This document shows, in pieces, positions 1 through 64,000 of a stretch of 64,000 bases of DNA. Origin of the DNA: Trachythela sp. YZ-2020 (lineage: Eukaryota > Cnidaria > Anthozoa > Malacalcyonacea > Clavulariidae); assembly GCA_016169945.1 (NCBI GenBank), contig JADLSH010000073.1, positions 1,984,001-2,048,000 of the forward strand, written 5' to 3'. Made by a program: the position numbers and the translations under genes. The notes under the pieces are model-generated. The model did not search any database. It saw only the letters and a list, made by a program, of their open reading frames with translations, and was not told the DNA's origin. Position 1 is the stretch's first letter. The number at the start of each line of letters is the position of its first letter.

Positions 1-342
1 TTACTTTGTTACCTTTTCGATCTACACCAACAAAACCATCAGCAAAATCACTAGATGGCTCGATGATTCCATGCTGAGAATTGTTCCGGGATGGTTGCCA
101 GGAGATTTTTCAAGTGCGTTGCAGGTATTATTAGATGCAAAGCTTCATGCCACTACCTCCGTATAAGTTGCTTGATTATTGATTGCTACTTGTTTATTGT
201 CATGTTCAGTAAAGTCAGAAGAGGTTGCCGCTTCTACAGACGCAATGGGGTTAATAACATCGTCATTATGTTTTAAATCTTCGTCCTCGATCTCCGAAAG
301 GTTTAATGGGTTTACCGAGTTAATAGGTTCATTAAGCTCGTA

Positions 343-780
343 TTAGTTTATATTGCAGACGCTTGTTCGCCTATCATTTGTCGACGCGCCATCATCCATA
401 ACATCTCCTGTACAAATAGTTGATTGTTCGATAACAATTGGTTTATTAATTCCTTCCTCATTAACATCGCAAACATGTGCCTGATTTACATACTCAGGGT
501 ATTGACTTAGATTTTCTGTGGTATTTCCCAGTTTAGTTTGACTAAGAAAATATTTACTATTGCCAATAAAGTTTTGAAAATTCCGCATACCAGTGGTTAC
601 ATATAAAATCGAATCCGATAATGATCGAATAGCTCCAGTATTGATCAACTGACCGTCTTTAAGCTCCTTTACATCAGCTAAGTTATCAGACAACTCAGTC
701 GAGCACTCGCAGATATGTCCACAGATCTTCCTCTCTCCCTCGATAATCAGGATGTTTTTATTCTTTCTGCAAGAAATCAC
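343..780 (-). CDS. unrecognised ORF, 145 codons
   Basis: An open frame with an ATG start and no recognisable domain. It contains scattered cysteines and polar residues but no clear zinc-finger spacing, signal peptide or membrane segment. It lies downstream (in minus-strand sense) of the decayed gypsy and retroelement fragments, so it may be a leftover element ORF, an exon, or a chance frame. I assign no function. Confidence 0.2.
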   Translation of the reverse strand: MISCRKNKNILIIEGERKICGHICECSTELSDNLADVKELKDGQLINTGAIRSLSDSILYVTTGMRNFQNFIGNSKYFLSQTKLGNTTENLSQYPEYVNQAHVCDVNEEGINKPIVIEQSTICTGDVMDDGASTNDRRTSVCNIN

Positions 781-1202
781 TGCGAGGTTCCGCTATGAAA
801 AACCTTCTTATCCCCTCCTGGATGAGACCAATTTCCATCAAGTTTTAGATCATCGCCCACAAATTGTTTTAACGATTTAAGTCTCAAGACCATGCTAGAC
901 ATAGTTTGTCCGCTTTATTTAACATTTTACAAACCTAAGATTGGCATAAATGTTTCAAAAATGTTAATATTTTAACGGAGCTAAAATTTTGCATCCGCCA
1001 TCGTAGACAGTCGTGTCTACGCGGTGTCAAACCGCACAGTGTCTTCTTTCTCGTTACTACGGTCTTTTTAATTTTTATTTCAGTAATTGCGCAAAATTAC
1101 ATTATGTACATTAAAAAAAAAATTATCATATATCTTCAATAAAACGTCTAAAACCATCAGTTAAGTTTGTATAAATAGTCTGTATCTACAATAAAAAAAA
1201 AT

Positions 1203-1538
1203 TCATGTTATAAGTATATGAAGAGAAGATCTAGCTCCGCGTAGACACATAATTGCTGATCGTAATAGTGAAAAACTGAGTCTGCATCTCATCCAGTTGA
1301 TTGCCTTACTGTACGGTTTGCCATGTTTATCAGCAATGAAAGATGCAATTCTCTTATACACTACGTTTGCAGTGGTACCCATACCACCCGCGGTTGAAAA
1401 AACAAGGGGAGAGAATGACCCATGCTCTACTTCTCTGACTCGTTCGTCGTACGCTCTTCTTTTTTCAAGCTCATTTCTACGATAGCACTGGGAGAGAGAT
1501 GTGTTGCGATAGCTCGGTGCCAAAGGGTAAAAAACCAT
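1203..1538 (-). pseudogene. C-terminal fragment of a retroelement-associated protein
   Basis: The frame encodes a block with the landmarks RVREVEHGSFSPLVFST, GGMG and WMRCRLSFSLLRSAIMC. I recognise these as the C-terminal region of a protein family repeatedly seen in invertebrate retroelement-type ORFs; the exact clade is uncertain. Only this tail is present, without any upstream reverse transcriptase of the same family. At about 1540 it abuts a gypsy-type RT remnant on the same strand, so the region is a junction of two unrelated element fragments. It ends with a normal stop but has no clear poly(A) tail. Confidence 0.45.
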
Positions 1539-2380
1539 AACGTCAATGGAGCCGATGTGATTCTGAACATTAATCGACGATATCTATATAACCCCCAGTG
1601 GGTCACAAACGTTCTTGTCTCTTGAATCTTCCTCAAGTTCAATTTGATGAAAGCCCCACTTGAGATCAATCTTGTTAAACGTAGTTGCTCCGTTTAAATC
1701 ATACAACACTTCTTCTATGGTCGGGATTGGATGTCTTTCTCTCACAATTCATTCGTTCGCCCTTCTCATATCGACACACAATCGTATATCCTTTCCATCT
1801 GCCTTTGGGACAACCACTACTGGTGAAACCCATCTTGCAGGTGTTGCTTCTGGCAACTCTTCAATGTCGTCATCTTTGTCCCTTAACGCAAATGGTAGCT
1901 TACGTCCAGGCTGTGCAACGGGCATAACGTTCGCGTCAATATGTAATTTCAGCTTGTAATCCATAAGCAACCCGACTCCAGTAAAAATATTGGCAAATTC
2001 CTCACGAATGTCCGAATCACTTCCCTCCTCTGTGACAATGTTAACAGTTCCTTTTGATATTTCCTCGGGTCCGACCACAAGGACTTTCAACTGTTCTGCC
2101 GTCTTCGTTCCAAGTATAAATTTTCCGTTTCCTTTAATCACGGTGAACTCGTCTACACATTTTGCTCCATTCGTCTCACACACGACCTCTGCCGTAAATA
2201 TCCCCACAACGTTGATTGGCTCTTTCTGTCCATACGCGAACAGTTTCTTATCGGATATCTTTGACTCACGCTTAACACGATTTTGCTTGAGATAATTGCA
2301 GATCTTGTAATCAATTAAATTGCAATTTCACTCCTCCAATTGTTAACTTAACTTCACGTGCATCTTTTTGTCCATGTTGA
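1427..2380 (-). pseudogene. Ty3/gypsy protease-RT remnant
   Basis: The minus strand encodes the linker after the aspartic protease, then the N-terminal fingers of a Ty3/gypsy reverse transcriptase (WVSPVVVVPKADGKDIRLC, DMRRAN), and after a frameshift the INLKWGFHQIEL-like segment with a diverged GLYRYRRLMF motif near 1600. The palm with the catalytic aspartate pair, RNase H and integrase are missing. The protease part (2208-2380) has lost its D-T/S-G-A active-site core. It is part of the same decayed copy as the gag fragments immediately upstream. Non-functional; element family confident, clade not resolved. Confidence 0.75.
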
Positions 2381-2381
2381 T

Positions 2382-2669
2382 CTATACCAAAAGCATAGTT
2401 ATCTTTAGGTAATTTGTCCTCGTCCTCAGAAACTTGATATGCCTTTTCTTTCTTCTTGTCCTTCTCCCGTGGCTGTTTCCCCTACAGCATGCTGAGAAAT
2501 GGCTCTTTGCCCCGCATTTATTACAGCTTTTGGTCTTTGCTGGACAACCTGGATCTCGAGCGAAATGTCCGATCATATTACAGTTGTAACATCGCTGTTT
2601 ATTGTCTTTGTTGTCATACCCAGTCCCCTTGGCTGGTGATCTGCGCTTATTCTGATTTGCATTATACAC
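2382..2669 (-). pseudogene. Ty3/gypsy gag nucleocapsid with two zinc knuckles
   Basis: A basic segment contains CYNCNMIGHFARDPGCPAK, a slightly expanded CCHC zinc knuckle, followed by a second knuckle, CNKCGAKSHFSACC. This pair, just upstream of protease, is the nucleocapsid part of Ty3/gypsy gag, which binds and packages element RNA. The arginine-rich tail follows. The reading frame is separate from the capsid-like part, indicating frameshift damage. Confidence 0.75.
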
Positions 2670-2765
2670 CTTTCTTTGTTGTCCATTCGAACGCAGTTTC
2701 TGACTTAGAGCGTTTACGTATTTGAGCGGAAAATTGAGCCTATACCATTGACTTCAACTGCTCTT

Positions 2766-3075
2766 CTACAGCCTCATTTTCTCGCGCAATATCTTGTAAA
2801 TCCTTGAGCGTTGCATTAACACGTTCAAGAAACTTCCGTCTAAGTTTTGAATCACAACATTTCTCAATAACTTGGTGTCGAATTGCTTCTTCGATGCTGT
2901 CAAACTTACACGTAGTTGAGCCTTCTGTCCGAGCCGAGAAACAAATTGATCCACTTTCTCGCCGCTCGTCTGCTTCATTTGTCGAAACTGGTGCCTCTCA
3001 AACGGCAAGTTCACTTTAGGAACAAAATATTCATATAGAATCTTAACACATAGTCTGCCGGCCAAGCTGGCGAAA
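2766..3075 (-). pseudogene. Ty3/gypsy gag capsid fragment
   Basis: This stretch encodes a capsid-like helix region including YEYFVPKVNLPFERHQFRQM and a following VDQFVSRLGQKAQ segment, characteristic of the gag retrotransposon domain (short R.F..R.Q...E....F...L pattern). It lies directly upstream of the zinc-knuckle frame in the same decayed gypsy copy. The open frame extends further upstream to 3266 but that part shows no gag similarity and looks like flanking sequence. Confidence 0.65.
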
Positions 3076-3479
3076 GATGACGTTTGATGGCAATTCTTTG
3101 TTAGAAGCATATAAATTAAATGTAATATATAGAAGCGAAAATAACTTCTATTGACGGTTTGAGTTGTTGCCAAGCTCAAATCGGTATTTTTGTGCCCAAA
3201 AATGGAGGATTTTTGTAGTAGTATTATAGCACTCTTTAGCCAGTTTCGGAGCGCGATGAAATACATTCGTGTTGCTATGCGACGAAGAAAAGATTCTGAT
3301 TGGCCCTGACGGATATTTTGCGTGCGTCTATTGGCTGATTCATTTCGTCGGAAGTAATATGCTTAGCAAAGTGTAAACAAAGACAAAATTTAACAAAACT
3401 ATGACAAGAAAGTAAATGATGTTTTGCGGGGGAACCCCGTAAAAGAAATAAATAAAAATGAAAAGATAAATTTGTCCTT

Positions 3480-3760
3480 CAACAAAGCCAAAAGGGCAAA
3501 GCTAAAACGTCAAAGCGAAGCGCGAAAACTAAAAATTGCCGTCAAACTTCTAGTTCTTGGCCTTGGCCGAAAAGCTTTGGCACTTTGGCCTTTTAGCTTC
3601 AAAATGACTTTTTGGCCTTCGTCTTTTAGCTTCTCTGCTTAGACATTTAATAATTCTGCTCTTTTCAGCTTTGCCATTATTGGCTTTGGCCTTTTAGCTT
3701 TGGCCTTTTAGCTTTGATCTTTTTAGCTTTGGTCTTTTAGCTTTGGTCAATATAGCCAAA
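3480..3760. repeat. low-complexity AGC/GGCCTTTTAGC tract with inverted arms
   Basis: Variants of TTTGGCCTTTTAGC recur many times on the right, and their reverse complements (GCCAAAAGGGCAAAGC) on the left, so the tract can fold back on itself. No coding signal. The interval 3270-3480 and 3760-3980 shows nothing further. Confidence 0.7.
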
Positions 3761-3984
3761 TATATAGTATTAAAATTATACAATTACAAGTATTATAATT
3801 TAGAAAATAATATACTAAATCTAAAAACGAGATTCTAACTCGATAGCTCGATAGTTATAATACGACTGTTGGTCTTATTAAAAAAGTTATATTTTTTGAG
3901 TTTTTTCGCTTATATATGTTAATGAAACGTCTAACCTTTTTCGTCGCTCTTTTCTGTTTTCTTCGATATAACTTGCACTAGAAA

Positions 3985-4330
3985 TTCCGCCGTGTTGTAT
4001 GAACACGCCATTTTGTCCGCGTATACGACACGCTAAAAGTATGTTGAACACCTTTTTTGTGTGTTCTGTTCAAGGCGTGTTTTAGATTTGGTGTGTTGTA
4101 GGAACACGCCTGCCGTGTTGTAGGAACACGCCTGCCGTGTTTTATAGAACACACTTTTGGACTTTTGGTGTGTAATCGTAAATCCAAAGAACACACCATT
4201 TTGTCCGCGTATACGACACGGTAAAAGCGTGTTGTGTGTTCCAAGAACACACCGGTGTGTTCTTACAACACATGTTGTGTTCTTTCAGCACATCAAGCAT
4301 AAAACACATCAAGCATACAACACGGCTGCC
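3985..4330. repeat. GTGTTC/GAACAC-rich degenerate palindromic repeat region
   Basis: Short words GTGTTG, GTGTTC, GAACACGCC and GAACACACC occur about twenty times in both orientations, giving a dense set of short inverted repeats. A longer direct duplication, ATTTTGTCCGCGTATACGAC followed by ACG, occurs at about 4011 and again near 4198. Short frames across it are artefacts of the repeat. Confidence 0.75.
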
Positions 4331-4339
4331 CGGTTTTCT

Positions 4340-5620
4340 AAGTTGGTGGGAAAAGTTATCGCTGGAGTAAGCTGGTTTTCTTTCCGTGCGATATTTTTTC
4401 CACCATCGGGTCTTTTAAATCGGTATCCCATCCACTTTTTATAACATTTTACTCTAGAAGTGAGAATAAATATATACTCAGCAACTGAAGACGTCGTAAA
4501 CTTAGCTATATAAACATATATTGTCAGTAGCAAGAAAAATTTCACAAAGTTTTAATAAAACAGACTTTGTCCCAGTAGTTGAAACACCTTTCCTGCATCT
4601 TAACCACTTTACTAGTTTATTCTTGGTAACTTTTCCAGATTCTAAAAATTCCTTTGATATTTCTGCCCCTTCAATATCTTCTGGCAAAAGTTTTAATGTT
4701 TTTTTTAAAGGACAGGCAGCCGAAGATATCATTTTTTAATGCATTTTTACTAGCATTTTAAATTTCCCGCTCCCACCAAGGCTCGTTTTCATGTTTGAAA
4801 TAAACCGGAAGTAAAAAGCCCGCATAAGAACCATTAAAATAACATTAAATATAAATAAAATACAGCATTCGACAAATATCCCATCCTTCGAAATGTTTTA
4901 GAAAAAATCTTCAAATTTTAGCACATAAGTAAAGAATTACGGTTAACAACCACTCACCCTCAAAATAAACACTATCGTAAGACATTTTGCCTTTTGCATA
5001 GTTTCATGCTTGTAACAAAAAATGCTATTATCATTTCGTTCAAGGGCAATTCGTTGTATTTGTAAAAGTAAATACGTCTTAAATAGACGCATATATAAAA
5101 CAACAAGAATTTTTATATTCATCGCATTTCCGATTAACCACGTATTGGTTATCATTTACGGTTAGGAAGAAAAATGTGAATGACTGACCTTCTGACGCGT
5201 TATTCCAAGCCTTTATAGAGCTCGCCACAGCGTCTTTTGGGGGCCAAATGCAGATCCACTAGCATTGATAATGTGGTTTGCTATTTCATGTAGCTGTATT
5301 TGGGGTGTTTGAAGTAAATGGTCCATCATAATATACTCTTCATGATTAAATAAGGTCACGCTTCCAGTTGGGCGACCAAGACGGCAAGGCTTCAACATCA
5401 CCCGTGTTCAAAAATGTGTAACAGTCCGGTAAACAGTTTTAGGACAAACAAATAACTGTGATGCTATTTCATCATAACTGCTTTGGTAAAATAATCGCCG
5501 ATATATATATCATTCTCCATCGTAAATCGTCCGAATACGCATTAAAGAAAGCGCTAATCGAACGCGCAACTGACACGCACTGTAAAATCACGCGCGAGTT
5601 GACGCATATTAATTATCACG
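4340..5620. other. no recognisable gene
   Basis: Short frames only, none with a recognisable domain or codon signal. AT-rich non-coding sequence. I see no tRNA, SINE or element end here. Confidence 0.5.
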
Positions 5621-5629
5621 TGATCGATA

Positions 5630-5732
5630 TTTATATATATTTATAGATATCATCTGGTAATGACAGTATATATATATATATATATACATATACTGTCATT
5701 ACCAGATGATATCTATAAATATATATATATAT
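5630..5732. repeat. perfect AT-rich cruciform
   Basis: About 40-nt arms containing GATATCATCTGGTAATGACA and its exact reverse complement flank an (AT)n loop. A DNA cruciform or RNA hairpin could form. It may be a small foldback MITE, but no target duplication is evident. Confidence 0.85.
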
Positions 5733-6041
5733 TGGACTATATATATGCTCCTTCACTTTGTGTTGTTGAGCCCTCTGTGAGGTTAATTGGTGGTTATAGT
5801 CTATAATGCAAAAGCTCACTTCCATTGTGGTCGTTTGAGCACTCTGCCCCAAGACACTTCACGCATGTCTGGATGCGCATGTGTCTGAGTATTGTACCAC
5901 ATGCGCTTGGTGAGGGCAAGAGTATGGTGTATAAATACGAAGTCACTCTCATCTAGACTGCGTTACAAGCTGCACTGACGAGCCGTTGAACGACGAAACA
6001 TGCATGTCTGCAGATTTGACTATATATATATATATATATAT

Positions 6042-6390
6042 TCGCTTACCTCAAAACTTGTCTGCAACAGGCTGTTTCATCTGTAAAAGAATCATGAGGC
6101 AGTTTACAAGTATCGAAAGAAATGACCGCTTATATATACTTCCTGCCGGGTGTATGTGGGAGACAATGTGTGCATGCATGGCTTTGTTTGCGTTGCTTAC
6201 GCGAAATTTATTTCGATGACGACACCGTGAAATTATTTAAGCTCTTTTGTTGAGTAAACAATTCTTGTTTTTTTCTTTCAAAATAGGCAGGAAGTATATA
6301 AGCGGTCATTTCTTTCGATACTTGTAAACTGCCTGATGATTCTTTTACAGATGAAACAGCCTGTTGCAGACAAGTTTTGAGGTAAGCGAA
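6042..6390. repeat. inverted repeat, arms about 105 bp, spacer about 138 bp
   Basis: 6042-6147 is the reverse complement of 6286-6390, apart from an occasional substitution, around a unique spacer. The outer ends read TTCGCTTACCTCAAAACTTG. The right arm runs straight into the second palindrome and the 88-bp array, whose unit contains the related word TTCGCTTATCTCAAAACTGG. Confidence 0.85.
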
Positions 6391-6558
6391 AATCTATAAT
6401 TTGCTCTAACTATATGTTGTCGAGCACTCTTTGCGTTTCGTAGACCTAAACCTACACGGATATATATATATATATATATATACGTGTAGGTTTAGGTCTA
6501 CGAAACGCAAAGAGTGCTCGACAACATATAGTTAGAGCAAATTATAGATTTTCGCTTA
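6385..6558. repeat. second cruciform around a TA loop
   Basis: About 70-nt arms, including GTAGACCTAAACCTACACG and GAGTGCTCGACAACATATAG, flank an alternating TA core at about 6459-6482. The right arm is at the same time the first copy of the tandem array that follows, so the array seems to have grown from one arm of this palindrome. Confidence 0.85.
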
Positions 6559-7285
6559 TCTCAAAACTGGATTGTGATAGATGGTCCACGAAACGCAAAG
6601 AATGCTCGACAACATATAGTTAGAGCAAATTATAGATTTTCGCTTATCTCAAAACTGGATTGTGATAGATGGTCCACGAAACGCAAAGAATGCTCGACAA
6701 CATATAGTTAGAGCAAATTATAGATTTTCGCTTATCTCAAAACTGGATTGTGATAGATGATCCACGAAACGCAAAGAGTGCTCGACAACATATAGTTAGA
6801 GCAAATTATAGCTTTTCGCTAATCTCAAAACTGGATTGTGATAGATGGTCCACGAAACGCAAAGAGTGCTCGACAACATATAGTTAGAGCAAATTATAGA
6901 TTTTCGCTTATCTCAAAACTGGATTGTGATAGATGGTCCACGAAACGCAAAGAATGCTCGACAACATATACTTAGAGCAAATTATAGATTTTCGCTTATC
7001 TCAAAACTGGATTGTGATAGATGGTCCACGAAACGCAAAGAATGCTCGACAACATATAGTTAGAGCAAATTATAGATTTTCGCTTATCTCAAAACTGGAT
7101 TGTGATAGATGGTCCACGAAACGCAAAGAGTGCTCGACAGCATATAGTTAGAGCAAATTATAGCTTTTCGCTTATCTCAAAACTGGATTGTGATAGATGG
7201 TCCACGAAACGCAAAGAGTGCTCGACAACATATAGTTAGAGCAAATTATAGATTTTCGCTTATCTCAAAACTGGATTGTGATATA
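6497..7285. repeat. 88-bp tandem array, nine copies
   Basis: Successive TCCACGAAACGCAAAG starts at 6585, 6673, 6761, 6849, 6937, 7025, 7113 and 7201 give a constant period of 88 bp, with an initial variant unit at 6497. Units differ by one or two substitutions (AGAATG versus AGAGTG, TAGATTTT versus TAGCTTTT), which alternate among copies and imply multi-unit amplification. Frames across it only reflect the lack of stops in the unit. Confidence 0.9.
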
Positions 7286-7462
7286 GATTGTGAATGGACT
7301 TAGTGTTTAAATAAAGATGTCTAAAAGTAATTTGATTCTACATCTCTTAAAACACAAAATTTTGTTGGCCTTATGAACATATGAATAACATGAACAACCT
7401 CTCATTATCAAATCGATTTAAATGTTCGGTCAACAAAGCGAAGGGTGTAGCCCCAGACATCG

Positions 7463-8144
7463 CAGGGCCGTAGGAAGCTTTTTCGGATTTGGGGGGGGGG
7501 GGGGTAAAATTCACCGAAAATCAACCGACGACGCATGGCAAAAAAAAGGCGTTGTATAGGTACTAAACCTATACTAAACCATGCAGCAAGCGCATCATGT
7601 TACTAGTTCGTCGCGCAAATTGCTATTGGGGGCCGAACCTAGGAATTTTCCGTGCTTCCTGAGAGGACTTTTCAAAGTTGCGTAGTTTCTAAAACCTAAA
7701 CATTCAAGGCTTTTAACGCACTTTTTAACTTTTTAGAACCTCATGTGGTCCGTATACAATTACAAGCGTCGGTGAATTAGTTTTGTTCCTTCTGATGTAG
7801 GCCTATATACACGATGTAAAAGTAACGCCAAACTATCACAGATGAGTGGATTGCAGTTGGCTCTGCAAGAAATAGATAGAGTATGAAAAGAAGTACAATC
7901 CTGGATGAGCAAATTATTGCCGACGGCCCTGTGGCTGCGGTTGTTTAAATTTTTCCGAGAAAGTTACTTTCCACTGTCCAAACGTCTTTGGTAGTTAGGC
8001 TAGTGACTTAGATCTGTTTTCCAATAGTTACTGAAGTGTTTCTGTTTAATAATTGTAAATGAAACGGTTGACTGAAATCAATTCCAAATTTTTTCACAAA
8101 TTATTGGGGGGGGGCTGCAGCCTCCCTCAGTTGCTACGGCCCTG
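7463..8144. mobile_element. non-autonomous TIR element, 5-bp direct repeats
   Basis: The ends CAGGGCCGTAG and CTACGGCCCTG are exact inverted repeats of 11 bp, flanked on both sides by CATCG (7458-7462 and 8145-8149). G-rich homopolymer runs follow both termini. There is no ORF. CAGGG-type ends suggest hAT-like or related cut-and-paste ancestry, but hAT normally duplicates 8 bp, so the superfamily is left open. Confidence 0.65.
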
Positions 8145-8580
8145 CATCGAGGGACTGCAGTGATGTTAGATATTATCCGTTGAAAACTTCGTACAAGATA
8201 AAGTGACTGTAAACGAATTTTATTTAAATCCGCGAATAATTGCCAATGGCTTTTGTTTGACAAAATCATTCCTAGTTTAACTTTACCCAACTTTTTACGC
8301 AAACATTAAATTCAATATTTCTATGTTATGAGATCTACACGTTCTGAAGCGATTTTATATTATATATAACTATTTCCAATAATGGTTATACTAATAATTA
8401 ATGTGCTAAGGATTGTTAATGGTTGCTAATTACTTGTTCTTGTTAAATATATACCTTTGTAGCTCAGTTAAGAAGTTTAGACGATGACAACATGTTATCA
8501 GTTTCTCAGACAAAATTATTTGAAATTTCTTCTAGTACACATGCATTGGAGAAAATATTTCAAAATTATGTTATCCTGCA

Positions 8581-11500
8581 TCATAATAAAATACATAGCT
8601 TCTTGCGAGAACCGGCAACTTTAATTTTGTATGTTGACCCTAAATGTTCTCCCCGAATTTCCTGCGCGTGCTGGTGATAATTCTTTGCACTTTCAAGTTC
8701 GCCTGCATCCTGATACACTAAGGCTAAGTTCTTGTAAGAACTAGCAACGTTAATATGGTTTGGTCCTAACTGTTTTATTCGAATTTCAAGTGCCCGTTGA
8801 TGATAATCTTTAGCATCTTCCAGTTCACATTTTCTCCGACACACATTACCTAGGTTGTTGTAAGAAACAGCAACACCAGTATGGTTTGGTCCTAACTGTT
8901 TTATTTGAATTTCAAGTGCCCGTTGATGATAATCTTTAGCTTTATCCAGTTCACCTTTACCCTTACACACTAAACCTAGGTTGTTATAAGAAGCACCAAC
9001 GTCAGTATGGTTTGGTCCTAACTGTCTTATTTGAATTTCAAGTGCCCGTTGATGATAATCTTTAGCTTTATCCAGTTCACCTTTTCTCCGACACACATTA
9101 ACTAAGTTGTTGTAAGAAGCAGCAACGTTAGTATGGTTTGGTCCTAACTGTTTTATTCGAATTTCAAGTGCCCGTTGATGATAATCTTTAGCTTCTTCTA
9201 GTTCACCTTTACCCTGACAGACATTACCTAGGTTGTTGTAAGAAGCAGCAACGTCAGTATGGTTTGGTCCTAACTGTTTTATTCGAATTTCAAGTGCCTG
9301 TTGATGATAATATTTAGCTTCTTCCAGTTCACCTTTTCCCTGACAGACATTACCCAGGTTGTTCTAACAACAAGCAACGCGAGTATGGTTTGGTCCTAAT
9401 TGTTTTATTTGAATTTCAAGTGCCCGTTGATGATAATCTTTAGCTTCTTCAAGTTCACCTTTACCCAAACACACGACACCTAGGTTGTTGCAAGAAGCAG
9501 CAACGTCAGTATGGTTTGGTCCTAACTGTTTTATTCGAATTTCAAGTGCCCGTTGATAATATTCTTTAGCTTCTTCCAGTTCACCTTTTCCCTGACAGAC
9601 ATTACCTAGGTTGTTGTAAGAAGCAGCAACGTCCGTATCGTTTGGTCCTAACTGTTTTATTTGAATTTCAAGTGCCCGTTGATGATAATCTTTAGCTTTT
9701 TCCAGTTCACCTTTTCTCCGACACACATTACCTAGGTTGTTGTAAGAAGCAGCAACGTCAGTATGGTTTGGTCCTAACTGTTTTATTTGAAATTCAAGTG
9801 CCCGTTGATGATAATCTTTAGCTTTTTCCAGTTCATCTTTATCCTGACACACCATACCTAGGTTGCTGTAAGAAGCAGCAACGTCAGTATGGTTTGGTCC
9901 TAACTGTTTTATTTGAATTTGAAGTGCCCGTTGATGATAATCTTTAGCTTTTTCCAGTTAATCTTTATTCTGACACACCATACCTAGGTTGTTGTAAGAA
10001 GCAGCAACGTCAGTGTGGTTTGGTCCTAACTGTTTTATTCGAATTTCAAGTGCCCGTTGATGATAATCTTTAGCTTCTTCCAGTTCACCTTTTCTCCGAC
10101 ACACATTACCTAGGTTGTTGTAAGAAGCAGCAACGTCAGTATGGTTTGGTCCTAACTGTTTTATTTGAATTTCAAGTGCCCGTTGATGATAATCTTTAGC
10201 TTCTTCCAGCTCACCATTTCTCCGACACACATTACCTAGGTTGTTGTAAGAAGCAGCAACGTCAGTATGGTTTGGTCCTAACTGTTTTATTTGAATTTCA
10301 AGTGCCCGTTGATAATAATCTTTAGCTTTTTCCAGTTCATCTTTATCCTGACACACCATACCTAGGTTGCTGTAAGAAGCAGCAACGTCAGTATGGTTTG
10401 GTCCTAACTGTTTTATTTGAATTTCAAGTGCCCGTTGATGATAATCTTTAGCTTTTTCCAGTTCATCTTTATTCTGACACACGACACCTAGGTTGTTGTA
10501 AGAAGCAGCAACTTCAGTATGGTTTGGTCCTAACTGTTTTATTCGAATTTCAAGTGCCCGTTGATGATAATTTTTAGCTTCTTTCAGTTCACCTTTTCCC
10601 TGACAGACATTACCCAGGTTGTTGTAAGAACCAGCAACGTCAGTATGGTTTGGTCCTAACTGTTTTATTTGAATTTCAAGTGCCCGTTGATGATAATCTT
10701 TAGCTTCTCCCAGTTCACCATTTCCCTGACAGACATTACCCAGGTTGTTGTAAGAACCAGCAACGTCAGTATGGTTTGGTCCTAACTGTTTTATTTGAAT
10801 TTCAAGTGCCCGTTGATGATAATCTTTAGCTTCTTCCAGTTCACCTTTTCCCTGACAGACATTACCCAGGTTGTTGTAAGAACCAGCAACGTCAGTATGG
10901 TTTGGTCCTAACTCTTTTATTTTAATTTCAAGTGCCCGTTGATGATAATATTTAGCTTCCTCTAGTTCACCTTTTCCCCGACACACCATACCTAGGTTGT
11001 TGTAAGAAGCAGCAACGTCAGTATGGTTTGGTCCTAACTGTTTTATTCGAATTTCAAGTGCCTTATGTAAATAGTTTTTTGCTTCTTGGAGTTCAACTAA
11101 TTTTTTATCTAATATACCGAGTTGGTTGTAAATATCAGACACATGAAGGTTTTCTTTCCAGCCTTTCCAAATTTGAAGATTTGATTTTAAGAATTCCATA
11201 GACAGCTCAAACTCGCAATAGTCATGTAAACTCCTTCCAAAAAACAGGCATACTTCAGAAATTCTAGTTTTCTCAAAGCCTAAACTTACTGGATTTAACG
11301 CAAGCTCTGGAAATAATTTGATAATCTCTGTGTGGAATGTTTTCAAATGTGGAATCAATTTGATTTTATCTTCTCTATCTTTGAAGCAGTAAAGTATTTT
11401 TACAACTATACATTTCCCATTAACATGTGTTCCTATATTGGGTGTTTTGCTCTGCGTAAAATTGTCTATTTCAGATCGTTTGCAATGACAAAAAGACTTA

Positions 11501-12496
11501 ACGGCTTCATGAACAACACGATGTAGACGGATATCGCGATCTTCATTTCCTGCAGGAACGAACAACGAACAATGACTTATTGCTAGACAGATATCGTGTG
11601 CATCTATCTTTTCATCTTGCTGTTGAATGTATTTGACAATAAGATCAAGTGGCAGTGGTTCAAAAGATATCAGGGAGAAAAGTTGGAATGCGTGTTTCAA
11701 AGTTATATTACTTTCTGCACATTTTTGAACAGCTAAAAACACAGCAGCGGACATGGTGGACGAATATGCTGAATTAATCTTCCGAAGACGTTCTTCTGTT
11801 AATTCTCTTTTACCTTCTTCTAACTTGCGTAAATAGTCTCGCCACGAAAAATCAGGAGAACAATTTGGCTCGATGACTTGTTTCTTGTACACGGCAGCCG
11901 CGGCCATTTCCAGGGGTTGGCTATCTAACGTCTCTGCAACTTCATCTAACAACGGGTCACTGACGTCAGTTTTTGATAACAGGGCAAGAAGCTGGCGACA
12001 TTCTCTCGTATTCATACCGAGACTTTGTGAAACATGTTTAGTGAACAAACTATCAGGTGGGACAGAAGTTCTGTTTTGTGTTGTTAAAATAATTTGGCCA
12101 TTATTCCAAACTTCGTCGCCCATCTGAGGCAGTAGAGGGGAAATGTTGGCCAGATTTACCACATTGTCTACTATGATCCACCACCTCTTCCAATTCTTAA
12201 TTCTAGTGGTTATTTGTGATCTTAAATCTTTGATCTTCTTATTGTTTTGGTTTGTATGAATTCACAATATGTTCCAATGTACTTTCATGGCAGTTTAGAC
12301 GTCGACAAAAATCTTGATATGAGTATAGAAGAGAATCTAAATCTTTTCCGTCTATTGTCATCACAAATGTTGTTTCGGTTTGCCAATTTACACCTTTGTA
12401 AATATCATCGCAAACTTGTCTGGCGAGTTGAGATTTTCCACTTCCAGGATTTCCAGAAATATTATTATTAAAGGTTAAAGGTTTATTAAAAAACAC
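8581..12496 (-). pseudogene. NB-ARC/TPR protein (NLR type), C-terminal exon, broken
   Basis: This is the nucleotide-binding and repeat part of an NLR-like STAND ATPase of the kind used as innate-immune sensors in invertebrates. In order it has a P-loop NPGSGKSQLA (about 12450), a Walker B-like RWWIIVDN (about 12175), a GQIILTTQN sensor motif, a DSQPLEMAAAAVYKK segment matching the GLPLA position, a winged-helix-like region, then about 20 tandem 42-residue TPRs of kinesin-light-chain/nephrocystin style. Breaks: a one-nucleotide-type frameshift at about 12240-12255 between P-loop and Walker B, a TAA at 9955-9957 (GAA expected in the repeat) and a TAG at 9364-9366 (TAC expected). All three are simple lesions and the frame otherwise stays open for 3.7 kb, so it is a young pseudogene or contains assembly errors. 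The ORF end at 8581 follows a final degenerate TPR. Confidence 0.85.
8640..11095 (-). repeat. homogenised TPR-coding array, 126-bp unit, about 20 copies
   Basis: Each unit encodes a version of ELEEAKDYHQRALEIQIKQL followed by GPNHTDVAASYNNLGNVC. Units are so alike at DNA level (often over 90 percent by eye) that the array behaves as a minisatellite. Variation is concentrated at the linker residues CQGKGE, CRRKGE or CQDKDE and at QIKQ versus RIKQ, the inter-helix and concave positions expected to set ligand specificity. The first and last units are the most divergent, as expected for unequal crossing-over in the centre. Confidence 0.9.
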
Positions 12497-12609
12497 ATTT
12501 TGGCACCCGGAGGTGAATTGCGATATGTTTACAAAAACATAATAAGGATAAATATCGATAAAATAAATATAGATATATCATATATGTACAGTTGTTAAAA
12601 TACTACAAA

Positions 12610-14310
12610 TTATTTATTATTAAAATTAGCAGTCATTGCTGGAATAAAACTAGTTTTATAACGTTCAGTTCTACATTTAGTTAAAGTAAAGTTAGAATTG
12701 TTTCGTAAGTCCAGTTCATGTGATTCTTCACGGAGTGGGGGTAAGAGGTGGTTGAGGTGAGCATCGGGTTTTAAGATCTTTTTGAAAGTTTTAGCACATA
12801 ACTCTTGACGTCTGTCGTCAAGACGCTTGCATTGAGCGGTTTTGACAGCATCTTCGTAATCTGTCGTCGGATAAATAATACGAAAAGCTCTTTTTTGGAC
12901 TTTTTCAATTTTATCCCCCAAACACTTAGGTAACATGGTGTGCCAGACAGGACAGGCATATTCTAAGATAGAGCGTACCATAGAAAAATAGACTAATAGG
13001 AGGTCGTTGGGTGGAAGACCACAGCGCTGTAGAACACGGATAATGTATAAGCGTTTTGAGGCTTTTTTAACTAACGCTTCAGTGTTATCTTGCCATTTCA
13101 ATTTATTGTTCATAGTTAAGCCCAAAATTTTGAATAGAGGAACTAAGTCTAGAGGCAAACCATCAATGAGGAGCCGGGGGATGTCGTTCTCGGTACGGGC
13201 GAAACTCACTATCATTTCTTTACATTTCTTGCCGTTTAATTTCATGTTGTTATTAACAGTCCATCTTTCAATTGTGTTAAGATCAGACTGTAGGGCTGAG
13301 ACTTCATTTTTCTTTAAGGACTCCGATATTGTTACATCGTCCACATATTTCCAATGGCCAGTGCTAGAGGATGCCAGTTCCAGATCGTTGATCATGATTA
13401 TGAATAAAATAGGGCCCAACTTAGTCCCTTGAGGGACACCAGCGTTAATGATGCCCCAATCAGATTGGAAATTGTCGATCTTTACCGATTGACGGCGATT
13501 TGAGAGGAAGCTGCATATCCATGGAATAAGCGACAATCTGACACCAAGGGCCAGCAACTTTGGGACCAGGATATTATGGTCGATGCGATCGAAGGCTTTA
13601 CTAAAGTCGAGGAAAACGATCCGCAGGTAGCTCGATTTATCATCCAATGTTCTTAGCCAATTGTTGATCATGTCGATCAAGCAAAACGTTGTAGAGGTTC
13701 CTTTGAGGCAACCAAATTGTTGCGGGTTGATTTTATGTTTCACGTCATCCACCATCCAATTGACCACAAAGTCCTCAAGAATTTTGGACAAACAGGCTGT
13801 AAGGAGATTGGGCGCAACTCCTCCTCACAGGATACGGATGGCGCTTTGGGAATTGGTGTAATTAACGCATCTTTCCATATGTTAGGAATTCACCGGTGTA
13901 CAGAGATGTATTAAAGATGTGACATACAGGTTCGGCCAATTCGTACGCGAAATCCTTAATAATCCGGTTAGGAATATTGTCAGGGCCGCTGGACTTGAAA
14001 ACTTTTGTATTAAGCATCTTAGTACAAACTTCGTCGGGGAACATTTTGGTACAGGCCTAGGTGCAGGGAGATAGGCAGGTAACAGGAGAGGATTCAGTGG
14101 TGGTAGGTCATTACTCACGCTTAAGAAATAGGTGTTAAGTGATTGGGCGAGGTCTTTACCAGATAGGGTGGTACCATTCTTAACGATCTTGATGTTATTG
14201 GTTGCAGATCTTTTTTTCCCGGACATCTGGTTGACACAGTCCCACCATTTTCTGGAGTCACTGAATTTTAGGTGTTGCACCTTGTTCGTATAATATGCAC
14301 GCTTTTTCAC
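12610..14310 (-). pseudogene. LINE ORF2 reverse transcriptase part
   Basis: Reverse transcriptase fingers and palm read in three frames. Landmarks are SSGPDNIPNRI (about 13985), motif A FLDFSKAFDRIDH, GVPQGTKLGP, and motif C YVDD (about 13350). The C-terminal segment YACPVWHTMLPK with IEKVQKRAFRIIYP is typical of CR1-like and Jockey-like elements. From 13791 to 12610 the frame is intact for 393 codons with all catalytic aspartates. Upstream, breaks near 13830 and 14040 separate it from the linker and endonuclease. Confidence 0.85.
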
Positions 14311-14353
14311 TCCTATGTCGTTTCGGACTTTGAGTCTGTAGTGACGCCAGAGG

Positions 14354-15573
14354 TCAAGGTTGCCAGAATGAAAGGCTTTTTGCCTTTGGTAAATCAGTTT
14401 TTAAAGCAGGCGTCATCCATGGTTTGTCAGAGTTATGAATTCTAATAACCTTAGACGGGAATAACCTATCAACAGCAGAATTTAACTCGTTGGTAAAGGA
14501 GGACGCTAGAGCGGTCGCAGAGTTTTTGCTTTCGGCATCAGAGAACCACTCACGTGAGCAGCACCATCTTCCAAAAGCTGCACGTGCCGACATGGGGAAG
14601 GAACGTATGGTTTTCTTAATTGTTTTATTAACTGTTCTTAAAACGTTAGTTTTCATGGACCATTTAACAATGTTGTGGTCTGATGAGCCGAGCGGTGCTA
14701 TAATCACAGGCTTAGAATACAAGGCTTCTAGGTTAGTAACAATTAGATCCAGGATGTTACCTTCACGCGTTGGGGTGTCAACTATTTGCGTAAGATTGTG
14801 ATGGCACAGGAGATCACTGATATCTAAATTGTTGAAATCACCGAGTAAGACAACGCCGCAGTCGGGGTGGGTACATCTAACTCGGTCAATTTGATCAATG
14901 AGATAGGCCGTTAATTCCTTTTGCTCATTGACTGGTGTATCAGGCGGGTTATAAAGGACACAGCAGATTAATCCAGTTAGGTGTCTTGGGAGGCGGTGGG
15001 GTCGTAGCCATAACCATAAGCATTCATAAGAGGGGTTTTCAAGGTCCATTCTTCTTTAGCTGGGATATTTGTCGAGATGAAAGCGCAGACACCCCCACCA
15101 CGGCTGTAAGATCTATCATTGCGAAAAATGTTGTAATTATTTATGTAAATTAGTTGCTCAGGAACAGTATCGTTGAGCCACGTTTCAGTGACAGCAATAA
15201 ACTCTATAGAATGTATTGATAGTAAGAGGGATAGCTCGTCTATTTTGGGTAACAGTGAGCGAGCATTTATAAGAAGAAAACTCGGTAATCTTGATATGTT
15301 GTTTCGGATCGTAGCCTGGTCATGTATTGAAGTACTGATTAATTTCAGTTGTCTATGATTATTAATGTGTTTAACAACGGTTTTTGCACGGTTGTTGGTA
15401 ATTCTCACAGGGATCTTGAGGGTATTAGCGCTGACGACAGGGATTACACCAGAGTTTCTGCACACCGTGTCCTGCAATAGGGGGGAACTTGGAAGGTGTA
15501 GGGAGGGCATAAAGGGGTTACCATTAGCGGTTTCGGGGGAAATTGAAAAAACCCCGGTCCATTGGGGTGCCAT
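14354..15573 (-). pseudogene. LINE ORF2 apurinic endonuclease part
   Basis: An exonuclease-endonuclease-phosphatase fold that nicks target DNA for target-primed reverse transcription. Visible motifs: INARSLLPKIDEL, VTETWLND, YSRGGGVCAF, VLLGDFNNLD and the terminal GSSDHNIV. A frameshift at about 14980-15049 splits it in two. The open frame begins upstream at 15573, overlapping the end of ORF1 by about 130 bp in another frame. Confidence 0.85.
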
Positions 15574-17078
15574 TGAACGCTTTGATTGTAACCGGGCCTG
15601 TGTTTCCTTTGTTGAGGGACCATAGGCTGTCGATTGTCGTAAAAAAACGGGGGAGTAGGATAGTTTTTGATAGGCCTTATTGGTTGTATGCTACTAGGAA
15701 AAGAGGCGCTATGAGAGAAATCGCACCTAGTGCCCTTAAGGCAGAAGCGACGCTTTTGTAGGAAAGGACAGGGCACCAAATGTTTCTGATCTTCATACGG
15801 ATGTTTGAAATCACATCGGTTTCCTTTTGCGCACCACCCTCGGCGCCTAAGGAATGGGCAGGGGGTGTTGTGTTTAGCATTAGGGTGTCGATTATTGTCC
15901 AAGTTATTCTCGTTGTCAAGTTGTGGATTGTATATTATGTTAATCCCTTCTTTCGGTTCGGTTGTTGGGTCTATTATCACGCGCTGATTGTCATGAGAAT
16001 CCGGAAATTGTGTACTATTGAGCAATGAGCGGTTTTCATTAGTTGAAATTTCATTAAAACTTGGATTGATAGTACTCAGATTAGTGGGTTGGTCTTTAAC
16101 CTGGGATTCGCATTGGTCATTAACTACATTAGACATTATGTTAATCCGTTCTTTCGGTTTGGTTGTTAGGTCTATTGACACGCGCTGATTGACAAGAGAA
16201 TCCGGAAATCGTGTACTATTAAGCAATGAGGGGTTTTCCTTGGTTGAAGTTTCAATGAACCTCGAATTGTTGGCATTCAAATTAGTCAGTTGGTCTTTGA
16301 CGTGGGACCCACATTGGTCATTAACCTGGGTTGTACTGGCAGACTCATTAGCACGTTCATTGTTCACATGGTCATGGCAGATTACTTTATAAGTTAAGTT
16401 TTCAAAAGAGGATAATTTAGATTTTAAAATTAAATTATCTTCTGAGAGCTTCAGAATTGCGTCATCCTGATGTCGGATGATACCTTCTAGATCTTTGACT
16501 TTAAATTTAAGCGAGCAAATGTCTGACTTATTCTCCTTTATGGTATTGAGTAGCCGGGTTTCCAAAATTACCATTTCGAGTTTTATACCCTCTATAACTA
16601 CAGAGCAAGTACTGTTATGACTAGATACCTCGTTTTCAATGACCCCAATGGTATCAGAATTTGTAGGCGAGGCAACATCAGGATGCGTAGGCGAAGCAAC
16701 ATGTCCGTCGCTGTAGTCGTCATGGTCAGAGGCTTCGGGGGTTTTTGCCAGCTGCTCTGAAATTGAAGCTAGGGAGATTAACTTTAGCTTTAGCTCGTCT
16801 TTCAGCTTCCCAGCCAATGTTATTGACTGTGTGTCAGGATACCATCTGATATCAATCTCCTTAGATTTATATTGCTTCGCATCTCCGCCGGGAGAGCTCC
16901 ATACTCCATCGGATAAATTCAATACTTCTTTGACGAATTGTTGTAGAGTTTGAAAAGATTTCGTCCATATCACCTTGTCTTTATCATTAAGAGATACACC
17001 GTGTAAGAGACTAAGATTTTTATCTTGATTGAGACTCATATTTAACAGCTTTAACGGAGCAACTTTTTGCACGTCCAC
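15444..17078 (-). CDS. LINE ORF1, CCCH zinc-finger RNA-binding protein
   Basis: An intact frame of about 544 codons (fewer if translation starts at a later ATG such as that of MSLNQDKN). The N-terminus is a charged globular region, then a low-complexity Ser/Thr/Asn-rich middle with an imperfect internal duplication (the NDQCGSHVKDQLTNL and NDQCESQVKDQPTNL copies), a coiled-coil-like stretch, and near the C-terminus two CCCH fingers: CPFLRRRGWCAKGNRCDFKH and CPFLQKRRFCLKGTRCDFSH. In this LINE class ORF1 coats the element RNA. It is the best preserved part of the copy. Confidence 0.75.
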   Translation of the reverse strand: MDVQKVAPLKLLNMSLNQDKNLSLLHGVSLNDKDKVIWTKSFQTLQQFVKEVLNLSDGVWSSPGGDAKQYKSKEIDIRWYPDTQSITLAGKLKDELKLKLISLASISEQLAKTPEASDHDDYSDGHVASPTHPDVASPTNSDTIGVIENEVSSHNSTCSVVIEGIKLEMVILETRLLNTIKENKSDICSLKFKVKDLEGIIRHQDDAILKLSEDNLILKSKLSSFENLTYKVICHDHVNNERANESASTTQVNDQCGSHVKDQLTNLNANNSRFIETSTKENPSLLNSTRFPDSLVNQRVSIDLTTKPKERINIMSNVVNDQCESQVKDQPTNLSTINPSFNEISTNENRSLLNSTQFPDSHDNQRVIIDPTTEPKEGINIIYNPQLDNENNLDNNRHPNAKHNTPCPFLRRRGWCAKGNRCDFKHPYEDQKHLVPCPFLQKRRFCLKGTRCDFSHSASFPSSIQPIRPIKNYPTPPFFYDNRQPMVPQQRKHRPGYNQSVQWHPNGPGFFQFPPKPLMVTPLCPPYTFQVPPYCRTRCAETLV

Positions 17079-17099
17079 TCACGGAACACAACACTATAT

Positions 17100-17710
17100 C
17101 AAGTGTTGTCACGGAACACAACACTATATACATAGAGATATGTAAGTTTACCGTCGTTATCGCTGTACAACTTTTGAAGGTCTTGACCTATTTCGTGTAC
17201 TTTATCAGAACGGTAAACGACTTCGTGTGCTGGCTTGGGAGGTAGAACTTGAAACGATTTGTAATGGTTTCTCTCAACTTTAATTCGAACGACTTCATTG
17301 GTTGGAAGTCCCAAGGCATTTAATGCATTTTCAACGCGAGTTGTCATGGTTTGAAAGTCTGTATCGGCGAGTTTCCCTTCGGAATGCATAATATCATTTC
17401 GTATTTTTCTAAGATCATCGACTTGGCTCTTTATTGTTGGATTAAGGCTTGCTTGACCAATCGAAGTAGAGTAAATAATTGCATCAAAAAGCACTGAACA
17501 ATCCCACTGATTTGTATCTCCATGTTGAAATTTTGCCTGGTAGACATTCTTGTTTGGTCTTTTTCGTGTTTGTTCCAGATGAAAGAGCTGCTGACCACTT
17601 ACGTTGGTGTCATCCCATGCCCCAAAGGAAGGCTGGTAACGATTGTTCCACTCTTGTTTAAAAATTGTTCTCAATCCTTTACGTACAACATCATTCACAA
17701 TTTTTCCCAT
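17100..17710 (-). CDS. HEPN-domain exon (DZIP3-like), probable N-terminus of the NLR-type gene
   Basis: The frame, read from the first ATG at 17710, contains a helical domain ending in LRKIRNDIMHSEGKLAD, the R-N-x3-H signature of HEPN domains as in the DZIP3-like family, where Arg and His line a putative RNA-binding or RNase site. In invertebrate NLR-type proteins such a domain often precedes NB-ARC and TPRs. The gene orientation and the NB-ARC exon 4.6 kb downstream fit one gene split by a LINE. A possible splice donor, GACG|GTAAAC, lies at about 17148. The ORF runs to a stop at 17100 within the LINE boundary. I infer the link between exons; it is not proven. Confidence 0.6.
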
Positions 17711-17867
17711 ACAAATATAATTTTGTTCCTGCTCGTTTTCCCATGGTAGTATAGTTGACAATCCAGCTATATGGCTCTTGAAATTTCTAAATTTAGCGAA
17801 AGAAATTTGTTAGAGTATCGTCAATAAATTAATTCTATATCAATGAAAATCTTAAATTAATCACATT

Positions 17868-17950
17868 TCCCCGAGTCAGCGAGGTTACTAATTCCACTCG
17901 GATATTCACACCCTGGTATGTGATTGAACATAGCGGACTGCGAAGTCGTC
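17868..17950. repeat. dispersed repeat copy 1 (CCGAG...GATATTCACACCC)
   Basis: The words CGAGTCAGCGAGG, TACTAATTCCACTCGGATAT and TCACACCCTGGTATGTGA recur, diverged, at 24773-24860 and 57268-57320 in the same orientation. This copy lies immediately outside palindromic element 1. It is probably the end of an uncharacterised dispersed family. Confidence 0.65.
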
Positions 17951-18171
17951 ACATAGGCGACTTGAGTAGCTTATCCTGTCTATCCAGCGGAAAATTAAAT
18001 ATTCAAAATGGCGTCGCGTGCGCATGGTAGTAATTAGTATGCAAGCCGTCATATTGGAAAGTGACGTACCCTCTGAGGTTGCGTAACCTAGAGGTCGTGC
18101 AACCTGGAGGTGAACCGAGTATTAGTATTCATACGCCTGGAAGTATGAATAATAATGAGGTGACGTAACGT

Positions 18172-18240
18172 AAAGCGTTGCGTAACATAAAGCGTTGCGT
18201 AACATAAAGCGTTGCGTAACATAAAGCGTTGCGTAACGTA
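18172..18240 (+). promoter_or_regulatory. tandem GTTGCGTAAC sites upstream of arm promoter
   Basis: TGACGTAAC followed by four spaced copies of GTTGCGTAAC (each with an ATAAAGC spacer) lies 15-90 bp upstream of the TATA-like sequence at 18256. The decamer matches the general RTTGCGYAAY form of C/EBP-family bZIP sites, and TGACGTAA resembles CREB/ATF half-sites. Regulatory use is inferred from placement. Confidence 0.5.
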
Positions 18241-18253
18241 CAGATAATCTGGG

Positions 18254-18450
18254 AGTATAAATTGAGGATATAGATGTATATTGTTAACAACTCGGTATAT
18301 TGCTACTCGGTATATTATTCACGGCTTTCACAGAGAGAACATTGTTGCATATATTTCTTGTGAAAAGACTGGCTTTGATATATTGTTCACAGAGAAAACT
18401 TTACTGGACTGCTTTGAATTTTAAAAGACCTGATTTTAAAGGTAAATACC
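18254..18450 (+). promoter_or_regulatory. inward TATA promoter and putative leader, left arm of element 1
   Basis: AGTATAAATTGAGGATATAG is followed after about 180 bp by AAAG|GTAAATAC, a plausible splice donor at 18440. The AGTATAAAYTGAGGAT word is conserved in all five arms of the two palindromic elements. Direction is toward the element centre. Confidence 0.5.
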
Positions 18451-18604
18451 TATACGTCTGTTAATTTATGTAAACTTTCTTGGTCGTGGTAGACAGTAAA
18501 TGAACTTAAAACACTTTTTGTTGTACGAACGCATTGTACGAGACTATAAACATTGGTTTTTAAGGGGTGTGCGCACGGGGGGCGTGCGTACGCGCGTATG
18601 TCTG

Positions 18605-18760
18605 GAAATTCTCTAAAGCTTCTGTAAAGCTTCTGTAAAGCTTCTGTGGAGCTTCTGTAAAGCTTCTGTGGAGCTTCTGTAAAGCTTCTGTGAAGCTTCT
18701 GTAAAGCTTCTGTGGAGATTCTGCGAAGCTTCTGTAAAACTTCTGTGGAGCTTCTGTGGA
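18605..18760. repeat. AGCTTCTGTAAAG/AGCTTCTGTGG 12-mer tandem repeat
   Basis: About a dozen alternating 12-bp units. The same tract recurs at 20577-20735 and inverted at 23415-23575. Short frames here read repeated STEALQKLYRS-like peptides in two frames, which I regard as repeat artefacts. Confidence 0.85.
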
Positions 18761-18794
18761 GCTCTCCAAAATATGAGTAATTAGTGACGTTTGG

Positions 18795-18960
18795 ATGCAT
18801 GCATAAATTAACACAGACAAAGATTAACGTTTTAAACAATGTATTCCTTTAGGTATAACAATTATTTACACAAATATACAGTTATTAAACATATTGTCCA
18901 GCTTTTACACTGTTTTCTATGCGAGGGTCGATGTGAGGTCAATGTGAGGTCGATGGCCAA
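18795..18960. repeat. module shared by elements 1 and 2, left-arm copy
   Basis: Contains ACACAGACAAAGATTAACG, TTTAGGTATAACAATTATTT, ACATATTGTCCAGCTTTTAC and GCGAGGGTCGATGTGAGGTC in this order. Further copies: 20775-20935, inverted 23220-23385 (element 1); 50325-50510 and inverted 50640-50795 (element 2). It is nearly identical while the cargo genes are unrelated, so it is probably a cis-acting sequence of the family. Confidence 0.9.
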
Positions 18961-19030
18961 ACAAGCCAAAAAGGCCAAACAGGCAAAACAAGCCAAACAG
19001 GCCAAACAGGCAGGAAAGGAAGTAAAATAA
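18951..19030 (+). other. AAACAAGCC-repeat tract (Lys/Ala/Gln-rich reading)
   Basis: Tandem GGCCAAACAGGCAAAACAAG words; one frame reads MAKQAKKAKQAKQAKQAKQA to a stop at 19028. The same tract appears in every arm of elements 1 and 2, but the frame is altered between copies, so I treat it as non-coding repeat rather than a gene. Confidence 0.5.
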
Positions 19031-19119
19031 AAAGATAAAACTCGGTTCGGTAGATGTAAACATTTCGGGGTTCTGCAGGGGTTCTCTCGGGCTTCTGTAG
19101 GGTTCTGTAGGGGTTCCCT

Positions 19120-19700
19120 GGGGGTTATTTTGCTCATGCGTCTTCGTATTTTGCTCATGCGTCTTCGCATTTAGTTCGCATTTTTCTCATGCGTCTTCGC
19201 ATTTAGTTCGCATTTTTCTCATGCGTCTTCGCATTAAGACCTTTGTGGCCCTATGCGCCTTCGCATTTTGCTCATGCGTCTTCGCATTTAATTCGCATTT
19301 TTCTCATGCGTCTTCGCATTAAGGCCCTTCGTGGCCCGATGGCTCGGAATATCTCAGCCTAGCTGGCACCTAGTCTTAAGTTCGCATTTTTCTCATGCGT
19401 CGTCGCATTAAGACCTTTGTGGCCCTATGCGCCTTCGCATTTTGCTCATGCGTCTTCGCATTTAATTCGCATTTTTCTCATGCGTCTTCGCATTTAGTTC
19501 GCATTTTTTCTCATGCGTCTTCGCATTAAGGCCCTTCGTGGCCCGATGGCTCGGAATATCTCAGCCTAGCTGGCACTTAGTCTTAAGTTCGCATTCTGTT
19601 CATGCCTCTTCGCATTAAGGCCTTTGTGACCCTATGTGCCTTCGCATTTTGCTTCGCATTCTGCTTCGCATTCTTCGCATTAAGGCCCAATCAGGCCCGA
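19120..19700. repeat. TCATGCGTCTTCGCATT short tandem repeats with a 65-bp higher-order unit
   Basis: CTCATGCGTCTTCGCATT alternates with AGTTCGCATTTTT, and a longer unit (GGCCCGATGGCTCGGAATAT...CTGGCACCTAGTCTTAAG) occurs twice. The tract recurs at 21105-21410 and inverted at 22500-23045, with different copy numbers in each arm. Confidence 0.9.
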
Positions 19701-19806
19701 TAGAAGGTACGGTACGGCTTAATTCTGGTGTACATTTCTACAAGGACTAATTATTGCTTAAAAGATGAAACAATACACAATACAATTTTGATACATTTTA
19801 TTTCAC

Positions 19807-20129
19807 ATAAGCACTACATCGATTCATTGATCATCATCACTATCTGAGAAACGTCCTTGATCTTCTAAAAGCTGTTTCAACAGAAACTTTCTTTTGTCAA
19901 CCGCTGCAGATAAAGCTTCATCAGGATCAAACGAGTCTTCGTTCACAAATGCCTCCTTCGTTTCCATGATCTTTCTATGCACAGGATCCTTTTTAAGTGC
20001 TTTTATCCAACGTAAATTATCCAGGTAAACGCCAGCGAATTCTTTCTGAAGTTCAGGGAGAATTTTTTCAAAGGCTTTCTGCTTAGCTACACTTTCTTCT
20101 TGCCCATCCATTTGGAACGTTTTCAACAG
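19807..20129 (-). pseudogene. truncated copy of the element 1 cargo gene
   Basis: This is the reverse complement of the last 100 codons of the gene at 21670-22359, nearly identical (Leu to Val and Asn to Ile changes), with the same 3' flank and AATAAA region. It stops abruptly at the junction with the middle arm copy (20130), so promoter, zinc finger and acidic region are absent. It marks how far the inverted duplication reached into the gene. Confidence 0.9.
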
Positions 20130-21531
20130 TTAAAGCGTTGCGTAACGTTTAAATATTAATAGCGTTCCGTAACATAAAGCGTTGCGTAACGTTTAAATAT
20201 TAATAGCGTTGCGTAACATAAAGCGTTGCGTAACATCCATACCGAGAGTATAAACTGAGGATATAGATGCTACTCGGTATATTGTTCACGGCTTTCACAG
20301 AGAGAACATTGTTGGATATATTTCTTGTGAAAAGACTGGCTTTGATATATTGTTCACAGAGAAAACTTTACTGGACTGCTTTGAATTTTAAAAGACCTGA
20401 TTTTAAAGGTAAATACCTATACGTCTGTTAATTTATGTAAACTTTCTTGGTCGTGGTAGACAGTAAATGAACTTAAAACACTTTTTGTTGTACGAACGCA
20501 TTGTACGAGACTATAAACATTGGTTTTTAAGGGGTGTGCGCACGGGGGCGTGCGTACGCGCGTATGTCTGGAAATTCTCTAAAGCTTCTGTAAAGCTTCT
20601 GTAAAGCTTCTGTGGAGATTCTGTAAAGCTTCTGTGGAGCTTCTGTAAAGCTTCTGTGAAGCTTCTGTAAAGCTTCTGTGGAGATTCTGCGAAGCTTCTG
20701 TAAAACTTCTGTGGAGCTTCTGTGGAGCTCTCCAAAATATGAGTAATTAGTGACGTTTGGATGCATGCATAAATTAACACAGACAAAGATTAACGTTTTA
20801 AACAATGTATTCCTTTAGGTATAACAATTATTTACACAAATATACAGTTATTAAACATATTGTCCAGCTTTTACACTGTTTTCTATGCGAGGGTCGATGT
20901 GAGGTCGATGTGAGGTCGATGTGAGGTCGATGGCCAAACAAGCCAAAAAGGCCAAACATGCAAAACAAGCCAAACAGGCCAAACAGGCAGGAAAGGAAGT
21001 AAAATAAAAAGATAAAACTCGGTTCGGTAGATGTAAACATTTCGGGGTTCTGCAGGGGTTCTCTCGGGGTTCTGTAGGGTTCTGTAGGGGTTCCCTGGGG
21101 GTTATTTTGCTCATGCGTCTTCGCATTTTGCTCATGCGTCTTCGCATTTTGCTCATGCGTCTTCGCATTTAGTTCGCATTTTTCTCATGCGTCTTCGCAT
21201 TTAGTTCGCATTTTTCTCATGCGTCTTCGCATTTAGTTCGCATTTTTTCTCATGCGTCTTCGCATTAAGGCCCTTCGTGACCCGATGGCTCGGAATATCT
21301 CAGCCTAGCTGGCACCTAGTCTTAAGTTCGCATTCTGTTCATGCCTCTTCGCATTAAGGCCTTTGTGACCCTATGTGCCTTCGCATTTTGCTTCGCATTC
21401 TTCGCATTAAACCCCAATCAGGCCCGATAGAAGGTACGGTACGGCTTAATTCTGGTGTACATTTCTACAAGGATTAATTATTGCTTAAAAGATGAAACAA
21501 TACACAATACAATTTTGATACATTTTATTTA
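20130..21531. repeat. third (middle) arm copy of element 1
   Basis: Repeats about 18160-19800 in the same orientation, with its own GTTGCGTAAC cluster, TATA word (20249), 12-mer tract, shared module and TCGCATT tract. It lacks the terminal 190 bp, so it is not a separate insertion; its junctions are internal rearrangement points. Confidence 0.85.
20247..20430 (+). promoter_or_regulatory. inward TATA promoter, middle arm copy
   Basis: AGTATAAACTGAGGATATAG with a following leader and AAAG|GTAAATAC donor, as in the left arm. It would read toward the intact cargo gene about 1.4 kb downstream. Confidence 0.4.
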
Positions 21532-21599
21532 GTCATGCGCATGCGTACTCTCTCAAGGACGTTTAAACTAGTTCGCTTGTATTGTCCCACAAGCCAACC

Positions 21600-21669
21600 G
21601 TACGTTTATCGACTATATAACTAGCCACTCTTGACTTTCTTTTCATTCCTTGGGAGCGTGTAGTAGACA
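21600..21669 (+). promoter_or_regulatory. proximal promoter of the element 1 cargo gene
   Basis: CGACTATATAACTAGCC carries a TATA box about 55 bp upstream of the ATG at 21670. It lies in the only unique (non-repeated) interval of the element, 21532-22052. Confidence 0.5.
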
Positions 21670-22359
21670 ATGGGTTCTTATCAGTGTGATCGGTGTCTAA
21701 CACGGTTTTCATCTAATTATAATGTCAGGCGGCATAAAGCGAACCACTGCACGTATGCCCATAGTTTTGACGAAGGCTCCGTGATGGAATACGAAGATAA
21801 GCCAGTATATGATAAAGTGATCACAGATGATGAAATTCCCCGAAAGAAATCCCGTTATATAGAATCGGATGAGGATGATGAAAGTAGTGAGAATGCCGAG
21901 ACAGATGATGATGAAAACAGTGAGAATGCAGAGACAGGTGATGATGAAAACAGTGAGAGTTCCAAAGATGATGGTGAAATAAAGGAAGAGATTGATCCTT
22001 GGGCAACCATGATTGACGATGCAAAAGTGACGGTTGGGCCAGAATATGATGAACTGTTGAAAACGTTCCAAATGGATGGGCAAGAAGAAAGTGTAGCTAA
22101 GCAGAAAGCCTTTGAAAAAATTCTCCCTGAACTTCAGAAAGAATTCGCTGGCCTTTACCTGGATAATTTACGTTGGATAAAAGCACTTAAAAAGGATCCT
22201 GTGCATAGAAAGAACATGGAAACGAAGGAGGCATTTGTGAACGAAGACTCGTTTGATCCTGATGAAGCTTTATCTGCAGCGGTTGACAAAAGAAAGTTTC
22301 TGTTGAAACAGCTTTTAGAAGATCAAGGACGTTTCTCAGATAGTGATGATGATCAATGA
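21670..22359 (+). CDS. element 1 cargo: C2H2 finger, acidic 229-aa protein
   Basis: An intact single-exon frame starting at the first ATG after a TATA box and followed by AATAAA at 22381. Residues 5-26 form one C2H2 zinc finger (CDRCLTRFSSNYNVRRHKANH, Cys-x2-Cys-x12-His-x3-His, shown without its last residues). Residues about 60-115 are strongly acidic with an imperfect repeat (SENAETDDDEN, SENAETGDDEN, SES). The C-terminal 100 residues are a charged helical domain rich in Lys and Glu, with LKKDPVHRK and a DSDDDQ tail. The composition suggests a nuclear DNA-binding or transcriptional protein. I do not recognise the family. It is one of the few undamaged genes in the window, which argues for recent activity or selection. 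Confidence 0.8.
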   Translation: MGSYQCDRCLTRFSSNYNVRRHKANHCTYAHSFDEGSVMEYEDKPVYDKVITDDEIPRKKSRYIESDEDDESSENAETDDDENSENAETGDDENSESSKDDGEIKEEIDPWATMIDDAKVTVGPEYDELLKTFQMDGQEESVAKQKAFEKILPELQKEFAGLYLDNLRWIKALKKDPVHRKNMETKEAFVNEDSFDPDEALSAAVDKRKFLLKQLLEDQGRFSDSDDDQ

Positions 22360-22379
22360 ATCGATGTAGTGCTTATGTG

Positions 22380-22390
22380 AAATAAAATGT
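22380..22390 (+). terminator. poly(A) signal of element 1 cargo gene
   Basis: AATAAAATG about 20 bp past the stop codon. The mirror copy serves the truncated gene near 19798 on the minus strand. Confidence 0.6.
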
Positions 22391-23892
22391 ATCAAAATTG
22401 TATTGTGTATTGTTTCATCTTTTAAGCAATAATTAGTCCTTGTAGAAATGTACACCAGAATTAAGCCGTACCGTACCTTCTATCGGGCCTGATTGGGCCT
22501 TAATGCGAAGGATGCGAAGCAAAATGCGAAGGCGCATAGGGCCACAAAGGCCTTAATACGAAGAGGCATGAACAGAATGCGAACTTAAGACTAAGTGCCA
22601 GCTAGGCTGAGATATTCCGAGCCATCGGGCCACGAAGGGCCTTAATGCGAAGACGCATGAGAAAAAATGCGAACTAAATGCGAAGACGCATGAGAAAAAT
22701 GCGAATTAAATGCGAAGACGCATGAGCAAAATGCGAAGGCGCATAGGGCCACAAAGGTCTTAATGCGACGACGCATGAGAAAAATGCGAACTTAAGACTA
22801 GGTGCCAGCTAGGCTGAGATATTCCGAGCCATCGGGCCACGAAGGGCCTTAATGCGAAGACGCATGAGAAAAATGCGAATTAAATGCGAAGACGCATGAG
22901 CAAAATGCGAAGGCGCATAGGGCCACAAAGGTCTTAATGCGAAGACGCATGAGAAAAATGCGAACTAAATGCGAAGACGCATGAGAAAAATGCAAACTAA
23001 ATGCGAAGACGCATGAGCAAAATACGAAGACGCATGACCAAAATAACCCCCAGGGAACCCCTACAGAACCCTACAGAAGCCCGAGAGAACCCCTGCAGAA
23101 CCCCGAAATGTTTACATCTACCGAACCGAGTTTTATCTTTTTATTTTACTTCCTTTCCTGCCTGTTTGGCCTGTTTGGCTTGTTTTGCCTGTTTGGCCTT
23201 TTTGGCTTGTTTGGCCATCGACCTCACATCGACCTCACATCGACCTCACATCGACCCTCGCATAGAAAACAGTGTAAAAGCTGGACAATATGCTTAATAA
23301 CTGTATATTTGTGTAAATAATTGTTATACCTAAAGGAATACATTGTTTAAAACGTTAATCTTTGTCTGTGTTAATTTATGCATGCATCCAAACGTCACTA
23401 ATTACTCATATTTTGGAGAGCTCCACAGAAGCTCCACAGAAGTTTTACAGAAGCTTCGCAGAATCTCCACAGAAGCTTTACAGAAGCTTCACAGAAGCTT
23501 TACAGAAGCTCCACAGAAGCTTTACAGAAGCTCCACAGAAGCTTTACAGAAGCTTTACAGAAGCTTTAGAGAATTTCCAGACATACGCGCGTACGCACGC
23601 CCCCGTGCGCACACCCCTTAAAAACCAATGTTTATAGTCTCGTACAATGCGTTCGTACAACAAAAAGTGTTTTAAGTTCATTTACTGTCTACCACGACCA
23701 AGAAAGTTTACATAAATTAACAGACGTATAGGTATTTACCTTTAAAATCAGGTCTTTTAAAATTCAAAGCAGTCCAGTAAAGTTTTCTCTGTGAACAATA
23801 TATCAAAGCCAGTGTTTTCACAAGAAATATATCCAACAATGTTCTCTCTGTGAAAGCCGTGAACAATATACCGAGTAGCATCTATATCCTCA

Positions 23893-24080
23893 ATTTATAC
23901 TCCCAGATTATCTGTACGTTACGCAACGCTTTATGTTACGCAACGCTTTATGTTACGCAACGCTATTAATATTTAAACGTTACGCAACGTTTTATGTTAC
24001 GCAACGCTATTAATATTTAAACGTTACGCAACGCTTTATGTTACGCAACGCTTTATGTTACGCAACGCTTTACGTTACGT
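23893..24080 (-). promoter_or_regulatory. inward TATA promoter and GTTGCGTAAC cluster, right arm
   Basis: Reverse complement of the left-arm promoter: TATA word at 23893-23899 with seven or more GTTGCGTAAC-type sites at 23915-24080, two spacer types (ATAAAGC and TTTAAATATTAATA). It points toward the centre, opposite to the cargo gene. Confidence 0.5.
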
Positions 24081-24289
24081 CACCTCATTATTATTCATAC
24101 TTCCAGGCGTATGAATACTAATACTCGGTTCACCTCCAGGTTGCACGACCTCTAGGTTACGCAACCTCAGAGGGTACGTCACTTTCCAATATGGCGGCTT
24201 GCATACTAATTACTACCATGTGCACGCGACGCCATTTTGAATATTTAATTTTCCGCTGGATAGACAGGATAAGCTACTGACTTGCACTA

Positions 24290-24421
24290 AAGGCTAGTTC
24301 TCATATGTCGCTGATGGTCGGCGATCTATTGTATTCTCGGCCGACAGACAAAGCATTATACACACCAATGACCAACGACAATGGACATCGCCGATTCTTG
24401 CGACATATGAGAACTAGCCTT
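24290..24421. mobile_element. 132-bp MITE with 22-bp TIRs
   Basis: Ends AAGGCTAGTTCTCATATGTC and its reverse complement, with partly complementary GGTCGGCGAT/ATCGCCGATT inside. A TA dinucleotide flanks both ends if one base of the right TIR is excluded, which would fit a Tc1/mariner-type target. It begins 5 bp outside the right TSD of element 1. Confidence 0.75.
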
Positions 24422-24772
24422 ATGGGGTCACGCGACCTTAATCTGCTTAAAATAGTAGGTATGGATTTATAATACTAGATAAAGTATACTGAGTTGTGTT
24501 CTATTTCAATTCCGAAATTTTGGGTTTTAAAACTCATATTGATTAAGACAAAATGGCAATGTTCTAACTTGTCACGTGACTAATATAGAAGTTTTAAGCA
24601 TGTGCGAAATCATTTACATTTACATGATTAAAGACGGAATAATCCTATCAAGATATCACGTCAACTACTAATAAAAGTTCATATTAAAAAGTAGAACCAA
24701 GTATAATATATAGTGAATATATAGAATAGAATATTTTCAACTACGGTTCAATTACGGTAGGCTATTTTCTCC

Positions 24773-24860
24773 GAGCCGGCCCGAAGCGCCGTCGGAGAGT
24801 ATTAATTCCGTTCGGATATTTACACCCCGGTATGTGACAACATAGCGGAATGCAAAGTTG
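24773..24860. repeat. dispersed repeat copy 2
   Basis: CGCCGTCGGAGAGTATTAAT, TCGGATATTTACACCCCGGT and CATAGCGGAATGCAAAGTTG match the copy at 17868 with about 20 percent difference by eye. 24862-25140 holds nothing I recognise. Confidence 0.65.
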
Positions 24861-25144
24861 TCCGCCATTATGCAATTGACGGTTTTCTACGTTATGCGCA
24901 TGCACGAGTTGAGGCCGAGAGAAAACTGGTAACTAGAAAACTCATGATTGGCTGAGAAAAAAATATTTTTATCTATGCGTCAGAAACTTAACTGCCATTT
25001 TGCAAACTTTTTAAAAAATTAAAATAAACCGACAAGCAAAGTCCCTAAAACGAGATAAATGAAAATTATTTAGAGGATTTCACATGTTAAAATTAACAGC
25101 AGGAAAAAGAAATGTCAAAAGGTTGAAGAAAGATAAGATTTTCG

Positions 25145-25600
25145 AGTTTTAAAACGATTCCTGCCAGATGGTCTAAGGTTTCATTTTTCCCAACTGCACC
25201 TGGCTATGCCTAAAAAATGTACATAAATTTCAGTTCTAATATTCCATCCACAAACACCATGAACTATTATTCCCACCGAACGAGATGCCGAGAAAAATCT
25301 TAGTATTTACCCATATACCATATACTGGCATCCCTCCCATATATTTATGCACGAACTTGCGGTTAATGTTGAGCAACTGGATTCTGTAGCTAAGTTGCTT
25401 AGAGCACTGCACCGGAATCGCAGTGCCGCGGGTTTGAATCCTGCCAGAGTGCTTAAGGTTGCATTTTTCGCAACTGCTCCTGGCTAGGTCTAAAAATGTA
25501 TATAAATTTTCGTTCGAATATTCCATCCAGAAACACCATCAACTATTTATTATTCCCATCGAACGAGATGTCGAGAAAAATCTTAGTATTTTCAAAAACG
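25145..25600 (-). repeat. tandemly duplicated LINE 3' end with an antisense tRNA-like block
   Basis: Two copies about 278 bp apart (25158-25310 and 25438-25590) share CGAGATGYCGAGAAAAATCT, ATTCCATCCA and CAACTGCWCCTGGCTA. Between them, on the plus strand, GCTTAGAGCACTG and GGGTTTGAATCC look like A and B boxes of a tRNA-derived promoter, suggesting a SINE joined to the LINE tail. Confidence 0.6.
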
Positions 25601-27330
25601 TCAACAGATTTGGTAGTAACAGTATCTGATGGAAGTTTATTCCACTCACTAATTGTGCTAGGAAAAAAAGAATATTTAAAAATATTTATTCTTGCTCAGG
25701 GGATTCTAAATTTAAACTGGCGACTACCCCGTGTTCTCATCTCATTATTTCGGATTAAATATTCTCCCCAGTTGCCACCTAGATAACCATGGCACATCTT
25801 AAACATAGTGACAAGTTTTGCTCGTTTTCTCATATTTTCGAGGGTGTCCCGATTCAAACTTTGTAGCATATTTGACATGCTTGTTGTTTGGTCATACTGT
25901 CCACGACATAAACGGACTGCCTTTCTTTGAACTCTTTCAATCGCTTCTATATCTTTCTTGAGATATGGATCCCATGCGGTACAGGCATATCAAAGTTTTG
26001 GTCTCACAAGAGTCGTATACGCAATTTCCTTCACATTTTGTTGGCAATTTCAAAGTTTGCGTTTGATCACTTACTCAGTTTGCTTTAGATGTGATGTTTA
26101 TAGTAAGGGGTGACCATTTAATTTTGTGATCAAGAGTGACTCCAATATATGAATGCGATTCAACTTCTTCCAATACTTCACCACAGAACACATATTGACG
26201 CCTAGGTGGTGGGCTTGGCTTGGTCGTAATTCATATAATTTTACATTTCGTTGGGTTAAATTCCATTTGCTACTTTTGTTGCTAAATTTCTAGATGATAC
26301 AGGTCATCTTGAAGGTCGATGGTGTGTTCTACGCTTGTGATTGTAGCGTACTGCAGCGTATCATCAGCAAATAATCACACAGAAGAACCAAGATCATCGG
26401 GAAGATCATTTACATAGAGCAAGAACAGCAATGGGCAAAACACTGTTCCTTGAGGGACACAGAAATTTGTATATACGCAAGAAGTAGACACCCCCTCGTA
26501 AACCACTGACTACGTACGTCCTATTAGAAACGATTCAAACCAAGGAAGCAGCGAGTCATGTATAACATTTATCAAAAGCCATTGAAAAATCAAGAATTGC
26601 TGCATGGATTATTTTATTGGCTTGAATGATACTTGCTATGTCATGAAAAGTACATATGAGTTGTGTTTTAGTTGATCGTTTTGCTCTAAATCCACGCTGA
26701 TAATCAGTGAGGACCTCGCATTTGGGAAGATGCTGCACAACCTGGCTATGGATAATGTGCTCAAGCACTTTGGATGCAATGCAGGTGAGCGATATGGACC
26801 TAAAATTGGATGGATCCGATCTTTTCTCTTTCTTATGAATTGCACATACGTTAGCTTTCCTCCATTCACTCGGTTTGGTTTCATTATTGATTGATTGTTG
26901 GTATATATTGCTACGAATTCTCTTTAGGAACCAAGGCGGAATTCTATCTGGACAATATGCTTTGTCAGACTTCAACATACTTAATTGTTTCACGTCCCGA
27001 CACCTATGGTTGAAATAATTTTTTCTTCAATTGGTGCTATTGGATTTCCCTTAACATCTGGAATCATATTTGTTTCTTCTGTGCTAAAGACACTAGCAAA
27101 CTGATTATTTAGCACATCAGCCTTTGATAAGTGCTGAGATATCACATGATTGTCGACTGTAAAATCTGGTATTTCAGTACCTTCATTTTCCAACTTTTTA
27201 ATATGAGACCAGAAAGCCTTGGGGTTTTCTTCGATAGAGTTACCCAAGAAATCAGAAAAATAATTATTCCTCGAGTTTTTCAAGTTCCGATGTAATTGTT
27301 TCTTTGCAGCTGTGACGATACGCTTAAATT
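25540..27330 (-). pseudogene. 5'-truncated LINE, linker, RT and C-terminus
   Basis: Minus-strand pieces in order: pre-RT linker (KAFWSHIKKLENEG, 27260-26990), RT fingers and motif A (PDRIPPWFLK, RPISLT-like FRSISLTCIASKVLEH, TDYQRGFRAKRST, AAILDFSMAFDK, 26993-26556), then frameshifted palm and C-terminus to KRKARL-like MRKRAKLVTMFKM (about 25830) and the tail SEWNKLPS-like segment near 25630. At least three frame breaks. It belongs to the Jockey/CR1-like group. Its 3' end runs into the tandem tail described separately. Confidence 0.8.
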
Positions 27331-27518
27331 AATTCTGTGACATTACGCTCGATTGGGTTACATTGGTGCAAATATTGTAATTTGTATAGTTTGTATATAA
27401 AAAGGCTGCATGTTGTTGAAATAAATATAGTTAATGGAATAATGGATACTCATTTAACGAACGACGAGAATACAGAAAATATAAACTCGTACTTGCTCAT
27501 GTACAGCAAGTTGAAATA

Positions 27519-28580
27519 TTGATCGAACAAAAGGAATTACAACAGCAGTTATTCGAGCGACAGTCTAAAATAGCCAGTAAGTTTGATCTGAAAGTAAACG
27601 TGGTATTACAACGGCAATCGCGTATCGAAGAACGGTTAGTTGATCGTTTTGTCGTGCTACACGAAAGAATGTCGGAGATCGAGAAGCGTGCGGTGCACTG
27701 GGATTCTCAAGGAGCGATTAATCAAAGTTAATGTCCAATTGGTTAAAAACATGTATGCAACCCTAAGAAAGGAACTAATCGAGGATATAAAACGCTAGGT
27801 CAAAGCAACAAAAATTCAGCAATGCTTTACGATGGCAAAACGTCATGGGAGTCGTATTTAGCTCAATTCAACATGATAGCTGATAGCTCAATTCAACACA
27901 AGAGCAACAGATCTTGCCCTAAACGTTCCTGCGAATCTGCCGTTTTGGTACAGCTCGTCGTAAAGAAATGACAAGAGCGCAATTTAGAAACAAAGTTAAA
28001 CAGAAATATGAGAATCTGCCTGCGTTGGCGGAGGAGATCGAACGTTTCGCCCGATTGTCCTACCCTGACGCACCATCCAGCACTGTGGACATGACAGTAT
28101 ATGAGATTGCGTTTGAAGCAAGAACGACGACCAGAACAGATGACCAGAACCTCAGTACGCCCTTGTTGAAGCGTCCAGAAAAAACGCCGCACGGAGTTCT
28201 CCTCGGTCCTATGAAGGCTGCTGGAAATGTGGTGCACTTGATCATTTACAGAGAAGTTGTACACAATTTGAGGTTCCTAAATCAAGTTCCCCATCCACGT
28301 CCAACGGAAAAACCCTTGGAGACCAAATCACGTTAGAACGAAAAGCACAGAATTCGGCGGGAAACGCCTCGTAGCTGGGTCTGCGGGGCAAGAATTGGCT
28401 ACGTCTAAAGACAAAGCCCCCACAGTATGTGTTAAAAACAGGGAGAGTTAAGGCTATGGCGAACAGTATTACTGTTGCTCTAGAATTTGAAAGAGTTGCT
28501 TGTCAGATGGTTGTGGACACTGCGTCAAACATTACCATTGTTCGTCCCGATATTTTGGAGAAAGCGAAGAAAGTTGATTG
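27519..28580 (+). pseudogene. Ty3/gypsy gag and protease remnant
   Basis: A coiled-coil-like N-terminal frame (27519-27731), then YDGKTSWESYLAQFNMIAD (about 27830), a capsid signature of gypsy gag, a single zinc knuckle CWKCGALDHLQRSC (about 28220), and protease VDTASNITIVRPDILE (about 28510), in which the active-site D-T-G has become D-T-A. Several frameshifts. The protease is cut at 28575 by a LINE tail and resumes beyond 29240. Confidence 0.75.
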
Positions 28581-28636
28581 ATTGATTTTGATTGATTGAT
28601 TGATTTTGATTGATTGATTGATTGATTTATTAAATT
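28573..28636. repeat. (ATTG)n microsatellite, LINE 3' tail
   Basis: GATTGATTGATTTTGATTG repeats; on the minus strand this is (CAAT)n, directly following the 3' UTR of the LINE fragment at 28640-29240. Short microsatellite tails instead of poly(A) are usual for CR1/L2-like LINEs. Confidence 0.8.
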
Positions 28637-28639
28637 AAG

Positions 28640-29240
28640 ATCACATGGCAGTAGGAACTGAATTGCGTGACTTATTACATAGGTAATTTACTCTAAGATC
28701 TTAAAGGTTCTACTAATCTTAAAATACCCATAAATTATTTTGTTTACAAAATTTCCTTATAAAAAAACGTTTAAAAGTTTCGTCAACTTAAAATGTAAAT
28801 TTCTTATTTAATTGATTATATGCCTTGCTACCAGCAATTATAAATGAGTTAGAAAAACGTTTAGTTTTAGTTCTTGGCACTACTAAGGGGTATTGTACCC
28901 GCAGGTCATAAGTTTTAGATTCGTGTATTTCCCGTAGCAGGTGTTTCAGCTTGCTATAGGGACTTTCCTTTATGGTCTGGAATAATTTGTTAGTGAGGGC
29001 TTCGTGATGATCGTCAATGGATTGTATGTTAGCTAACTCCAGGGCGGTAGAGTACGGAAAACCTGGAAAGATACACCTCAACGCTCTTTTCTGGATGCGC
29101 TCTAAGTTTTCTCTTAGATATGTTGGAAGAGCAAAATGAAAAACAGGACAGGCGTAATCCAATGTTGAGCGTATGCATGCACAATAGTATTGCACTATTT
29201 CAGCGGTATCTACCCCGGAACGTTGAAAGGCACCCTTCAT
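28640..29240 (-). pseudogene. LINE 3' fragment (RT C-terminus) nested in gypsy protease
   Basis: The 150-codon frame encodes the post-palm region: STLDYACPVFHFALPTYL, LERIQKRALRCIFPG and a C-terminal tail ending KAYNQLNKKFTF. 5'-truncated at the palm. It separates two halves of one gypsy protease, so it inserted after that gypsy copy. Confidence 0.85.
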
Positions 29241-29820
29241 GATTGGTGATCATGAAGCTGTGCATGATGTTTGGATTGCCGTGTATCTTGAGACTAGATT
29301 TCTGGGTTGCTAATGACTGTCATATTAGTGTGGACGGTGCGTATATCAGTATTCCAATCAAGATCCGTTAAGTAGCTCTACCGAGTCGGGAGAAGCATTG
29401 CAATTTCGAAGAGTAATTTTAGATGAGAAGGTAGTAGTGCCAACCCGAAGCGATGCAATCATTGCTGAGAGATTGGATGCAGCTGCACCCAAATTGTGGG
29501 ACACCGTAGGACTAGTTCGAGGAACTTTACAGTATTTGATAGTAGCTAGGACATTAGTAGACCTGTAGTACAGTTCAATGTTCTTCCTGTTCGTGTCTTC
29601 AACCCAACAGACCAATATCAGAGTATTAAAGCTGGAACTTGTGTAGCGAGCTGCGAACCCATTGTTTACGTAACGAGCGTGGAACAAGCTGAAACGTTAA
29701 ATAGGAAATTGTTCCCAGCAAAATCTGGGGTTCCTGCCCACCTCCAAGATCTGTACGAGAGAAGTAAAAGAGGGCTTAAGAGGCTGTCTCCGTAAAAACC
29801 TCCTGGTCAATATGTGGCTC
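29241..29820 (+). pseudogene. Ty3/gypsy protease end and PR-RT linker
   Basis: Continuation of the 27.5-28.6 kb gypsy copy. Fragments VHDVWIA (protease flap end), VVPTRSDAIIAERLDAA, LIVARTLVD, FNPTDQYQSIKAGTCVASCE and VPAHLQDLYERSKRGL are the usual linker between protease and reverse transcriptase. The RT itself is absent after 29820. Frameshifts and stops throughout. Confidence 0.7.
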
Positions 29821-30579
29821 AAAAATAGGTTGCTCTCATACTCTCGTGTTTTGAAGGTCTATCCTTGGGAACAACTAAAATCGATTTCATTTGACTCAAA
29901 TTTCTGTTAAATTATTTTTGGGGGCGATTGATGTTCGATCGGCTGGTGACCAACTTCAACTCCGAATGAGGCAAAATATCGACACATTTTCACAGCTATT
30001 TTTTTAAAGCAAATTCATACCTAAATTTTAATATTTTTGCACAGAAATATGGACTTATCCTTCTACTTTCGTTGGTGATATGACTACACGGAATGAAGCT
30101 TGATTATGTAAATATATGTCGTTCATCATTATTCTTTGGCTTTGCGCTTGGAAAAAGTTGTTTGAGTAGAGTTTGACTTCAAGGATAGAGCATTCAATGC
30201 CAGTCGGCTTCTGCGCGCATCACTGCCATTAGAGGCCTGATCAGTCACATACGAACTTCGCTTTGTTCGCTTTGTTTACCTCCTGTAAATAAGATGTCTA
30301 TGTGTCTTGGGGGTTTATTGACAATGTTCAATCAAATTAGAAAACTCAGAATTAGTCATAATACAGAGTTTTCATCTGTTTGTTCACGTTAAACTATTAA
30401 AGTTTGGTTAGAATGTACTATTTAAATCTCGGGGGAAACCCCTGCCCGAAAGAAATGTACTCGCTGTGCGTAAACATGTCAATCAACACGGTGAAATGTT
30501 TCGTTGCTCTCTTCTTAGTATTGCACCAGGTTTTTTTGTCTACAATATTGTTTTTTTCTGTACTCATTCATCTGGTGTT

Positions 30580-30757
30580 CACTACTACTCTACTCTACTA
30601 CTACTACTCTACTACTACTACTACTACTACTCTACTACTACTACTACCACTACCGCTACCGCTACCGCTACCGCTACCGCTACCGCTACCGCTACCGCTA
30701 CCGCTACCGCTACCGCTACCGCTACCGCTACTGCTACTGCTACTGCTACTGCTACTG
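30580..30757. repeat. (CTA)n and (CCGCTA)n microsatellite
   Basis: CTACTA units pass into about fifteen CCGCTA hexamers, then CTGCTA. Long Leu-Pro or Thr-Ala frames across it are artefacts. It sits just upstream of the LINE ORF. Confidence 0.95.
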
Positions 30758-30761
30758 CCTA

Positions 30762-31130
30762 TTGCGAAGGACTTGTACCAGTGTGGGATATAGTGATACT
30801 GGTGCTTATTATACTGAAGAGCCTATGCGTTTTGCCTGTATTTTGACTTTCTATTTTCAGAGCGAAACTGTGGTTTGTGTTAATCTGTTTGTCTTGTGTA
30901 GTCAACCACGACGAAGGCATGCATGTTTATATGGAAGTATATTGTACAAAAAGAGATCCTACAGCAGATTTTCTTATTATTCAAACTCAAGCGCTACATT
31001 CAACATTCTCTTTATCAGTGGTGATGTAGAACTTAACCCCGGTCCTGTTTCAACTGCACAAGGATGTCCTAACATGCGAAGACAAATTATTCCTGTGATT
31101 TCTGGGACCCGGTCAACTGAGTTTTGTATG
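30762..31130 (+). pseudogene. LINE ORF N-terminus with GDVELNPGP
   Basis: The frame contains FNILFISGDVELNPGP with the core at 31020-31046. D-V-E-x-N-P-G-P is the 2A-like ribosome-skipping consensus: translation is thought to release the chain after Gly and resume at Pro. 2A-like sequences are known near the N-terminus of ORF2 in some non-LTR retrotransposons of invertebrates. About 28 codons later the frame is broken and the endonuclease continues in another frame. The true start is uncertain because a microsatellite lies just upstream. Confidence 0.75.
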
Positions 31131-32449
31131 CATACTCGGCTTTGCCATTATTCAAATCTGGTTCATATCCATTAGCTGCATCTGATATTGTTTATAACAA
31201 TAGAGTGAACTTGATGAAGTGTTGTGTGCTGAATACCCAGTCATTAAGAAACAAAGGTACTGAGTTTGTTGACTATATTTGCGAGTCTAAAGTTGATATT
31301 GCAGTTATCACTGAAACATGGCTGAAACCTATGGATTCAGCAGCTAGAATTGATGCTACACCTAGTGGATACCAACTTTTTGATTATCCACGTCCTGACA
31401 GAATGGGTGGGGGAACAGGTATTCTAGTACGGGATGCACTTTGTGTTAAAAAACATAGCGCTGGTATTAAGAACTCGTTTGAGTACTCGCAGTGGATCAT
31501 TACATCCGGCTCATTTCGGCTACGTCTGGTTGTAATATATAGGCCTCCCTACTCATCCAAACACCCGGTTACTATAAATACTTTTATTACAGAATTTGCT
31601 GAATTTTTGGAAACAGTTGTTATGGCAACTGAGCCTCTTGTAATAGCTGGTGACTTCAATATTCATGTTAATGCACACTTAAACACTGACACCATGAGAT
31701 TCATTGACATTCTTCACTCAATGGGTTTGCTGCAACATGTGGACTTTCCCACTCATGTGTCTGGTAATACTCTGGACTTACTTATAACTCGAGAAATAGA
31801 TTCTATATTGTGTCATGAACCTAGACCTTGTCACTACCTTTCCGATCATTGCTCAGTTACATTTGAACTAAACACATCAAAGCCCCAGTTTTCAAGAAAA
31901 GAGATATCATTCCGGAATACGAAAGCTATTGATAGACCTACCTTTATTCAAGATTTGTCTAACTCTAAACTGTGTCAGGAACCTGAATCTGATCCTGATT
32001 CACTAGTTAATTGCTACAACAAAACATTGTCTACTCTTTTGGATCGATATGCTCCTGAGAAGACCAAAACTGTCACGGTTAGACCTAAGGTGCCATGGTA
32101 TACTCAGGAAATTTGCGAAGTCAAGAGGGAACGTAGGCGTCCAGAAAGGAAATGGAGATCTTCTAGGAACCCTGCAGATTTCTGCCTCTTTAAGAAACTA
32201 AAAAATCGGGTTACATACTTACTGAAAGAGGCTAAATCATCATTTCTCTCTTCGTTTATTGAAAAAAATGGAGATGATCAAGGCAAACTTTTCAGAGCAG
32301 TAAAGAAACTATTAGTAAAGAAAGAAACGTTATTGTTCCCAGGCAATAGCGATAAAACACTTTTAGCAAACAACATTGGAAACTACTTTGTGCAGAAGAT
32401 CTCTAGAATTCGTGATGGAACCAGCGTTCAAGAACTTACGTCCTGTTAG
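31124..32449 (+). pseudogene. LINE apurinic endonuclease
   Basis: 441 codons with all main endonuclease motifs: LNTQSLRNK, VITETWLKP, MGGGTGILV, VVIYRPPYSS, VIAGDFNIHV, TLDLLIT and LSDHCSVTF. The C-terminal part is the basic linker towards RT (VPWYTQEICEVKRERRRPER). The frame ends at 32449, about 70 codons before the RT core would be expected to begin in an intact element, so a deletion or frameshift near 32400 joins it to the RT frame. Acts in the nucleus to nick target DNA. Confidence 0.85.
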
Positions 32450-33788
32450 TAATCTGGCGTTTGTTTCAAAACTCATAGAACGTGCAGCTTTTAATCAGAC
32501 TCACAATCATTTGCAAAGGTCGGCTCTTTACCCTTTGCTTCAATCAGCATACCGTCGATATCACAGCACAGAAACTGCTTTATTGAAAGTTGCTAATGAT
32601 ATTCTTTTGAACATGAACTCTCAACGTGTAACACTTTTAGTTCTACTGGAGTTAAGCTCAGCATTTGACACCGTTGATCACGCGATTTTGCTCAGGCGTT
32701 TGAACACTGAGTTTGGTATTAGCGGAAGAGTTTTAGATTGGTATACATCATATTTATCAGGAAGAAGTCAGCGTATCCTTCTTGATGGAGCTACATCCAA
32801 CACCTTCGACCTGAAATTTGGTGTACCGCAGGGGTCCTGTTTGGGTCCACTTCTGTTTATTGTTTACGCATCTAAGCTGTTCGATATAATTCATGCACAC
32901 CTACCTGATGCTCACTGCTTTGCTGATGACACACAGCTATACTTGTCATTTAAACCTGATGGTTCAATGAATCAAGTGGAAGCTGTGCGTGCTATGGAGA
33001 TCTGTATTGAGGAATTACGAAAGTGGATGCTTCAGGACAAGTTGAAGATAAATGATGAAAAGACAGAAGTTTTAATTATAGGCTCCAGACAGCAACTGGA
33101 GAAAATTGATCCGTGTTATGTCCGTGTAGGTGACACTAACGTTCAGCCTGTTTCCTCTGCGCGTAACCTAGGCACGTGGTTTGACTCAAATCTTTCGATG
33201 ACTGTTCATATAACAAAATCTTGTGGAGCAGCTTTCTTTTGGCTACATAACATTAGACGAATAAGTAATTTTATTCCGAGAGACAAGCTGGAAATGGTCA
33301 TTCATGCATTCGTCACTAGCAGAATTGACTACTGTAATAGCCTGTTATATGGACTGCCTAACTGTGAACTAGCAAAGCTCCAGCGAGTGCAAAATGCGGC
33401 TGCTAGACTCCTAATGTCAACAAGGAAGTATGACCATATCACGCCTGTTTTATGTGAATTGCACTGGCTACCAGTTAAATACAGGATTCAATTTAAGATT
33501 TTACTCTTAACTTTTAAAGCCTTGCGTGGTATGTCTCCAGGATATTTAAGTAGTCTAATTGATGTAAGACAACAGGAGCGTTATTCGTTACGCTCTAGTT
33601 CAAGCATAGTTTTAAATTATCCTAAGGGACGGATGCTGAGTAGTTTTGGAGATCGCTCTTTTAGTGTGGCAGCGCCAAAACTTTGGAATTCTCTCCCTGG
33701 TAGCCTGCGCGTTATATCTTCGTTGCCTACTTTTAAAGTGCAACTGAAAACATATCTCTTTACATCAGCTTTTAACATTTTATCTTAA
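32412..33788 (+). pseudogene. LINE reverse transcriptase (L2-like), motif A Asp replaced
   Basis: Fingers NLRPVSNLAFVSKLIERAA, then motif A as VLLELSSAFDTVDH, where the catalytic LLDLS aspartate is glutamate; motif B GVPQGSCLGPLLF; motif C CFADDTQLYL intact; and a full thumb and C-terminal tail (FWLHNIRRISNFIPRD, LHWLPVKYRIQFKILLLTFK, LWNSLPGSLR). The tail pattern is typical of L2/CR1-group elements. The frame is uninterrupted for about 458 codons, so the copy is young apart from these lesions. Confidence 0.85.
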
Positions 33789-33912
33789 TTTGAATAACTG
33801 TATATATTTTAACTATACAAATTTAAATGTAATTTAAGATTACCTTAGATGTATAACATAGCATGTACTGCGCTTTTGATCATTTTATGTAAAAAGCGCA
33901 TTATAAGTCATT

Positions 33913-33931
33913 AAATTATTATTATTATTAT

Positions 33932-34009
<78 letters not shown>

Positions 34010-34011
34010 AG
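33913..34011. repeat. (ATT)n(ACT)n microsatellite tail
   Basis: ATTATT passes into more than 20 ACT units at the LINE 3' end. The matching CTA tract at the element's 5' side (30580) could mean that the LINE inserted into, or carried, a CTA repeat. Confidence 0.9.
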
Positions 34012-34122
34012 CCGCAATTGGTGGTCACGCAACGTTAGGTAAACCTAAACGATTTCGTCAGACAGTAGATTTTATGTTGACAGAATGACAGTCAGTATTC
34101 TAAGTAGTCTAAGTAAGCAATA

Positions 34123-34323
34123 ATGTATAAATGTTCCTTTTCTACTTCTGAGTGTGGAAAATTCCGAGACACAGTAGACTGTTCTTCAAAGTTGCTGGAG
34201 TGTAAGGATGACATTAGTTATCACTTGCAAAGTTGTCACCTTTCAAAGCTTGTCGGAAAGATAGAAGAATACGAGTTAATTCTAGTGAGGGCAGGAATGT
34301 TTTATATTCCTCAAAGGAGCTAG
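34123..34323 (+). CDS. unrecognised short ORF, Cys/His-rich
   Basis: MYKCSFSTSECGKFRDTVDC and a later YHLQSCH give several Cys and His residues but only an imperfect C2H2 spacing. It lies in the unique centre of the large inverted repeat. It may be a decayed zinc-finger exon or chance. Confidence 0.25.
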   Translation: MYKCSFSTSECGKFRDTVDCSSKLLECKDDISYHLQSCHLSKLVGKIEEYELILVRAGMFYIPQRS

Positions 34324-35489
34324 CCGAAATGTGGTCTGTCCAAAACACAGGTACAATCTGGGTCTTTGCATTCGGGGTCCAAAAAAGCGTGCAAAAACAA
34401 GGATGTTGTAAATCTAGAAATGTCAAAAAAAATCCAGCTTCAATTTGGTGCAACAGTTCCAGTTGGATCAGGTGAGAAAATCATTATTAAAAACAGTTCA
34501 AATTTCATTATAATAAAATATTTAATTTATAGTATGCGAGCGCTGATTGGTCCGACAAGCGTATTTCTGACTGCATACAAACGCGGAAAATTTCGTGCCA
34601 AAATTTAACAAAAACCTGGTGCAATACTAAGACTACTATTTAATGCCATACGAAGAAAGAGAAGCCAGAGAGCAACGAAACATTTCACCGTGTTGATTGA
34701 CATGTTTACGCGCAGCGAGTACATTTCTTTCGGCCAGGGGTTTCCCCCGATATTTAATTAGTACATTCTAACCAAACATTAACAGTTTCGTAAACAAACA
34801 GATGAAAACTCTGTATTATGACTAATTCTTAGTTTTCTAATTTGATTGAACATTGTCAATAAACCCCCAAGACACATAGACATCTTATTTACAGGAGGTA
34901 AACAAAGCGAACAAAGCGAAGTTCGTATGTGACAATTAGGCCTCTAATGGCAGTGATGCGCGCAGACGACACTGGCATTGAATGACCCTACCCTTGAAGT
35001 CAAACTGTACTCAAACAATTTTTTTCAAGCGCAAAGCCAAAGAATAATGATGAACGACATATATTTACGTAATCATGCTTCATTCTGTGTAGTGTAAGGT
35101 GATTTTATCTGTTAATATCAATAATTAGGTTTACCGTTAAATATGCTCGATTTCGACACATTTTCAAATTTTACAAAGTTCGAGCGCTTGTCATTTTTGT
35201 CAAATGCTAAAGCAGAATGATTTTATTAGCGATTTGTGTTGACTAATGTTAGTAGTTTATAGAAAAGCTACGGTCGTGTGCCAATCAAGTGCCACGATTT
35301 TGAAATAAGCTTTCAAAGTTGGTATATTTTGAGACGATATCCGTTATCCGTGCAGGAGGGTCCATAACTGCGCTGTTTTCTATTTTATACAAAATAATAA
35401 CTATCTAAGTCATATCACCAACGAAAATAGAAGGATAAGTCCATATTTCTGTGCAAAAATAATAAAATTTAGGTATGAATTTGACTTTG

Positions 35490-36400
35490 AATTGATGAAT
35501 TTGATAACTATACATGTTAAAAATAGTTACGTTAGGTACGATGAAATTTATTTGAATTTATTTCCATATTTGTGTCATCGAAGTCTTTATTGGGCCCCAA
35601 ATAGATATTTCAATCCATTCTCCTTAAATAATGTTGGAACATTATTCGGTATAACTATACGTGTTAACAATGCAACAAAATATAGATCAACTCACCTTCA
35701 AGGGATTCACAAATACTTTGAACCATCCACAATAACTTTATCGAATCAGGCCAAATAATATTTCCCAATTATCTTGCATCACAGCATAGCGGATTAACTA
35801 CTGAAAAGAAAATATTTTCTCAGGTTCATATGAAGCTAATAGAGACCTTAAGATTGAGGTTTAAAATTTTTACTTCAAACCTCAAACTGCAGTTTGAGGT
35901 TAGACGTCAGAAGTAATAAATTTTGAGAAGATTAAGATTGAAGTACAAACTCTAAGATGTCTTTGAGTATAACTCTGCCATCTTGTCTTGAAAGCTGTGC
36001 TTTATAGTTTTTTCCAAGCTTAGTTTATTGTTATTTGTTTCAAAATAAGTGCAATATGAAGCTAAGATGATGTTTTAAACATTTATTCTAATAAAACTAA
36101 AATATAGGTTGATATTTTCGAAAAATATCTTGAGGGATTATTCATACGCGAAAACAATTTCTACACGTTGAAAACCTGAAAATTTACCGCAAATTCGACC
36201 GCGGGAGTCTAGTCACGTGATCGCTAGCGGTTTGCGGTTTGAGGTATTCGTAAAAATACGTCAATCTTAAGGTCTCTAATAACTTAATATGACATATTGC
36301 AAAGCACTGAGATATATGAAGCAACATTTTTATTGAGTATGGGAAAATCCCGGCATACTTTAAGTCTGTGGCATGACAAAAAGTTGCTGACTAATTCACA
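35490..36400. repeat. dispersed duplication, copy A (contains a MITE)
   Basis: Matches 42690-43250 in the same orientation (shared words ATAGATCAACTCACCTTCAA, TATCTTGCATCACAGCA, CATATTGCAAAGCACTGAGA, GACAAAAAGTTGCTGACTA). Copy A is longer because of the insertion at 35841-36277. Confidence 0.85.
35841..36277. mobile_element. 437-bp MITE, TIR AGAGACCTTAAGATTGA, TSD AAT
   Basis: The 5' end AGAGACCTTAAGATTGA and the 3' end TCAATCTTAAGGTCTCT are inverted repeats; AAT flanks both sides (35838-35840, 36278-36280). The paralogous site at 43125-43127 is empty and carries a single AAT, proving insertion. A 3-bp target duplication suggests PIF/Harbinger-type mobilisation. No ORF. Confidence 0.9.
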
Positions 36401-36844
36401 GTGGCCTAGGCAGTGGTCCTTCTCGTCCTGCCCAGCAGGACTACAAATTTACACAAAATAAGGAATTTTTCAAAATCCAACTAAAACATTTCTTTGTTTA
36501 ACTAAAGCTTTAAAAATGTATCATTCTCATTTTTTTTGACTTTTTTATTATTTTTTATTAAATTTTCCGCTTTCTATTATATTTACGCAATTTTAAAGCC
36601 GGCCGTGTCTGTTACCTAGCAACTGCAACTCTACAAGAGCTCATTTCCGGGCCATATATTGATTCACACGCGACTCGTGTTTCACTCCTGCTATTTTCAA
36701 GGAGTTGCTATAATATTTAATACAAGAAATCCTGGTTTCTGATTGGATAATTAGCCCTGCGCATGCTCAAAATCTCGAGGACTAGTCACACTTGTGTAAG
36801 GTGAGTAATTATCATATTTGATATTGTCTTTGAGTGTTTATACA

Positions 36845-37003
36845 ATGGCTTCAGCAAGTGTGGCGAATCCAGCTTCTATTGTAGCCGATATCATAAGCGA
36901 TTTGTTGAAAAAATCATTTTCTGTTCGACCAAGTTCTGCCGAACGAAATGATATTGTTAAGCAGCGAAGGGGAGAGTCAACAACAGTCAACAAATACTTC
37001 TGA
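36845..37003 (+). CDS. unrecognised 52-codon ORF
   Basis: An ATG preceded by TTATACA opens a frame with a plausible amphipathic helix (ASIVADIISDLLKKSFSV) and a basic end (DIVKQRRGESTTVNKYF). Codon use is coding-like but the frame is short and no splice donor is obvious. It could be a small gene or a first exon. No function assigned. Confidence 0.25.
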   Translation: MASASVANPASIVADIISDLLKKSFSVRPSSAERNDIVKQRRGESTTVNKYF

Positions 37004-37009
37004 AACTAA

Positions 37010-40000
37010 TTAACTCCCTATTCAGTATTTGTGTGAACGACGTGATCAGCTTCCTTCATTTCTGTTAACTGCTATTCTGACTTATTTTTGGGCCGTGATG
37101 AGTGTTCTCTTAGTGCAACAGTGCCAGGCTTTTTAGCTTCGCACGATTCTATGAGCCATTTGTGTCTTGAATACCAAAAAATAATTGCGGCTATTTTTGC
37201 TTAATAATTCTGCACTCCGAAAAAGGCATTATTTGAAATTTCAAGAAGAACCTCTCCTTTAGTTTTCCTAAGGAGTGAGTTGTGAGAGTTATGATTGTGT
37301 CACTTTTTATGAGGTTAATTCTTGGTTGAAACTGTCCTCAGAATGCTGCAAATAGCGTTTCCGAGCTTAAAAAATTAAGGTCCAGTTATAGGTGGTGTGC
37401 AATCAATCTCATGGCGATTTAAAGGACAAAGAGATTTTCGTTATGTTAGATAAAATTTGAGTTGCAAGCAAGCAAAATCCTTTGTCAAATTCACCCAAAG
37501 TGGGGCGATGACGTAACATGCACACCAGGAATATGGAATCTTATACACTGTTTTTGTATCTGCGTAGCAGATATAATGCCATCGCCTCTGTAATGTAAGA
37601 ATGTGTTAACTTGTAGCCATTCAGCGACGAGCTTATATCAGCCAATCAGCGATTAGCTTACTCCCCGTTTGACCAATCGGTGACAGCTAGCTTAAAATGA
37701 CGTAATTATATTGTACTCTTTGATCTCGATCTATAACTGGATTGATGTTGATTATTTCAAGATGTCGGACTACTGAATGGCGAGCATTGTAAACATGAGC
37801 ATATGTTTTTATAATTTTACGATGAAAATTATACGTCAAACCAACAAAATTTTTATTTGCTGTGCTATTTCGAATATGGCAAATGTTGAGGGAGTATTTT
37901 CAGTAAGTAATGGAAGTGTTTTGAAAATATTTTTCTCTGTGGAAATGATTTGCCGATTTAGACAAAAGTCAAAATGGACTGACTTGACTTGACCTGCTAT
38001 ATCAATGTCAATATTTAAAAAGGCTTACCTCGTTTCCTTATTCAAATGTACGAATATCCTGCATTATTCGAGCTTTTCTTTAGATGAGGTTCACTCATAA
38101 AAGTATTAAAATCACTGATGCCATATTGCCAGTTGTATTCTCAACACTATTTCAGGGGGCAAATCGACATTCGACAATAGTACATGGCCTATGTATTGTT
38201 GCATGTTCTAGCTTTCCTTGCTAAATATCAATGACATTTGAATCAGGAAGCATGGTAAGAACTAGCAGGTAGCAAATTGTACTAAAACCTAGCGTTTAAA
38301 TTTTGCTACTCGTAAATATCTTATCGTTACTCAGCTCATTTGAATGTGTCTGCCAACATTTGACCAATACGTGCGCGCGATTAAATGTCTTGCGTATTCC
38401 ACTGTATACATTTTTATTCCACATTCTTTTGTATTCTACTGAACACTTATATCGAGGGTGTTCAAGCTTTTTGGTCAATCGAAGTATAATAATTAGGAGC
38501 GATAGGATTATCTTAAAATATTGCAAGACGTAGGGAGAACTAAGCTCTTCGGTTTTCTTAGTGAAAATTACCCGTTTACAGTGTAAAAATTATCAAGAAT
38601 ATGTGACGGCTGACCCTTGAACTCTAATAAATAGCTCGTTATTGCGCGTTTATGTCTGAATTATATTCAACACTGATTTCTATAGTTTCTCTTTAGTTTT
38701 CCACAAATACAAATAAATACCCACGTATGGTTCGTTCAAACTATCGTAGAGTGTAGATGTTTTAGAGCGATGCGCTTTACGATCTTCAAGTCTTGAAGGC
38801 GCAATGTTTGTTGTTGGAAATATAATACCCTCCTATAGACTGAAGTATGTCGAACATTTTACATAGTGCGTTTCTCGTTCGTATTGCACTTGTATTTATA
38901 TAGTATTGTTTCATTGATACGTTATTGATCTGGTTAAAACACAAGTACAATTATTCTAAGATGCACACAAGAAAATTGCATGCGTTTTGTGTGAGTGACT
39001 TAATTGGGTGACTGTGGAAGTGCAAGTTTGTGACACCCCAAACAAGCCACGACGACTTGGCTCTGCCAGTGGTAGTAACTATATAGACCTCGTCCCAATG
39101 GGAATACTTGTCCCTAGAGTCATCCTCTTGTTGCTTTATTGTGTTTGCCCCCTTTGACACTTTGCTAAGTGGCGTCCGTAACTGCGAAATTTCCTATTGT
39201 TGAATTATTCAATATTACTCCTTCGTGGGCAACTGTGGACTGTGGCTCGCCATGAGCAGATACATGTACGCTTACTTAGCGTACCTATTTTTGTTAAAAG
39301 TTGACCAAATGGAAAGGCCCTTCAAGGCCGCCTACGCTACGCGTGATTAAATTTAAATTTGATAAATATCCAACCTAGATGGTTAAGTGAACACCAATTT
39401 ACCATTACCATGCAATTTATGCGCTATTTATCAAATTTATTTTTACAATTAAATTTCATTGGATGCCTTTCACAGGTTTGCTTAGCAATTGATTTCGTTT
39501 ATAATCAGATACAAAGAGTGAGATATTTTTGGTGAGGCCACAGTTTGATAGCATGTTTACAAAAGGCTATGACCACAAGTCAATCCATTATATTTCACAA
39601 AAAGCAGCACAGGAATCAGTGAATCACTCATTCATATTTTCTCTTGTATGAAAATCAATCCGGATTCAAATTTAAAAGCATGAGGTAATTTCACGGTTAG
39701 CCAGACGATATGAACTAACATAAAGATGTAAATTTAATTCGGTAAATATTGCTACATCTTGATAGAAAATGAAACAGGAAGCTATTCATATAGTGTATAA
39801 TATATATTAAAGAAGCGTATAAATAATATTTTGGTAGGCATGGTAAAACAGTAATAACTGGGCTTCGTTATTCATTTCAAGATCGTTGTTTCACACAATC
39901 TAGCCTTAAATACAACAGCTAAATAGTGTATATGTGTGTACTTACAGATATCGAGATGTTGTATCCAACCACATAAAAGAAGGGTTATTGTTGCCTTCGA

Positions 40001-40130
40001 TATAACGAAACTATTTTAATGACGTGTTTTCAAGAACCTTCTAACACTTTAACGAGATTCAAAGATTCATCATTTTTTTCTAGACGTACAATGCGATAGA
40101 CACGGAAATCAACACCTCAAAGTTTGTTTT
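37010..40130. other. no gene recognised
   Basis: AT-rich sequence with only short unconvincing frames and no clear element ends, tRNA or microsatellite. Repeated CCAATC/GGTTG words around 37620-37680 are noted but not interpreted. Confidence 0.5.
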
Positions 40131-40635
40131 GAATTCCGGAAATACCTTGTCATAACAAAACAGGGTTGGACAATCAGGTTCTTTCTGACAATGAAATTAT
40201 CCACCAATCAATGTAAATCCCGGGTGGAGGTGGTGCGCGCAAGGGGTGTGGATTTGCTTTGAACACTCATCCCAGCCCATGGGAATTTGAACATCAATGT
40301 AACCCCACCCCTGGCCCGCACCTTCCTCACCAGGGATTTACATTGATAGGTGTATTAATTGGAAATGCAATCGATTTTCGTACAATCAACATTTTACACT
40401 TATTAAGAATCGATAAAATTTTCGCAAATTTCTTGTAAACTGTGAAGGGGCCAAAAAGAAGCCAAAAGGCCATACTTTTATATCGCGGCCAAAAGAAAAA
40501 TATGAGGCCAATCTACCAAACCTGTAACAAAACCCAAGTTACTTTGATAAGGTTCTAAGGTTCAAGGACACATTGAATTCCGGAAATACCTTGTCATAAC
40601 AAAACCCACGTTACTTTGATAAGGTTCAAGGACAC
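40131..40635. repeat. direct duplication GAATTCCGGAAATACCTTGT
   Basis: A 31-bp word (starting GAATTCCGGAAATACC) occurs at about 40133 and 40575. CAAGTTACTTTGATAAGGTT and CACGTTACTTTGATAAGGTT plus TTCAAGGACACA also repeat at about 40540 and 40610. Confidence 0.7.
40207..40347. mobile_element. 141-bp foldback MITE
   Basis: Ends ATCAATGTAAATCCC and GGGATTTACATTGAT are perfect inverted repeats, with imperfect complementarity continuing about 45 bp inward (GTGGAGGTGGTGC versus GCACCTTCCTCAC). No convincing target duplication. Confidence 0.75.
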
Positions 40636-41063
40636 AGCGTGATAGTATTTTTTGTCAAACCAGCTCAATAATGCAGTGTACGACAATTTATTTTATAAAT
40701 AAAATAACATGTATATAACGCGTGCTCTGATTGGTCGAAACCCGTGTTTGGATCAGGCCATCCAAACACGGAAACCATAAAGTAATTGTATAATACTGTA
40801 TATTTATGTTCTGTACCGTATTGAATATACTGTGTGAATTTAATAACTTGGTTTTGTTTTAAGTAGATTGTACCTTCTACTACCTTGTAATATCAAGTAA
40901 AATAAGACAAGACAAAAGGACATGCAAGACAAGGCATTATGACAAGACACGACACAACACAATGCAATATAATACAGTTCAGCACTGTACAGTACAGCGT
41001 TCCACAATACAGTACACTGCAGCACAGTATGCTGGTGTGAGCAAAGAGCAGTACAGTACACAG

Positions 41064-41110
41064 GGGCAGATCCAGGGGGTGGCAAATGTGGCTCAAGCCA
41101 CAGACAGATT
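41064..41110 (+). mobile_element. hAT-like terminus, partial
   Basis: CAGGGGCAGATCCAGGGGGT resembles a hAT-type end; the inverted counterpart GGATCTGCCCCTG appears only 12.8 kb away at about 53866, so the two are not one element. The preceding 40890-41060 is ACA/GACAAG-rich simple sequence. Confidence 0.4.
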
Positions 41111-42690
41111 TTTGTCTCCAACATTTTAAAATACTTCTATTGCATTTTCAACGGAAATTCTTCACCCGAGTCAAAATTTCACGAAATATTTACTTTAAAA
41201 TTGCTGTATACCTATTTACGAGAATGGGGAAAACCCGCAATGAATAGTTTGCTTTATTTTGCATATTAAATTTCTTGTTATGAACTCAATTCTTTAAGTT
41301 CGGAAAGAACTCGTAACATGCGACTGCGATTTTGATCCATTTTCAGCCACTCTGGATGGTTGCAAACCAATCACAGAGCGAGTTTCGTGCCGTGGCCACC
41401 CCAAGCTAATTTTTCAATGACATGCAAGATTGTTTTATAATGTTAATCCAGATTTAAACCCAGCTTTCTTGGTGTAATTTATAGACAAGGAAAATTAATA
41501 CGAAATCAACGCTGCCACAACACATAATATTTATATTACCTCATAATTTTGAAGCCACGCAATTTGCTACCAGGTAACCCTTACCCACTCATGGACGATT
41601 GTTAATGATCATTGAAGGAGAAAATAATTTCAGGTAGACAAAGGATTTTACTCATCAATGATCTATGACAATGGCACTGCGAGAGCATCGTCAATATATG
41701 AAAACCAGGTTTTAGTCTCAAACCCTAACCCGTTAAATTCGTGCGTAGTCAAGAACTTTTATTACTTCAAGCGGCTTAATTAAGCTCTACCAAAACATTA
41801 ACTCTAAAGCGCATAAAGCGAATGTTCACCAGACAACTTGAAGGAAAACAATATACCCCCAATAATTTTTCAACGATCCCAACCAACTTCAATAAATGTC
41901 AAAATGACTAAACTAGTAAACAGTTCGGACCATAAATTATCGTGTCCGTGCATACAAATTACTTCAATAACACTGCAAATGCATGCTTACTAGTCTTACT
42001 AGTCGGGAGTGAAAATCTTTATGTAAATTAGAAACCAAACCTTGGACGGAACAGTTTACTGACGAGCGTATAATTCGTCATATCAAAATTAAGCATTTTG
42101 TTTCCTCATGCCAGACGAAATAGCCCAGCAAATTTTTCCCACCACAAACTTATAAATATGGACACAGATTTACTGGCAGAATATATAATATCAACTGTAA
42201 ATAAGTTATCTTTATCGAGTTGTGTTGTGAGAAATTAGCAGATCATGATACTAGCGCATTTATGATAGTAGCCTAGAACAGCCGTACCACATTAATCTTA
42301 ATGAATTGAGTGTGCGGACGGCTATGCGCATTAACTGTAAAATGGGGAACAATGGGGTACTATTTGACATTCTATAAAGGCTGCACATTTTTAATATTCA
42401 GTTGGGACATTCACCGATAATAATTGTTAACTTCATCAGTCGTATTTTTATTTGTATTTGAGAAGATACCCAGTTAGCTAAATATAGTTTACACGAGGTC
42501 TTATTCATTCTTATTGAATGAATCCCTGTCTATTATGAGACATATATTTCTGAGGTATATCACTGTATATGAACGAATTTGCTTTTGCTTTCGATTCCTA
42601 ATTCATAAACGCTTCCCAACAACAGAGCGTATGTATATCGAATCAGTAATGACCACATGAAGTAGAAATTTTCAAAACAAGACATATACA
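41110..42690. other. no gene recognised
   Basis: No ORF of note, no repeats recognised, uniform AT-rich composition. Confidence 0.5.
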
Positions 42691-43250
42691 CTCCTTCGAC
42701 AATGTTGTCAATATTATTCAGTATACAACTATACATGTTAAAAATAGGTACACTTACAATGAAATTTATTTGAATTGTTTAGAACTCATCAAGAGTAATT
42801 TCTTCCAGTAATATTATAAAACACAGGGATGCCGACACGTACATGTACAAGTTTAGGTCCAGCCAGATTTTTGTCATCAAAGTCTTTACTGTGCCACAAA
42901 CAGATATTTCGATCAGCTCTCCTTCGATAATGTTGTGAATATTATTCAGTATAACGATACATGTTAACCATGCAACAAAATATAGATCAACTCACCTTCA
43001 AGGGATTCACAAATACTTTGAACCAACCACAATAACTTTATCGAATCAGTCCCAATTATCTTGCATCACAGCAAAGCGGATTAACTATTGAAAAGAAAAT
43101 CTTTTCTCAGGGTCATCTGAAGTTAATAATTTGATATGACATATTGCAAAGCACTGAGATATATGAAGCAAATTTTTTTCTTGAGTATAGGTATGGGAAA
43201 ATCCTTGCATACTTTAACTGTGGGATGACAAAAAGTTGCTGACTATGGCG
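42690..43250. repeat. dispersed duplication, copy B (empty site)
   Basis: Counterpart of 35490-36400, lacking the 437-bp MITE. Also contains a partial internal duplication of TCTCCTTCGATAATGTTGTG and TATACAACTATACATG near 42695 and 42925. Confidence 0.85.
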
Positions 43251-44967
43251 TCAAAACCAACGGGGGGTATGCGTGGATGTTAATCCTGAAGGTTGAACAA
43301 ACAAACCGCGAGCCTTAATAAATATACGGTAAAATAACAAAAGTAAACGGCATTTTTCGCCGGAATATGGTTTTCTTTTACGAAATTGTTTTGTTTCGCC
43401 ACACGAAGGATAACGCAAAGTGCCAAATTTGTATTCAGATTTTGTAATATATAGTTACCTTCAATCTTTGACAGAAACTATATACAAAGCTACAGATTAT
43501 AGAAATATGATATAAATGCATGTACTTATATCTAAGGAACATAATTCTTGTGATTGCGTGGCTAAGCTTAGCTTGTTGCGCAAATAGGTTCTAGTGTTAG
43601 AAATAGTAAGAATTAGTCTATAAGTGTATTTTAAACTAAAATTATGATTTTATTCTGTATACAAAAGTGTGTTTAGTGTTTTGATGCAGCGCAGTATTAG
43701 TGAGCGGTGCTCTTTAGAAAATATTCTATTTGTATCTGCCTTCACAACGGAATTGCGCATTTCCAAAATTCTGGAGAGGGAGTTCAATGACAGAGCATTG
43801 AAATATACTCACTTTGAACTTAAAAACAATGTAGTAGAAGATAAATGTCCGATGCCGGATTAAAGATTGAAATGTACTGTAGTTGTTTTCATCTCTAACA
43901 ATTGTTGTTCTGAATAAGTGCGGCGCTTATCAGGGATGTCGCTACTGGGGGGAGGGCGGGGAGGGGGGGGGGGAAGCAGGAAAAGTTGGTCAAACTGGAA
44001 AAATTTTGGTCAAAATAATCGGTCACTTATAAGCTGAAAGTGCGAAAGTATATAGTCAAAAACCAAAATACTTATTGACCAACAGGGAGCGAATTAGCAG
44101 CGAATTGACATCCGGTTTAACAATCAACATTTTTTGTTTCGTTTTGCGCATAAATACGAAAATATCCGGTGACTATAAAAGGCGGAATGACTCTGCGGAA
44201 TGGCATGCGGAATGAGTTGCGCAATGAAAAATTACATCAAGTACATCGTAAATAAACCGCTTTTTCTAATAACGCGGGCTCAATTTTTCTTGTTTTGTTA
44301 TTGTGTGTAATGTTCAAATCACAGAATAGACATGGGTATTCTGTGGTTCAAATATTAATGTTGAATCACTTGAATGTGATATTAAAATCGTTTGAATGTG
44401 ATATTAAAATCGCAAGTACTTTAGTATATTAATCTTAATATCTAATTATTATAAAGGTGAATTTTAAACAATACTAAAATAGGCCTCATAACATCATATC
44501 ATAACAATATATACTTTGTTTTGCATCACATTTTTTAATTCTAGCTAATTTGAATTAGAATTTGCCTTGTAACAGTGTCAATAGAAGACTTCGATAGAAA
44601 ACGTACCTCCTACAAAGGCAAATTCTCCAAGTGTAAGGGTCTACATTATCAATAAGCCATTATCCTTTGTTTGCTCAGAGTTGATCCTACTTGAATTTGC
44701 TGTATATACCGTGTTAACCAACTGTCTTAAACAGACTATTCATATCCTTATCTCTATCAAAAATGTGATGCAAAACAAAGTATATATTATCATGATATGA
44801 TGTTTATATGTTTCTTTTAAACAACAAAATATAGTTCTAAAACAGCACACCAGAGGCCTATTTTAGTATTGTTTAAAATTCACCTTTATAAGATTAATAT
44901 ACTAAAGTACTTACGTTTTTAATATCATATTCAAACGATTTTAATATGACATTCAAGTGATTCAACA

Positions 44968-45217
44968 TTAAAGGTGATGTAAAGTCCCGATGTAAACAAA
45001 CCGGCAACGTCCGTTTGTTTACATTTTAAACACGCTATATTTAAAAAATTATGATGTGTTCTGGTCCGCTATGCTTTAAATAAATACAGATTCGAGTTTC
45101 TGATTTAGAAGATGTCAAATTTTGGTCGAAACAACGCGAAATTTGGGCATTGTTTACATCGCGGGACCCCCCCCCCCCCATAGCACATGCGTAGAATGGA
45201 CTTTACATGGTCTTTAA
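44968..45217. mobile_element. TTAA-flanked MITE nested in the 1477-bp element
   Basis: TTAA at 44968-44971 and 45214-45217; ends AAGGTGATGTAAAGTCC and GGACTTTACATGGTCTT are imperfect inverted repeats. The opposite TIR arm of the host element has the uninterrupted sequence (CAACATTAATATT reverse complement at about 44356), an empty-site control. TTAA targets suggest piggyBac or Kolobok machinery. Confidence 0.85.
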
Positions 45218-45243
45218 TATTGGGCTATTCCATTTAAAAACCA

Positions 45244-45457
45244 TACCCCCCTGTCGAGGACCTCTGCTTTTCAGGATTTTCACCCCACTGCATGTGTCCT
45301 TGACCCCCCTTGGAAGAGTTCTCAACCCCTTCTGGAAGTGTATTTTTACACTTTAACCCCTCTGGAAACAGCAATTCTCTCACATTTTCTTCAATTACCC
45401 TTCTGGAAAAATTGGGTAATTAACCGCCTTGGAAATGGAGGTCCTCGACAGGGGGGT
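45244..45457. mobile_element. 214-bp MITE, TIR ACCCCCCTGTCGAGGACCTC
   Basis: A perfect 20-bp inverted repeat at 45244-45263 and 45438-45457 around CT-rich imperfect repeats (ACCCCTTCTGGAA words). It lies in the same TIR arm as the TTAA MITE and is missing from the other arm. No TSD identified. Confidence 0.8.
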
Positions 45458-46089
45458 TCGGGTATTAAATGTAATACCCCATTGGAACATACAATAACAA
45501 AACTACAAAAAATTGAGCCCGCGTTATTAGAAAAGGCGGTTTATTTACACTGTACTTGATGTAATTTTTCATTCCGCAACTCATTCCGCGTGGCATTCCG
45601 CATGCCATTCCGCAGAGTAATTCCGCCTTTTATAGTCACCGGAAAATATCTAGCTAAACCAGTAAGCCTCACCTTGATTACTCTTGATCCACTATATCCT
45701 CGCAAGATGAAGTGCTTATCAGTCAATTATAAACTGACTAATGGCCTAGCGCTGATTTTATATTCAATCATAGTTTTTTTTGGTGATTGTTAAAACTGAA
45801 ACGGAAAGTTACGTTGTTGGAAGACCAGGTAAATTTATATTATTTGTAACTTGCAAGGTGAGGACATTTTTTCTATATTATATTTTTAATTAATTAATCT
45901 ATTCGTTTGTTTGTTTTGTTTATCATTATAAATAAAATAAATATCAGTAAAAGACAGCATAATTGTTTACCAATTTATTTCGAGTAGTGGTTTTTTATTT
46001 TCTATATATATGCATTTTATTTATTAAATTAAATTATTTTCGCTGGAGAGGGGAGTTTGCATTATCAATAATTTAATGTTAAGGCAGAG

Positions 46090-47425
46090 ATGGGGAAAGA
46101 AAAGCAAGAAATGCGAGCTCGCAATAGTCGACGGAAAGTATCATGCGTAAATTGTGACAAGACCATGAGCTGGGAGTATTTTCGCAATCACCACGTACCC
46201 ACAGTTCACAATGGCAAAAAAGTACCCGTTAAAATTATTTCTAAAGCAAAAGCCCCAGGATCTTCTTCACAAAGTGTTGATATCAGAAACCTTTTTGCGT
46301 CGTTTCTAACTGCTGTGAGTATACAAATTTGATTTTGTTTTTTATTGAACTATCAACTAGCAGTAGCCAGTAAACAGTTTACCAAGGGGTGCGTACATTT
46401 CATTTACTCAGGGAGGTGCCGTACAGGATCAAATGGATAAAACCCGTACAGATGATGAAGCAGGAAATATAAAAGACGCTACTCTAGTTGAGCCAGAAGT
46501 AAATGTAAGTTGTGTGAGAGTTTAAGTCTTTATCGAGGCCCCAATGTCATTATGGCACATTACTTATGAATTATATTTATTATATACAGTGTACAGTAGC
46601 TACGCATTATTATGTTGCTTCTATTATTTTTTTTCAGGAAAATTTAGACATTTCGTTTATGAATGAGGGTGAGGAACTAGGAGATAGTTGTGATAACAAC
46701 CAACCTCAAGATAGTGCTGAACTAGGTTTCGAATTAAAGACTAATATTACATAATTACGTACAGTATGGTATTTTGTACTATGAAATATTAAAAAGACTT
46801 AATTTCAAACGTCTATATGCTGTACCATTACATCATTGAATTAAGAAACATTGTTCGTTGTTATTTAGATTCCACAGGAAACACATTTGCTAGCCTGAAC
46901 TACCGTATCAGATGAAGAAGACGTGGAAGATGGTCAACACGTTAACACCATATCAGACGAAGAAAGCGTGGACCAGATGTCCAAACCATTAACACCGTAT
47001 CAGATGAAGATGACGTAGACGATGGGGAAAACGTTAACCAACCCACTGAGGATGTTCAAAAATATTCCCCGGAATATTTCCCTGCTGGCAATCTAGAGCA
47101 TGTAGCTGTACAGGTTGCAAACCTTGGGACACGCTAGCGACAGGCTCCTTTTCTTGACGTAGATGCGTGTTTGAGTGAGATAATATCTTCCTGCAAAAGT
47201 ATTGTTGATTCTGTTCAACATGTACAAAAAGTAGCTGAGAAATATACCTTACAACGTAGTAACCACAACGACAGTTTGGACCAAATACACTGTATTTTTG
47301 AAAACCCCTCCACACAGCATGATCCTGGAAAGCGACCAATAATACTTTCTGATGCCAACAAAAGGTATCTTATCAATCTTGGTCCTTGTCAACCGAAGTT
47401 AAATAAACCTTCCAAAGAATTCTGA
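46090..47425 (+). pseudogene. hAT transposase gene, N-terminal exons
   Basis: Exon 1 starts at the ATG at 46090 and encodes a single finger (CVNCDKTMSWEYFRNHH, then VPTVH) ending at a donor GCT|GTGAGT (46313). Exon 2 follows TTTACTCAG (46411) and ends at AAT|GTAAGT (about 46504); exon 3 follows TTTTTTCAG (46638). Then three acidic repeats of a TVSDEEDVEDG type (46900-47030, partly out of frame) and a helical region (47130-47425). The exon pattern matches ZMYM1-like hAT genes, where N-terminal fingers bind DNA. Stops after exon 3 and frame breaks indicate decay. Confidence 0.6.
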
Positions 47426-49317
47426 CATCAGAAAGTCAGTACAAAATCGGTTTTCGTCATCTTGGTACAGAGAGTATCCGTTCTTGGAGTATAGCATCTC
47501 GAACGACTCTTCTCATTGTTTTGTGTGTTCTCTATTTCCATCTGGCATTGATCGTCCCAAAGCTGAAGATGCCTGGATAAAAGGTACAAGAAGTTGGAAT
47601 AAAATGAAGGGCAGTCAAGAAAAGGCAAACAAAGAAAATTGAACAAGCACTTTAGCAGTAAATCCCATAAGGCTTCATTGCAAGATTTTGTTAATATTTG
47701 CCAAGGAGACCGTCATATTGAAGTGTTAAGTGCTAGGACCGACGATGAGAAGCTCATGCAAGACCAGCGAGAAGTGATATCTATTTTACTAGACACTTCA
47801 AGAACACTTGCCCAACAAGGACTTGCGTTCCGGGGAAATGAAAATGAAGACGATGGAAACTTTTGCCAAATAGTTGGATTGATGAGTCGTCACGTTCCCT
47901 CGCCTAAAGGATAATAGACTCGCGAGCACAGCGAAAGTATAAAACAACATGCATGGGTCCTGAGAGTCAGAATTAATTTATCAAGATGTTAGCCGATGAA
48001 TGCAGAGAAATGATAGATGCAGAGATAGGCAAGGCTCCTTTTACAGCTGTAATTGCAGATACCACCCAGATGTGTCAAATGATGACCAAATGGCTTACGC
48101 TCTTCGATTTGTTAATGAAGAGAGAAAACCACTGATGCGAACGTTTACTCGAGACCAAGATAGTAATCGATAAGACGGGCGCAGGCCTTACTAAAGCTAT
48201 TTTGCAAGCAGCACAAGAAATAAATGTAGACACCACCACCATCAGGTATCAAACGTACGACAGCGCTTCATCGACGTCTGGAAAATACAAAGGGGCACAA
48301 CAGATTTTTTCAGAATTATTAGAGCGACCTTTTATTTGTACGGCTAGTCTACCTCATGGCTCGAATTTAGTTATTGAATAAGCGTCCGATGCAAGCCCTA
48401 TCATCAGTGATATGTATGACACCTTAGAAGCACTGTATGTTTTCTTTGCTGCAAGCACGAAACGTACTTTCAACCTAAATGAAGTGATGAAAACGTCTTC
48501 AAATTGTCTGAAATTAACTAACTTGTCGAAAAAAAGATGGAGTGCGCGGCCAGATGCGATAAAAGCAGTTTGGGTGGATTGGGGCGAGATCTACCGAAGT
48601 TTGCAAGAGATATCTCAAGATAGGAAATTTGACCAAGAGAGCAGAACCAAAGCATTTGGGTTGCTGAGCAAAATAAAAAGCTTTGACTTTATTTTTGCTA
48701 TTATGTTAATGAAGAACATAATGTTTAAAATGAAGATGATGGTTGACCTTCTCCAAACGGAGGAGTTGGATGTTAGCGGTGCCTTGTTGGCGATGCAAGA
48801 GACAAAAGAACCGAATTCGAAGAACCGAAACGCCATCGATAACGAAGTCCAGGCAGCGTGCCTATTCGCTAGTCAATTCAACGTTGACGCAGAAGCTGAA
48901 TTTCAAAGGATTCATCGAAGACGTGTTCCACCAAGACGCCTGGATCCAAATCCCGAAATCCAGACCAATATGTCTACGGCTACGTTTTATAGAAAAGAGG
49001 TTTTCCTTTTTCTCGACACAATGGTGGAGGTGTTATCAGCAAAGATAAATGGCGTAGAGGACTCATTTAGACCATCTATAGATGTCCTTGATCCAAACTT
49101 AATTCCAACGATCGACAAAGTGGTAAAACTAGCGAATCAGTTTCCAAGCGACATTCCTGGCCCAGAAGCATTCCTAGCTGAACTGGAGATTTTCAACGGG
49201 CATTACGACAAAGTGAAAGTAGAGAGATGCGAAAAAAAAATTACAATTCGCGATGCAGCGAAATTAGCAATGAAATGCAACCGAGAAAAGATGCCTTTTC
49301 CACAAGTTGCCAATGTT
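47400..49317 (+). pseudogene. hAT transposase, TTF zinc finger and catalytic region
   Basis: Frames in order: TTF-type finger (SSWYREYPFLEYS, CFVCSLFPSG, AWIKGTRSWNKMK), DUF4371-like region (SHKASLQDF, QREVISILLDTSRTLAQQGL, FRGNE), catalytic Asp block TPDVSNDDQMAYALRFVNEE after a frameshift near 48060, YDSASSTSGKYKGAQQIF, and the long helical insertion to FPQVAN. Stops and frameshifts occur near 47440, 47645, 47910, 48060, 48175 and 48380. It would cut and paste the host hAT element if intact. The reading is interrupted at 49317 by palindromic element 2. Confidence 0.85.
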
Positions 49318-49394
49318 AGTAGATATGACCCCCCATCCAGCAGAATTTTCCCGCCATATGACGTCAGCATTTTGAGGATCTCGCCATATGACGT

Positions 49395-49620
49395 TATTTG
49401 CGTAGATACGCGTAGATACATGTATATACATGTGGATATGCGTAGATACGCGTAGATACATGTAGATGCATGCGGATATGCGTAGATACGCGTAGATACA
49501 TGTATATACATGCGGATATGCGTAGATACGCGTAGATACATGTAGATGCATGTGGATATGCGTAGATACATGTATATACATGCGGATATGCGTAGATACG
49601 CGTAGATACATGTAGATATG
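49395..49620. repeat. GCGTAGATACGCGTAGATAC minisatellite, left arm
   Basis: Variants of ATGCGTAGATACGCGTAGATACATGTAGATGCATGCG-type units, rich in TACGCGTA, ATGCAT and ACATGT palindromes; mirrored at 51484-51722. Positionally equivalent to the GTTGCGTAAC cluster of element 1 (between terminus and TATA box). Confidence 0.9.
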
Positions 49621-49629
49621 CGTGTTCAG

Positions 49630-49861
49630 AGTATAAACTGAGGATGTAAACATTGTTTTTGGCATTGTGTTTACAAATTTTATAGAGAGAACATTTCCAG
49701 AGAGTCATTACAGGTTTTTATAGAGCTTTGTTAATTTGAAAGGATTTGACCTTTTCTGGTAAGTGTTTATGTTTTAACATGATGACCCGAACTTTTTTAG
49801 CAAAAGTTGGTAATTTATATATTTTTCATAAATATCAGAGCGTTTTATTGCTTGTTTAGAT
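49630..49861 (+). promoter_or_regulatory. promoter, leader exon and intron of left cargo gene
   Basis: GTATAAACTGAGGATG at 49631 (TATA 49632-49638), a leader of about 100 bp, donor CTG|GTAAGT (GT at 49759), pyrimidine-rich end and acceptor TTGTTTAG (49859) three bases before the ATG. TGACGTCA-type CRE palindromes occur in the terminus (about 49364). Mirrored at 51250-51480. Confidence 0.6.
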
Positions 49862-50245
49862 ATGGATTTAACACCTGAAGTGCTTGAATGTCAAACTGTA
49901 GCTGAACTATCAGCTCTTGAAAGCCTGTACGTCTTGAACGAGCAAGAACAAGCTTTAATATTTGAAAGGAAAGTGGAATTAATTGGCCGTTCGCTTGAAT
50001 GGGGGATCGAAAATGAACAGCTAGGGCTTGTTGTGAACCTTATGGATTCTTGGACCCCTGAACAACGGGAAAATTTTATGATGGACTGGCAAGACGACGA
50101 ACCCCTGTTACAAATGGGCCGTGGCGAAAAAAGATCGTTCGAGGACGATGGTGCTGAGACGAGCATGACTGAAAACAACTTTACTGTGACGAACGTCAAA
50201 CAAGTTAAAGTGAAAAAGTTCAAAAGGAGGAAAAATGGGGTTTAA
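49862..50245 (+). CDS. element 2 cargo, 127-aa acidic/basic protein, left copy
   Basis: Intact frame whose ATG immediately follows a predicted 3' splice site. The N-terminal two thirds are helical and acidic (MDLTPEVLECQTVAELSALE, LEWGIENEQLGLVVNLMDSW, TPEQRENFMMDW), and the C-terminus is strongly basic (VKVKKFKRRK), a likely nuclear-localisation signal. No known domain recognised. The mirror copy differs by a handful of positions only (Pro/Thr at residue 5, Met/Thr in QMGRG, Asn/Lys near the end), so both are kept intact. Function unknown; a small nuclear regulatory or DNA-associated protein is plausible. Confidence 0.75.
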   Translation: MDLTPEVLECQTVAELSALESLYVLNEQEQALIFERKVELIGRSLEWGIENEQLGLVVNLMDSWTPEQRENFMMDWQDDEPLLQMGRGEKRSFEDDGAETSMTENNFTVTNVKQVKVKKFKRRKNGV

Positions 50246-50324
50246 CGAATACGAAAATGTATACATTTTTAGCGCAAAATAATGTTGCTAGGACACCACT
50301 TTGCTTGGATACGCGCATAAACTA

Positions 50325-50510
50325 ACACAGACAAAGATTAACGTTTTCAACAAGTTTATTCCTTTAGGTATAACAATTATTTACACAAATATACAGTTAT
50401 TAAACATATTGTCCAGCTTTTACACTGTTTTCTATGCGAGGGTCGATGTGAGGTCGATGCGAGGTCGATGTGAGGTCGATGTGAGGTCGATGTGAGGTCG
50501 ATGGCCAAAC
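50325..50510. repeat. shared module, element 2 left copy
   Basis: Same ordered words as in element 1 (ACACAGACAAAGATTAACG to GCGAGGGTCGATGTGAGGTC, the last repeated five times). It lies between the cargo gene and the centre of the palindrome and may supply 3' processing for the gene: ATAATGTTGC and TTTATTCC (AATAAA on the opposite strand) are nearby. Confidence 0.85.
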
Positions 50511-50515
50511 AAGTC

Positions 50516-50585
50516 GGGGTTCTGTAGGGGTTCTCTCAGGGTTCTGAGAACCCCTACAGAACCCCGAGAGAACCCCGAGAGAACC
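50516..50585. repeat. centre of palindrome, CCCCTACAGAACCCCGAGAG repeat
   Basis: GGGGTTCTGTAGGGGTTCTC meets its complement here with almost no spacer, so the element lacks a unique central region. The same word family appears in element 1 arms (19060-19120, 21040-21095, 23045-23100). Confidence 0.85.
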
Positions 50586-50865
50586 TCTGTTTGGCCTTTT
50601 TGGCTTGTTTGGCTTGTTTGGCCTGTTTGGCTTGTTTGGCCATCGACCTCACATCGACCTCACATCGACCCTCGCATAGAAAACAGTGTAAAAGCTGGAC
50701 AATATGTTTAATAACTGTATATTTGTGTAAATAATTGTTATACCTAAAGGAATAAACTTGTTGAAAACGTTAATCTTTGTCTGTGTTAGTTTATGCGCGT
50801 ATCCAAGCAAAGTGGTGTCCTAGCAACATTATTTTGCGCTAAAAATGTATACATTTTCGTATTCG

Positions 50866-51249
50866 TTAAACCCCCTTTTTCCTCCTTTTGAACTTTTTCA
50901 CTTTAACTTGTTTGACGTTCGTCACAGTAAAGTTGTTTTCAGTCATGCTCGTCTCAGCACCATCGTCCTCGAACGATCTTTTTTCGCCACGGCCCGTTTG
51001 TAACAGGGGTTCGTCGTCTTGCCAGTCCATCATAAAATTTTCCCGTTGTTCAGGGGTCCAAGAATCCATAAGGTTCACAACAAGCCCTAGCTGTTCATTT
51101 TCGATCCCCCATTCAAGCGAACGGCCAATTAATTCCACTTTCCTTTCAAATATTAAAGCTTGTTCTTGCTCGTTCAAGACGTACAGGCTTTCAAGAGCTG
51201 ATAGTTCAGCTACAGTTTGACATTCAAGCACTTCAGTTGTTAAATCCAT
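50866..51249 (-). CDS. element 2 cargo, right (mirror) copy
   Basis: Reverse-complement copy of the 49862-50245 gene, also intact, with its own acceptor and TATA promoter (TATA 51473-51479, minus strand). The two genes converge on the centre. Conservation of both frames suggests recent formation or ongoing arm-to-arm gene conversion. Confidence 0.75.
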   Translation of the reverse strand: MDLTTEVLECQTVAELSALESLYVLNEQEQALIFERKVELIGRSLEWGIENEQLGLVVNLMDSWTPEQRENFMMDWQDDEPLLQTGRGEKRSFEDDGAETSMTENNFTVTNVKQVKVKKFKRRKKGV

Positions 51250-51483
51250 ATCTAAACAAACAATAAAACGCTCTGATATTTATGAAAAATATATAAATTA
51301 CCAACTTTTGCTAAAAAAGTTCGGGTCATCATGTTAAAACATAAACACTTACCAGAAAAGGTCAAATCCTTTCAAATCAACAAAGCTCCATAAAAACCTG
51401 TAATGACTCTCTGGAAATGTTCTCTCTATAAAATTTGTAAACACAATGCCAAAAACATTGTTTACATCCTCAGTTTATACTCT

Positions 51484-51722
51484 GAACACGCATATCTACA
51501 TGTATCTACGCGTATCTACGCATATCCGCATGTATATACATGTATCTACGCATATCCACATGCATCTACATGTATCTACGCGTATCTACGCATATCCGCA
51601 TGTATATACATGTATCTACGCGTATCTACGCATATCCGCATGCATCTACATGTATCTACGCGTATCTACGCATATCCACATGTATATACATGTATATACA
51701 TGTATCTACGCGTATCTACGCA
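51484..51722. repeat. minisatellite, right arm of element 2
   Basis: Mirror of 49395-49620 with a different number and order of units, showing that the two arms drift in copy number while the genes stay alike. Confidence 0.9.
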
Positions 51723-51803
51723 AATGACGTCATATGGCGAGATCCTCAAAATGCTGACGTCATATGGCGGGAAAATTCTGCTGGATGGGGGGTCATATCT
51801 ACT

Positions 51804-52010
51804 AATGTTTACTGCTTGTTTCTATGCAAGAGTGAAAGGACATTTAGTCGCTTAAAACTTCTTAAAAAAGTACCATGACACAAGAACGACTTGACAACCT
51901 GATGGTTCTTTTTTAGCAAAAGAGATATTGCTGACAAGCTTTCCATAGAAAAGGTGGTCGACAAATGGACAAAAATCAGACGTCGGAGAATTGTGCTTTC
52001 GTAGCTCATA
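51804..52010 (+). pseudogene. hAT transposase C-terminal dimerisation region
   Basis: Directly after the right TSD the transposase resumes: CKSERTFSRLKLLKK corresponds to the conserved SAERSFS.LK.IK motif of the hATC domain, followed after a frameshift by ERLDNLMVLF-like and DIADKLSIEKVVDKWTKIR segments, the usual protein end. The first codons use the duplicated AATGTT. Confirms that element 2 interrupted this gene. Confidence 0.85.
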
Positions 52011-52559
52011 TAGTCATATAGTCATATTGGGACACTTTCCGCCCTACTGGCTACTGTAACTGAAAACTTCAAACTTTTAACATGGTAACATTTGCACACA
52101 GTTTGAACAACCTATAGGCGTTAGCCATCTAACATTTTATTGAAAGCCTATAATTTGAATATATTCATTTATTCACATTGGTCAAATTTGTTTTTCTAAG
52201 CTGAGTTCAAATAACTTGTAACAACTGTGCAGTAATTTAGTTTGGAGTAAAGATGTTAAAGTCATTGAAATATTATTTTCTTAAAAATGCTGTTTACAAT
52301 TTTACGGGAACTTAAATTACCTAGCACAAAACCCCCCACAAGCATCCAGTTTCTCCTTCACGTAAGTGACGTTGTCAAACACTTGGTCAAAATATCAGGA
52401 CACCCCCCCAATGTTCATGCCTTCGCGACGTCCCTGCCGCTTATTCGAGGGCGGCGCTCTTTAGTATTTTTGCTGTCATATGCACCGCTTAATCGGCGGC
52501 GCTTAAACGACTTTATGACTTTATTATGACTTTATTAAAAACGGTACTATTTCACCTGA

Positions 52560-52935
52560 TTAATTATTTACAATGATGTTAATGAAAAAAAAAGAAAGAA
52601 AGAAAAAGGTGATCTTCCAATAGGCCGTGTGCATGCACTACAAATATATTATATAAAATATCAATGGTCTACAAAAAATTATGTGACTGAAAATGAATTT
52701 CCAGTATTAGTATATTCGCTTTATGTTGGTTTTAAAGCTAGAGATGCTTTGCGATGATTTTATTGCAGTGGAAAGGTTATTCCAAGCCTCAGCCCCCCTG
52801 TAGGCGAAAGCCTTTTTCATATTATTTGTTTTTGGCTTAGGTAATGCGAAATTAAATTCGCTATTTCTCGTGTTATGATCATGTATTGAATTCGTGTTGG
52901 TGAAAATTTCAGTTAAATCATTTGGTAGCATTTTT
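52560..52935 (-). pseudogene. LINE 3' end (RT C-terminal tail)
   Basis: The frame from 52931 reads HDHNTRNSEFNFALPKPKT and AFAYRGAEAWNNLSTAIKSS, the C-terminal end of CR1/Jockey-like ORF2 proteins. The 3' UTR ends in a TTTCTTTCTTTC tract on the minus strand (about 52580-52610). Strongly 5'-truncated. It lies just outside the right end of the hAT transposon. Confidence 0.75.
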
Positions 52936-53609
52936 TTTTTACTTTGTACATTAGAATCGCTAATTTATGCTCTCTTCTGGTTTGTAAGTTAGAAACTCCT
53001 ACGTTTTCCAAAATGTCAACAGATCGACTAAATACGTCATGCATTTTCTTGCTTGATTAACCACGCAATCTCAAGAGATATTACGGGAATCACTGAGTAT
53101 TTTTACAAAATACAAAACAGCGCAGCGGCAACTACGAAAATGAACATTTTAATCATATTGTAACTTTGGACTATGTTTTAGTCATATGACGATGACTAAA
53201 ACATATTCGAAAGCTACATTATCAATTAAAATTTACGACCAGTTAATGGGTGAATGAACTTGTAATTATGAGGACACTTTGAAGATATATTGGGTCATTC
53301 CAGAAAACACTCAGACTCCCAAGTACTATGGAGGAATGTCTGCCAACCTGAGGGCTAATCTATTTTTATATAACTAATAACTATAGTAAAATGTACTAAG
53401 ATGTCTGTTTACTAGGGCATCTGCTTAATAGGACATCAATTAACTGACTTTTTTTTAGGGTGCTGAAAATGTTGGTATCTTAGCGAATAAGCCATATATA
53501 AATACTATAAAACTTAACTATGCGGCAGGTAACTGCTGCTACAAAAAAAACCTGGAAGAACTACCAAGTTTGCCAAGGACAATCTAACTAGCAAGTTTGT
53601 CTATATAAT

Positions 53610-54323
53610 CAGGGGCGAGAATGTGGGGTGGGTGGGTGGGTGTGGGGGGTGGTACACCCTCCAGAGATCACGAGCCAGTCGGTCTCAAAATGTGCAGTCG
53701 GTCTCAAGATATTCATTGTTAAATTGGACGCATTATGCCACGTAATGCTATGCGAGACTGGCTAAATAGTTTCAGAGACCGACTTCAATCGTTGCATTAA
53801 TTAAAATATATAGTTTGCCGAATATCCTGTTTCAATCTTTTTTGTTTCAGTCGTCCTATTCTGCTGGATCTGCCCCTGTGTACATGAGTTCAGTAAAAAT
53901 ATGAAATGTAACTTACGCAAGTTGAATAAATTGTGCGGCTACTCATGCGCAAGTTATTGCATGCAGTAACATGCAGCACTGCAGCAACACATATTTATCG
54001 ACTTTTCGGATTAAATTTCGGTCAGGTTAAAACTTAAAGGTCGGTCAGGATTCATGGGTCGGTCTAATTTCGGGGTGATCTCCCGCCAAAATTTATATGT
54101 ACGCCCCTGCATGGTGGTCATTCTGATACAAGGTGGTCATTAGTATGTGTGTACATATTTTGTTTATTGAATTGTGTTGCCATTCAACTTATTGGAGCAG
54201 CACACGTAATTTTCAATTGACTTTTCGATTTAGAATTGGGGCGGGGGAGAGGTCGGTCTGAATTTATGAGTCGGTCTCATTTCGAGACTTCACCCCCAGC
54301 CAAAATTGATATGTAGGCTCCTG
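53610..54323. mobile_element. non-autonomous hAT element, TSD TATATAAT
   Basis: Left end CAGGGGCGAGAATG, right end ATGTAGGCTCCTG; perfect 8-bp TSD TATATAAT at 53602-53609 and 54324-54331. The right terminal region is duplicated inside: GGTCGGTCTAATTTCGGGGT to TACGCCCCTG ends at about 54111, and again (GTCGGTCTCATTTCGAGACT to GGCTCCTG) at 54323. Another hAT-type end GGATCTGCCCCTG occurs at 53866-53878. No ORF. Confidence 0.85.
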
Positions 54324-55233
54324 TATATAATCTGGGTTACAAAGCCTATGTATGGCAAGTGTAAGGTTTTGACAATTGACACCATACATTAACTGTATTT
54401 ATGAAAGGACCGCACGTATAAAAAACCAACAAGTATAAAATTAATTATATAATTAAAAACACAAAGGTCCTAGCAACATGGCCAGCTCTGAATCAAAACA
54501 ACAAGATTTTATGTACATTACAAGTTTTTTATGTCTGTTTTTAAAATATTTGTATCCAAGTTGACTGAGTATATAGAAAGCCGAGTGGAAAGCTAGAAAG
54601 TAAATGCAAATCTTACTGGTGAGAATCAATATTCGTCCTTTATAGTGAATTGTTGCATCCACAAGCGGAACAAAAAGGTAATTGTTCCTCGACTTTGTGA
54701 AACAAGCAAAAATAGGAGAAAAAATATCAATATTTTTTAGCTCAAAAACAAAGGTCGAAAGCATAAAATATTAGTGCAAAAACCAGGAGGGTGAAGGAGT
54801 TCGTCGGAAGCACAGTATCGCGGTTGTCATTGGTAATTACCATGTATAATGATTCTACACGATGTTATTACTTAATTAATAATATAGATGAAAACATTAC
54901 TCAATTCTGATTGGCTAAGAGCAGTGCACTTATTTTTGAAATTGCACACTGTGCAATTACAGCAGTGCAAATTAACAAAACAAGATCAGAGCGTGGAAAC
55001 GAGGCAAGAAAAATCAACATGGCGGGGGATATTAGCAATGTAAATTTTCACTTTTTAACGATTTTTTCTACACTTTCAATGGAAAATCGTACGTGAATAC
55101 AACAATTTAAGTTCAAGGAGCACATAGACTGAAAAAGTTTGCTAACAAGCAACAAAAACAATTCTTAAACGGCGTAGGTGAGTGCACAAGTGTTGTCAAA
55201 GCGTGTAATTTTTTCATCTATATTATTAATAAG

Positions 55234-55394
55234 TAATAGTATGGTTTCCCGTGAAATTTGGAAAAACAAACACTCGTGAGTTTTCAAAGACGTCAAATTG
55301 TACTCGTCCTTCGGACTCGTGCAATTTTGATCGTCTTTGAAAAACTCACTGGTGCATGTTTTTTCTCCAAATTGCAATCGAAACCATACTATTA
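55234..55394. mobile_element. 161-bp foldback MITE
   Basis: TAATAGTATGGTTTC and GAAACCATACTATTA form exact 15-bp inverted ends; complementarity continues imperfectly through AAATTTGG/CCAAATT, AAACTCACTGG/ACTCGTGAGTTTT and a central GTCCTTCGGAC hairpin. TSD not resolved. Confidence 0.75.
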
Positions 55395-55489
55395 CCTATA
55401 CATAAACTCTCTGCTATAAATGTATAAAAGATATGTCGACTTACACAGGGTGTGGTTGCCCAATTCACCCGAGCCAGAGGCTCATGACA

Positions 55490-55700
55490 CACGTGCTCGA
55501 CAGCTAAGGCCTAAGGATTAGTTTTTGGTGAAGGAGCAAACCGGAGTACCCGGAGAAAACCTTCGAAGCACAGGAGAGAATCGAACCAACCAAACTCTAC
55601 TTACATGAATTTATCCAGCACAGGGACGTACGTTACCCAACCAACGTAAATCCCTGCCCTCGATCTGCTGTATAGTCAGCTTAACTCAGAGGTAAGGGGC
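55490..55700 (-). mobile_element. SINE-like fragment, antisense
   Basis: On the minus strand GGTTGGTTCGATTCTC resembles a tRNA B box, followed by GGTTTTCTCCGGGTACTCCG (55541-55561 complement), a central block shared with the SINE at 60000-60322. Ends not resolved. Confidence 0.55.
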
Positions 55701-55744
55701 AGTGCGCTAACTGCATCTGCCACCTGCCATCTGCCAGTAAAAAG

Positions 55745-55815
55745 GGGAGTGATGTAGTGGACACCATCAATAGATGTATACCATGTCAAGCCGTAGAAAA
55801 ACCACAACCTCCAGC
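55745..55815 (+). pseudogene. possible Ty3/gypsy integrase fragment
   Basis: VDTINRCIPCQAVEKPQPPA resembles the second half of the HHCC zinc-binding domain of gypsy integrases (C-x2-C followed by Pro-rich linker). Similarity stops after about 20 codons; the rest of the open frame to 56062 shows none. Tentative. Confidence 0.35.
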
Positions 55816-56280
55816 TAGAACCACTGTGCATGACCGAGATGGGAAAGGGACAAAGGGAAACACTACACCATGGGCATTTGGGACCCTACATGGCGTCAAC
55901 AAGCTAAAATCCACCATGTTTTTTGCTTCACTTTTCTGCCTGGTATATATTAGCGGCACGTCCTCCAGATGTATTAAGCTCAGTGGTGCCATTCCTCTCT
56001 TTAGCCACACGTTCATCAGTTGCGTGCAAAGGATCAAAGGTAATTTGTTTTCAATTTTCTAAGCCATTACTGTAGAAATATATCGTCATATTCATGTTAC
56101 ATACAGTATAGGATACTGTTAGCATAATTTGGCATAAAATATTGCAAGAGAACTAATAATATTTTTGTTATATGCGATAACTAGTGAAAATCGTTGTAGC
56201 AAATCTGCTACATTGATTAACTGTGATGAAATATCTCGTATATGAACAACTTTATTTGCATGGCTAGTTCCACAAGAACA

Positions 56281-56818
56281 TAGCCTGCGTAGCAGACGGT
56301 CAGCCCGCGGAACTCCTAAAAGGCGGGCAAGGCAGAAGCTGGAAAGACCGTCTGCAAGGTTTGGCAGTGTATTTGATATGTCCGTCCACCAGTGGACGGG
56401 AATTGATGATTGGCTGTACTATTTTTACCGCTGTCAATCAATAGGAAATGTGTGTTAATTAATGTAATATATCTAACACGCAATAACAATAGCACAGAGA
56501 CAAACGTTTGTAAATTAAAATATTTTAAGGAACGAGACGCCAACTGTTAATTCTGAAACGTTAATGAGAGGTCCAACGGCACTTGTTTCTACAGTATAGG
56601 TTTAGGTTTTATCTTGAAAAGAATCCACAGCGTTGTATCGCTATACCGTTCAGCAGGAACGTTAAGTTTTTTATTTAAAATTGCGCTGTTTGTTTACATA
56701 AGTAATGACATCTATTTTTAGCTGTGATTTTAGTCTATTGTTAGTTACTTCTTGAAAGGGGGCGGAAATCTTGCCCGTTTTTGGGTGTTTCGTCGCAGGA
56801 CCGTCTGCCTCGCAGGCA
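56281..56818. mobile_element. 538-bp MULE-type MITE, 9-bp TSD
   Basis: Ends TAGCCTGCGTAGCAGACGGT and ACCGTCTGCCTCGCAGGCA are near-perfect inverted repeats; ACAAGAACA flanks both sides (56272-56280 and 56819-56827). A 9-bp duplication is typical of Mutator-like elements. A further GACCGTCTGC word at 56345 suggests partial internal duplication. Frames inside are not convincing. Confidence 0.85.
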
Positions 56819-56899
56819 ACAAGAACAAGACTGGTTTTGCTGTATATCAAAAATACAAAGACAATGACATGTCGTTACTTTCGTACAGAAAGTAACATA

Positions 56900-57790
56900 T
56901 TACCGAAAAATTACTCAAAAAGTAATTAGTAACGCGTTACTTTAGTACCGAGTATTTACAACGCTGCTTGTATATTATATATAAAGTAGACAGCAGTATA
57001 TGGAATGAAAAGGCTCTGCGCCAGGCGCACAATTTGTAAGCAATTAGCCAATCAGAAGATACGTAGTGACTACAATGTATAATAAATGTAATTATTTTAT
57101 ACAAAGTTCATTTTTGTAAGGAAAGAAATCTTCTATATTATGAATAATTGTATAATTTCCCGCAAAATTTGTAAAAGGAGCTGTCCATTTGACATTTTCT
57201 TATCGCTTTCATCAGATAATGAGTCTTCGGGAAAACTCACTCTCATGTATGTTGTGTTTTATCCCCGAGCCGGCGCGTAGCGCCGTGCGAGGGTACTAAT
57301 TCCACTGGGATATTTACACCCGGAAAAACAGGAAAGCAATGGGAAATCCAAAGTTCATCAAGTTTTGCGGGCGCATGGCTATGTTTCATGGGTGTGATGG
57401 GTGGTCATCTCACTAATCTTTGTTAGGAGTGGAATGAGCCAATTATAAAAAAACATGAGTAAGTCATATCAGTAAGTCTGAATTATAACTTATAAACAGC
57501 TTTTTGGGACTTCAGGAAAAGCTGCGGAACAAATTTATCGTTTATACTTTATAAAAAAGGATAAATAGAGATAGATGGTCGAAAAAATATGGCAAGTTTC
57601 TTATATTAAATTGTTGATATAGCCGTAAGAATGTTGTTTTATTTACATAGATTTTCATTTTTTTACAATTAAATATCCTATATTTTATGCTATCAAAAAG
57701 TTCCAACTTAAAAGGAAAGCGAAATTGTTTCACACGAGAGAATTTGTATATTTTCAACTGATTTCATTTCAAAAACTAATTTATAAGTAA
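56900..57790. other. no gene; contains dispersed repeat copy 3
   Basis: 57268-57320 (CCGAGCCGGCGCGTAGCGCC, TACTAATTCCACTGGGATAT, TTACACCCGG) is the third, shorter copy of the family at 17868 and 24773. Otherwise only AT-rich sequence. Confidence 0.6.
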
Positions 57791-57793
57791 AAA

Positions 57794-58993
57794 GCAGTTT
57801 AGTTTTATAAACTTTTGCCAACGTTTTAGTAAACGGAAAGTTGCATTTAAACATTAATTTGAAGCTTATAGAATGCATAAGAACATACCTACACCATATA
57901 TCTCAGATTTGTATGGCTAAAACAACTAATATTTTAATTATTTTTGTAGTTTTTGTAACCTGTTGTTTTGTACTCCAGAAAAGAAGTTTATATTATTAAT
58001 CGTGTTGCAATGGCTACTGTGTGCTTCCTCTTCTTGAAACAAAATTTCCATTTTTTATTCTTTCAAAATAGATTTCCCAAAATAATATTGTTTCCTTCCA
58101 CTCTTCTTTCCAAACTATTAGAGTAATGATCAAAATTTTAATGGCAAATTTAAAATGAAGGAAGCCACAGTGATTACGTCAGGTAAAACATTTCATTTGG
58201 CGATAGCCTTTGATTGCGTCGTGAAGAGGGGTGTGAGCCAAGGATCCAATTCTGTTTTCTATGCCAAAAATTTGTTTTGAACGCAGATATCCGACTCGCC
58301 TACAACCTTTGCATGGCAGATTTTTTGATAAAAAAGAACAAAATAACATACCTACTTTATATAGTTGGGCAATTGGTAATTTTATTGTTAAAAGTAAAAA
58401 TATTATCACAGTTTGTACAGAAAAGAAAAGAAATAGAGTAAAAGGCAGTTTAGTTTTACAAACTTTTCGAAACGTTTCAGTGAACGGAAGGTTGCATTAA
58501 AACATTAATTTGAAGCTTATAGAATGCATAAGAACATACCTACCGCATATATCTCATATTTCGATGGCTAAAACAACTAATATTTTAATTATTTTTGCAG
58601 CTTTTGTAAACTGTTTTGTACTCCAGAAAATAAATTTATATTATTAATCGAGTTGCCATGGCTACTGTGCTTCCTCTTCTTGAAACAAAATTTCCATTTT
58701 TTATTCTTTCAAAAATTCTCAACCCAAAATAGATTTCCCAAAATATTATTGTTTCCTTCCACTCTTCTTTCCAAACTATTACAGTAATGATCAAAATTTT
58801 AATGAAGGGAAACACAATGATTACGTCAAGTAAAACATTTCGTATGGCGATAGCCTTTGAGTGCGTCGTGAAGAGGGGTGTAAGCCAGAGGCCCAGAGAT
58901 CCAATTCAGTTTTCCAAGCCGAAATTTTGCTTTGAACCCAGATATCTGACTCGTCTACCACCTTTGCATAGCAGATTTTGTGATGAAAAACTT
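57794..58993. repeat. tandem duplication, period about 650 bp
   Basis: 57794-58344 and 58445-58993 match at roughly 85-90 percent by eye, sharing GCTTATAGAATGCATAAGAA, GGCTAAAACAACTAATATTT and GGCGATAGCCTTTGA. The frames differ between copies, so I see no conserved gene in the unit. Confidence 0.85.
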
Positions 58994-59119
58994 AGTAACA
59001 GTAATGTTTTGGAATGTAGTGTCTGTCAATGTTCGGGTGCATGGGGCGAGGGGTTACTGCAAACATGTATTTCTAGTTACTTTATTACTTTTGTGATGTT
59101 TTTGCGGCAGGGTAGCATT

Positions 59120-59240
59120 CAAGTTTGGGTTTTGGTCGAGGGTCAGAGGTCGAGGGTGGAAGGTCGAGGTCGAGGGTGGAAGGTCGAGGGTCGAAAGTCG
59201 AGGGTCGAAAGTCGAGGTCGAAAGTCGAGGTCGAAAAATT
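59120..59240. repeat. GGTCGA-type minisatellite
   Basis: Units GGTCGAGGGT, GGAAGGTCGA and AAAGTCGAGG repeated. Three frames on each strand stay open across it, a property of the repeat only. Confidence 0.9.
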
Positions 59241-59473
59241 GATTTCATTGGTACTGTTGAATTTTAGTAGAATGCTGAATGGTGTAAAAACTTTTAAACA
59301 CTTTACTTTTGTCAATTTACACAACTTCTTTTCGTAAATATTAACACGAAATATTGATTAGTAAGTTAAATCAATTATAGTAAATTTAGATTTTATAATT
59401 GTTGTTAAATTGGCAAGGCGTGGTCATAACTATTTTTGAACTCTATATTATGCTTAATACTCAAAGCGTCAAC

Positions 59474-59648
59474 ATGGAGTCGTCGGCGTCAGAATGTAGC
59501 TCGGGGTTTTCGGTTGATTTCAACGTAGACTGTGACTCGGATGTCAACACATATGCAGATGCTCTCAAAAGGAAGGACGTATCAAAATATCAAACACAAG
59601 GCGAGACAAGCGCCCTTAAAATCGCAATCGAACGGTCAATGGCAAAGG
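59474..59648 (+). CDS. possible first exon of an unknown gene
   Basis: ATG in AACATGGAG opens an acidic frame (MESSASECSSGFSVDFNVDC, SDVNTYADALKRKDVSKYQ) with coding-like codon use, ending at a possible donor AAG|GTTCGT at 59648. No homologue recognised and no second exon identified before the SINE at 60000. Tentative. Confidence 0.35.
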
Positions 59649-59999
59649 TTCGTTGTTGTTTGTTAATTTTAAAATATCAAATTTGTCGGTTCTACAAGTT
59701 AAATTAAACTAACAAAAACATTCTGGCCATTTTAGGAAGTAACCAACTAAGAACTGTCTGTATAAAACTTTTCATGTAATCAGTATCAAAAATGATAATT
59801 TTATTTAGGAATTTCTTGGTGTTCATCTACGCTTTTCAGGAAAAATATTAGATACAAGCCTATATCTCAACGTACATAGCTATTAGCACAACATAACTCA
59901 ACAATGTTCATAGCAGCATATATCTTAAGTACTATAAAAATATCTCGTTAGAGAAATAGTTCATTGGCAAGGCGTAATTGCTACTTTCAACCCATAGGA

Positions 60000-60322
60000 G
60001 CTTCGGTGGCGCAGTCGTCAGAGCAAGCGCCTTTCACCTCTGAGTCTTGAGTTCGATTCTCGTTGAGGACACTCATCACACTCATGTGAAAAGAGTAAGT
60101 CAACGCTCTGTCGAAAGTCGTGGGTTTTCTCCGGGCACTCCGGTTTCCTCCCACAGGGAAAGTTGACTGGGTGGGTTAGGATAGACAGATTAGGAAAGTA
60201 ATATCACAATTGTAAAAATAAATAATGTAGGTTAAGTACATAATATAGGTAAGCTAGATACTTGATGTAATCGGTCACTGAAAAGCCCCGATGGGGAGTG
60301 AGCTGAATAATGTATGTATGTA
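60000..60322 (+). mobile_element. tRNA-derived SINE
   Basis: A tRNA-like head with A box TGGCGCAGTCGTCAGAGC and B box GAGTTCGATTCTC, a conserved middle GGTTTTCTCCGGGCACTCCG (60123), an AT-rich body and a (TATG)n tail. TSD ATAGGA at 59994-59999 and 60323-60328. Inserted at the 3' side of the MULE-type pseudogene. Confidence 0.85.
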
Positions 60323-60334
60323 ATAGGAATTGAG

Positions 60335-62859
60335 TATTTGTTTCGTCATATGGTCCAAAGACTGAAAGAGGTCCGACGAAATGTGTACCAGGCCGGAATA
60401 AAGCGGGTTCTTTCGTTTTATGTGGTTGACCTCCGGATGATAATAAGTATTGCAAAAGTCTAACCCATAAACAAGTTGTTGAGTTCTATCATCTCTTCGT
60501 ATCACCCGTCGATCAACATGTTTAACCACGATGTTGTGGGGTGGCGAACGATACATATCGGTAAATATGTTCCCACCAATCCATAACACTTTTGAGCTCT
60601 GGACGGTAAAGGCACCAGTTCATACGGATGCGGAGACATTCCAGTATTTGTATATTGCCGGAAGAGACTGCACCCCAGTATTTGTATTTGCCATTAGGGT
60701 ATGATTTGTAGTGTATGATGACGACGATCCAGCTACGTTCGCTCGAAACGGTTGTGGAAAATGCATAGGTACCACAGACGACAATGAACAAGGATTAGTA
60801 AGAGACTGGACCCCTGTATTGGTATTTTGCATTACAACTTGAGTTCTAAGAGAAGATAACGACGTGCCAGGTACGTTCGCTGGAAACAGTTGTGATAAAT
60901 TCATAGGTACCATAGATGACACTGAACAACGATCAGTTCCAACGATGGGTGCAGTTGACACTCTAGAAGTTGTATTCTGATGGTGTTGGGATGTTTATTG
61001 GGTTCGAGTATGACGGACAAAACGTACTCGAGGGAGGTACATTATACTGATTTTGGGCTAGGGCAGGGTGAGAAGACACGCTCGATGGATAGGTTAATGC
61101 GCTGGCTGGAGCTGTTGGTTTTTCTACTATTAAATTTGTCCGGTTTTTTCTATTTTGTTTTTGTTTTTTTGGTCGATGTTTCGATTTTGGATCGATTTTA
61201 AGTCCATCCCCAAGTTTACTTTTTGGGAACATTTCGCTCTTTTTAATTGCTCAGTATGTTTTTTTCGCTGGCGTTCAGAGTGAGATGGACCTGTACCATC
61301 CGATGCAGCACCACGCTCGTACGCTGCAATTTCTACGTCTAATGTGACCGCATCCCTGACGTCTGCCTGGCATGCATCCAGCAAGGAAAGATTTCATTGG
61401 AGGAGCTGCTTTAGGCGCAAAAGCACGGAAAATATACCCACGCCTGTCATTCCACCAAGAAATCCATGAAGCCAAGAACTCTCTTTCCACTCTATCATTT
61501 ATAAAATCATCGATTTTACGTTTGGCATCATCGTAAGCAGACACAGTTGTACTTTCTAGAAGCGAGTTACAAATAGATTTAAATATCTCAGAGCTTTCGG
61601 AATCCAACTTTTTTGACATTTTGTTTCGATGGTCTTTGAAGTGAAACTCGCACGATTTTATGCGTTGTTTGCTATCCTCACCAAATGCATTTCTTATACC
61701 TGCCATGTTCGCGCCCGCCATGTCCGTGCACCATCCGAGAGGATTGAATTTTTTCAAACCATTTCCGGACACTTCTTGAAGTATTTCGTTGAAAAGAGTC
61801 CAAAACAGAGTGACGGTTTCTGTACTTTCAAACTCTGTTTCCATTGTGGCAAGTGCCACTCGCTTACGTAAGAGCGGATGATACACACTTGCTGTAAGAG
61901 TTATGAAACCCTTGCACCTTTTATATTTTCCGTCAAAAAAGCAGTATTCTTCGTTCAGAAAATGATTACCCTCCTTGTCCATGTTCATAGCCATTTCAGC
62001 CTTAGTCTTACTTGACTTAAACACAAATTATGGTTTATCGGGGTTACCTCTTCGGTCGTTCATCTTATAAATATAATATATGTCCTTTTTATCACAGTAT
62101 TCCTTGAATACTGCTACTGCTTCAAAATCATGTCCAACTGGTTGCGTCTCTCTTTTCAGTTTTTTCTTTATATTAGAAATCCAGTTACGATCTAAGGTTG
62201 ATTCTACTTGTTTTTCTACCTCACTCCAACCAAGTTGTTTCCTAAAAGCCGAAAGTACGCAAGATGATTGGATTTCTGACGGTTTCATGTTTGGATTAGT
62301 TTCCACCAATTGTTCAATCCGTTCAACATTTTTTTCAACGTTCTTCACGACAGGACATGAATGCTCACCATAATGGTATACAGTTACAGACTTTCTTCCG
62401 TAGCTGATATATCGACGAGCTGGACAGCTGACAAATTTTGGAACGTTCCCGCATCCTTTACAGACAGTCGTGGTATCTTTTCGGCTCCTTTTTTCAAACT
62501 GGGTCCTATTAATGATACCATACAGAATCGTATAGGGACAGTTTTCATTTTCACATATGCTCGAGCCTTTACAGTCAGCGTATCTAACTCGTTTGTGTCC
62601 TTGCCAATTTGTGGGACAGTTTTTCTTCCAACGTCGGCCGTCTTTCAACAATTGGAAGGCATTTTTACTCTTCGTGAAACCATTAATTACATAAACTTTC
62701 GTCCCGTCGATGGCTTCAGGGAGTCGGACAACAGTTTCATCCTCCACGTCATCCCACTGATGTAAAGGTACTTTTCTCACACGTTTTTTATTGTAGCCCG
62801 TATCGGGAGAATCGCTTTCACTTGAGGTTGATGAGCTCTCACATACAGAATCATCCTTA
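60335..62859 (-). pseudogene. MULE-type transposase gene, multiply broken
   Basis: The coding exon starts after an acceptor TTTTTTTTGCAG (62860). Domains: Ser-rich acidic start; a Cys/His-rich DNA-binding region of WRKY/FLYWCH style (CKGSSICENENCPY, TTVCKGCGNVPKFVSCPARR, YHYGEHSC; about 62600-62370); then a MULE-like catalytic core with YCFFDGKYKRCKGFITLTAS (first Asp), LGWCTDMAGANMAGIRNAFG (second Asp) and KSCEFHFKDHRNKM (Cys-His motif). A Pro/Ser-rich tail with two copies of a 50-residue repeat (NTNTGVQSL) and a final block (VVKHVDRRVIRRDD, YHPEVNHIKRKNPLYSGLV) follow. Breaks: TAA at 62028-62030 in an otherwise continuous frame, frameshifts near 61385, 61230, 60960, 60620 and 60590, and a SINE at the 3' end. 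Confidence 0.75.
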
Positions 62860-63219
62860 CTGCAAAAAAAAACCTTTTATGAATTATTTTTATGTACGTA
62901 TATTATTCCTATACAGGTGCTTCTAAGAAAACTAAAATAGAATATTTCAACTTTAATTAAAGGTTCTATTGTTGTATAATGTGTTCGCACCAAAAAGGCT
63001 TCAAACGTTTTATTTTACGTACATACGCATGCTCAAAATGGCACAAAAATTATGTCATTCAACAGTCAAAGCCTTGGTCTTTATGACCACGAAAAAATTA
63101 CGTTCATACACCCAGTAATTAACGCACAATGGCATGCTAAAGTTCGATTACCTTTTCATTGAGACACCCTGTATTGCTTAAAATGTTGCCAAAATGTCCA
63201 TTAAATATAAAATTGCTTA

Positions 63220-63703
63220 GTTGTTATCCTCCCTGTTAGGAGACTGGCAGTGTAATAATAGTGATCGCACCAGACTTAGTCAAAATCCATCTCTTACCCT
63301 TAAAGTACCGTTATGTAAAACCAGAACTTTTCAAGCATCCTACTTTAATCGTATTGTTAAATTATGGAACTCGATTTGTAAAATACTTCCCCCCACGAGT
63401 TTCTCACGTCTTTCTACTTTTAAAAGTTCAATCAAACTTGTGTATCATAATGTAAATACTCAAATTTTTGATGTAGATCAGCCGTGTACGTGGTCTCTCG
63501 TGCGTGACTGTCCCTGTCATAGGAACTGTACATAAACTTTGTTATTATTTATTCCCTGCATGTGACTTCGTGTCCCGTTCGCACTTATCCCGTTTGGGTT
63601 AGCTTGTTTTATATATGCTTGTGTATGTTCGTCTTATTATTTGTTGTCATATAAATATTGTAAATACACTAGTTAACCCAATAAAGTTATTTAAAAAAAA
63701 AAA
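63220..63703 (+). pseudogene. LINE 3' end with poly(A)
   Basis: The frame to 63535 encodes a C-terminal tail (RTRLSQNPSLTLKVPLCKTR, NRIVKLWNSICKILP, LSTFKSSIKLVY, CHRNCT) typical of Jockey-like or BovB-unrelated LINE ORF2 ends, followed by a 3' UTR with AATAAAG (63681) and an A11 tract. 5'-truncated. Sequence after 63703 to the window end shows no gene; GGGATGAAATATTCC and GGGATATTTCATCCC near 63843-63887 form a small palindrome. Confidence 0.75.
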
Positions 63704-64000
63704 GTGTCTAATGAATATTTATTATATAAAGTATAGTGCTTTATAGGGATTTCGAGCACTGATAAAACTGATAATTTTACATGTGAGATTATTATCAGTT
63801 ATGATACCTGGAGCGAGGAGTATTCCACAAAAAATTACCCTGAGGGATGAAATATTCCAAGGGCGAAGGCCGAGGGATATTTCATCCCGAAGGGTAACTT
63901 TTTGGGAATACCCCGAGTGAAAGGTCTATAAATGATATATTATACCGAACCTTGTATGGCTTTTACTTGTACTAGATACTAGAAAACAAATAGCATTGAC

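Follow-up and report, generated by a model that had tools for sequence, protein, structure and literature searches.

A palindromic element with Polinton-like ends

The 64-kb window (the whole stretch of DNA analyzed) contains a palindromic element, referred to here as element 2, at positions 49318 to 51803 (2,486 bp). It begins with AGTAGA, ends with TCTACT, and is flanked by a perfect 6-bp target site duplication (TSD), AATGTT. Its features are as follows.

49312 to 49317, no strand: left TSD copy, AATGTT (sequence)
49318 to 50546, plus: left arm (inverted-repeat comparison)
49399 to 49618, plus: tandem array in the left terminal region, ~40-bp unit, 5.8 copies (repeat search)
49632 to 49637, plus: TATAAA, putative promoter of the left polB fragment (motif)
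49759 to 49859, plus: putative 5'-UTR intron, GTAAGT donor to TTTAG acceptor (sequence; splicing predicted)
49862 to 50245, plus: left truncated polB ORF, 127 aa (ORF list and homology)
50305 to 50470, plus: shared module, left copy (94.6 to 95.5% identity over 166 to 177 bp with three element 1 copies)
50355 to 50360, minus: mirror of AATAAA (motif; putative use)
50399 to 50404, plus: ATTAAA, variant poly(A)-like hexamer between the left ORF and the center (motif; putative use)
50471 to 50640, no strand: asymmetric center with GGTCGATGTGA, GGCCAAACA, and GGGGTTCTGTA-type minisatellites (repeat search and arm comparison)
50547 to 51803, minus: right arm, an inverted copy of the left arm (inverted-repeat comparison)
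50587 to 50806, minus: shared module, right copy (90.0 to 94.5% identity over 220 to 231 bp with three element 1 copies)
50707, minus: mirror of ATTAAA (motif; putative use)
50751 to 50756, plus: AATAAA in the right arm, past the center (motif; putative use)
50866 to 51249, minus: right truncated polB ORF, 127 aa (ORF list and homology)
51474, minus: mirror of TATAAA, right polB fragment (motif)
51493 to 51716, minus: tandem array, right arm counterpart, 40-bp unit, 5.8 copies (repeat search)
51804 to 51809, no strand: right TSD copy, AATGTT (sequence)

The left arm thus runs from the AGTAG terminus through the array, a promoter-like and intron-like leader, the polB 5' fragment, and the shared module to the minisatellites. 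The preliminary description had proposed a palindrome with AGTAG ends and an AATGTT duplication, and the inverted pair, the TSD, and the complementary termini confirm that the palindrome is real. The longest inverted pair matches 49400 to 50470 with 50641 to 51711 (1,071 nt, 99% complementary). With the arrays excluded, the two arms differ at 1 of 81 positions in the outer terminal inverted repeat (TIR) and at 7 of 822 positions in the arm body, three of which fall within the 384-bp ORF. Across the whole window, three AGTAG...CTACT pairs with a spacing of 300 to 40,000 bp are flanked by a 6-bp duplication; in two of these, elements 1 and 2, the ends are complementary at 30/30 positions. When element 2 is removed and its flanks are joined, an open frame runs across the site; a Pfam search there matched no family, so the frame corresponds to no confirmed known gene.

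The TSD of element 2 fits Polinton/Maverick elements, and its termini come close to theirs. Vertebrate Mavericks have (AGT)2//(ACT)2 ends and 6-bp TSDs, and their polymerase belongs to a protein-primed family (PMC8097293). The TSD is 6 bp long in both elements in the window (AATGTT and GACTTG), the ends AGTAGA (element 2) and AGTAGC (element 1) each agree with the vertebrate (AGT)2 at 5 of 6 letters, and the first 120 codons of a viral-type family B DNA polymerase lie near the end of element 2, twice. No integrase, ATPase, protease, or capsid gene was recognized in or beside element 2 from the ORF list, in which six ORFs of at least 120 aa touch 49318 to 51803: the two polB fragments, three that overlap the terminal arrays, and one lying mostly in the left flank (48412 to 49455). 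Neither the latter nor the left polB fragment had a Pfam match.

The mirrored ORFs are 5' fragments of polB

The mirrored ORFs had been described as two intact genes. Both are indeed open and 127 aa long, with 124 of 127 residues identical between their products, but alignment with P0146 identifies them as truncated 5' ends of polB, and the whole-gene reading was rejected. P0146 is an 837-aa viral-type family B DNA polymerase with a DNA_pol_B_2 domain at residues 561 to 760; its residues 1 to 120 align without gaps to residues 1 to 120 of the ORF (86/120 identical, 72%). Similarly, the ORF matches residues 1 to 122 of P0148 (DNA_pol_B_2 at 563 to 760) at 79/122 positions with two gap columns. 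Residues 1 to 120 are, judging from these alignments, the N terminus of a viral-type family B DNA polymerase, while the last seven form a fused tail unrelated to the polymerase.

Six of 157 candidates pass an E value of ≤0.01, and five of these bear PF03175; those five proteins are 693 to 907 aa long, whereas both element 2 copies end at residue 127. Four N-terminal relatives (P0004, P0009, P0010, and P0012) have 86 to 95% identity across 56 to 74% of the ORF. The break point is reached in a pattern-recognizable form by 19 of 30 relatives (24 + 6), and in all 19 polymerase-like sequence, not the fused tail, continues past it. The tail occurs in none of the 30 relatives, among which no second copy of the product is known. 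An intron at codon 120 was rejected, as no GT donor follows the break and P0146 is uninterrupted there. Element 2 lacks a complete polB, both copies being limited to the 5' 120 codons, and in the window as a whole these two mirrored pieces were the only polB matches at an E value of ≤1 (13 query proteins chosen from 150). All three codon differences between the copies are nonsynonymous, so the fragment displays no sign of upkeep by selection.

The proposed link to a polB-bearing parent that shares the arm holds at the protein level, because the arm ORF corresponds to the PolB N terminus. Searches for parent DNA found no relative in IMG/VR viral contigs (by protein or alignment and by exact DNA pattern) or in GTDB genome contigs (by protein and by exact pattern). 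In the structure model of the 127-aa product, residues 1 to 50 are mainly helical (block pLDDT, 89 to 95), but residues 80 to 108 fall below a pLDDT of 50, and the pTM of the model is 0.45. Foldseek comparison of the model with BFVD gave 30 matches at an E value of ≤10 and none at ≤0.001, and three weak matches, to chains of TRIM32 and ZBTB10, came from searching PDB sequences with a profile of PolB. In PHROGs, both of two polymerases matched DNA polymerase families, and neither the 127-aa ORF nor the 229-aa ORF of element 1 (see below) was matched; NCBIfam gave one meaningless match, below the cutoff.

The putative leader intron ends two bases upstream of the ATG and is mirrored in the other arm. 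Reading on from the left ORF, the AATAAA at 50751 is the first poly(A)-like hexamer of canonical form. RNA spanning 50246 to 50775 has a folding energy of −343.7 kcal/mol, a value reached by 0 of 100 shuffles. Any transcript running past the center would end in a long hairpin. The existence of such a transcript is uncertain, however, because the ATTAAA at 50399 could stop transcription before the center. Both hexamers precede the antisense polB (50866 to 51249), so that double-stranded RNA to polB would need read-through.

The two arms share a junction but not a symmetric center

The truncation junction, consisting of codon 120, the filler, and the shared module, is identical in both arms. The element had been described as inverted copies joined center to center; the arms are inverted, but the center is no clean mirror. 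Instead, it consists of ~170 bp in which the numbers of minisatellite units are unequal between arms, with GGTCGATG units more numerous in the left arm and GGCCAAACA units more numerous in the right. The best perfect palindrome within 50500 to 50590 spans 7 bp on each side of 50546. A fresh snap-back would be symmetric, and the center does not match one.

Element 1 looks like a different family

The other Polinton-like element in the window has inverted arms and a third, partial arm.

17959 to 17964 and 24279 to 24284, no strand: TSD, GACTTG (sequence)
17965 to 24278, no strand: element 1 (TSD, ends, and repeat comparison)
17965 to 20131, plus: left arm, L (repeat comparison)
20132 to 21530, plus: third arm copy, L', direct relative to L and lacking the terminus (repeat comparison)
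21670 to 22359, plus: 229-aa ORF (ORF list and homology)
22052 to 24278, minus: right arm, R, inverted relative to L (repeat comparison)

Element 1 has the ends AGTAGC/GCTACT, and the inner end of arm L holds an inverted 3' part of the 229-aa gene. The product of this gene has an N-terminal C2H2-like finger (its Pfam matches are weak and below the cutoff), 201 homologues at an E value of ≤0.01, and a structure model with a mean pLDDT of 64.8. Arm divergence is 5/854 between L and R, 11/860 between L' and R, and 12/849 between L' and L, which hints that L' may be older than the other arms, although the counts are too small for a claim. In each of the three arms, the same GGGGTTCTGTA minisatellite adjoins the inner side of the shared module (19067 to 19116, 21044 to 21093, and, inverted, 23055 to 23104). 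A protein search of the window found no polB in these arms.

Element 2 had initially been taken for a second member of the element 1 family. The two have in common the terminus style, short promoter motifs, and one module (90 to 95% identity over 166 to 231 bp), and they align in a TATA-box stretch of ~17 to 20 bp, a AGAGAGAACATT stretch, and the splice-donor context. Despite the matching motifs, a single family was rejected, as identity is near that of shuffled sequence both for the first 60 bp of the TIR (43.3%; shuffled mean, 44.0%) and for the promoter (53.4%; shuffled maximum, 52.7%). By sequence, element 1 looks like a different family with a fold-back plan of its own.

Origin of the palindrome

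The locus had been compared to palindromic defective genomes. An inverted duplication of one terminus with part of a replication gene is indeed present, but the junction common to both arms speaks against direct snap-back of the parent, and a one-step event was rejected as the simplest reading. Most simply, deletion would have preceded duplication, because both arms bear the identical junction; homogenization of the arms after duplication offers a way out.

We lean, with slightly more confidence than doubt, toward element 2 being a non-autonomous palindromic derivative of a Polinton polB end, mobilized in trans and formed by inverted template switching. An internal deletion would have linked polB codon 120, via a short filler, to the module and the G-rich minisatellites. 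At these minisatellites, the deletion derivative would then have become an inverted duplication, most likely when a growing 3' end switched template to its own strand or to a partner during linear strand-displacement (protein-primed) replication. Finally, a Polinton integrase acting in trans would have inserted the palindrome and created the 6-bp duplication. With one and the same terminus at either end, and with displaced strands that can each pair with themselves, such a molecule could re-form its double-stranded origin at once and outpace its parent in replication, like snap-back defective genomes. It might also still encode the helical N-terminal region of PolB, twice. Counting against this reading are the negative scans of viral and genome contigs for parent DNA, the ends that agree with the Maverick motif at 5 of 6 letters, and the asymmetric center.

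A less probable origin, though one with some appeal, starts from an ancestor with an element 1-like plan (arm, module, minisatellite, gene, minisatellite, module, and arm). Recombination or slippage between its inverted G-rich minisatellites would have removed the gene in the middle, so that only a palindrome was left. Element 2 itself would then have been born without snap-back, and the end product would be the same. The GGGGTTCTGTA minisatellites of element 1 do flank a gene where element 2 has its center, and an asymmetric center is expected from deletion between unequal positions. However, element 1 itself is not the ancestor, because its arms lack polB and because neither its TIR nor its promoter aligns more than marginally with the element 2 counterpart, and the inverted arms of any such ancestor would still require an inverted-duplication event.

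Repair of a chromosomal break within an integrated element, with the polB end copied twice in inverted orientation, is improbable. It would leave the original TSD in place, and the product would resemble Mu killer, an inverted-duplicated transposon end (PMC3440606). Yet two separate elements in the 64-kb window both have long inverted arms, which favors a replicative habit. Furthermore, Polintons are not known to excise in a way that leaves a repairable gap.

We give very little credence to capture of a polB fragment by a conventional fold-back element from some other DNA transposon superfamily. The long inverted arms with tandem arrays do resemble FB/TU-type foldbacks, but those have 8- to 9-bp TSDs, whereas both elements here have 6 bp; the 6-bp TSD and AGTAG ends suit Polintons, and, as in a native polB end, the polB piece starts exactly with Met1 and has a promoter-like and intron-like leader upstream. 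Although inverted chimeras are common in amplified DNA, an assembly or amplification artifact is scarcely credible: the flanks are distinct, the TSD is perfect, the arms differ by 8 substitutions over 903 aligned positions outside the arrays, their arrays and minisatellites are unequal in length, and these hallmarks recur in a second element.

Extending the template-switching account, we suggest tentatively, and with more doubt than belief, that Polintons of this lineage, as they replicate linearly by protein priming, repeatedly yield snap-back, defective interfering-like genomes that are integrated in trans as fossils of replication intermediates. Element 2 would then be a snap-back genome of the polB end that interferes with its parent by competing for the origin, through hairpin RNA, or through the truncated PolB N domain. 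Mavericks have genes for capsid proteins and for a protein-primed polymerase, but their particles have reportedly not been observed (PMC8097293). Integrated palindromes of one end with a clipped polB would be sequence-level fossils of linear Maverick replication that could be counted in any genome. Central junctions shared among copies would point to a mobile parasite family, and private ones to recurrent snap-back.

Comparison with known systems

With Polintons/Mavericks, element 2 shares a polB 5' end behind the terminus, AGTAG inverted termini, and a 6-bp TSD; it differs in being palindromic, in having only 120 polB codons, and in having no other Polinton gene found. At 2.5 kb, it is also small compared with intact vertebrate Mavericks, which measure 12.7 to 24.6 kb (PMC8097293). 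Among the open-licence papers listed, none reported palindromic Polinton derivatives, as judged from titles and the opening lines of abstracts. Palindromic defective genomes of adenoviruses likewise duplicate, in inverted orientation, one end of a linear genome that replicates by protein priming, but they are episomal and packaged and have no integrase-type TSD.

The 5' snapback genomes (5'-SBG) of adeno-associated virus (AAV) carry one end of the genome twice in self-complementary form, including its early promoter and a portion of the replication gene (PMC8235507). Element 2 resembles them in having one end duplicated self-complementarily together with part of a replication gene. In contrast, AAV is a parvovirus whose 5'-SBG are packaged episomes, while element 2 is integrated with a TSD, and its two arms carry the same deletion junction.

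In Mu killer, a MuDR derivative in maize, both TIRs come from one end of the element, and its two partial copies of the transposase gene end in an inverted duplication of ~1,300 bp (PMC3440606). Both it and element 2 carry one transposon end twice in a large inverted duplication, with a partial transposase there and a partial polymerase here. The transposon types differ, and silencing, which was demonstrated for Mu killer, is only conceivable for element 2, in which poly(A)-like hexamers (50399 and 50751) stand before the antisense polB. The transposon that gave rise to Mu killer is not known to be protein-primed, and thus a palindromic shape does not in itself prove protein priming. By analogy with 5'-SBG in AAV and Mu killer in maize, palindromes such as element 2 would be candidate agents that restrain their parents.

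Structure of element 2

The palindrome reported for element 2 in the preliminary description is present in this Polinton/Maverick-like element, with AATGTT flanks, AGTAG-type ends, and mirrored left (49318 to 50546) and right (50547 to 51803) arms. The arms held up, but the tidy center did not, as it consists of about 170 bp of minisatellites whose unit number is unequal between the arms.

Features of element 2
49318-51803, the element, bounded by perfect 6-bp direct repeats of AATGTT; ends AGTAGA/TCTACT
49632, TATAAA, upstream of the left ATG; mirrored on the other strand
49759-49859, putative (plausible) leader intron, upstream of the left ATG; mirrored on the other strand
50305-50470 and 50587-50806, copies of the shared module, a block found in the arms of both elements
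50399, ATTAAA variant, nearest poly(A)-like hexamer on the 3′ side of the left ORF; before the center
50471-50640, center; perfect palindrome of 7 bp, at 50546
50751, AATAAA, the first canonical hexamer downstream of the left ORF; beyond the center

The longest inverted pair is 1,071 nt, with 99% complementarity. When the tandem arrays are left out, the arms mismatch at 1 of 81 positions in the outer TIR and at 7 of 822 positions in the body, of which 3 fall in the ORF (3/384); the arrays themselves are of unequal length between the arms. These substitutions and length differences are evidence against a mirror image produced by assembly. Three AGTAG...CTACT pairs with a 6-bp duplication were found in the window, and two of these, elements 1 and 2, have ends that are complementary at 30 of 30 positions.

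At the insertion site, an open frame (48412 to 49317 and then 51810 onwards) stays open for a further 22 codons when the flanks are joined into the empty site. This frame resembles what we take to be the end of a hAT-type transposase; Pfam gave no family for the joined empty site. Elsewhere in the window, nested inverted repeats lie at 44158 to 45650 (arms of 95, 83, 70, 61, 53, and 44 nt; 85 to 95% complementarity), and tandem repeats are found at 6495 to 7283 (88-bp unit, 9 copies, 97% matches) and 8724 to 11062 (126 bp, 18.6 copies), the latter encoding TPR repeats with a nephrocystin-3 TPR match. Reverse transcriptase ORFs occur at 12610 to 13791 and 31124 to 33788, and the second adjoins an endonuclease-type ORF in what appears to be an arrangement as in non-LTR retrotransposons. 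Together with the nephrocystin-type TPR gene, these ORFs point to a eukaryotic host, possibly an animal.

The arms encode a clipped polB

The left 127-aa ORF had no match in a Pfam scan. A protein search admitting only proteins of similar length gave matches for 24 of 27 candidates, several of which extend beyond the end point of the ORF. Because of this length limit, the same residues were also searched against proteins of greater length. Of 157 candidates, 6 passed, and DNA_pol_B_2 is present in 5 of the 6. Residues 1 to 120 align without gaps to residues 1 to 120 of P0146, an 837-aa family B DNA polymerase with DNA_pol_B_2 at 561 to 760 (E = 3.4e-25), and 86 of the 120 are identical; for another relative, P0148, identity is 79/122 with 2 gap columns. 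One of the shorter matches, P0024, shares 182 of 200 residues with P0146 residues 85 to 284. By pattern recount, the break point is reached in recognizable form by 19 of the 30 fetched relatives, all 19 of which read on polymerase-like, and the fused tail, seven residues after codon 120, was found in none of the 30. Given the polymerase alignments and the relatives that continue through the break point, each arm carries the first 120 codons of a viral-type polB, starting with Met1, followed by seven unrelated residues and a stop. Thus, what had been described as two intact mirror-image genes are polB 5′ fragments, as the P0146 alignment shows.

When 13 of the 150 fetched proteins served as queries, a search of the window at E ≤ 1 detected no polB pieces beyond these two. 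Over 56% of the ORF, the N terminus of P0010, a fetched relative, matches the arm at 90% identity. The longest contig is 101,898 bases for both P0010 and P0150, and from this shared longest contig the two may be frame pieces of one broken polB. Two further relatives, P0001 and P0002, represent separate clusters of clipped polB 5′ ends that have a different fused tail in common, which suggests that another polB-truncated derivative is present in more than one copy.

All three codon differences between the two ORF copies are nonsynonymous, and these very few changes give no sign of selection on the protein. In the structural model of the 127-aa product (mean pLDDT, 70.4; pTM, 0.45), residues 1 to 50 form a block with pLDDT of 89 to 95 and residues 80 to 108 fall below 50, consistent with retention of a helical N-terminal region; no fold match was found in BFVD. 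If the AATAAA at 50751 is used, the transcript would finish in a long hairpin, as the predicted fold of RNA 50246 to 50775 has an energy of −343.7 kcal/mol and none of 100 shuffles was as low. Both hexamers precede the antisense polB, and so RNAi against polB would require read-through.

Comparison with element 1

Features of element 1, a separate Polinton-like element
17965-24278, the element; TSD GACTTG; ends AGTAGC/GCTACT; long inverted arms and a third, partial arm
18791-19009, 20757-20986, and 23162-23391, copies of the shared module
21670-22359, 229-aa gene; N-terminal C2H2-like finger, below the Pfam cut-off

Element 2 had been called a second family member, but the two elements do not look like one family. 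The first 60 bp of their TIRs are 43.3% identical (shuffled mean, 44.0%; without gaps, the first 30 bases agree at 18 positions) and their promoter blocks 53.4% (shuffled maximum, 52.7%). Short motifs do line up: the TATA box, AGAGAGAACATT, and the splice donor. The 229-aa protein, matched by 201 of 664 candidate proteins at E ≤ 0.01, has an acidic middle and a helical C-terminal part.

The shared module is 90 to 95% identical over 166 to 231 bp in all six pairings of element 1 and element 2 copies, with 108/112 and 111/114 positions identical in its core. It lies within the arms in element 1 and adjoins the center in element 2, with the same G-rich minisatellite beside both, and is common to two elements that are otherwise hardly alignable at termini and promoters. 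Recent exchange of the module between Polinton families, or strong constraint on it, would explain this.

In element 1, the third arm copy is in direct repeat and the left arm holds an inverted 3′ part of the 229-aa gene, as if the layout had arisen by two successive inverted template switches. The two elements have no central junction in common, and this sample of two leans toward separate inversion events and away from a single palindromic family.

Origin of the palindrome

The junction of polB codon 120, filler, and shared module is identical in both arms of element 2, which is most simply read as an internal deletion that came ahead of the inverted duplication. Alternatively, the arms may have been homogenized after duplication, giving the common junction secondarily. 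With the deletion placed first, a somewhat probable reading is that a deletion derivative of a Polinton polB end was doubled by inverted template switching during linear replication and that the palindromic product was then inserted by an integrase acting in trans. The main rival, loop deletion at the inverted minisatellites of a foldback element with an element 1-like build, seems rather unlikely. Scans of viral contigs and genome contigs, exact-pattern scans included, gave no relative as parent DNA, and the matches listed in the open-licence literature include no earlier report of a palindromic Polinton derivative.

The terminal AGT repeats of Mavericks have been read as permitting jump-back of protein-primed initiation (PMC8097293). 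The AAV 5′-SBGs share the plan of element 2, with one genome end and a partial replication gene (rep), and they down-regulate Rep (PMC8235507). Mu killer shows this same plan in MuDR (PMC3440606), and the palindromic shape by itself is therefore no proof of protein priming.
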